DNA from: a bacterium | GTDB taxonomy: Bacteria > 4484-113 > JAGGVC01 | Reading direction: 5' to 3' | Length of the DNA stretch: 36,632 bases | NCBI GenBank assembly: GCA_039961635.1 | Contig: JABRWB010000025.1 | Coordinates: forward strand, 1-36,632 | Part shown: one piece after another, positions 1 through 36,632 of the stretch | Numbering within the stretch: position 1 is the first letter of the stretch | Layout: every line of letters begins with the position of its first letter | The notes under the pieces: model-generated | The model's input: only the letters and a program-made list of their open reading frames with translations | The model's database searches: none | What the model was told of the DNA's origin: nothing | Position numbers and translations under genes: made by a program

Positions 1-2
1 TG

Positions 3-893
3 ACGGACGGCGGAACCAATATGGATCCGGCGGTTAGGGTGACCGACACCGGCGGCCCGCTGCCCGGATTCGACATCTACACCTGGACGGACAGCCTGAC
101 GATCGTTTCGGGTTACCTGATCGTCAATGACGGCGCGACCACGCAATGCAACACGATTCAGGCTGACCTGCTGGCGCAAATGGGCAAGCAGTGCACGATT
201 GTTTCATCGTCAGCCGTGACTCTTGCGCAGATGAACGGCTATTCGGTTGTCATCTGGGTTTGCCCCTACACCGGCAACTTCCCGATTGACAGCACTGAAG
301 CCACCAAGATAATCGGCTACATGAGCGGCGGCACGTCGCCGAGGCGTAACCTCATGTTGTTCACCACTTACATGTACAGCGCCACTTCCAGCCTGACTAC
401 GGATCAGCAAAACGTGATGCGTCGGTGCGTGGGCATCAACGACCCGTACGGCTACTTCTACTATCCGTCACTCTTCACGACTTCCTACAACTACGGCTCG
501 CCCACCTACATTCCGTGGCTCTCTCCGTACTACTGGCCGAGCGGCGCCGGCACCGGCGCTGGCGACGGCCCGGCGGGGCTTTGCTACGGAATTCCTCCGG
601 GCGGCACCAGCACAAATTACCTAGCCTACATCTACGTCTACTCGCTGTATCAGCAGCCAGGATTCCTGAACTGGGGTCCGATCGCTTACACCTGGACTCC
701 GGGCGCGTATCCTTACTGGAACAGCATCTACACCAGTTACGCAAGCATCAGCCGTTACACTTACAGCGGCTGGACTCCGAACAACTGCGTGTGGGTCGGC
801 ACCGGCAACTGGGAAACTCGCCAGACCGACGAGCGGAGGAAGTTCCTCCACAACGCGCTTTACAGGATGAACGGGAACTCGATTCCCAACTAA
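3..893 (+). CDS. C-terminal part of a secreted aromatic-rich protein (5' truncated)
   Basis: The reading frame is open from the first bases of the window, so the true start lies upstream and the ATG at 21 need not be the initiator. About 296 residues are visible. The first ~120 residues (GYLIVNDG, then VVIWVCPYTG and MSGGTSPRRNLMLF) alternate hydrophobic strands and helices as in the glutamine-amidotransferase-like/ThuA-like module often found at the ends of bacterial secreted peptidases and adhesins. This is inference from pattern, not a firm family match. The following region is extremely rich in Tyr, Trp, Pro and Gly (for example YGYFYYPSLF and SPYYWPSG), which suits an extracellular beta-rich domain. 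There is no membrane segment or sorting signal at the C-terminus. A strong terminator follows 26 bases after the stop. Function unknown. Confidence 0.7.
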   Translation, partial: TDGGTNMDPAVRVTDTGGPLPGFDIYTWTDSLTIVSGYLIVNDGATTQCNTIQADLLAQMGKQCTIVSSSAVTLAQMNGYSVVIWVCPYTGNFPIDSTEATKIIGYMSGGTSPRRNLMLFTTYMYSATSSLTTDQQNVMRRCVGINDPYGYFYYPSLFTTSYNYGSPTYIPWLSPYYWPSGAGTGAGDGPAGLCYGIPPGGTSTNYLAYIYVYSLYQQPGFLNWGPIAYTWTPGAYPYWNSIYTSYASISRYTYSGWTPNNCVWVGTGNWETRQTDERRKFLHNALYRMNGNSIPN

Positions 894-918
894 TTCTGTT
901 AAACGTTTGAATTCAAAG

Positions 919-948
919 ACCCGGGGCTTCGGCCCCGGGTTTTTTTTT
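919..948 (+). terminator. Intrinsic terminator after the first gene
   Basis: A 9-bp perfect stem (ACCCGGGGC / GCCCCGGGT) closes on a TTCG tetraloop and runs directly into nine consecutive T residues. It isolates the truncated upstream gene from the metallo-hydrolase gene that follows. Confidence 0.95.
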
Positions 949-958
949 ACAAACCGCG

Positions 959-1735
959 ATGTATAATCCGCCGGTGCAAAGCCGGGTTCGTTTTTTGTCC
1001 ATCGCTTCCAGTTCAAGCGGAAACGCGCACGCGCTTGACACCGGGCGGGAGCTTCTGCTGATCGATTGCGGAATTTCGCCGAAAAAAATAACCGCAGGAC
1101 TGACCGCGATTAACAGGCGGCCGGAGGAGATATCGCACATTCTAATTTCGCATTGCCATTCCGACCACATCGGCGGCCTGTTCAGCCTTCTTAAGAAGTA
1201 TTCAATTCATGTTTTCGGGCCGGCGCCGCTGGGGCCGGCAGTCAAGGCGATTGGCGCCAAATTTACGCCGCTTGCGGCAGGCATGCAGCAATTGAACGGT
1301 TTCCGTTTGACCGCGTTCAACGTTTCCCACGATATGGAGCCTACGTTCGGCTTCAGAATGGAGGCGCGCGGAAAAACAATCAGCTACGCGAACGATCTTG
1401 GATGCTGGGATGAGGGGGTTCTTGAGGGAATCGAGGGCTGCGATTTGCTTGTCTGGGAGGCAAATCACGACGAGGGGATGCTTCGGGAGAGCAGCTATCC
1501 GGAGGCGATTAAGCGCAGAATCGCCGGTCCGAAGGGCCACCTTTCAAATCGGCAATCGGTGGTCGGAATCGCTTCGCTTGCACGGCTTCCGAACAAGCTG
1601 GTTGTCGGTCATTTATCCAAGGAAAACAACAGCGTCACAAGGGTGGAGGACGCTTTCTCGGCCGCCCATATAGACAAACATCTGGAATTAACTGTGCTCG
1701 ATCCGCTGGGCGGCGGGGCAAATGTAGAGCTATGA
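959..1735 (+). CDS. MBL-fold metallo-hydrolase, YycJ/WalJ-like
   Basis: This is a metallo-beta-lactamase-fold hydrolase of about 258 residues, cytosolic, with the expected two-metal site: HCHSDH at residues 65-70, His124 (SHDMEPT), Asp146 (YANDLG) and His218 (VGHLSKENN), plus a GHLSN segment at 193-197. The N-terminal pattern RFLSIASSSSGN is the hallmark of the YycJ/WalJ group, members of which have been linked to 5' exonuclease activity and cell-wall or DNA-repair phenotypes in Firmicutes; here the substrate is not known. The start is uncertain: ATG 959 has no ribosome-binding site, and GTG 974 would give a protein beginning MQSRVRFLSIAS, closer to family N-termini and matching a leaderless transcript from the TATAAT at 962-967. 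The gene overlaps the next by 4 bp (ATGA), so the two are translationally coupled. Confidence 0.9.
   Translation: MYNPPVQSRVRFLSIASSSSGNAHALDTGRELLLIDCGISPKKITAGLTAINRRPEEISHILISHCHSDHIGGLFSLLKKYSIHVFGPAPLGPAVKAIGAKFTPLAAGMQQLNGFRLTAFNVSHDMEPTFGFRMEARGKTISYANDLGCWDEGVLEGIEGCDLLVWEANHDEGMLRESSYPEAIKRRIAGPKGHLSNRQSVVGIASLARLPNKLVVGHLSKENNSVTRVEDAFSAAHIDKHLELTVLDPLGGGANVEL
962..967 (+). promoter_or_regulatory. Candidate -10 element (TATAAT) for the MBL-fold gene
   Basis: A perfect TATAAT lies just inside the annotated ORF. No convincing -35 is visible at normal spacing because the upstream positions are the T tract of the terminator. If the element is real, transcription would begin near 974, exactly at an in-frame GTG, giving a leaderless message. 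No Shine-Dalgarno sequence precedes either candidate start. Confidence 0.35.
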
Positions 1736-2712
1736 GCGGCGGTTTGGACACGGGCAACACGGCGGCCGAGGAAAGGGTTGGCGCGGCTCCAAGCGTTCTT
1801 TTCAGGATGCTTGCGCCCTTTATTTTTTTATGGGCAGCGTGGCTGGCGTTGTCGGAGCTCGTCAGGATTTTGTTCGCGGATTGGAAGGGGGCGGCCGCCG
1901 GGGACTTTGCCTTATTTCTGCTTTGCGGCGCCGCGTATATAAGCATTGCCACCGCGTCAACGGCCTGGTTCATAATCGAAGAGCGCAGGTCGCCGGCTGC
2001 AGCGGCAAGAACGCGCAGATTTCTTTTGATTTCTTGCGGACTGCTTATGGTATTGCTGGTGGCGTACACCAGAGTCATCGGCCGATTGGAGCCGGTTGCG
2101 GCGAATATCGGCACGGCGAACCTGCTTACGATCGCGATACTGCTCGGGACGTGGATTGTGGCGCCTTTGAAGCGCGCGTCCGAACTTGTGCCTGTGGCCA
2201 TTGTGATGACGCTTGCGGACGTTTACAGCGTATTCATGGGGCCTTCCTCGAAGATCGCGGAGAGTTTGGGAAAGTTTTACCGCGGCGGTATGGCAGGTCC
2301 TCCGCCGCCGGCGGATTTCCTGCTTGTCAAATTGATTCTGCCGGGTTCAGCGGTTCCTGCGCCCGCCTTCGGAGTAGCGGATTGGATTTTCGTCGCCTTT
2401 TTGACCGCTGCGGCAGCCAGATTCGGCTTTGATGACAATCTGATCGGTCCGGGGCTCTTCGAGCTGGAGCGCAAACGGCTTAGGCCGTTCGTACTGCCCG
2501 TAGCTGCGCTTGCGCTTTTCGCCGCGGTCGCGGCCGCGAATGTGCTCGGCTATCCGATCCCGGCTCTCCCGATCGTAGCCGGCGCATTCATGAGTTATGT
2601 ATTGGTGAAATATCCCGATGCGAGGAGGCTGACCAAATCGGACTGGATTGCGACCGCTGCATTTTCGGGTGCATTACTTGCTTTGATGGCCTTGGGGAAA
2701 TTCGTCAAATAA
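1732..2712 (+). CDS. Multi-pass membrane protein with presenilin/SPP-like aspartyl protease signatures
   Basis: 326 residues with about nine hydrophobic segments (near 27-47, 58-82, 97-115, 124-144, 151-169, 210-231, 253-272, 275-293, 305-323). Three features match the presenilin/signal peptide peptidase family (MEROPS A22): Asp163 inside a membrane segment in the context ADVYSVF, similar to the D-x-x-S-V-aromatic pattern I recall in archaeal homologues; GVAD at 214-217 followed by WIF, resembling GLGDFIF of presenilin with Ala replacing the third-position Gly; and PALPI at 277-281 opening a later membrane segment, the PAL motif. The spacing between Asp163 and Asp217 is close to that in archaeal presenilin homologues. 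Oddities are the GxAD variant, an Ala instead of Tyr before the first Asp, and one extra hydrophobic segment after PAL. It could also be an inactive relative or a chance resemblance. The 4-bp overlap with the MBL gene makes them one unit; a prepilin operon follows. Confidence 0.6.
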   Translation: MSGGLDTGNTAAEERVGAAPSVLFRMLAPFIFLWAAWLALSELVRILFADWKGAAAGDFALFLLCGAAYISIATASTAWFIIEERRSPAAAARTRRFLLISCGLLMVLLVAYTRVIGRLEPVAANIGTANLLTIAILLGTWIVAPLKRASELVPVAIVMTLADVYSVFMGPSSKIAESLGKFYRGGMAGPPPPADFLLVKLILPGSAVPAPAFGVADWIFVAFLTAAAARFGFDDNLIGPGLFELERKRLRPFVLPVAALALFAAVAAANVLGYPIPALPIVAGAFMSYVLVKYPDARRLTKSDWIATAAFSGALLALMALGKFVK

Positions 2713-2714
2713 CT

Positions 2715-2769
2715 TGCCGGGAGGGTTTCCGCCTTGTCACGGAATGTCAAATGGAACCCTTCCCCGGCA
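2715..2769. repeat. Imperfect inverted repeat downstream of the membrane protein
   Basis: The arms 2715-2730 and 2753-2769 pair as TGCCGGG/CCCGGCA plus GGGTT/AACCC and TCC/GGA, with small bulges and a loop of about 22 bases. No T tract follows, so it is a hairpin of unclear role: possibly an RNA-stabilising or processing structure at the end of the two-gene unit, or a factor-dependent terminator. Confidence 0.5.
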
Positions 2770-2796
2770 GAGCGGTCTAATATCTCTGCGCGCTGC

Positions 2797-2826
2797 TTGC
2801 AGCCTTGAAAGCAAATAAGCTAAGAT
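2797..2826 (+). promoter_or_regulatory. Weak candidate promoter for the pseudopilin operon
   Basis: TTGCAG at 2797-2802 and TAAGAT at 2821-2826 are 18 bp apart, a passable sigma70 arrangement that would start transcription near 2833, about 88 bases upstream of the chosen prepilin start. It also explains why the in-frame ATG at 2831 is unlikely to be used. No upstream activator site is recognisable. Confidence 0.3.
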
Positions 2827-2920
2827 TGGCATGGATTCTGCGCGCATCGCGGCGATTAACTCGCGGCATAAACGGGTAGAATTCAATGTCATGAACGGAT
2901 TTTCGAGTCCGGGGGTTTGT

Positions 2921-4435
2921 ATGAGAGCACGAAAGCTCGGCTTTACGCTGATCGAAATGCTCGTTGTTATGCTCATCGTGGGCGGCCTTCTGGCCATCGC
3001 GTTGCGCGGCCTGATCGGGAGCAAAGCCGAGCGCGAGCTTGCGGGCTCCGTCGACACGTTCGCAAGCGATCTGCGCTGGGCGCGCAGCCAGGCGGAAAAA
3101 ACGGGCAACATGGTTTACGTTGCCTTTCTTTACGAATTCGATCCGAATCAAATCGAGCCGCCGTTCGGCCTGACCGCGAACGACGAAGTATGGGGCACCG
3201 GAGAAGCGGTTGCTCCTGACAACCCCGGGGTTAGGCGCGTTTGCAAGGGTTACATTATTGTGGAAGCGCGGCCGCGATTCCACACGGGCCCCCCGGATGC
3301 TTCGATTAGAAGCAACGCGGCAAATTCGATCCAATACACATACAGTCAATGGGGGACTCCGACCGCGGACGGAATCCAGTATGCCAAGCCTGCGGGAGTG
3401 CCCTACACCTATCGCGATTATCTTGGCGACCTGTGGATGGCCACCCAGGGCTATCCGGGAACCTACCGCGCCCCGCTTGAGCCGGTGTATCCGAGGGACG
3501 ATGCGGCGACGAACCTGCTTCTGTCCAACAACTCGCTTGCGAGGGATGATTACAACATCAACAGGGAATCGGTGCCCAGGATTTTCTATCCGTTCATGCT
3601 CTACGGGGATGCGAGCAGCGGCACTACTTACCAGGTTTCCAGCGGTTATGTCGGCGACGACTATAACGCCGCGATTGCCACAAACGACCTGGCCTTTTTC
3701 CGAAGCCCGGATGTTCAAGCTTGCAAGGTGTTCGACACCGGCAATCGCGATGAAATCCTGGAATACAACGCGGATTATTCATCCGAGGTTAAAACCGTTA
3801 TCGACGGTTCCAACACCTATCAGGTGGAGGATCAGAAGTTCGACATCGGCATCGACCATCCAAGGATGAAAGACCAGATAGTTGACCATATCGTGATTCT
3901 CGAAAGGCGATTGGGCGAGCACGTATTCCTGGTCAACCCGCACAAGGCAAAATTTTTGGTCAAGCATTACGGAAATCCGTCCGTTGACGGAGTTTACGAG
4001 GATTTTCAATTTCTGCAATTCCTTATCGCGATTGATCCGCAGGGAAGAGCCACTCTTCGCGAATGGGGTTACCGCCCCGAGGCTTTTCCGCCGTCCTCTC
4101 CGCAGGACAACGCGGATTTGGTGCATGGAAGCGTGCTGTTGAGAAGCGGCATTCCCATGGTCAGGTCGGTATTCATGGTTACGGATGAATGCCTGGATCT
4201 GGAGGGCGCCACGGCCCAAATCGCAAAGAACGCCGCGTCCAATCGGGAAGGCAACGGAAGGGTTTATTCCTACTGGCCGTTGTCCGGTAAGTATTACATT
4301 GACTCTTACACTCCGAACGATCGTCAGTTTTTCATTCCGGACAACGATGCGAGGCTGAACGTGAACGACGCGGCTAGTGACTACGGAAATTGGATACCCA
4401 GTTACGGCTATCAGCGTAACTACCTTGTCCCATAG
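2921..4435 (+). CDS. Prepilin-type protein, GspH/FimT-like minor pseudopilin, oversized
   Basis: The N-terminus MRARKLGFTLIEMLVVM is a short basic leader, the G-F cleavage/N-methylation site and a hydrophobic helix with Glu at mature position 5. I chose ATG 2921 because GGGGG precedes it at suitable spacing and it yields a normal 6-residue leader; the in-frame ATGs at 2831 and 2891 have no ribosome-binding site and would give overlong leaders. Downstream of the helix, VDTFASDLRWARSQAEKTG is the helix pattern of GspH/FimT pseudopilins, which help prime pilus or pseudopilus assembly in the inner membrane. At 504 residues the protein is about three times longer than usual GspH; the rest is a large, Tyr/Asp-rich periplasmic body with no family I recognise. 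It is the first gene of a tightly spaced H-I-G-G-G-J series. Confidence 0.88.
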   Translation: MRARKLGFTLIEMLVVMLIVGGLLAIALRGLIGSKAERELAGSVDTFASDLRWARSQAEKTGNMVYVAFLYEFDPNQIEPPFGLTANDEVWGTGEAVAPDNPGVRRVCKGYIIVEARPRFHTGPPDASIRSNAANSIQYTYSQWGTPTADGIQYAKPAGVPYTYRDYLGDLWMATQGYPGTYRAPLEPVYPRDDAATNLLLSNNSLARDDYNINRESVPRIFYPFMLYGDASSGTTYQVSSGYVGDDYNAAIATNDLAFFRSPDVQACKVFDTGNRDEILEYNADYSSEVKTVIDGSNTYQVEDQKFDIGIDHPRMKDQIVDHIVILERRLGEHVFLVNPHKAKFLVKHYGNPSVDGVYEDFQFLQFLIAIDPQGRATLREWGYRPEAFPPSSPQDNADLVHGSVLLRSGIPMVRSVFMVTDECLDLEGATAQIAKNAASNREGNGRVYSYWPLSGKYYIDSYTPNDRQFFIPDNDARLNVNDAASDYGNWIPSYGYQRNYLVP

Positions 4436-4439
4436 AACC

Positions 4440-4446
4440 GGAGGTG
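4440..4446 (+). promoter_or_regulatory. Strong ribosome-binding site fixing a GTG start
   Basis: GGAGGTG sits 9 bases before the GTG at 4456. No ATG is available in frame before the prepilin helix, so this site decides the start of the GspI/PilV-like gene. Confidence 0.8.
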
Positions 4447-4455
4447 CACACTTAA

Positions 4456-5427
4456 GTGGCACAAATTAGTACGACCAGGCGGTGCAGTCAGAACAGCGGA
4501 GGTTTCTCCTTGATGGAGTTGCTCGTCGCGCTCACGATCCTGGTCATTGCTATTCTGCCGATCGCGTTTTTCTACGGCAAGATGCTTCGCGGCATTGAGG
4601 AGGCGAGCATCCGCACCAGGGCGCTTGAGCTTGCACAAGAGAGGATCGCGGAATTAAAGCAGGTTCCCCCGGACCAAATTCGCGCGAACAACACGCCTTC
4701 CAAAGGCGACATCATCGCGGGGGGGCTTGACTTGACGATGGCGAATTATTACTACGACCCCGGGCCTCCATTCAGAAGTTTTCAGTACTATTACCCGCTG
4801 CCGGTTTTATTCAATCCGTATGATCCCAAAACGCAGGGCTGGGACAATTCGCCCACTGCGAACCATTATGATCCGGCCAGTACGGTATACGAATACGAAC
4901 CCATCGGTTTTCTTTCGCGCATCCCCGCGACGAGCGATGCGGCGACCAGCGATCCCAGGCGCAACCCTATCGTGGACAATCCGGACCGCGCTCCGGGAGG
5001 CTTTGTGGCGCGCGGCGGCGGGCCGGTGGAAATACCTCGCGTCGGAAGCGAGCAGCGCGAAGAGAAATTCGAGATTTACGGGCGCAGAACAGTGATTTTG
5101 GAGGTTGTTCCCTATCCGCCGGACGATGATACCGATGCTCTTTTGCCTGACGATCCGCTGGACGGAGGTGCGACGATTTACGATCCCTATCCCGCAACGC
5201 GCGGTCCCGCGAACAAGTACCAAGCGCGAAGCAAAGACGGCGGATATGGCTACAAAGGCTGGGTCACGGTTTTCTGGCTTCCGAACAACGCTCCTGAAAC
5301 ATATCTGCAGCTCAAGGATTTGAATTATGTCCAAATCCCGTTTTACATTTCACTTACGAACGCGGAAAGCAATTTGACCGTGGACGACAAACGGGTGAGC
5401 CTGTCCAACAGGTTCGTAATCAGCTAG
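4456..5427 (+). CDS. Prepilin-type protein, GspI/PilV-like minor pseudopilin
   Basis: 323 residues, initiating at GTG 4456. The leader ends in G-F with mature sequence FSLMELLVALTILVIAI (Glu at position 5). The following segment, with RTRALELAQERIAELK, is the conserved helix of GspI/PilV minor pseudopilins, where Ala/Gln/Glu residues continue the N-terminal helix into the periplasm. GspI partners GspJ and GspK in the tip complex of a type II secretion pseudopilus, and PilV plays the same part in type IV pili. The C-terminal body (about 250 residues, Pro- and Asp-rich) is longer than in the roughly 120-residue classical GspI. The gene starts 21 bases after the GspH-like stop and ends 24 bases before the next start. 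Confidence 0.88.
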   Translation: MAQISTTRRCSQNSGGFSLMELLVALTILVIAILPIAFFYGKMLRGIEEASIRTRALELAQERIAELKQVPPDQIRANNTPSKGDIIAGGLDLTMANYYYDPGPPFRSFQYYYPLPVLFNPYDPKTQGWDNSPTANHYDPASTVYEYEPIGFLSRIPATSDAATSDPRRNPIVDNPDRAPGGFVARGGGPVEIPRVGSEQREEKFEIYGRRTVILEVVPYPPDDDTDALLPDDPLDGGATIYDPYPATRGPANKYQARSKDGGYGYKGWVTVFWLPNNAPETYLQLKDLNYVQIPFYISLTNAESNLTVDDKRVSLSNRFVIS

Positions 5428-5451
5428 GGCGGTGGAAAGGTGGTGTCTTTG

Positions 5452-6474
5452 ATGAAAAAAACGGGCTTCACACTGGTGGAGCTTCTGGTCGTGATGGTTG
5501 TGCTGTTGCTTCTAGTCGGAATCGGCCTGAAAAGCTACACCGGCGCGAAAGCAAGGGCCAAGAACACACAGGTGAAGGCGGGAATTCACGAAGTTCAGGT
5601 AGCGCTTGAGTCCTTTGCCGTCGACCACAACAATTTCTTTCCGGGGCTGAACTGGGGAACGGACAGCGGCGGGAACCTGACGGTTGCGCCGGGCGTGCTG
5701 GGCGGAGTGGAAACGGACGGAGCGCGCAGTCCATCCGACGGCTCCGATTTTCAAAATTGGCGCGCGACCCCGCCCGAAGGCGGCCCGGTGACCTTGCCGC
5801 CCGGCTACAACCCGGATTTTTCGCCCAAGGTCGAGTATCTCGATACTTTGATCACCAATGGATACTTGGAATCGTATCCGGCCAATCCTTTTTTGTCAGT
5901 GGGAAGCGGCCGTACGAGCCAGATGACCAACCTGTTTTGGTACGTTCCGGATTTGCAGACGGGATTGTTCGATGTAACCGATGAAGCGAGCGTGGACTGG
6001 AACAGGCTGACGAACAGGCAGGCCGGCCAAACCACGAAAACCGAGTACGAATCGCGCGCGCGGGGCCATTTCACGTATATTCCGTTCGCCCCGGTCAATA
6101 ATCAGGGCTGGGATTTCATCAACGACTGGCCCAATCTCAACGACGATGCCAGGTCGCAGTTTTACAAGTACTGCCGAGGTTACGTTTTGATCGGTTGGGG
6201 TGCAAGCCGCGAAGACACAACCGAAAGCAAGGGATTTTCCCAGAAATATTTCAGGGTCGACACGACGGATCCCAATAATCCCGTTGAAGGGTACGACCTT
6301 GACGATAACTTGAGGATCGATTTCTTCGAGCGCAATCTGATCAACTTGACGTTGCCCGAGCAGGCCAACAGCCAGGGCACCACGCCTGCCAATTTCGGTG
6401 GAATGGTGGGCGGAAACGCGTTCAGAGACATTGATGACGCGCTCGCGGGCGCAACGATTGTGCTTACGCCGTAG
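5452..6474 (+). CDS. Prepilin-type protein, GspG-like paralogue 1
   Basis: 340 residues from ATG 5452, preferred over the in-frame GTG at 5440 because AAAGGTGG precedes it by about 8 bases and it gives the canonical MKKTGFTLVELLVVM start. After the methylated helix comes the GspG-type segment (KARAKNTQVKAGIHEVQVAL, then FAVDHNNFFP), and later the LITNGYLESYPANPF motif that recurs in GspG-like major pseudopilins. A C-terminal GYVLIGWGAS strand is also typical. The usual GspG is about 140 residues; here extra loops enlarge the globular domain, which in GspG holds a calcium site. It is the first of three tandem paralogues and is immediately followed by the next start codon, so they are almost certainly co-translated. 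Confidence 0.88.
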   Translation: MKKTGFTLVELLVVMVVLLLLVGIGLKSYTGAKARAKNTQVKAGIHEVQVALESFAVDHNNFFPGLNWGTDSGGNLTVAPGVLGGVETDGARSPSDGSDFQNWRATPPEGGPVTLPPGYNPDFSPKVEYLDTLITNGYLESYPANPFLSVGSGRTSQMTNLFWYVPDLQTGLFDVTDEASVDWNRLTNRQAGQTTKTEYESRARGHFTYIPFAPVNNQGWDFINDWPNLNDDARSQFYKYCRGYVLIGWGASREDTTESKGFSQKYFRVDTTDPNNPVEGYDLDDNLRIDFFERNLINLTLPEQANSQGTTPANFGGMVGGNAFRDIDDALAGATIVLTP

Positions 6475-6483
6475 GTGATTGAT

Positions 6484-7434
6484 ATGCTAAAAAGTTTTGC
6501 AGGCAAAAGCGGGTTTACCCTGATTGAGCTTTTGGTCGTCATCGTGATTATCGGCCTTTTGCTTGGAACGGCGGTTCCCGCGTACAACAAGGTTCGTACC
6601 AAAGCGCGCGAAACCCAAGTCGTTTCCAATTCGCGATCGATTCAGGTTGCATTGGAGCAGTTCGGGACCGACCACAGCGGATTTTATCCGCTTAGACTTG
6701 TCTGGTACGCGAACGTCGGCGACAGGGAGCCTGTGATGGAAGATCAAGCTCCCGACTGGCCACCGATGGGTTTGGCCGGCGGGGTCAGGTGGGTGGACGA
6801 AAACGGCGCGCTTTACGATTTGGAGACTGTCAGAAGAAATCCGCTGCTGCCCCAAGACATAAGGTTTATGCCGCAGCCTAGGGTGGGCGCTCTTGTCTCG
6901 CAATTTCATCAGTATTCGGACCCGTTGGTTGTTCTTGGATATCTTCCGGGCGGTTATCCCAAAAATCCGTTTTTGAACAGGCCCATGGGTGTGATCAATT
7001 GGTCTTGGGCAAACGGCGAGCCGTTTACGCCGGGGGCAAATGTGGCGGTTTCGTCAGGTGATTTCGTTTATACGCATTTTCCCTGTTGGGACGAAAACCT
7101 TGGTCAGTGGGAAGACCCGAAGGGCGTCGTCAAAGGGAAAGTGCGTTATCGAGTCGAAACCGAGGCCGGAACGCTTCCAGGCGAATGGGGAGTCGATTTG
7201 ATCGACTGCTACCAGTTGTGGTCGTACGGCAATCTGCCCATTACCGCTGCGTTTTATTCAGCCTACGATAACAGCGAGTTTCCCGGACCGCCGCCTAGGA
7301 AAGTTGCAATCCGACAGGATTGGAACGCCAACGGCAAAAAGGATCCGTTCGAAGCGGGAATAATCTTTTACGCGTCGGGCGGTTCGTGCGCGTCCGAGCG
7401 CGACCAGAACACCGGTGGAAAGATTGAGTTTTAG
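6484..7434 (+). CDS. Prepilin-type protein, GspG-like paralogue 2
   Basis: 316 residues. The chosen start is ATG 6484, preceded by AGGTGA; the GTG at 6475 directly after the previous stop is in frame but leaves no room for a ribosome-binding site outside the upstream gene. The mature N-terminus is FTLIELLVVIVIIGLLLG with Glu5, followed by the GspG helix (KARETQVVSNSRSIQVAL) and FGTDHSGFYP. The LGYLPGGYPKNPF motif matches the YLESYPANPF of the preceding paralogue. The remainder is Trp/Tyr/Gly-rich and diverges strongly from its neighbours. It ends with GGKIEF rather than the usual charged GspG tail. Expected role: a subunit of the periplasmic pseudopilus. Confidence 0.87.
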   Translation: MLKSFAGKSGFTLIELLVVIVIIGLLLGTAVPAYNKVRTKARETQVVSNSRSIQVALEQFGTDHSGFYPLRLVWYANVGDREPVMEDQAPDWPPMGLAGGVRWVDENGALYDLETVRRNPLLPQDIRFMPQPRVGALVSQFHQYSDPLVVLGYLPGGYPKNPFLNRPMGVINWSWANGEPFTPGANVAVSSGDFVYTHFPCWDENLGQWEDPKGVVKGKVRYRVETEAGTLPGEWGVDLIDCYQLWSYGNLPITAAFYSAYDNSEFPGPPPRKVAIRQDWNANGKKDPFEAGIIFYASGGSCASERDQNTGGKIEF

Positions 7435-7480
7435 TTCGCGGTGAAGGCCGCTTTGGCCCATCCGCCTTGAGGGTGAAAAA

Positions 7481-8482
7481 ATGAATACTAAATCGGGTTT
7501 CACATTAGTCGAGATGCTGGTGGTGGTGGGGATCATCGCCGTGTTGATCACCGTCCTCGTGCCCAAAATCCAGGGTGTGCAGGACAAAGCCAAAGAGCAA
7601 GCGACGGTTGCTCAGGTTGCTTCCATTGAAGCGGCGCTGGCGAACTTCGCCGCCAACCACGACGGCCATTATCCCGGCTCCGCGGTTGACATTATGACCC
7701 CGTTCCCTGAATACGGCCTCGGAGATCCCGCATTCAGCGTAGGCGCGTCGCCCGCGCTTCCTCCGAACAATCCCGGCCCGGGGCACTCTGCGGGCGTTCT
7801 TGGCGGCACCGTCAACAAGCAGCTTGTTCTTGACGTTCGAAATCAAGGAAGCGTCAACGGGCCGACAAACACCGGCAGATATTTCGACCGGATGGTTCTG
7901 GACGGAGCGCTTTCGGAGTACCCGGACAACCAATTCAGAAAGGGCGGCGGCGCCGCTGTGCCGATGTACAACATTTTCAGGTATGAAGCACAGAACGCCG
8001 GTAATCTTGCGACGTTCACTCCGTACATTTACGCGATGAACAACAGGGCGCGCAGCATTGCGGAAATTCCGGGCGACTCCGGCCGCGTAAGATACACGGG
8101 TGTCCCGAACAGCGGATATCCTTACGACTGGTTCGGCCCTAACGCGCTGGCCACGGACGACCATTTTTTCAGCCCAGGGGATTTCGCGTATGTGCCGATT
8201 ATCACCCAAAGCACATTCGCGTATTCGGATGATCCAACTACGCCCGGCAACGATCAATACCGGTTTTCAACCTTGGTAAACGGCTACATGATTTTTGCTT
8301 ACGGCAGCCTGGATCAGAAAGAAAACAAGTACGCGGACGAGCAGCAGAAATTCGGCCAGGAAGGATTTACCGGAATGACCGGCGCGTTGCCGCCTCCTCC
8401 CGGTGCGCCCGCGATTGATACTCCTTACGAACATGCCGTTTACAGGCTGTTCAACGGGGCGGTTTATTACAGCCGCAAGTAA
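7481..8482 (+). CDS. Prepilin-type protein, GspG-like paralogue 3
   Basis: 333 residues from ATG 7481, with TGAGGGTG about six bases upstream. The leader is minimal (MNTKSG) and the mature helix reads FTLVEMLVVVGIIAVLITV with Glu5, then AQVASIEAALANFAANHDGHYPG, the best GspG match of the three. The VLDGALSEYPDNQF segment corresponds to the Y-P-x-N-P-F motif, with Pro replaced by Gln. GYMIFAYGSLDQKENKY near the C-terminus matches the GYVLIGWGAS strand of paralogue 1. A proline cluster (LPPPPGAPA) precedes a C-terminal VYRLFNGAVYYSRK strand. Spacing to both neighbours is short. Three such genes in a row suggest either a heteropolymeric pseudopilus or specialised subunits. Confidence 0.88.
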   Translation: MNTKSGFTLVEMLVVVGIIAVLITVLVPKIQGVQDKAKEQATVAQVASIEAALANFAANHDGHYPGSAVDIMTPFPEYGLGDPAFSVGASPALPPNNPGPGHSAGVLGGTVNKQLVLDVRNQGSVNGPTNTGRYFDRMVLDGALSEYPDNQFRKGGGAAVPMYNIFRYEAQNAGNLATFTPYIYAMNNRARSIAEIPGDSGRVRYTGVPNSGYPYDWFGPNALATDDHFFSPGDFAYVPIITQSTFAYSDDPTTPGNDQYRFSTLVNGYMIFAYGSLDQKENKYADEQQKFGQEGFTGMTGALPPPPGAPAIDTPYEHAVYRLFNGAVYYSRK

Positions 8483-8498
8483 GCTGGAGCGTGTATAA

Positions 8499-10208
8499 AT
8501 GTCTGGCAAAAAACTAGAAACGGACGTGCGGGGCTTCACTGTCCTCGAACTCCTGATTGTTCTTCTGATTTCTTCCATTGTGATTCTCGTGCTGGGAACG
8601 GTGCTCGCGTCCAGCTTCGAGGTGCTTCGAAAGGGGGAGACCAGAAGCCAGCTTCAATCGAACGCCCGAAACGCGCTTAATTACCTGTCCGACAACATAG
8701 CATCGGCCAACATAATCCCGCGCTCCGTCGACCGCAACTACAACTTTTGGGACGACGCGATGCTTTACAACCCGGCGGACAACTCGGGTGATTTCGGTAT
8801 AGATGCGGAATACGTGGTGGGGCGTCCGGAAGATGTTAACGATCCGACCTCGCCGCACATACTGCCGGCCGGCTGCATGATGAGCGAGGCCTTCAGCGAC
8901 AGGCTGATGCTGAAGCACCAAGACGACCTTACGCTTGACCTTTTCAACAGCATCAGGGGGATTAAGCAAATACAGCCCAATCTGCTTGAATTCAACGGTC
9001 AACGCGTTTCATCCAAGACTAGCATTTTCAGGCTGGCCGTCCCGACGACGGGAAATATGATCTATTACTTGTCTGACCGTCTTCACAACAGGCAATACTC
9101 CGATCCAGCGTCTCCATTTCCCGAAACGTATTCCGTTAGGAACCGGAGCGAGTCATTTGTGCTTTACGAATCTATGCGCCTTGAGTTAAAGGAATACGCA
9201 TCCGAGGGCGGCACACCCAACCCCGCGGTCGTGGGCGATCCTGCGGTTAGTTTTGCGGATTTCGACTTCCCCATAGCATCCAACATTACGCGGGTGAAGT
9301 TTGAATATTTCCACAGGGTTCCGGTGTGGCTGGTCGATCCCAACGATCCGGACACAGCCTATCTGGAGGATACAAACGACTCCAATGGGCCTGACAGCCC
9401 TGTACTGATGGGCTGGAAGTTGGTTCCGATAGACGTAATGGACAATTCCCGTACGAGCTGGAGCTTCGATGACATTTACCTCGACCCGTCCCAATTCGGA
9501 TCTCAATCAGCGTACGCGAGCGCCGCTGCCTCCAGGTTCAACTTTTGGAACATAGACGTTTTCTACAACGAGCCGCCAGACCGCCCGCGTGACGCCCCGT
9601 TCGATTTTTACGGCTGGTTGTCAAACGGCAATTACGGCAGCTTCGAGTTCGACGAAGAGCAGATAATCGGAGTTGACAACAACCAGGCACTGGATCCCAT
9701 CGTGAGCACGGATTTCGGAAACTGCGACGGAATTCCGGACGGCGACGGCATCCCGGATGAGCCGGTGCCCGCTTGGTGGCTTCCGTACCTTTCTGCGATC
9801 CGCATCACCGTGGTTGCGACACCTAACGCTGTGATCGACGAGCGAGTCCGTGAAAGCGGCCGCAAAACGGATCCTGCAGGCCGGCCTGTTTATTACAATC
9901 CCGACAGCCCCATACCGTATTCCGATCCCAGCCGCACGATTCCGCTCACAAATCTCAAGGACCTTTACATCGGGGAAGGCAAGGATGTCGTTGTTTCGAG
10001 GATGGTATACCCGGAGCTGACTTACAAGCGGGAACTTGCCATTTACCCGAACGACACGAGAATCGGCATAGAGCGGCGGGCCGATTACAATACGATCATG
10101 GGTGAAATCGCCTGCCTGGATCGGAGCACTTCTCCCATTGATACGGGCGGCCCGTTCGACGTTCGCGACAGGTACTGGGAATTGCGGGAATACGACGACC
10201 GGAATTGA
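8499..10208 (+). CDS. Prepilin-type protein, GspJ/PilW-like minor pseudopilin, oversized
   Basis: 569 residues from ATG 8499, with TGGAG about ten bases upstream. The N-terminus MSGKKLETDVRGFTVLELLIVLLIS has Gly before the cleavage site and Glu5. The helix ends in RKGETRSQLQSNARNALNYL, the GspJ/PilW signature (Arg-rich helix followed by a LSDNIASAN helix). Near the C-terminus, LPYLSAIRITVVA resembles the 'P-x-x-I-R-I-T' strand of GspJ. A DGDGIPDEP loop just before it looks like a calcium-binding DxDG turn. Classical GspJ is about 200 residues, so over 300 residues are inserted. In type II systems GspJ forms the pseudopilus tip with GspI and GspK; the next gene downstream is the GspK-like giant. 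Confidence 0.87.
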   Translation: MSGKKLETDVRGFTVLELLIVLLISSIVILVLGTVLASSFEVLRKGETRSQLQSNARNALNYLSDNIASANIIPRSVDRNYNFWDDAMLYNPADNSGDFGIDAEYVVGRPEDVNDPTSPHILPAGCMMSEAFSDRLMLKHQDDLTLDLFNSIRGIKQIQPNLLEFNGQRVSSKTSIFRLAVPTTGNMIYYLSDRLHNRQYSDPASPFPETYSVRNRSESFVLYESMRLELKEYASEGGTPNPAVVGDPAVSFADFDFPIASNITRVKFEYFHRVPVWLVDPNDPDTAYLEDTNDSNGPDSPVLMGWKLVPIDVMDNSRTSWSFDDIYLDPSQFGSQSAYASAAASRFNFWNIDVFYNEPPDRPRDAPFDFYGWLSNGNYGSFEFDEEQIIGVDNNQALDPIVSTDFGNCDGIPDGDGIPDEPVPAWWLPYLSAIRITVVATPNAVIDERVRESGRKTDPAGRPVYYNPDSPIPYSDPSRTIPLTNLKDLYIGEGKDVVVSRMVYPELTYKRELAIYPNDTRIGIERRADYNTIMGEIACLDRSTSPIDTGGPFDVRDRYWELREYDDRN

Positions 10209-10228
10209 ATTTCCGGGCGATCAAGCGC

Positions 10229-10259
10229 CGGGGCGGATTGTTCCGCCCCGTTTCGCTTT
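10229..10259 (+). terminator. Intrinsic terminator between the GspJ-like and giant GspK-like genes
   Basis: A perfect 9-bp stem (CGGGGCGGA / TCCGCCCCG, 10229-10237 and 10242-10250) with a TTGT loop is followed by a T-rich but interrupted tail (TTTCGCTTTT). It would at least attenuate read-through into the giant gene. Confidence 0.7.
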
Positions 10260-10263
10260 TTGC

Positions 10264-10290
10264 TTGGCAGTGCGGTGGAGTGGGTATAAC
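10264..10290 (+). promoter_or_regulatory. Candidate promoter for the giant GspK-like gene
   Basis: TTGGCA at 10264-10269 and TATAAC at 10285-10290 are 15 bp apart, shorter than the ideal 17. An alternative -35, TTGCTT at 10260-10265, gives 19 bp. Its position immediately after a terminator suggests separate transcription of the giant gene. Confidence 0.4.
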
Positions 10291-10343
10291 AACTTCGCTT
10301 GACCGGCCGTTGCGCGTTCGCGCGGTGAGTGAGGTTTTTAGAT

Positions 10344-13300
10344 ATGGCAAAAAATAAGCTTTCGAGCATAAATTCGTTGTTCTTGATGAAGTCCGAACGC
10401 CCAAAGGGCGCAAAGGGCTTCATTTTGATCGCGGCGATTGTTTTTATCGCTCTGCTTTTGCCATTGGTCACTCTGATTTTGTCAGCCGTCAGCCAGGAAA
10501 CGATTTCCGCCAACAATCTGCTTATCGAAACCAAAACGCGTAACGCCGCCGATACTGCCGTAAACAGCGCGATAAGCGTACTAATCGACCGTCAGCTTAT
10601 GCCAGATTATATTGTCAGCACCCTTCCCCAGCACCAGGGCCGGGCGATTATCGTTGACGACAATGGAGTCCTTCGCTGGGATATAGACAACGACGGCGCG
10701 GGGCTGGACGGAATTTACGGCACCGACGATGACTGGTGGATCGGCCCTTACAAGGACCGCAAGATGATGGGGCCGGACAGCGATTATCCCCAGTACGATC
10801 CCGAAGAAGAGCGGAATTACCAGGTGGGATTTCGCTGGGTCAACTGGAACAAGCCGACCTATCTTGCCGAAAACTGGGCGTGGTTCGGACGCAACAATCC
10901 TTTTGCATTCAATCGCGCAAGCGGGCGCCCGGTTTATCTGTACAATCAATTTGCGGCCATTTACGACGGAGGCACCGGCGGGATAACGCCGCAGGATTGG
11001 CAGGGTTACCATCCCGAAGACAGCTCGGTTTTCCCGCCCAACAGATGGGTCGTTCCCGGTTATTACCAAAACGCTCCGGTTCCGACCAGCACGGTGATTT
11101 CCGGCAATGTCGGCGGGCTCGGCGGCGGCGGCGACAAGGGCTCCCTGGGTGTAAGCACTGTTTCGCTTTACCAGCCGCTGACCAACACTTTTGACACGCC
11201 GGATGAGCTTGAAAGCGAAGTTTCGATTACCGACGAAGCCGGTCGGTTGAATTTGAATATTTTCTGCAAGAAACTTCCGGTTTGGGCGACCGAGAATGAG
11301 GTCATAGATTTCGACCTCGATGGCGAATACACGGGCGACTTTGACGGCAACGGCGTTCCGGGCGAGCCGATCTGGAAGTGGATAGACAACCCTCTGTTCC
11401 CCGATCGCGACACGGTCATTCCCATCGGTCAAGGCACCGGGCAGGGCACCGACTTCAATGGCGACGGCATAAATTCGCCTGAAATCGGCGAGGATATCCA
11501 GCATTACTACGCTCCCGACTGGACGGATTACGCGGTTAAGAGCAAGGCGATGCTGATGGCCCTTCCCGGCGTAAACGATGCGATTGCGACCAGGATTTTG
11601 AAAGGCCTCAATCCCGATTTATCCAGCCTTCCTGCCGGCTATACACCCGATCCGAGCGGCATTACGCCGAATCCGCCTGTGGACAGGCGCGCGGATGTGC
11701 CCAATTTAAGCCCCAACTTTTGGGCGTATTACTTCGAAGTGGACGCATTCGGTCAGATAACCGACATAATGCTCGAGTACACAAATACTCACAGCGGAGT
11801 TCGTCCGGATTTCGATTTGGACAACGATGACGTTCCGCTGCCGCGCCCGCGCCCGCTGACCGATGTCAAGCAGCTTTTGGACTTTGGTTTTACAAAGCAG
11901 CAATTCGACAGAATCAAGGATTACGTGACGGTATTCAGTTATGACACGAACGTTCTCGGCACCGAAGTATGGGATGCGGAGCCGACCTCCGGAGACAACG
12001 ACGAAATCGCCGATGTCAGATACAACATAAACAACGTCGTCACGCCTGCCACGCTTGAGTCATACCGCTCAGCAGCGAGCGAGCTTCAGTCCTTCATTCG
12101 CAATCACCTTACCGAGACACGATACAAGAAAATCACGCTTCCGGTTGTGGATCGCGACGGCAGAACAAAGAGCGATCCGCTGTTCCAGGATCCATCCACC
12201 CATCCCTACAAGCTGAATCCGGAATTCAGCTACGACAGCCTTCTCTCCATAATTTTGTATCGCAACGGCTATCAGTCCACCGACGCGTATCGCTACAATC
12301 CGATAGATGTCAATGACGACGATATACGCGTGGCGAAACCCGGCATTCCCTTCGGGATATTCGCACGGTTTTTCGGAGGATTTTCAAACAGTTTCATTCC
12401 GATAGCGGATTTCCAGCCCAGCTTCGTTGCAAATCCGAACGCGCCGATGAGCCGCAACGAAAACGCGTCCATTCCGCCGCACAACTTTCAATCGGTTGCC
12501 GATTTGCTTGAAGTGCCGTTATACAAATTCGACAATCTTGCAATCAGCGCGATGGTGGATACTCCCAGCTCCGCTGTATGCAACCCGAACGACACCGTTG
12601 ACGTGGTTTATTTGGTGGCCTTCAGCGATGTTATCGGCGCGGACGAAGTTGACGCGGGCGGCGAAATAATCCCGACATACACCGTTGTATTTGATATGGA
12701 CGGCGATGGTGTTATGGAAGCCGACGACGAGGAAATCGTCGTCGATATGCGTGACGCCGATCCGAACAACGATTTGCTCAGTTTCCGCACGCCTCCTCCA
12801 ACGGGCACGCGCAGCGCGATCATCGGATCGTTCGACAAGCCGCTTTACGATGCTTCGGTTGCGGCCAATCCGACCGATCCAACTTACTGGATCGCCAACA
12901 ATTTCATCAATTTCAAACGCACATTCACCTTCGCGGGAGGCAACATCCCCGATCCCGACCCGTCGCTCGCGGGGCAGACTTTCGACTGGGACGGAGACGG
13001 AAGGGCTGAATTCGCGTACGACGCGTTTGGCGATCCCTTCATCACCGCTCGCGTTACCGTAATTAAAAACCGCACCGTTGATTCGGGCGGGGAGGACGAT
13101 TACAGGGCGCTGCGCGCGGACGAAGTTGTCAAGGTATACATCCAGCACAACTGCGCGGCGAAAATTCCGCTCGAGACCAACATTCTTGCAATCCGCACCG
13201 GAAGCAACACTTTCCAGGTTCTTTCGCGCACTGCGGGCGGCTCCGTTGACCGCGGCCCGGTATACCTGTACAACTGGGTTTACAACGGATTCCCCGTGGA

Positions 13301-16300
13301 TTCATCGGTGGACGGCCTTGTGCTTGCTCCGGCCGACTGGTCGCAGCAACGCGTGGCGCCGACGATTTCCATGGATCCGTCCGCCACGACAATCGGTCTT
13401 CAAGTATTCGACATTTGGGGCGCGGACGCCGCAACCGCGGCGGTATTGGGCTTTCCCTACACCGTTATTGCCGAGTTTCTGAATCCCGCGGATCCGAACT
13501 ACGGCAACATCGCGCACCTTGCCCCGATTGACGGCTCGAACGTCAACGGGTTTATGAATCCTCCTCCTCCTCCCCCTCCGGGCTTCGGTCCGCTTTTCCC
13601 CGCAAACGCGTCGGACTTCGATGTTGCAGAGGTCAACTCGATCGCTTCGGCGGGACAACTTTTTGTAGAGGTGGCGGCGGAAACGCCATCCATTTATCAA
13701 AATCAGTATTCGGTGATTCACGCCGGCGCATACGGCGGCCAAGGTCCGTACACTTACAGCATTACGGTCAACGGGCCCGGCGGATACACCGATACATTCG
13801 GTTCGTTCGGCCCGGTCAACCAGAACGTTTTCGAAGACCGCACGGAGGATTTGGCGTCGTCCGGGCTTTACACGGTTACGCTCACGGTCACCGACTCAAG
13901 CCCGATACCGCTTGTCGCGCTTGCAAACACGACCATAGCCGTCAGCGGGTCTGTCAACTCCAGCACGCAGTATGCGGACGTTCCGAATCTTACGGTGAGC
14001 GCGAAGCTTGTTCCTTACGAGCGCGGCAATCCCGGAAACGCAAGGTCGTTCCAAGGCATCGCCAGTGTAAGCGGCGGACGTCCGAATTACCTGCTTAGGT
14101 GGGATGTGCGCGACCAGAACGGCGCGGTGATCAACCAGAACCATCCCGGCGGCACGACGCCAATGACCTATACGGCTCCGGGCGCTACTCCGATATTTAC
14201 GTTTAATCCCAACTCGTCTAGCGACGGGATTTACTTCGTCTACGTCAGCGTCATCGACAATACGGACAGGAATCCGAATCTTGTTTCCAGCACGATCGCG
14301 ACTGACGTCGTTCCTGTGCTTATCGGTCCGAGCACCGATTTAAGGGTGTCGCCGTCAATCTACGCGAATCCTCCGGGTAACGCATTCACCGGCACAGCGC
14401 GCAGCGCCGAATCAATTTCGCTTGTCGTGCCGGGAGCGCCGCGCGTGTACAGCTACGCATCGTCTGGGCACAATGCAATCGAACCCAGGATCGCTCCAGC
14501 CGGTTCGGTGATCGAGATCCGAGGAATCAACTTCGATACCGCTAATCCTTCCAGCAACATCGTCACATTCGAACCCGGCATCCAGGCCGCCGCGATTTCG
14601 GCTTTCAACGATCCAGACCACCTACCCGGAATCGGCGAGTTCCAGCAGCAGGTTCTTCGCGTGCGGATACCGGATAACGCGGTCAGCGGATTCGTCACGG
14701 TTCGCAACCAGTTCGGCACTTCGCAAAACTCGAGCGAATACAACTTCCTTATGACGAACTGGAGGGTTAGCTTCGACCTGTACGCGGCTCACATCGACAC
14801 TTATAACGAAGATCCGCTTCTGCAGGATCGCTACCGCTACGAGGTGGACTTCCAGGGCGACGGGAAGGTTGACGCAGCAATCGAGACTACAGACCTCGAG
14901 GTTCTGGCCGCAAACAGGCCGGAGCTTACTTACGATTACGCAAACGACGGCTTCGGCAACTACCAGGCCACTCTTCGCGTAACCAACCTGGTTTCGCGGA
15001 AGGTGGGGGTCAGCCACCAGCTCGTTCAGATGCGCGACCTTACCGAGATGGCGCTTAACCGCGCGAACCAGTCCGAAGCGATGGGATTGTCAGTCAACAT
15101 ACTCCCGGACTACAGGCAGCGGCTTCCGCTCCTGACGCAAAATCTGCAAATTAAGAGCTACATAAACGGCGTGACGAACGCGTTGTCGCTGGGTTACAAG
15201 TGGAATGTGGATTCCAACGAAACCAGCAGCGCCTTCAAAGCCAACAGAATCGTAGGCACGCTTCCCTACTTCAATTCGAATCCGAATTTCATCACGAGCG
15301 ACGTGATTGTTGAAGGATATCTGGATGCCAGATGGGCCACTCCGGCCACTCCGGTGGATGTCGTGGTTAGGATCAAGTATCCATTCGATCTCAACGAGCC
15401 GAACGAGCCGATGCTGTCGTTCGACCTTGGCGACCAGTGCGGTACATACACTTTCGACATGGCCGACGGCGGCGCGCCGATCGTCGCACGCGGCGTGGTT
15501 GTCGAGCGCGGTCCTAACTACAGCGTCGAGGAAGTCCGTTTCAGCTATGAGTTCGTGAACGCCGACGGACCGTCCACATTCCACAATCCGACATTCACCG
15601 CTGTAAGCGGATGGGGTCAGCCCTTCCCAATCGCTACCTTTTCTCTGCCGTCGATCCGCATTTCGTCATATTTGACCAACCTCACGCTTTCGATGCAGGA
15701 CGCGTTCACGCCGAAAATCTACGACGGCAATCAGCATCTTGTTGGGTTGACCGTGATGTTCGACCGCACGGCGAACGGCGAAACTCATACGGTTGAGGCG
15801 ACGGACAATGTCGCGCTTCCGATCGTCCAGCAGCCTGAATCGAACGTACATTCATATCTGGCTTTCAATCCCAGCTATGCCCTTTCTTACGGCGCAGGCG
15901 CCGCCGAGTTCAGCATGCTTGGAATAATGGGAGGAAGCCCGACCCTTGACTACCGAAGCGATATCAACGCCGATGGAAGGGTGGATATCGGCGGCTCCGT
16001 ATTCCCGAATCCGCACACCGGCACCGTGCCGCTTCGCAACACGCTTGTCCCGGTCAGCGCATGGGCGTTCACGCCGGGGTACGGCTGGCACGACGTCATT
16101 CCTCAAATACCGGGATTCAATATAGGAACCGTTACGGTGCCTTACGAGGCTACCCGCGGCGTATATACGGGCTGGGCGATGGTTTCCGAAACCGTGACTC
16201 CGCCTTACACGAACGCCAACCGCAACATTTCGGTTGATACTCAGGAGATAATGGTCGGCGGGCGGCAGATTCCGCAGGCTGGACTTGTACCTCCGTCGCT

Positions 16301-19300
16301 CGCGGTTAACATTTTCGTTGACCCGCTTCTCGGCACCGTCTCGGATGTTTATTCGCTTGCAAGTTACGCATCGGGCGGCAGCGGAAGCTACACTTACCTG
16401 TGGGAGGTGTTCTGGGACGACGGCGTAAATCCGGCGGTTCCCATTGTTCTCTCCCAGGGGCAGGAAGTGCTTTCCCAAAGCTACTTCTCGCCGATTTCAG
16501 ATGCATTTGACGAATACAACGGCGGAGCGGGCAACATTCCTTCGCTTGCGGGCCGCTATATGGTCAGGCTCACGGTAAACGACGGAAGCGGTATCAATCC
16601 GCCCGTCCAGGACAGCGTGTTCATCGAGGTTCGCGACCAGCCGCTGTCTGCTCAGCTTTTCGTCAATCCTCCCGCAGGTACGATAGACCAGAACCTCGAT
16701 TTCTGGGTGTACATCGAAGGCGGCACTCCCCCCTACACGTACCAAATCGACTACGGCGACGGCACGCCGGTGGTCACGGTCGGCAACGTGACCAGCAGCC
16801 TGTCGTTCCTTTCGCACGCGTACACCGTATTCTCGCCGCCGGGCGGATACCACGCCAAACTCGAAGTGCGCGATTCGACCGGCACAGTTGTGGGCGGCGT
16901 AGGGACGGGCGCGGGGGATCCAACGCCTCCTGTTCCGAACGGCCAGCCGAATTACGACGAGGAAATCGCGATCGGCGACAGGCTGCCTCTCAACATCTCG
17001 CTTATGTCCACGCCCGTCAGCGGAGTTAACGCATTCCCGGTCGAAGTGCATTACGCCATAGGCGGCGGCGTCAAGAGCTCCGCGATTTCGGGAGGCGCCG
17101 GTTCGTATATCGTTGGATTGAACTTGCTGGATGAAAACGGCAATATAGTCGGGAACTGGTTCGGTACGGATCCGAACACATTCGGACCCAACGGCCATCC
17201 GGACGTAGACGTGATTATTCCGGGCAATCCTCAGTTCTTCGAATCCGAATTCAATGGTACGCCCGGCACGGCCGACCAGCTGCCGCCGGATTACGATTCT
17301 ATCAGCCCGCGGGGAAATCCGCAGCGCCGGGATTACAACGCGAACAACACCGGCCAGATTTCGCCGACCGGCGACATCGACTGGTTCACGATCGACAAGC
17401 CGTTCCCGCCGCCCGCGCGCCCGCTTCGCGTAGATTTGGAGTGCACGGATCTGGCGCCGGGAGAGAGCATGACGATTTCGATTTACAGCCCGACCGACCA
17501 GGTGAATCCGATCGACTCGCAAACCATAACGGGCGGCGGCCCGACTCTCGTTCAGGTAAACGCCACCGGTTACAACAACCAGGGCGGCACTTTTTACGTG
17601 CGCATCAACGGCGTAACCAATCCGGGCTCGTCGCACATTTACAACCTGCGCATCCAGATGATTCCGCCGGGGCAGCCGATCCCGCCACTGCCCGCCGAGA
17701 TACCCGACGACGATCCCGTTACATTCTTCGTTCCGGGACCCGGAAAGTATTTCCTGCAGGCGGTGGTTCTCGACGGCGACTTCCAGATTGCGTTCGCCCA
17801 GATTGAAATCTACTCCGAAGGCTATATCGCGCCTTCGACTTACGACGGTCTTGGCACACCGCGGGTTAGATACACACTCGAGCCGGAAGATCCGACGGAT
17901 TCGGGAAGCAGGCTGATCGAGAAGCCTCAACACGCGATCAGGATATGGACCGATCCGTTGTACGACGCGCCTACGGGCAGTTATCCCGGCGCGACCGACA
18001 ACGATGTCAGGCTCCTCGAAGCCGATCTCCAGATCCTGGGCGAGTTGTTTACGGTGGATCCGAATCCGAACCTGTTCTTCTCTAGCGATTTCAGCCCGAC
18101 TACGGATCCGCTGAAGTCTCGCCGGTACGAAATGTCCTTCGTCAACAATCCATTCAACGCGGGAGATTCGGAGGACTTCTACGATACGTATACTTTCGGA
18201 AGAATTAACATCAACACGGCCAGCGAAGAAGTCCTGACGGCGCTGTTCAGCACGATCGTTGTGGAGCGCGGCTATTACTACACTTCAAATCCGGCGGATC
18301 CCGATTACCGGCTGAACGGCCAGCGCGATTATTCGCGCGACGTTCTCATTTCCCCCGCCGAGGCCGCGGCTCTGGCTCGCGCGGTGGTCGACTACCGTAA
18401 CAGTTACTACGACGCGCAGATGAACGAAATCGCCGGATTCGACAACTTCGCCACCGGCACGGATGCAATTCGTGTGAGCCATCTTCCGGTTATCGGCCCT
18501 TGGGACGGCGCCAATCCGCACGAATACGATGCAACCGACCGCGGTGCAACCATCCCCGCCTTCGACGACGACGCGGTGGATAACGTGTACGACAATTACG
18601 CGGGCAACTACTACAACTTGGAAAACAGCGCGTATAAGTTTTACGCGACGTCCGACATCGCGATCGTCCGCAAGCAGCTTAGCACCGAGTCCGACGAGGA
18701 GTACGCGGTCTATCTCAACAACGTGTTCGACAACGACGACGGCGATGGATACGACGCAAGGTATTACATAACCTACGACGAAGAAGCCGGAGAAACGGTC
18801 GAAACGGCGCGCAACAAGCTTGCGGTGATTCAAAGCAACGGCCAGGTTGCTTACAGCTGGATGCCTAATCCGCCCTTCCAAAGCGTGTACGATCTCTACA
18901 AGGTCTTGGGCGAGGCAGCGGACTTCACCCGGTTGAATCCTAATCCGATAGACTTCGAAATAGACGCCGCCACCGGAAGGCCGAGTTACGACGAAAGCGC
19001 GATGAACACGATAGGCGACGCGGATATCGGTAACGTCCGCGTGTACAGCGGGCCATCCGTATTCAAGTACGTTGAGCGCTGGGTATCCGGCGAGGGCAGC
19101 GGGCACGCAATCCGCGGCCGTTACGAAGTGGTGACCAACTATCTCGCGGACATTGCTCCTTACATAACGACCAGAGGATACGTCTTCCGAGTCGAAGGCA
19201 GAGGTGCGCTTCCGACCACCAACGCCGACCAGGGCAACGCCCTTATGGGAGGCAGGATAAGCCGCGACAAGAACGTGCTGGCGATAGTGGACATCGGGCC

Positions 19301-19418
19301 GCTCAATACCGCACCCGAGAGTTCGTTGTTCAATCCCGAAGGCTTCGAGCCCGAACAAAGGCTGACCCACAAGGTCATCTACAGGCAGGACACCAAGCTG
19401 GATGAGGTCGGGTATTAG
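10344..19418 (+). CDS. Giant GspK-like pseudopilin with PKD, IPT and PPC-like domains (3024 aa)
   Basis: One uninterrupted frame encodes 3024 residues (over 300 kDa). ATG 10344 is chosen over GTG 10329 because GTGAGG lies about 9 bases upstream. The N-terminal KGFILIAAIVFIALLLPLV is a prepilin-type helix with Ala instead of Glu at position 5, the hallmark of GspK. GspK elements follow: ITDEAGRLNLN (~294), helix-hairpin-helix ALPGVNDAIATRILKG (~405), LTDVKQLLDFGF and KDYVTVFS (~526), NINNVVTPATLES (~558). Then come large beta modules: PKD-like (~1112-1202, ~1220-1330, ~1985-2100, ~2101-2183; the last has DYGDGTP), an IPT/TIG-like module (~1366-1470) and a PPC-like module (~2295-2440). GspK resumes at FGRININTASEEVLTAL (~2617) with LARAVVDYR and a RGYVFRVEG strand near the end. 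DxDxDG loops recur (~113, 321, 370, 782, 880, 1873). Classical GspK is about 330 residues. Expected role: the periplasmic tip of the pseudopilus. Confidence 0.85.
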   Translation: MAKNKLSSINSLFLMKSERPKGAKGFILIAAIVFIALLLPLVTLILSAVSQETISANNLLIETKTRNAADTAVNSAISVLIDRQLMPDYIVSTLPQHQGRAIIVDDNGVLRWDIDNDGAGLDGIYGTDDDWWIGPYKDRKMMGPDSDYPQYDPEEERNYQVGFRWVNWNKPTYLAENWAWFGRNNPFAFNRASGRPVYLYNQFAAIYDGGTGGITPQDWQGYHPEDSSVFPPNRWVVPGYYQNAPVPTSTVISGNVGGLGGGGDKGSLGVSTVSLYQPLTNTFDTPDELESEVSITDEAGRLNLNIFCKKLPVWATENEVIDFDLDGEYTGDFDGNGVPGEPIWKWIDNPLFPDRDTVIPIGQGTGQGTDFNGDGINSPEIGEDIQHYYAPDWTDYAVKSKAMLMALPGVNDAIATRILKGLNPDLSSLPAGYTPDPSGITPNPPVDRRADVPNLSPNFWAYYFEVDAFGQITDIMLEYTNTHSGVRPDFDLDNDDVPLPRPRPLTDVKQLLDFGFTKQQFDRIKDYVTVFSYDTNVLGTEVWDAEPTSGDNDEIADVRYNINNVVTPATLESYRSAASELQSFIRNHLTETRYKKITLPVVDRDGRTKSDPLFQDPSTHPYKLNPEFSYDSLLSIILYRNGYQSTDAYRYNPIDVNDDDIRVAKPGIPFGIFARFFGGFSNSFIPIADFQPSFVANPNAPMSRNENASIPPHNFQSVADLLEVPLYKFDNLAISAMVDTPSSAVCNPNDTVDVVYLVAFSDVIGADEVDAGGEIIPTYTVVFDMDGDGVMEADDEEIVVDMRDADPNNDLLSFRTPPPTGTRSAIIGSFDKPLYDASVAANPTDPTYWIANNFINFKRTFTFAGGNIPDPDPSLAGQTFDWDGDGRAEFAYDAFGDPFITARVTVIKNRTVDSGGEDDYRALRADEVVKVYIQHNCAAKIPLETNILAIRTGSNTFQVLSRTAGGSVDRGPVYLYNWVYNGFPVDSSVDGLVLAPADWSQQRVAPTISMDPSATTIGLQVFDIWGADAATAAVLGFPYTVIAEFLNPADPNYGNIAHLAPIDGSNVNGFMNPPPPPPPGFGPLFPANASDFDVAEVNSIASAGQLFVEVAAETPSIYQNQYSVIHAGAYGGQGPYTYSITVNGPGGYTDTFGSFGPVNQNVFEDRTEDLASSGLYTVTLTVTDSSPIPLVALANTTIAVSGSVNSSTQYADVPNLTVSAKLVPYERGNPGNARSFQGIASVSGGRPNYLLRWDVRDQNGAVINQNHPGGTTPMTYTAPGATPIFTFNPNSSSDGIYFVYVSVIDNTDRNPNLVSSTIATDVVPVLIGPSTDLRVSPSIYANPPGNAFTGTARSAESISLVVPGAPRVYSYASSGHNAIEPRIAPAGSVIEIRGINFDTANPSSNIVTFEPGIQAAAISAFNDPDHLPGIGEFQQQVLRVRIPDNAVSGFVTVRNQFGTSQNSSEYNFLMTNWRVSFDLYAAHIDTYNEDPLLQDRYRYEVDFQGDGKVDAAIETTDLEVLAANRPELTYDYANDGFGNYQATLRVTNLVSRKVGVSHQLVQMRDLTEMALNRANQSEAMGLSVNILPDYRQRLPLLTQNLQIKSYINGVTNALSLGYKWNVDSNETSSAFKANRIVGTLPYFNSNPNFITSDVIVEGYLDARWATPATPVDVVVRIKYPFDLNEPNEPMLSFDLGDQCGTYTFDMADGGAPIVARGVVVERGPNYSVEEVRFSYEFVNADGPSTFHNPTFTAVSGWGQPFPIATFSLPSIRISSYLTNLTLSMQDAFTPKIYDGNQHLVGLTVMFDRTANGETHTVEATDNVALPIVQQPESNVHSYLAFNPSYALSYGAGAAEFSMLGIMGGSPTLDYRSDINADGRVDIGGSVFPNPHTGTVPLRNTLVPVSAWAFTPGYGWHDVIPQIPGFNIGTVTVPYEATRGVYTGWAMVSETVTPPYTNANRNISVDTQEIMVGGRQIPQAGLVPPSLAVNIFVDPLLGTVSDVYSLASYASGGSGSYTYLWEVFWDDGVNPAVPIVLSQGQEVLSQSYFSPISDAFDEYNGGAGNIPSLAGRYMVRLTVNDGSGINPPVQDSVFIEVRDQPLSAQLFVNPPAGTIDQNLDFWVYIEGGTPPYTYQIDYGDGTPVVTVGNVTSSLSFLSHAYTVFSPPGGYHAKLEVRDSTGTVVGGVGTGAGDPTPPVPNGQPNYDEEIAIGDRLPLNISLMSTPVSGVNAFPVEVHYAIGGGVKSSAISGGAGSYIVGLNLLDENGNIVGNWFGTDPNTFGPNGHPDVDVIIPGNPQFFESEFNGTPGTADQLPPDYDSISPRGNPQRRDYNANNTGQISPTGDIDWFTIDKPFPPPARPLRVDLECTDLAPGESMTISIYSPTDQVNPIDSQTITGGGPTLVQVNATGYNNQGGTFYVRINGVTNPGSSHIYNLRIQMIPPGQPIPPLPAEIPDDDPVTFFVPGPGKYFLQAVVLDGDFQIAFAQIEIYSEGYIAPSTYDGLGTPRVRYTLEPEDPTDSGSRLIEKPQHAIRIWTDPLYDAPTGSYPGATDNDVRLLEADLQILGELFTVDPNPNLFFSSDFSPTTDPLKSRRYEMSFVNNPFNAGDSEDFYDTYTFGRININTASEEVLTALFSTIVVERGYYYTSNPADPDYRLNGQRDYSRDVLISPAEAAALARAVVDYRNSYYDAQMNEIAGFDNFATGTDAIRVSHLPVIGPWDGANPHEYDATDRGATIPAFDDDAVDNVYDNYAGNYYNLENSAYKFYATSDIAIVRKQLSTESDEEYAVYLNNVFDNDDGDGYDARYYITYDEEAGETVETARNKLAVIQSNGQVAYSWMPNPPFQSVYDLYKVLGEAADFTRLNPNPIDFEIDAATGRPSYDESAMNTIGDADIGNVRVYSGPSVFKYVERWVSGEGSGHAIRGRYEVVTNYLADIAPYITTRGYVFRVEGRGALPTTNADQGNALMGGRISRDKNVLAIVDIGPLNTAPESSLFNPEGFEPEQRLTHKVIYRQDTKLDEVGY

Positions 19419-19463
19419 GCCCGACTCGATACCGGCGCGGCGAATATTAAATAAGTGCAATCC

Positions 19464-19492
19464 AAGGGGAGCCTCCCGGCTCCCCTTTTTTT
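19464..19492 (+). terminator. Intrinsic terminator after the giant gene
   Basis: A perfect 8-bp stem (GGGGAGCC / GGCTCCCC) with a TCCC loop is followed by seven T residues. Two A residues before the stem extend the pairing. It ends the pseudopilin region. Confidence 0.95.
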
Positions 19493-19520
19493 CATTTTGG
19501 CCCATAATTGCGAGGCGGTG

Positions 19521-19536
19521 TTGACAGCTTGACAGC
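19521..19536 (+). repeat. Tandem TTGACAGC direct repeat
   Basis: TTGACAGC occurs twice back to back (19521-19528 and 19529-19536). The second copy supplies the -35 hexamer of the secretin-operon promoter; the first would be 25 bp from the same -10 and so cannot serve it normally. Confidence 0.8.
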
Positions 19537-19557
19537 CTTGCAGGAAATGTCTACAAT
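19529..19557 (+). promoter_or_regulatory. Sigma70-type promoter for the secretin operon
   Basis: A perfect -35 TTGACA (19529-19534), a 17-bp spacer and TACAAT (19552-19557), one mismatch from consensus. Transcription should begin near 19564, giving a leader of about 104 bases before the GTG at 19668. Within the leader I see only a weak hairpin (TTGCT/AGCAA, 19567-19580) and no recognisable riboswitch. Confidence 0.85.
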
Positions 19558-19667
19558 ATCCCTGTTTTGCTGTGTAGCAAGCGCCCCGCGCGCATCATCT
19601 TGGCCAGTGATTTGACCGTGATTAAGCGTTTAAATTGCGGGACATAGCCCTGTAGGAGGAACCGGCC

Positions 19668-22600
19668 GTGGTTCGTTTAAGTTCTGCACGGTTTTGCAGC
19701 TCTTGGAATGTAGGTGTTTTCGGTGTTGTGGCGATGCTGGCGCTACTAGCCAGCAGCGTCGGCGCGAGCCAAATAACCGATGTCCGCGTTAAAGGGCTGT
19801 CCGACCGGGATCTTGTAATCATTTCCACAGACAAGGAAATGGTTCAACCCGACATGGTCGTTCAGAAACTGCTTCCAACCAGGCTCGAAGTAGTTTTTTC
19901 GGGCTTCGGCTCGCCGGAGCTGGATCTGGGCGCGCTGAAAAGCGGCCTGGTCAATCGCCTGAGCCTCGTTCGCGCGAACGGCGACTTGACTTTGGTGGTT
20001 CAGCTTGACCACCAGGGAAAGGCCAACCCCGAGATGTTTCGGTGGAGCAATCCCAGGCCCAATTTATGCGTTCTTGAGATTTTTCATCCGACTTCCGACC
20101 GCTCCAAACTCTCGGACGCGATGATGGGATTCGAATCCACGCCGGCCGGTTCGGAACCAACTCTTCCAGTAGAGCCGGCAGCGGTTCTCGAATCGCCCGT
20201 ACCTGACGCGCTGCAACCCTCGGCGCTTGTCAACGATGTTTCGTTTAATCCCGCGACGAGTGAGCTGAAGATCAACTTGAGCAGCCCAATTGAGCCTTTG
20301 GTGAAGGTGGGCAACTTCCCTCCGTCGCTGACAGTGGAATTGCCGGAGGCGGCTCTTTCATCCCGCGTTCCGACGTTCGTTACAAAATACCACGGGCGAA
20401 TCCTTCATATAACGACAAGGGAAATAGCTCGGGCGGACGGTTCAACGGACGCTTCGGAGGTCCTGATCGTTTTCACGAACGGAACCGAGCCGGGCTTTGA
20501 TGTTCAAAAGTCCGCGAACGGCTCAACGGTAACGATTAAGCTTTCAGGTATCGAAACCGAATCGGCGGCGGTTGTCCCGGAGCCGCAGCCGGAACCGCCG
20601 GCGGTCGAAACTGTTGTTGCTCCGGCCGTCGAAGAATCGGCCTCCGTCGAAGAATCGGCTGCTCCGGTGATTGAAACTCCAGCGGCTCCGGCCTTCGAAA
20701 CGCCGGTTGCTGCGGAAACCGGATTTGTTACATCCGTCAAGTACGATTCTTCCACTGGTACGCTCAGCATTACGACCGATGAGAAATCCACGGTCAGCGC
20801 GACCCGTGAGAATTTCCCGCCGGGGTACCGTATTTCTGTAAACAAAAAACTCGGCAAAGCGGTGCCCGGCACCGTCGCAAAGTTCCAGGGTTCCGTGCGC
20901 TGGATAAGCGCCGCGACGGGCTCCGATGCTTCCACCACCAACATATTCGTCCAATTTGAAAACGGCGCAGACTGGACGTTGCTGTCTGCCAGCGATTCGG
21001 GCGACGGGCTCAACCACAGCATTGTATTCGGGAAAGCGCCGGTTTCAGCGGCGGCACCGGCGTTGGCGGAGGCGATTCCGGCGGTGGAGGAATCGGTTGA
21101 AGAAGCCACCGCGCCATCTGCCGAACTCTACGAGCTGCCGGCGGAATCGGCGGTTTCGACTCCGGCGGAATCGACTTATGACGGGGTTATCGCTCCCAGT
21201 GTTGACGAACTTATGGGCGAAGCTCCTGCCGAATCGTCCGACAATGAGACGGTTGGCGAAGCCGATTACGACGACTTCCCCGTATACGATCTAGAGCAGT
21301 TCCGTCAACGCGAAGGCGAATATGAGCTCCCTGAATTCGAAGGGATGAAGGATCGTTTGTCCGATGTTTTGGTCACTCTGCCCCGAGCGATTTCCATTTA
21401 CTCGGCTCTGACGATAATGAGTCAAGTGTCGGGAATAAGCATTATTCTCGATCCTTACTGGAATATGGATCCTCGCGGCACAGGTCCCACCGACCGTCCG
21501 CCGTTGGATACTCTCGGCCCCGGTGGCGGTTTCGGCGGCGGCGGATTCCGCGAGGCCGGGCAGTTCGAAGCCATCACTTTCCAGGAAGGCCTTGCCGTCC
21601 AGGGCAACTTCACCGACGTCCCGTTCGACATCGCCCTCAAGATATTGCTCGACAGCAACAACTTGAAGATGAAGGTTTACCGCGACGAAAGCGATCCGTA
21701 CGCAAAGCCCATCGTTTTTGTAACGAGCCGCGAGCGTATGGAGCACGAGCTTAAGGACGCAAACGAAGTTGAACTCTACCAACTCCACTATGCGGATCCG
21801 AACCAGATAATCCAGATACTTTGGACGATGGATATCCTTCCCTCGTTTAACGTCGGGTATTACACCTACCGAGGCATTTCGGGAGGAAATCTCGGCGGAC
21901 AGGGGCAGGGCGGTTTTGGAGGATCCGGCGGCGGAACCGGCAGAGGCGGAAGCGGCGGCGGCGGCAGCTTCAGAAACGCGAGTGTTGACCTGTCAACCGC
22001 ACCCGCCTATTTCGCCGAGCCGATGCAGGGCATCTCTCCTGGATCTCCAGGAGGTGGCGGCGGGGGCGCCGGCGGCGGCCAGGGCCAGGGCGGCCAGGGC
22101 GGTATAGGCGGCCAGGGCCAGGGCGGAGTCGGAGGCGGCATACCGCTTCCGACCGCAAAGAGCGGCCTGATCATTATGCGGGGTACGCGCGAAACGCTTG
22201 AAATCGCCAAAGACATCATCCGCAAAGTGGACAAGCCGCCAAAGCAAGCCAGTCTCAAGGTAACCATTTATACCGTTACCGAGAATCCGCAGACCGTTTA
22301 CGGGCTTTTGACCGGCCAGGCGAATAGGGACCGCACATTCTGGGATTACGGCGGAGGCTCGCTCGGGCTTACGATTCCGGCAAAGGGCGGAATCATACCG
22401 ACCGACAACTACGAGCTGACCTTCAACGCGCTGCAGACCGAGCGCAAAGCGAAGGTAATCAACCAGACCGAGATCGCCGTGATTGACGGACTCCCGGCCA
22501 ACATCGAATTCAACAGGACGCGAGGCAACTTCCGCACTACCGTCACTTTCGACGCCAACGGAAACGCATTCCGCACCGGCACGTTCGACGAAGTGACGGC

Positions 22601-22958
22601 GGATACAAGCCTCGACTTCCTGCCGCAGATCGACGACTACGGCCGCATCACGCTGCAGTTCCAGCCCGATGTGACCGTGTTCGACGGCCCGCCGCAGGTT
22701 GCGCAGGACGGACAGGGCGGCGAAGTCACCTTCCAGCCGACCACCACGACCACACTCAACACGGTACTGCGTCTGCAGGACGGCGAGACTGCGCTCATCG
22801 GCGGACTTATGATTGAAACCGACAGCGACGACATCGAAAAGGTGCCGCTGCTTGGCGACATTCCGTTCATCGGCTCGATATTCTCCCATCACAACAAGAG
22901 CCGTGAAACGAGCTACATCTTCGTCACGATTTCGGCGACCATCATCGACGACAAATAA
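19668..22958 (+). CDS. Outer-membrane secretin with AMIN-like repeats (GspD/PilQ-like)
   Basis: 1096 residues initiating at GTG 19668, with AGGAGG upstream. A signal peptide (~1-34, ending VGAS) is followed by an AMIN domain (~36-145) and two further AMIN-like repeats (~190-290, ~350-445); AMIN domains bind peptidoglycan in PilQ secretins. An Ala/Pro/Glu-rich linker leads to an STN/N0-type region (~560-690, VLVTLPRAISIYSALTIMSQ) and an N1-like domain interrupted by Gly-rich low-complexity inserts (~739-825). The secretin core ends in VPLLGDIPFIGSIFSHHNKS (~1058) and ETSYIFVTISATII, the secretin signature that forms the outer-membrane gate. Its role is the exit channel for a pilus or secreted substrate. 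AMIN repeats favour PilQ; the pseudopilin set favours GspD. It leads an operon with PilM-PilN-, PilO- and PilP-like genes. Confidence 0.92.
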   Translation: MVRLSSARFCSSWNVGVFGVVAMLALLASSVGASQITDVRVKGLSDRDLVIISTDKEMVQPDMVVQKLLPTRLEVVFSGFGSPELDLGALKSGLVNRLSLVRANGDLTLVVQLDHQGKANPEMFRWSNPRPNLCVLEIFHPTSDRSKLSDAMMGFESTPAGSEPTLPVEPAAVLESPVPDALQPSALVNDVSFNPATSELKINLSSPIEPLVKVGNFPPSLTVELPEAALSSRVPTFVTKYHGRILHITTREIARADGSTDASEVLIVFTNGTEPGFDVQKSANGSTVTIKLSGIETESAAVVPEPQPEPPAVETVVAPAVEESASVEESAAPVIETPAAPAFETPVAAETGFVTSVKYDSSTGTLSITTDEKSTVSATRENFPPGYRISVNKKLGKAVPGTVAKFQGSVRWISAATGSDASTTNIFVQFENGADWTLLSASDSGDGLNHSIVFGKAPVSAAAPALAEAIPAVEESVEEATAPSAELYELPAESAVSTPAESTYDGVIAPSVDELMGEAPAESSDNETVGEADYDDFPVYDLEQFRQREGEYELPEFEGMKDRLSDVLVTLPRAISIYSALTIMSQVSGISIILDPYWNMDPRGTGPTDRPPLDTLGPGGGFGGGGFREAGQFEAITFQEGLAVQGNFTDVPFDIALKILLDSNNLKMKVYRDESDPYAKPIVFVTSRERMEHELKDANEVELYQLHYADPNQIIQILWTMDILPSFNVGYYTYRGISGGNLGGQGQGGFGGSGGGTGRGGSGGGGSFRNASVDLSTAPAYFAEPMQGISPGSPGGGGGGAGGGQGQGGQGGIGGQGQGGVGGGIPLPTAKSGLIIMRGTRETLEIAKDIIRKVDKPPKQASLKVTIYTVTENPQTVYGLLTGQANRDRTFWDYGGGSLGLTIPAKGGIIPTDNYELTFNALQTERKAKVINQTEIAVIDGLPANIEFNRTRGNFRTTVTFDANGNAFRTGTFDEVTADTSLDFLPQIDDYGRITLQFQPDVTVFDGPPQVAQDGQGGEVTFQPTTTTTLNTVLRLQDGETALIGGLMIETDSDDIEKVPLLGDIPFIGSIFSHHNKSRETSYIFVTISATIIDDK
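22076..22126 (+). repeat. 33-bp-period repeat inside the secretin gene
   Basis: The 18-mer CGGCCAGGGCCAGGGCGG occurs at 22076-22093 and again at 22109-22126, exactly 33 bp (11 codons) apart, within a stretch coding GGQGQGGQGGI-type sequence. In-frame repeats of this kind can expand or contract by slippage without breaking the gene. Confidence 0.8.
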
Positions 22959-22997
22959 TTTTTAAAATCCGGCCCGCGGGCTGGAACAAGATTGCTG

Positions 22998-23020
22998 CGA
23001 GGAGGTCACAGCGTGTGACC
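22998..23020 (+). other. Hairpin with SD-linked start-stop GTG-TGA before the PilM-PilN gene
   Basis: GAGGAGG (22999-23005) precedes GTG at 23013-23015, which is followed at once by TGA at 23016-23018, a one-codon reading frame. The same bases form a perfect 7-bp hairpin (GGTCACA / TGTGACC, 23004-23020, loop GCG). A second AGGAGGT at 23027-23033 serves the real TTG start at 23041. It may be a relic of a duplicated ribosome-binding site or a small translational control element. Confidence 0.5.
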
Positions 23021-23040
23021 CCAACCAGGAGGTAGCTGTC

Positions 23041-24963
23041 TTGGCAACTGCAAAACGGAAGAAAAGCTTGAAGCCGCTGGATATCGGTCTCGACCTGACC
23101 AGCGACGAGCTTCGTGTAGTGGGCTTGTCCCGCTCGCGTGCGGCCTACGTTTTGGAGCGGTTCGCAATCGCTCCGATTCCAAGCTCGGTGTTTTCCGCCG
23201 GCAAGGTGGCCGAGCCAAGGGAACTGGGCAACAAGATCGTGGAAATCTGCGCGGCCAACGGAATCAAGCCCAAGCGGGCGATGATTTCGCTGTCCGGCAA
23301 GGCGGCGATTACGCGTATCGTAGAGCTGCCGAAAATGGGCTTCGCCCAGACGCGGCAGGCCATCGATCTTCAAATCAACCAATACGTTCCTTTCCCGCCG
23401 GGCGACACCGTTTACCAGTTCAAGGTATTGCCTCCATCCGCGGGCAGCAATCCCGCGATGCAGGAAGTGCTCCTGTGCGCCACGCGGCGCAGCACCGTGG
23501 ACAGCTTGATTCAAACGCTGCGCTCCGCGAAGATCGAGCCGGGCGGAATCAAAATCACGAGCCTCGCGGCCTCCAGGCTGATACTTCCCCGGCTGGAAGG
23601 CTACACCCAGACGGCATGTTTGATCGACGTTCGCGACACTGTCACAGACCTGTCGTTCTTCATCAACGGCAATTTCCGGCTGTCCCGTCCGATCGAGATG
23701 GGCTACAACTCGATCATCGCCAAGCTCAGCCAGGCGCTCGGTGTTTCCAACGCGGAAGCGGAAGAGCACCTGCGCAACGAGCCGGTGGACCTCGCTCTGC
23801 CCGAAGAGGAAGTCGATCCCTCGGAAGACAACAGGATGCGTGAAACGCTGCTTCCCATTTTCAGCGGTTTCATCAGCGAGCTTATCCGCAGCATCCGCTA
23901 TTACGAATCGCAGGCGCAGCGCAGCGAGCGCGTGGGCAAGCTGTTCGTGTACGGCAACGTTCAGTTGTTCAAGAACCTCGACAGATACATCGAGCAGCAG
24001 ACGGGTCTGGAAGTCAGCGTGCTGTCGGTCACCAGCCTGTTGACCACGCTTCAGGGAGTTTACTCCCAGGACCTGCTGCGCGAGCACGCCGAAAAGTTGG
24101 TGGTGGCATCCGGCCTTGCAGCGGATCTTTCATTCCGCGCCAAGCCCGAGCTCAACCTGATGCCGCAGACCTACTATTTGAAGGAGCAGGCTCGCACGGT
24201 GGTGTGGGCTGGCGTGATCGTGCTTCTGATTATGGCGGCTCTGTTTTACTACCAAATTTCGCTTCTCGACGCAAAGATAAGTCAGAAAAACCAGGAGCTT
24301 GCGGAAGCGAAACAGGTGGAGGCTCAATACAAAGGCGATGCGGACACGTTTGACAACGTGAAAACCAAGATTCAGGCAAACATTCCAAAGTTCAAACAGG
24401 TTTTCGGGCTGGTCGCCAAGCAGCCGATTTGGCCGGGGTATATGACCGAGCTTGGCGCCGTTACGCCTGACACCGTGTACCTTACGGAAGTGACTTTCAA
24501 TTCGAGCGACGCCACGATAGATGTCAAGGGCGTCGCTTCTTCCCGATACGATTTGATGCTTTTCTGCCTGGCGCTGGATCACTCCGATTTCTTCGCTCAA
24601 GTGGAAGTATCCGAATCGGGTGACGAGGCGGCTGGAGGAGGTTCGGGAGGAGGCGGCGGAGGTGCCGCGTCGATTGGCGGGCCGGCCACCACGCTAAGCG
24701 GCCAGGCACCGGTTCCCGCGCCGTCGGTCGGCGGATTGCTGTCCGCCGGGGCTCCTATGGACGAATTTCGTCCGCCTCGCTGGACCGGCCGCCCGGGACA
24801 TAACATTGAGGACTTTTTCGGCACTCCTCCTTGGGCCAGGCGGGTTGTTTCGTGGGGATTCGACATTACGGTGAAGATCCAAAGCAAGGTTTGGAACCAG
24901 GAAGAGCCGCTCGCTCCGTTAACCGATTGGGAGGAGGTGGTGCAGAGTGTCGTCAACACGTAA
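23041..24963 (+). CDS. PilM-PilN fusion (GspL-like inner-membrane assembly protein)
   Basis: 640 residues from TTG 23041, supported by AGGAGGT seven bases upstream; no ATG or GTG in frame nearby fits better. Residues ~1-365 are an actin-like PilM domain (LDIGLDLTSDELRVVGL at the nucleotide-binding start, IDLQINQYVPFPP, IDVRDTVTDLSFF). At ~370-374 LNLMP is the PilN N-terminal motif that docks into PilM in two-protein systems; here it lies on the same chain. It is followed by a membrane helix (~386-408), a coiled coil (~411-440) and a PilN-like periplasmic domain containing a Gly-rich linker (~533-550) and a Pro-rich tail. The arrangement equals that of GspL in type II secretion but keeps a full-length PilM module (GspL is normally about 400 residues). 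It links the cytoplasmic ATPase to the periplasmic ring with the downstream PilO-like protein, whose gene overlaps by 17 bp. Confidence 0.9.
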   Translation: MATAKRKKSLKPLDIGLDLTSDELRVVGLSRSRAAYVLERFAIAPIPSSVFSAGKVAEPRELGNKIVEICAANGIKPKRAMISLSGKAAITRIVELPKMGFAQTRQAIDLQINQYVPFPPGDTVYQFKVLPPSAGSNPAMQEVLLCATRRSTVDSLIQTLRSAKIEPGGIKITSLAASRLILPRLEGYTQTACLIDVRDTVTDLSFFINGNFRLSRPIEMGYNSIIAKLSQALGVSNAEAEEHLRNEPVDLALPEEEVDPSEDNRMRETLLPIFSGFISELIRSIRYYESQAQRSERVGKLFVYGNVQLFKNLDRYIEQQTGLEVSVLSVTSLLTTLQGVYSQDLLREHAEKLVVASGLAADLSFRAKPELNLMPQTYYLKEQARTVVWAGVIVLLIMAALFYYQISLLDAKISQKNQELAEAKQVEAQYKGDADTFDNVKTKIQANIPKFKQVFGLVAKQPIWPGYMTELGAVTPDTVYLTEVTFNSSDATIDVKGVASSRYDLMLFCLALDHSDFFAQVEVSESGDEAAGGGSGGGGGGAASIGGPATTLSGQAPVPAPSVGGLLSAGAPMDEFRPPRWTGRPGHNIEDFFGTPPWARRVVSWGFDITVKIQSKVWNQEEPLAPLTDWEEVVQSVVNT

Positions 24964-25777
24964 ACAGCCACCGGCAAAAGGCAAGCCCGAAGCGCCCATA
25001 AAGCAGCCGATTTTTACGCCCCAGAACATGGTCATCCTGTTCGGCGTTCTGGCGGTTGTCTTTTTCCTTGTGTTTTTCAAGGGTTTTTACCAGACAAAAG
25101 TAAAAGAAATCGCCACTCTGGACGATGAGATAACCAAGCAGCAGGAGCTGAATGCCACTTACCAGCGCAAGGCCGCGAAGCTGGCCGAGGCGGAGTACAT
25201 CAAGGAAGTCATGGACGAGAAGCTTGAATCCGTTCAGTTCAAGTTTTTCAAGAACCAGGACGACATCCTTGAATTCTTTAAAACCGTCCTTTTCGACCTG
25301 CTCGTGCGTTCCAACATCGATCCCTATACGATCGAGCTTGATTTCGACTACGAGTTCGTGATGCCGTGGTACATCGACGATCCGATTGAAACTATGCCGG
25401 ATTGGATCGACCCGGACAAAGTGGCGGAGTTGTTTTCGTGGAAGTACATTTCCAAACCGGAAGGTCAGGATCCTTCAAAGAAGCCCGAAGGCGGCGATGC
25501 AATCGGGGTGCCTGATACGTTCATAAAGCCGCTGCCGATAACGATTAAAAAGATCAGGACTACCTATGAAGGTATGAAGCGCCTGATCGAAAACATGCAG
25601 CGCGGCAAAGGCTACCTTTACACGGTTCACTGCTTTAAAAACGATTCGGGCGAAAATTCAGGTTTGCTTCGGGTTTTTACCGATTTCGAAATGGAGATTA
25701 CGATTTACCTGATGAACCCAAATCAGAACGCCACCGGCGACACTCCGGAAGGTATGCCGGGCGCCGAGACGTGCTAA
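24947..25777 (+). CDS. PilO/GspM-like inner-membrane protein
   Basis: 276 residues starting at GTG 24947, which is inside the end of the PilM-PilN gene and is preceded by GGAGGAGGT at 8-base spacing, so the two genes are translationally coupled. A short basic cytoplasmic tail leads to one membrane helix (~28-48, MVILFGVLAVVFFLVFF), a coiled coil (~52-85) and a periplasmic domain with paired alpha-beta units, the architecture of PilO and GspM. Position after PilN and before a PilP-like gene fits the usual N-O-P order. PilO/GspM heterodimerises with PilN/GspL and transmits signals between the cytoplasmic motor and the secretin. The domain has an acidic, proline-containing loop (~120-180) longer than in classical PilO. 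Sequence similarity alone is weak; topology and context carry the call. Confidence 0.75.
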   Translation: MSSTRKQPPAKGKPEAPIKQPIFTPQNMVILFGVLAVVFFLVFFKGFYQTKVKEIATLDDEITKQQELNATYQRKAAKLAEAEYIKEVMDEKLESVQFKFFKNQDDILEFFKTVLFDLLVRSNIDPYTIELDFDYEFVMPWYIDDPIETMPDWIDPDKVAELFSWKYISKPEGQDPSKKPEGGDAIGVPDTFIKPLPITIKKIRTTYEGMKRLIENMQRGKGYLYTVHCFKNDSGENSGLLRVFTDFEMEITIYLMNPNQNATGDTPEGMPGAETC

Positions 25778-25793
25778 CGGGGAGTTGATTTAG

Positions 25794-26615
25794 ATGCAGG
25801 AACTGATGCAAAACAAAACTCTGATGGCGATTCTTGGAATCGCGATTGTCGCGGCCATCTTCACCTATTTCTTCTCCGGCGGACTTTCCATTTCGGGAGA
25901 TGACCCTCTTGCCGGAGATATGACCGCACAATACGCGCAAGAAATAGGCGCACAGCCCGGCGCGCCGCCTGCGTCCGCTCCTTCGTCCGGCGGCGAAACT
26001 TCTGCAGGCGGGCCTCCCCCTGCGATGGGCCTTGAGACGGGCATGCCCGCCGCCCCGGCCGCAGAGCCTTCAAAGCCGAGCGAACCTTCCGAGCCAAGCA
26101 AGCCGGCTCCCGCGAAGCTGGCTGGGGAAGGCAAAGGGATAAACGAGAAGCTGCTTGCCTTCAGGAAGTTAAATCCCGACGAAATCCTGGAAGAGAAGTA
26201 TAAGGATCTTGAGGAAAAGGTCAGCGAGCCCGAGGCGTTTGCCGAGGATATCGGCCGAGTTGACCCCCTCACGGTTGTACTCGACTATATACCGGAAGAG
26301 CTGCGCCCGCCCCGCTCCGGCGAAACAAACGAAGAGGAAATCATCAAATTCCTGCAGGAATCGTACGGTTACGAGATGATCGACTCGCTCAACATCCGCG
26401 TTGTCGAGGTTGTCGAACTCGGCAACTATCCGATTGTGCTTTTTACGGTCAACGGCAGACCGTCCCAGGGCGGACCCGGAGCGGCGACCTACTTTAACGG
26501 TGTTGAGATCAGAATCTTGGAGGCGGACACGACCGCAGTAACGATGCGCCTCACGGTTTACGGGACTTACTCGACGATGTCCCGTACGAAAAAGTTCATT
26601 TCGGGCGATTATTGA
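25794..26615 (+). CDS. Anchored Pro-rich periplasmic protein in the PilP/GspC position
   Basis: 273 residues from ATG 25794, with GGGGAG upstream. One N-terminal membrane helix (~9-28) is followed by a long disordered linker (~55-108) rich in Pro, Ala, Ser and Glu with SEPSKP-type repeats, a helical charged segment (~112-160) and a small C-terminal beta-rich domain (~200-273, VRVVEVVELGNYPIVLFTVNG). There is no lipobox Cys, so it is not a PilP-type lipoprotein; a signal-anchor helix, a flexible linker and a beta domain is the layout of GspC or of some non-lipidated PilP. The expected role is to connect the PilN-PilO ring to the secretin periplasmic domains. This rests on topology and operon position; no family motif is certain. 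It closes the operon, with a terminator downstream. Confidence 0.6.
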   Translation: MQELMQNKTLMAILGIAIVAAIFTYFFSGGLSISGDDPLAGDMTAQYAQEIGAQPGAPPASAPSSGGETSAGGPPPAMGLETGMPAAPAAEPSKPSEPSEPSKPAPAKLAGEGKGINEKLLAFRKLNPDEILEEKYKDLEEKVSEPEAFAEDIGRVDPLTVVLDYIPEELRPPRSGETNEEEIIKFLQESYGYEMIDSLNIRVVEVVELGNYPIVLFTVNGRPSQGGPGAATYFNGVEIRILEADTTAVTMRLTVYGTYSTMSRTKKFISGDY

Positions 26616-26641
26616 TCGCCCACCCCGTTTTGAATCCCTTT

Positions 26642-26669
26642 GCCCCGGTCTTTGCCGGGGCGATTTTTT
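26642..26669 (+). terminator. Intrinsic terminator after the secretin operon
   Basis: A perfect 7-bp stem (GCCCCGG / CCGGGGC), loop TCTTTG, then GA and six T residues. It ends only 10 bases before the ATG of the next gene. Confidence 0.9.
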
Positions 26670-26678
26670 GGGGAAGGC

Positions 26679-28304
26679 ATGGAGGGATTTGCGTCCTGGC
26701 TGTATAGCTTGATCGTAACGGTGTGGGGGCGCATCGCGCTCCTTTGGTCGGAACCATCCCGGTGGCTGACTCACTGGGGTTGGGAACACCAGGCATATTA
26801 TCTGCTTTTCCCCGAGCTGGTTCTGCTGCTCGGGGTGTTTATCATCCTCGTACTTTTCCTTATCTACGGCCCCAAGTACTATAACGCGTACACTTGGATA
26901 GGCATTGTATCAATGTTCCTGAATTTCCTGCTGACGCTGCATCTAATGTACATGACCAGCAGGTTTTTCAGTTACGGGCTGGGTTTATGGTGGGGGCAGC
27001 TTGAAACGATAGACCCTTACGCGCTTTTCTTCAAACAGATTTTCGATTGGGGCGACATCTGCCTTTTCCTGACGCTTTTCCGCTATCCGCTCATGACCAA
27101 ATTCAAAACCGAATTCCTGGTCATGTACATAACCGCGACCATCGCCTTCGACCTTATGGTCGGTTCGAGCGACCTGCTTGCGATTTACGTGATGACGGAA
27201 TTCGGAAGCATTTTCCTGTATCTCCTCGCGGCCTATTACAAGGACAACCTTAAAAGCCTGGAAGGCGGGCTCAAGATATTTCTTTCGGGGGCGGTCGCGT
27301 CCGCCGCAATGCTTTTCGGCATAAGCTATATCTACGGCATCGTCGGCTCGACCAACATCTACGACATCAAGTACAAGATGCTTACGATCAATCCCAATCA
27401 TCCGCTGTTGATTTTTTCGATGATTATGATTCTCGTAGGCGTCGGCTTCAAAGTGGGCGTCGCGCCGTTCCACATGTGGATGCCGGATGCGTTTGAAGGC
27501 GCGCCCACGGTGCATGCTGCGTTCATCAGCGTATTTCCCAAGCTTGCAGGCTTCGCGATCCTGATGCGCATTTACCTCGTGGCGTTTCTGCCTGTGGCGA
27601 AAGTCTGGCTGCCTTTGTTCGTGGTGATCGCGTTGCTGACGTTGTTTGTCGGCAACATAATGGCCCTGACGCAGACCAGCTTTAAACGGCTTATGGGTTA
27701 CAGCGGCGTCGCGCAGATGGGATATATCATCATCGCGGTGATTTGCGCGGGATTGTCGGGCTCGAACGACGCTACGCAAAGCTGGGGATTTTACGCGGCG
27801 ATGTATTACATGCTCATCTACCTTTTGATGAACCTCGGCGCGTTTATCGTGGGAATGCTGAACGAGGTTTCCGGCGGCGACGACAACCTCGATACGTTGA
27901 ACGGATTGCATCGAAGGTCGCCTTTCCTGGCGTTCTTTATGACCATATGCCTGCTGGGCCTGACCGGCATTCCGCCGACCGCCGGATTTATCGCCAAATT
28001 CCTCGTCTTTTACAGCATGGCGGAGCACATACTCCAGTTTCCCGTTATGTTCGTTTTGTTGCTCCTCACGCTTGTCAACACGATCATCGCGGTTTTCTAT
28101 TACGTCGGCATAATCAAGCGGATGTACCTTCTCAAGCCGATACGCGAGGAGCTCGCCCGGCCGTTCGTGCCGATTTTCTTCCAGCGCGTCGCGGTCGTTT
28201 TCCCCGCCCTCGCGGTGCTCGTGCTGGGATTTCTGTTCGTGGACGCGCCCATCGAATACGTCAAGGGCGCGTGGTTCATGACGTTCTTCACCACGGTCGG
28301 CTAG
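26679..28304 (+). CDS. nuoN: NADH-quinone oxidoreductase subunit N
   Basis: 541 residues, an antiporter-like proton-translocating subunit of respiratory complex I with about 14 membrane helices. The ATG at 26679 is chosen; a longer frame from TTG 26640 would be read through the terminator hairpin and is unlikely. The functional polar residues line up with those I recall in E. coli NuoN: Glu174 (MTEFGSIF, Glu133), Lys258 (KVGVAPFHMW, Lys217), Lys288 (FPKLAGF, Lys247) and Lys440 (FIAKFLVF, near Lys395). LTGIPPTAGFIAKF is a further family signature. The subunit therefore looks functional. About 30 extra N-terminal residues are present. No other nuo gene is in the window, so the gene is separated from the usual A-N cluster or lies at the edge of a dispersed one. 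The upstream GGGG gives a modest ribosome-binding site. Confidence 0.93.
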   Translation: MEGFASWLYSLIVTVWGRIALLWSEPSRWLTHWGWEHQAYYLLFPELVLLLGVFIILVLFLIYGPKYYNAYTWIGIVSMFLNFLLTLHLMYMTSRFFSYGLGLWWGQLETIDPYALFFKQIFDWGDICLFLTLFRYPLMTKFKTEFLVMYITATIAFDLMVGSSDLLAIYVMTEFGSIFLYLLAAYYKDNLKSLEGGLKIFLSGAVASAAMLFGISYIYGIVGSTNIYDIKYKMLTINPNHPLLIFSMIMILVGVGFKVGVAPFHMWMPDAFEGAPTVHAAFISVFPKLAGFAILMRIYLVAFLPVAKVWLPLFVVIALLTLFVGNIMALTQTSFKRLMGYSGVAQMGYIIIAVICAGLSGSNDATQSWGFYAAMYYMLIYLLMNLGAFIVGMLNEVSGGDDNLDTLNGLHRRSPFLAFFMTICLLGLTGIPPTAGFIAKFLVFYSMAEHILQFPVMFVLLLLTLVNTIIAVFYYVGIIKRMYLLKPIREELARPFVPIFFQRVAVVFPALAVLVLGFLFVDAPIEYVKGAWFMTFFTTVG

Positions 28305-28326
28305 GCGCTGCCGGAAAGGGGGAAGA

Positions 28327-30321
28327 ATGCCTCGCACCGGCAAGATGATTAAAACCGACGCGGAAACTCCGCGTGCCCATGCGCCGGGATTGGGAGAGCG
28401 GATTATCTTCGGCGCGCTGATTGCCGCGATGTATGTCGTCCCGCCGCTTTTCATGGGCACGAATTTCGCGCGCTCCGTGCTCGATCTGGTTTCCTGGCCT
28501 GCGCTGCTTGTCGCGGCGGCGCTGCTCCCGTCGCGCACGCGAATCCGCGAAAGCGGATTGCTTTTGGCCGCGATGCTTTGGACGCTTTTTTCGTTCGTTT
28601 CGATAGCGTCGAGCGAGTATCCTTTTCTATCGCACATTGAAAGCATGCGGATGCTTTCGTGGATCGCGGTCGCGCTGATCGCGGCCGAAGGCGCGGCCGC
28701 GCTCGGCGCGCGATTCGTATCCGCGGCAGTCGCGCTTTCCGGCCTCCTTCCGTCCGCGTACGGTTTGTTTCTGCTTTGGGGCACGGAATCGCTCGAAAAA
28801 TCGCGGCTCGCGGTTGAAGGCACCTTCGGATTGCACAATCCCTTCGCCGGATTCCTGCTCGCTTGCATTCCGCTCGCGGTTTGCGAGCTGTTGCAATCCT
28901 GGGACAGAAAATTCGTGCGCATGTTCTGGCTCGCCGTAGTGATAATCGAGTGCGCAGCATTCGTGTTGACGCTAAGCAGAGCGGCATGGCTGGTTGCCGT
29001 ACTCATGCTCCTTGTTTCCCCGCTGGCTCTTAAGCGGCGCGAAAATACAGGCACTGCGCTGCCCAGAAGGGGCGCACTTGGCGGAATCTTGTTCGCGGCA
29101 TTTGTATGCATCGTGATTTTCGCGCTCAAGCCGGGAGTCGCCGGAGTGCTTTCGTCCCACGCCGCAAGCACATTCAACAAGCTCGACTACTCGCTTCAGG
29201 GCAGGCTTACTTTCTGGCGCGGGGCGCTGCGGATTTTCGCCGACAATCCTGTGGCAGGCACGGGTTCGGGCACGTTCGGAAACGCGTTCATGCGCTATCA
29301 GCCGAGCCTTGTATATTATTCGACCGATCCGCACAGCTTCCCGCTCAAAACGCTGTCCGAACAAGGAACGATAGGTTTTCTTCTGTTCGCCGCGGTTGTT
29401 TGGTTTGCTTTCAATTCGTTTCGCGCCTGGAAATCGCGCGCGCAGGTGCGGCTGCCAGGATTTGCCGCGCTTGCCGCGCTGGGATTGTTTGTCCATTCGC
29501 TAGTGGATTTCGACCTAAGTTATCCGCCGAACGCGTGGATTCTCATTTCGCTCTGCGCGCTCGCTGCAGCGGGTGCAAGCGCTGCGGCGGATGCCGCACC
29601 GAACGCGCCCAATCGTGCGGATGAAAGAGGCTCAAGCCGCCCGAGCCTGCGGCGCGCCGGGATCGCGGCCATTGCGGCCGTGCTGATGGCCTTCTGGCTG
29701 CGCGATTTCGGGATGCTCCACTTCGTCAATGAGAACAAAGAGTATTCGGTGTCCGTTTCCGGTCTGGCCGTTTCGGCGAACGCCCCGGTCGCGGTAATCG
29801 AACGGGCTCTCGGCGGCGCGGTCGCGCGTTCCACCGAGGACGCAAAGCCTGACGAGTTCCGCCTTGAGGACTTCGAAAGAATAAAGCTGACGCTAGAAAA
29901 ATACGACAAGGTAGCGCGCGCGCACTTCCTTTTGGCCGCGGTCGCGCGCGCGGGATTCAACAATCCGCGGTTGGAATTTTTGCAGCCGTTCCGGGGCTCC
30001 GAGGATTCGGTCGAGCTGCATATGAAGGCTGCGATCGAGCTGGACCCGCACAACTCGCCTGAATATTATTGGGAATACGCTTCGTTTCTGGAAGGGACGG
30101 GCCGCGCGCGGGAAGCGCGGGATGTCCTTTCCAAATGTCTTCTGGACGCGATACCGATAGTCCGCCCGGTTTCGCCGGATTTCGTCCGCCCGACTTGGAT
30201 TAAATACAACGGGCTGTTCGGTGCGATGTGGGAAAAGCTTGCGCAGCTTGAAAGGCAATTCGGAGACGAAGCGCTGGCCGCGGATTACGAAGCGCGCGCG
30301 CGGGAGTTTTCGACCGGCTAA
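28327..30321 (+). CDS. O-antigen ligase/Wzy-family membrane protein with TPR-like C-terminus
   Basis: 664 residues from ATG 28327, preceded by GGGGGAAG and 22 bases after nuoN. About 12 membrane helices occupy residues ~25-430. The Wzy_C (O-antigen ligase) signature is clear: LTLSRAAWLV, then GRLTFWRGALRIFADNP (~292), GTGSGTFGNAF, and DPHSFPLKTLSEQGTIGF with His336 in the periplasmic loop, the region that accepts the lipid-linked glycan. This family includes WaaL lipopolysaccharide ligases, Wzy polymerases and PglL/TfpO oligosaccharyltransferases that glycosylate pilins. The C-terminal ~190 residues are periplasmic, with TPR-like helix pairs (~550-620). Acceptor specificity cannot be read from sequence; the nearby pseudopilin system makes a protein acceptor conceivable. 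The gene ends convergently 11 bases from carB, with no terminator between. Confidence 0.82.
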   Translation: MPRTGKMIKTDAETPRAHAPGLGERIIFGALIAAMYVVPPLFMGTNFARSVLDLVSWPALLVAAALLPSRTRIRESGLLLAAMLWTLFSFVSIASSEYPFLSHIESMRMLSWIAVALIAAEGAAALGARFVSAAVALSGLLPSAYGLFLLWGTESLEKSRLAVEGTFGLHNPFAGFLLACIPLAVCELLQSWDRKFVRMFWLAVVIIECAAFVLTLSRAAWLVAVLMLLVSPLALKRRENTGTALPRRGALGGILFAAFVCIVIFALKPGVAGVLSSHAASTFNKLDYSLQGRLTFWRGALRIFADNPVAGTGSGTFGNAFMRYQPSLVYYSTDPHSFPLKTLSEQGTIGFLLFAAVVWFAFNSFRAWKSRAQVRLPGFAALAALGLFVHSLVDFDLSYPPNAWILISLCALAAAGASAAADAAPNAPNRADERGSSRPSLRRAGIAAIAAVLMAFWLRDFGMLHFVNENKEYSVSVSGLAVSANAPVAVIERALGGAVARSTEDAKPDEFRLEDFERIKLTLEKYDKVARAHFLLAAVARAGFNNPRLEFLQPFRGSEDSVELHMKAAIELDPHNSPEYYWEYASFLEGTGRAREARDVLSKCLLDAIPIVRPVSPDFVRPTWIKYNGLFGAMWEKLAQLERQFGDEALAADYEARAREFSTG

Positions 30322-30332
30322 GGACGGCAATT

Positions 30333-33300
30333 TCAGCGGTTGGCCTGCACCGTTTTGGCGAACTTGATTTCCTTCCACTGCTGCGGGATGTCGTTCAGCG
30401 CGGTGATCGTCACCTTGCCCTTTTTGTACCGCTTGTCTTCGAGGACGCTCAACAGCGCCTTGGCGGTGTCCAGCGAAGTTATCACCGGGACGTTGTGCTC
30501 GACCGCCGCTCGCCGGATTTTCAGTCCGTCCACTTCCGCGATTTTGTTGTCGCTGATCGTGTTGAACAAAAGCCTGAACTTGCCGCTGAGAATATGATCC
30601 TCGATGTTGGGCCGGCCTTCGTGAAGCTTCTTCACGACTTCCGCGGGCACGCCGTTCCGGTTCAAATACGCGGCGGTGCCTTCGGTGGAATACACCTTGA
30701 TGCCCAGCCTGACCAGCCGCTTGGCGAATCCAAGCCCCTCTTCTTTGTCGTTGTCGGCCAGAGTCAAAAGCACGCCGATATCCTTCGTTTCGCGCGGAAC
30801 GGGGATGCCCGCGGCGGCCATCGCCTTGGCCAGCGCCGCGGGGAAGTCGCGCGCGAGCCCCATCACTTCGCCGGTGCTTTTCATTTCGGGGCCGAGCGAC
30901 ACGTCCACTCGCTGCATCTTGGAAAAGCTGAAAACGGGCGCCTTGACCGCGACAAGATCCTGGGACGGGTACAGCCCCGGCTGGATTCCGGGCAATTCCG
31001 CGAGCCTGCCTCCCATCACCGCCAGCATGGCCATCGGAACGAGCGGCAATCCCGTTACCTTTGAGATGAACGGCACGGTGCGGCTGGCTCGCGGGTTGAC
31101 TTCGAGCACGTAAAGCTTGCCCTCCGCGAGCACGAACTGGATGTTGATCAAACCTCGCGCATCGATTTTTTTCGCGATCGCGGTTCCCATCTCAACGATG
31201 CGGCCTATCAGCACGTCGCTGACGTTTTGCGGAGGATAAACCGCCATCGAGTCGCCGCTGTGCACGCCGGCGCGCTCGATATGCTCCATCACGCCCGGAA
31301 TGATAACCGTTTCGCCGTCGGATACCAAGTCCACTTCCAATTCGATGCCCGAAAGGTACTTGTCAATCAACAGCGGACGGCCCTGAAACGCATGGCGGTT
31401 CGCAAGGATGTATTGGCGCATTCCGTCTTCGGTGTACACGATTTCCATCGCCCGTCCACCGAGGACGAACGAGGGCCGCACAAGCACAGGGTATCCCAGC
31501 TTTTCTCCCAACTGCGGTGCTAGGTCATATTCGGTGGTTGCGACCCCGGGCGGGCGCGGGATGCCCAATTCCTCCATCAGCGAGTCGAACAGTTTTCGGT
31601 CTTCGGTGACTTCGATGCTCTCGGCCGTGGTACCGAGGATGTTGACGCCCGCTTCCCAAAGCGGCAGCGCCAGGTTGATTGAGGTCTGCCCTCCGAATTG
31701 GACGACCACGCCGAGAGGTTTGAGCTGGTTCACGACATCGAGCACGCTTTCCGTCGTCAGCGGCTCGAAAAACAGCGCGTCTGAAAGGTCAAAGTCGGTG
31801 GAAACCGTTTCTGGATTGTTGTTGACGATTATCGCTTCGTAACCCATATTGTGAAGCGCCATCAACGCGTGAGTTATGCAGTAGTCGAATTCTATACCTT
31901 GTCCGATTCGTATCGCGCCGCCGCCTAATACGACCACGCGGCGGTTGAGGCCGTTTCCGGATTTGGGCGATTCAATGTCGCCCGATTTTTCGTAAGTCGC
32001 GTAGTAATAGGGGCTGCCCGCCTCGAACTCCGCCGCGCAGGTGTCCACTTCCTTGTAAACGGTCGAAACTACGGGCGTAAGTTCGAAACGCAGCTTTCTT
32101 ACTTCGCTTTCGGATTTGCCGATCATCTGGCCGACCATCCGGTCCGTCAGTCCCAGTCGTTTCCAATTGCGAAGCTGCTCCGCAGTGAATTCGATGGCCG
32201 GCAAAGCTTCCTTCCGATCTTTATCGAAGAGGCTTAGCTGGTTTGCATCGGCGGCGCCGCCGAGCGCGGCGCTGGCGCGTTTTTCCTCCTCGACAAGCTC
32301 GGCGAAACGTCTGAGGAAAAACGCGTCTATATGCGTCAGCCTTCCCAAATGCACGATGTCCCAACCGCGGAAAAGCGCTTCAAACAAAGCAAAAATGCGT
32401 CCGTCGGTAGGAATCGAAAGCTCTTCGCGAAGCTGTTCGTCCGACATGTGCGAGAAGTGCCGGGTGCGGAAGCTGTCCAGCTTCACTTCGAGCGCGGACA
32501 GCGCCTTCAGGAACGCGCCCTCGAACGTGCGATCTATGCTCATAACTTCGCCGGTCGCCTTCATCTGCGTGCCAAGCGTCTTGTCAGCTCCCTTGAACTT
32601 GTCGAACGGCCAGCGCGGAATTTTGATTACGACGTAGTCCAGTGCCGGCTCGAAGCTGGCCTTGGTTTTGCCTGTGACCGCGTTGGTGATCTCATCCAAA
32701 TTGAGTCCAAGCGCGATTTTCGCCGCAACGCGCGCAATTGGATAGCCCGTCGCCTTGCTTGCCAGCGCGCTCGACCGGCTCACGCGCGGATTGACCTCTA
32801 TCACGTAGAACTTCAGTTCGGTTGGGGAAAGCGCGAATTGCACGTTGCATCCGCCGCAGATTTTCAGCTCGCGGATTATTGCCAGCGACGCGCTCCGCAG
32901 CATCTGGTATTCCTTGTCCGTGAGCGTGAGCGACGGCGCGACCACCATCGAATCGCCCGTATGGACGCCCATCGCGTCAAGGTTTTCCATGTTGCATATC
33001 GTTATGCAGTTGTCGGCTTCGTCGCGCATCACCTCGTACTCGATTTCCTTCCATCCGACGACGCATTCCTCGATCAACACCTGATTGACGCGGCTCGACA
33101 CGATGCCGGTATTGACGAAATGGTGGAACTCGTCGGTGTTGTACGCGATTCCGCCGCCGGTGCCCCCCAGCGTGTACGCCGGGCGTATGATAAGGGGGAA
33201 TCCGTGCTTTTCCGCGAACTCGTCCGCCTCGCGCATCGTCGTTGCGATTGTGCTTGCCGGAATAGGCATGTTTATCGCCTGCATCGTGTCCTTGAACAGC

Positions 33301-33689
33301 TGCCTGTCCTCGGCGCGCTTGATGCTTTCGAAAGACGTGCCAAGGAGCTTCACGCCGTACTTCTGCGGTATACCCGCCTCCCAAAGCTCGACCGCCAGGT
33401 TGAGACCGGTCTGTCCCCCAAGCGTGGGCAGTATCCCGTCCGGGCGCTCTCGCTCGAGGATCGCCTCGATGTGCTCGGCGTCCATCGGCTCGACGTAAAC
33501 GCGGTCGGCAATGCCTATGTCCGTCATTATCGTCGCGGGGTTGGAGTTGATGAGGACTACTTCCACGCCTTCCTCTCGCAGCGAGCGGCAGGCCTGGCTG
33601 CCGGCATAATCGAATTCGGCTGCCTGGCCGATGATGATCGGCCCGCTGCCAATGACCATTACTTTTTTGATTGAGGGATTACGTGGCAT
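30333..33689 (-). CDS. carB: Carbamoyl-phosphate synthase large subunit
   Basis: 1118 residues on the minus strand; the product makes carbamoyl phosphate from ammonia (supplied by the CarA glutaminase), bicarbonate and two ATP for pyrimidine and arginine synthesis. The start MPRNPSIKKVMVIGSGPIIIGQ matches the family N-terminus. Two ATP-grasp halves are present: the first with RPAYTLGGTGGGIAY (~175) and the second starting LNRRVVVLGGGAIRIGQGIE (~578), with RPSFVLGGRAMEIVY. The usual GSGP of the second half is GGGA here. The C-terminal regulatory MGS-like domain (~966-1090) carries KVYSTEGTAAYL. Relative to the roughly 1070-residue norm, about 30 residues (ASAALGG to IEF, ~470-500) are inserted in the oligomerisation domain. 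Its first codons overlap the end of the nucleotidyltransferase gene by 11 bp; carA is not in the window. Confidence 0.97.
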   Translation of the reverse strand: MPRNPSIKKVMVIGSGPIIIGQAAEFDYAGSQACRSLREEGVEVVLINSNPATIMTDIGIADRVYVEPMDAEHIEAILERERPDGILPTLGGQTGLNLAVELWEAGIPQKYGVKLLGTSFESIKRAEDRQLFKDTMQAINMPIPASTIATTMREADEFAEKHGFPLIIRPAYTLGGTGGGIAYNTDEFHHFVNTGIVSSRVNQVLIEECVVGWKEIEYEVMRDEADNCITICNMENLDAMGVHTGDSMVVAPSLTLTDKEYQMLRSASLAIIRELKICGGCNVQFALSPTELKFYVIEVNPRVSRSSALASKATGYPIARVAAKIALGLNLDEITNAVTGKTKASFEPALDYVVIKIPRWPFDKFKGADKTLGTQMKATGEVMSIDRTFEGAFLKALSALEVKLDSFRTRHFSHMSDEQLREELSIPTDGRIFALFEALFRGWDIVHLGRLTHIDAFFLRRFAELVEEEKRASAALGGAADANQLSLFDKDRKEALPAIEFTAEQLRNWKRLGLTDRMVGQMIGKSESEVRKLRFELTPVVSTVYKEVDTCAAEFEAGSPYYYATYEKSGDIESPKSGNGLNRRVVVLGGGAIRIGQGIEFDYCITHALMALHNMGYEAIIVNNNPETVSTDFDLSDALFFEPLTTESVLDVVNQLKPLGVVVQFGGQTSINLALPLWEAGVNILGTTAESIEVTEDRKLFDSLMEELGIPRPPGVATTEYDLAPQLGEKLGYPVLVRPSFVLGGRAMEIVYTEDGMRQYILANRHAFQGRPLLIDKYLSGIELEVDLVSDGETVIIPGVMEHIERAGVHSGDSMAVYPPQNVSDVLIGRIVEMGTAIAKKIDARGLINIQFVLAEGKLYVLEVNPRASRTVPFISKVTGLPLVPMAMLAVMGGRLAELPGIQPGLYPSQDLVAVKAPVFSFSKMQRVDVSLGPEMKSTGEVMGLARDFPAALAKAMAAAGIPVPRETKDIGVLLTLADNDKEEGLGFAKRLVRLGIKVYSTEGTAAYLNRNGVPAEVVKKLHEGRPNIEDHILSGKFRLLFNTISDNKIAEVDGLKIRRAAVEHNVPVITSLDTAKALLSVLEDKRYKKGKVTITALNDIPQQWKEIKFAKTVQANR

Positions 33690-34722
33690 GTTTACTCAGA
33701 TGATATGTATGGCCATTCACCGTTATATCACTTTTTAGATTCTTCATCATAATTCCATATGCGTAATAGGCGAAGTCGGCAGTCGGCTTGAAGAGAAAAT
33801 CAAGATCTTTCAAGACAAGACGGCAAAAGTCGCGAATCTCGCCCGGCGTTGGCAATTTACCAGCGATATAAGGGAGCCGACCATGTACGAAGCTGTTTCT
33901 AAGCTCCTTCGCCTTCTCTCTTCTCTTCTCGAACTCGCTGTTTTTTGCTTCGGCAAGAGCGTCCGCGCTTATTTTTTCCCAGCTAATATTGCAGACCTCT
34001 TTTGCGAATTCCGCGTAATTCATCTTAAGGAAATAGGAGTCTATTTCGTCGGCGGCATCGGCGGTGTAGTCGTAATTCAGCAGCAATCTCTGTCTGATAT
34101 TCGCCGTTGCATATTCATCAAACATGGACCACGCAACTAGTGCCAGTTCAAGGTTTTCGTATAGCCCCAGACTGTCCTGGTGAATAATTTCTTCGCGCAT
34201 CCAGTTAAGGCTTTTGAACAAACTGAACCATCTTGGATCCAATAGAAACAGTGATGTGTATATCTGGCTGTTTGGATCCTTGTTGCAGCCGCAGCATTCA
34301 ACGATGAAACTGCATTTCGGACATATCAAATAGTCTTCCAGCAAGTCCCTGAGATCGCCCACATCTTCGCGGTTATTCGAAAACAGCTTGAGACCCAACT
34401 TGAGCACTTCTTCGCGGACGAAGGTGTTGGGATTGTGTATAGCTTCTTCCGGATAAAGGTGAAACTCCAATCTGCCTGCGAGATCGGCACTCAGACCGCT
34501 TTTAAGTGCCTCGCTAAACAATTTGTCGATAGTCTCCACCTCAATTTGATTGAATATGGGGCTGAATACTGCCAGGTCAACGTCGCTGTGTTCGTCCATT
34601 CCCTCGAAATTTGTAGCGCTTCCGAATAGGTACACCGCGGAAATCGGGATTTCCGTTTTCCCGCGCAGATGTTCGACAAATCTGGCGAGTTCTTCGACTA
34701 GGGAAGTTGTGTCAACAGCCAT
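33679..34722 (-). CDS. Nucleotidyltransferase (MNT-type) with Cys cluster and C-terminal HEPN motif
   Basis: 347 residues. The N-terminal domain (~1-110) is a minimal nucleotidyltransferase of the polymerase-beta superfamily: VYLFGSATNFEGMDEHSDVD gives Gly34-Ser35 and Asp47/Asp49, with 11 residues between GS and DxD instead of the common 10, and Glu86 in LEFHLY as the likely third acid. A cluster at ~134-146 (CPKC then CCGC) looks like a zinc site. The C-terminal half is helical and contains LRNSFVHGRLP with Arg275 and His280, the R-x4-H motif of HEPN ribonucleases. In known HEPN-MNT pairs the nucleotidyltransferase adds AMP to a HEPN toxin and neutralises it; here one chain carries both modules and is preceded by a separate HEPN gene 8 bases upstream. 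The ribosome-binding site AGGTG lies in the end of that gene. Function by family is an RNase/antitoxin-type system; specifics are inference. Confidence 0.8.
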   Translation of the reverse strand: MAVDTTSLVEELARFVEHLRGKTEIPISAVYLFGSATNFEGMDEHSDVDLAVFSPIFNQIEVETIDKLFSEALKSGLSADLAGRLEFHLYPEEAIHNPNTFVREEVLKLGLKLFSNNREDVGDLRDLLEDYLICPKCSFIVECCGCNKDPNSQIYTSLFLLDPRWFSLFKSLNWMREEIIHQDSLGLYENLELALVAWSMFDEYATANIRQRLLLNYDYTADAADEIDSYFLKMNYAEFAKEVCNISWEKISADALAEAKNSEFEKRREKAKELRNSFVHGRLPYIAGKLPTPGEIRDFCRLVLKDLDFLFKPTADFAYYAYGIMMKNLKSDITVNGHTYHLSKHAT

Positions 34723-34730
34723 TCAAACAC

Positions 34731-35087
34731 CTACTTTGTCTGTTTTGTCCTGCGCATAAGCCACTCGATATCTCGAAATGCGGGATATTGGCCCAAGTCG
34801 GGATACTTTGCCGGCAGGTAGAGTTTGTTCAACTCGTTAATGAGCTCCAGGAATTCAGGCTTCGACTTGTCAAGCGCGGCTTCCTTGTAGAGCGAAAGGA
34901 GGTCGTGAATTCGCGGTATTCGATTTGATCCGCCTTTTGACGTAATTAGCGCCATCAATACTTTTTCCAACGCTTGATGACAATGAAAGACGATGTTTTC
35001 GCCCTGTTCCGAGGGCGAGATTGATTCCGCCAGCGCCATGTCCTTAAGCGCGCGCTCAATCCACAACTTCGCTTCTTCCTTCGTCAT
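34731..35087 (-). CDS. Small HEPN-domain protein
   Basis: 118 residues, all helical, with the HEPN (PF05168-type) pattern: WIERALKDMALAES, then FHCHQALEKVLMALITSKGG (~34-53), IPRIHDLLSLY (~57-67) and a C-terminal LNKLYLPAKYPD. The catalytic R-x4-6-H motif of HEPN RNases is not evident; only an R-I-H-D-L segment is present, as in the MNT-associated, possibly non-nucleolytic HEPN group. It pairs with the downstream nucleotidyltransferase gene 8 bases away, matching the HEPN-MNT gene order of toxin-antitoxin modules. There is no Shine-Dalgarno sequence before the ATG, but a TATAAT lies 8 bases upstream on the coding strand, so the gene may be read from a leaderless message. It begins 9 bases after the CsgG-like stop. 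Confidence 0.85.
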   Translation of the reverse strand: MTKEEAKLWIERALKDMALAESISPSEQGENIVFHCHQALEKVLMALITSKGGSNRIPRIHDLLSLYKEAALDKSKPEFLELINELNKLYLPAKYPDLGQYPAFRDIEWLMRRTKQTK

Positions 35088-35095
35088 ATCGCCGG

Positions 35096-35101
35096 ATTAT
35101 A
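35096..35101 (-). promoter_or_regulatory. Candidate -10 element (TATAAT) for the HEPN-MNT-carB unit
   Basis: On the minus strand TATAAT overlaps the stop codon of the CsgG-like gene, with the HEPN ATG 8 bases further on. Transcription would start at or within a few bases of the ATG. No -35 consensus is found at 16-18 bp (GGTGGG occupies that position), so the call is tentative. Confidence 0.35.
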
Positions 35102-36470
35102 CCACCCGGACGGCGTCGCCCACCTTCGCGGCGCCGGAAACCAGAATGCACAAGGCAAAGCCCTCCCCTGTCTCGATTACCTGAAGTTCCGCCACTGTTG
35201 ATTCTTTCGTTGTCAGTACTTCTCCCGTCAGTTCGTTGTAGATCGTTTTTGTTTCGACGACCGCCAGTCGGTTTCCTTTGTACAGCTTCAATCCCACGGG
35301 TACGGCCACGTAATAGTCCGCGCCGTCCACCGCGGCGATTTTCATCGAGCCTGCAAGAAAAGCCCCGTGCCGCCGCTCGAAATTGCGCGCCAGGAACGCG
35401 CCCAGCCCGTCCGCGTTCGCGGCAAGTCCGCGCTCCTTTGAAAGTATGCCGGCGAATTCCTTCTTGAACTCGGCCAAAGCGGCGTCGAATTCCGCCCAGC
35501 GCTCGAGCGACGCCAGCATCAAACACTCGTTCCACGCGATATAGTAAATTTTTTCCTTCTTGATTTTGTCCGGACGGTACGCGTTTCTGAATCCGGCGAG
35601 CGCGCCTTCCAAATCTCCGCCGACGGCAAGCGCCCATGCGTCGGCGAATTCCTTGCTCACGAAGTCGCCCGAATGGCAAAACAGGTACGATATGTAAGTC
35701 TCCTTAAAGGGCGTTATTTCCTTTGCCAGCTGGTCCATCGCCTTGTCAACCGCCCACGAGAGCATTTCGCCCTCGGAATAAGTCGTGCCTTGTCCCGCGT
35801 AATTCCGATTGCTGAAATCCCCGCTCCCAGTGCAAGCATGCAGCACCTGTCCGGTTTCGATTCCCACAAGTTTTGCTTCCAAACTTGCATGGCTCCACTG
35901 CTCCACGACCTGCACCTTTTTGTAGACCGGGATTTTTACCGTTTCGTACTTGGTTTCATAGGCTTGCTTTTCCTTGTTCCAGACTTTCTTTTCTTTCTGC
36001 TCCTCCTTGTAGTAGTCGACGGCGTCCTCTTCGTGCCTTTCGGTCTTGCTGGACAGATCCGACGCGCTTCCGATCACCAGTGCGTCCACGCCAAGCAGCC
36101 GTCCCATTTCCTTAATGGACGCAGCGTCAGCGAAACCGCTTTGCTGGAACCGCTGCTCGCCGAGTATCCGCTCAAGCTCGGAGCGGCTGATGGTTTCCAG
36201 TACGCCTTCGCGCGCAATCTCCGCAATCAGCTTGTTCATCAGCGATTCGGCCATAGCTTTGTCGTCGCCGGCGACCGTAAAAGGCATGACCGCTATCCGT
36301 TTTATGTCCGGGCTGAAGTATCCGGTTACGCTTATTTGCGTGATTGGCCAGGCCCGCGCCCATTTTTCCTTCGTAACATCCCCGAATGCCTGCGTTGCAG
36401 GAAGCAGCGCGGCCAACAACGCGCCGCCGACGGCGGCTGCCAGGCGGCTTGCCGTTTGAGTTTGCTTCAT
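35097..36470 (-). CDS. Secreted CsgG-like protein
   Basis: 457 residues. A cleavable signal peptide (~1-28, ending ATQA) without a lipobox Cys sends it to the periplasm. Residues ~55-240 follow the CsgG/HfaB-like or TolB-N-like pattern: KRIAVMPFTVAGDD, LIAEIAREGVLETISRSELERILGEQRFQQSG in two adjoining helices, then MGRLLGVDALVIGSAS and a beta strand carrying ASLEAKLVGIETGQVL. CsgG relatives are outer-membrane-associated export or assembly factors, but the Cys lipidation and transmembrane hairpins of true CsgG are not obvious. The middle (~270-350) is helical and the C-terminal ~90 residues form a beta-rich domain ending AAKVGDAVRVV. A Lys/Glu/Tyr-rich loop (~145-185) is unusual. GGAGGA lies five bases before the ATG. 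The gene begins the minus-strand series that leads to carB. Confidence 0.75.
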   Translation of the reverse strand: MKQTQTASRLAAAVGGALLAALLPATQAFGDVTKEKWARAWPITQISVTGYFSPDIKRIAVMPFTVAGDDKAMAESLMNKLIAEIAREGVLETISRSELERILGEQRFQQSGFADAASIKEMGRLLGVDALVIGSASDLSSKTERHEEDAVDYYKEEQKEKKVWNKEKQAYETKYETVKIPVYKKVQVVEQWSHASLEAKLVGIETGQVLHACTGSGDFSNRNYAGQGTTYSEGEMLSWAVDKAMDQLAKEITPFKETYISYLFCHSGDFVSKEFADAWALAVGGDLEGALAGFRNAYRPDKIKKEKIYYIAWNECLMLASLERWAEFDAALAEFKKEFAGILSKERGLAANADGLGAFLARNFERRHGAFLAGSMKIAAVDGADYYVAVPVGLKLYKGNRLAVVETKTIYNELTGEVLTTKESTVAELQVIETGEGFALCILVSGAAKVGDAVRVV

Positions 36471-36475
36471 TTTGT

Positions 36476-36500
36476 TCCTCCGATACCCGATGCAATTATA
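36476..36500 (-). promoter_or_regulatory. Ribosome-binding site and candidate -10 of the CsgG-like gene
   Basis: On the minus strand TATAAT (36495-36500) is followed by a leader of roughly 20 bases containing GGAGGA (36476-36481), then ATG. The -35 region (ATGCCG at 17-bp spacing) is poor. Confidence 0.45.
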
Positions 36501-36542
36501 CCGGCAGCGCGGTTTCCCGGCATGTCGCGTGTGCGCCCGGAT

Positions 36543-36632
36543 TCAAAAATGAAGTGCAACACTTTCGGGGTTAGGGAAGTGTAGCAGTTCCTCGTAAATG
36601 GCCTCTGCCGGGGAGTTCCAGCGGAGCAGCTT
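36543..36632 (-). CDS. C-terminal fragment of an unidentified gene
   Basis: On the minus strand a frame open from the window edge runs 29 codons to TGA at 36543-36545 (ending HFPNPESVALHF). Codon usage and the helix-like composition (SPAEAIYEELLHF) suit a real C-terminus, but the stretch is too short to identify and a second open frame on the same strand competes with it. It would end about 43 bases upstream of the TATAAT of the CsgG-like gene. Confidence 0.35.
   Translation of the reverse strand, partial: KLLRWNSPAEAIYEELLHFPNPESVALHF

Follow-up and report, generated by a model that had tools for sequence, protein, structure and literature searches.

GspK, the tip of the classic type II secretion system (T2SS) piston and a known calcium binder (PMC6211770), and its counterparts XcpX and PulK (PDB 3CI0 and 5VTM) share with the protein described here an N-terminal helix without Glu5, a DExGRxNxN motif, two alpha-subdomains, C-terminal strands and a gene that follows gspJ. 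The present protein is about ten times longer and has 2086 residues inserted between the alpha-subdomains; its machine includes a PilM-PilN fusion and shows features resembling those of type IV pili (T4P). GspK is usually regarded as a small protein capping a piston in the periplasm. ComZ of Thermus thermophilus also shows a GspK-like pilin fold with a large inserted beta domain and has been proposed as a pilus-tip receptor (PMC6561018); its beta-solenoid of ~380 residues lies between the penultimate and last strands, whereas in the giant ~2086 beta-rich residues are found inside the GspK alpha-domain. In the modular pilins PilB and PilC of Streptococcus sanguinis a pilin module is joined to non-pilin binding domains for display at the tip (PMC8179133, PMC9934059), with the modules placed after a small pilin module and 860 residues in the most extreme named multi-domain case, in contrast to the internal insert of the giant. 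The PilX/PilW proteins of the type IVa tip, which present the large modular binding protein PilY1, resemble the role expected of the giant, although there the two functions reside in separate proteins and here in one chain. A search of the class for PilY1 gave no match, and its positive control was likewise silent, so that this result cannot be used as absence. No published description of a giant GspK was found in the open-access literature, in agreement with the original prediction that none of this size had been described, and the giant split GspK is apparently undescribed.

The window, a stretch of 36,632 nucleotides, is contig 25 of a genome of 2.78 Mb in 100 contigs (96% complete). The protein and its parts are as follows.

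10344 to 19418, + strand: giant split GspK-type minor pilin, an intact frame with homologues in eight class relatives
10416 to 10484, + strand: prepilin cleavage site after G25 and hydrophobic helix (FILIAAIVFIALLLPLVTLIL), no Glu5, aligned with ordinary GspKs
10344 to 11939, + strand: N-terminal GspK part, residues 1-532 (hhalign; T2SSK_1st in homologues)
11940 to 18197, + strand: insert, residues 533-2618, 2086 aa, no GspK profile match and beta-rich low-confidence models
14502 to 14780, + strand: IPT/TIG-like beta-sandwich, residues ~1387-1479, the best-scored model stretch, weak by sequence
16728 to 16889, + strand: PKD domain, residues 2129-2182 (Pfam PKD_4, E 1.2e-6, 28.9 bits against a cut-off of 27)
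17208 to 17699, + strand: PPC-like module recognised by eye, residues 2289-2452, peculiar to the window copy, the aligned class relatives lacking it
18198 to 19415, + strand: C-terminal GspK part, residues 2619-3024 (hhalign, T2SSK in homologues, alignment)

Translation of 10344-19418 (+) gives a single stop-free reading frame of 3024 aa, preceded by GAGG upstream of the ATG at 10344, and the mature protein has a computed mass of ~327 kDa and a pI of 4.3. The prepilin motif places FILIAAIVFIALLLP after G25, where the window copy reads FILIA with Ala at +5, and the homologues have either Ala or Val at this position. Glu5 is present in all six upstream pilins (H, I, three G-like and J) and is missing only in K. 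The N-terminus without Glu5 is a known mark of GspK, the cap subunit of the T2SS pseudopilus. The N-terminal GspK part contains the helix, the DEAGRLNLN motif (within SITDEAGRLNLN at residues ~294-305) and a first alpha-subdomain of the T2SSK_1st type ending in YVTVFS at residue 532. The C-terminal part, of ~406 residues, opens with GRININTA at residue 2619, continues through the second alpha-subdomain (T2SSK) and finishes with the last pilin strands, RGYVFRVEG lying close to the C-terminus. The original prediction, that GspK-type ends are split by about 2000 residues, is thus borne out by an intact frame with a 2086-aa insert, and its residue numbers were right to within a few tens.

The split point was located by profile comparison. 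The reference profile was built from 30 ordinary GspKs, which measure 290-390 aa and represent many families. The two ends of seven complete giants, put together (22-545 with 2605-3024 in the residue numbering of the window copy), matched it with hhalign at 99.5% and E 4e-22, the landmarks appearing in the order helix, DEAGRLNLN, first alpha-subdomain up to YVTVFS, GRININTA and second alpha-subdomain. As joining might by itself favour a match, each piece was also compared alone. Residues 22-900 matched on the helix (96.5%, E 8e-10), residues 290-800 gave a match ending at YVTVFSY (92.9%, E 4e-7), and residues 2600-3024 gave a match (94.2%, E 1e-7) beginning at the model point where that of 290-800 ends. 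The last part of the protein alone reached 14-18% (E ~0.002), the match falling on the YVFRV strand as expected, whereas three pieces of the insert gave 0.1-0.3%, that is, no match to the GspK profile. The gap between YVTV and N[IV]NTA is at most ~20 residues in the 30 ordinary GspKs versus 2086 in the window copy, so that in place of a continuous GspK head of ~300-400 aa there is one interrupted by 2086 aa. The insert lies where the two alpha-subdomains meet, as the N-terminal side matches T2SSK_1st and the C-terminal side T2SSK from its position 1. We also considered whether a RYNINN motif ~30 residues past YVTVFS could be the true second half, with the C-terminal block as a duplicate; this was rejected because the N-terminal match reaches no further than YVTVFSY and what is left of the profile is matched by the C-terminal block on its own.

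With single sequences the signals are lower. The NCBIfam model T2SS_GspK matches residues 491-535 at model positions 165-211 (E 4.7e-6), and in the equivalog test of NF037980 the protein scores 26.3 bits against a cut-off of 130, for which reason we file it as a divergent, split homologue of GspK and not as an NF037980 equivalog. Pfam T2SSK matches residues 2621-2638 from profile position 1, below its gathering score, with E 0.011 for the full length and 0.0014 for the C-terminal piece; among the homologues it is found in 9 of 11 (best E 2.8e-4). T2SSK_1st is found in four of nine homologues (best E 8.6e-6), the window copy alone being without a match. Scores of this kind, below the curated cut-offs, mean that standard annotation could miss the giant. 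Sequence searches of the PDB returned nothing useful. A second GspK was sought in the genome, and the sole Pfam T2SSK match, on contig 41, proved to be a short ComEA-like frame.

A homologue in one frame is present in eight of the nine other genomes of the class. Six of these are complete (3013, 3102, 2839, 3593, 3422 and 3761 aa) and two reach contig ends; in the ninth genome, which is 77% complete, neither the giant gene nor a second secretin was found. A partial relative was encountered, in a scan of genome contigs, as a further fragment in a record labelled Verrucomicrobia bacterium B70_G9. The insert measures 1899-2515 aa in the complete class copies and 2773 aa in one copy whose C-terminus leaves its contig. 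Outside the sister genus the ends are conserved mostly at 35-60% and the insert mostly at 20-40%, with conservation along the whole length. The gene order H-I-G-G-G-J-K-secretin-PilMN-O-P is the same in the relatives wherever it is readable. On the evidence of sequence, the interruption of GspK between its alpha-subdomains is a fixed character of the class.

The same junction was also found open elsewhere. The T2SS_GspK model matches in 233 of 385 genomes, with frames of up to 841 aa among the best ~150 of the matches; as a split protein scores badly with this model, the N-terminal profile of the giants themselves was searched as well, and it retrieved frames of 769-1617 aa in other lineages.

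L099, L100 and L101, one other phylum: junction opened by 639, 553 and 584 aa
L102 to L105, four scattered lineages: junction opened by 589, 515, 634 and 358 aa

In this second phylum the gene is present in four of four genomes, including L099-L101, and stands after pilin J; in L099 and L101 it precedes a long protein, which in L101 is a secretin (AMIN, E 2.7e-9). No similarity to the window insert was detected in the second-phylum inserts where they were compared, at low sensitivity, and on the same comparison we set aside the idea that they represent a short form of it. The junction is therefore a recurrent insertion point whose largest fillings are those of the class of the window, an answer to the original suggestion that the split architecture be looked for in other genomes. 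In L105 (2-2311, +) the GspK-like frame of 769 aa has part of the alpha-domain duplicated, with a stretch resembling a Lamin Tail Domain between the duplicated parts.

The insert is acidic, of ~225 kDa, and almost all beta according to models of low confidence. AlphaFold gave mean pLDDT values of 48 and 47, the better-modelled stretches being ~1387-1479 (block pLDDT up to 88) and ~2020-2280, and Foldseek searches with these models returned only generic multi-Ig proteins (TM at most 0.24); in view of such models and matches we claim no named relatives for the insert. PKD, TIG and PPC modules had been predicted from the sequence. PKD is supported by Pfam here and in seven of eight homologues, but TIG is weak and confined to relatives (four of nine homologues, best E 0.0046, the window copy being without a match), and PPC, read by eye, has no Pfam match in the window copy at E up to 1. 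Another module appears in one class member, where PD40 is matched at E 3.6e-11, and in one second-phylum copy. In the homologue L026 (5492-16354) beta-propeller-like sequence of the TolB/PD40 type, with a repeat reading NGRPAIAY, is added within the insert at residues ~1800-2640, a place that corresponds to residues ~1653-1783 of the window copy. As in the modular pilins, domains that are not specific to filaments are thus present (PKD_4 above its cut-off, a PD40 propeller in a relative), but they are not grafted after the pilin module, as GspK sequence stands on both sides. The DxDxDG-type loops named in the original prediction are enriched (7 observed versus 0.5 expected, with at most 3 in 300 shuffles), but four of the seven lie in the GspK part, outside the insert. 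As ordinary GspKs themselves bind calcium (PMC6211770), these loops do not establish the Ca-binding, adhesin-like insertion that had been proposed.

The genes that surround the giant belong to a pilus operon, in which it is placed directly 3' of the gspJ-like pilin of a GspHIGJK set.

2831 to 4435, + strand: GspH/FimU-like pilin, 534 aa (N_methyl, Glu5, synteny)
4456 to 5427, + strand: GspI/PilV-like pilin, 323 aa (N_methyl, Glu5)
5440 to 6474, + strand: GspG-like pilin 1, 344 aa (N_methyl, Glu5, synteny)
6475 to 7434, + strand: GspG-like pilin 2, 319 aa (N_methyl, Glu5, synteny)
7481 to 8482, + strand: GspG-like pilin 3, 333 aa (N_methyl, Glu5, synteny)
8499 to 10208, + strand: GspJ/PilW-like pilin, 569 aa (N_methyl, Glu5, synteny)
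19668 to 22958, + strand: secretin, 1096 aa, with a long N-terminal region that is AMIN-like by eye (Pfam Secretin, E 1.6e-31)
23041 to 24963, + strand: PilM-PilN fusion, 640 aa, of GspL-like layout (PilM_2, E 7e-37; PilN, E 3e-9)
24947 to 25777, + strand: PilO/GspM-like inner-membrane protein, 276 aa, a weak assignment (T2SSM at E 0.066 only; conserved position)
25794 to 26615, + strand: small membrane protein in the PilP/GspC position, 273 aa (position; no family match)

The six accompanying pilins (2831-10208, +) are unusually large, at 319-569 aa, and each of the three GspG-like paralogues is retained as a separate orthologue throughout the class. There is no assembly ATPase gene within the window, and two PilB/PilT/PilC sets are encoded elsewhere in the genome.

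First set: PilB and PilT on contig 11; PilC and a major pilin on contig 97; a separate PilMNOPQ on contig 60
Second set: PilB, PilT and PilC on contig 96

In the relative G004 the first kind of set adjoins the other secretin, from which it follows, by elimination and not by linkage, that the contig-96 set serves the operon of the giant. The PilT of contig 96 has a Walker A motif and AIRNLIRE, and intact retraction ATPases of PilT type adjoin both long assembly ATPases of the genome. As regards a T2SS, the secretin, the PilM-PilN fusion and the pilins are present, GspM is seen only at E 0.066, no GspC could be named, and the E and F parts are on another contig with PilT beside E. As regards T4P, PilB, PilT, PilC, PilM-N-O, PilQ and a major pilin are all in the genome, in two sets, with that of the operon assigned by elimination. 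The original reading as a T2SS pseudopilus is only partly supported and was too narrow, given the PilM-PilN fusion and the PilT-type ATPases beside the assembly ATPases; GspHIGGGJ, the secretin and the fusion together make a T2SS/T4P hybrid. With the contig-96 set and its PilT this hybrid would be able to retract, possibly with a type IV-like filament. In the sister genome G001 a PKD-like fragment, recognised by eye (L053, 6697-7167, -), follows immediately after the PilC-type gene of that genome's second set.

We think it reasonably probable that the giant GspK is the tip minor pilin of this hybrid T2SS/T4P machine, with its insert displayed for binding; the insert itself most likely represents a binding ectodomain, for which display at the tip and a ligand are what we infer. 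In this mechanism the two GspK halves would fold together and, with the GspI- and GspJ-like proteins as partners, the resulting head would cap the filament and prime assembly. Because the insert leaves and re-enters the GspK fold at one point, it would be a looped chain of beta-sandwiches suspended from the tip. Pushing of the filament through the adjacent secretin would then expose the arm outside the cell, where it could bind a surface, a polymer or a partner, and exchange of modules, such as the PPC-like one in the window copy or the beta-propellers in a relative, could alter the target. ComZ and the modular pilins serve as precedents (PMC6561018, PMC8179133). A doubled string of domains of ~2.5-3 nm could fit a secretin channel of several nm. 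One chain would in this way do the work that in type IVa pili is shared by PilX-type minor pilins and the separate tip adhesin PilY1. Were the machine a short pseudopilus, the insert might instead be retained in the periplasm or in the secretin chamber.

The last possibility leads to the main rival, though in our judgement an unlikely one, namely that the machine is a T2SS-like piston whose insert is kept within the envelope as a substrate receptor that collects substrates or makes contact with the secretin's long N-terminal region. The GspHIGJK order, the GspL-like PilM-PilN fusion and the secretin with its long N-terminal region are what such a piston would have, and classic GspK is indeed a piston tip (PMC6211770); on the other hand ~225 kDa is very large for a periplasmic tip, and PilT-type ATPases stand beside both long assembly ATPases. 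The modules also argue against it, as PKD, TIG, PPC and propeller modules are typical of exported surface proteins. It is far less probable that GspK acts as a mere carrier from which the insert is cut out, to be released or anchored on the surface as a separate giant protein: the large and variable insert, with loops next to both junctions, would suit such a delivery route, but throughout the class the flanks are conserved along with much of the insert, and neither a protease nor a conserved cleavage motif could be found for the junctions.

That the protein is an artefact of assembly or frame fusing two genes, or that its ends resemble GspK by chance, we hold to be scarcely credible. Such a view could point to the single-sequence Pfam and NCBIfam scores that fall under the curated cut-offs; however, genomes assembled independently, from one class and from a second phylum, share the one-frame architecture, and the profile match of 99.5%, the negative insert controls and the position after GspJ also speak against it. 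The two conditions under which the original prediction was to fail, terminal blocks that do not match GspK profiles and a frameshift or assembly error, are therefore contradicted, the former by separate matches of 96.5%, 92.9% and 94.2% versus 0.1-0.3% for the insert and the latter by the eight class genomes with a one-frame homologue in the same operon position.

Returning to the displayed tip minor pilin, we put forward, with slightly less than even confidence, the broader proposal that several bacterial lineages have separately used the junction between the two GspK alpha-subdomains as a docking point for large display domains. The cap subunit of a type IV-like filament would thereby have become a giant tip adhesin or receptor, reaching ~3,800 aa, that can be retracted and whose modules can be exchanged. 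A giant GspK found throughout a candidate phylum of uncultured bacteria, in a mixed T2SS/T4P machine, points to a fluid boundary between secretion piston and surface fibre, and the question of whether such a tip gets outside the cell has here a natural test case. Knowledge of the exact GspK site that tolerates thousands of added residues opens ideas of tip display to testing in laboratory strains.

Several other genes of the window deserve mention. After the pilus operon there is a lone gene resembling NADH dehydrogenase subunit N (NuoN; 26640-28304, +), found also in the relatives read at this place, and it is followed by an O-antigen-ligase-like gene with Wzy_C (28327-30321, +) that is shared with the sister genome G001. 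The product of the latter has weak matches to the O-glycosylation ligases PEP_O_lig and TfpM and is possibly a pilin glycosylation enzyme. At 33679-35087 (-) a long nucleotidyltransferase-domain gene (347 aa) adjoins a HEPN-domain gene, the two resembling a toxin-antitoxin pair of the MntA/HepT type, and at 35097-36470 (-) there is a CsgG-domain lipoprotein-like gene (Pfam CsgG, E 2e-10).
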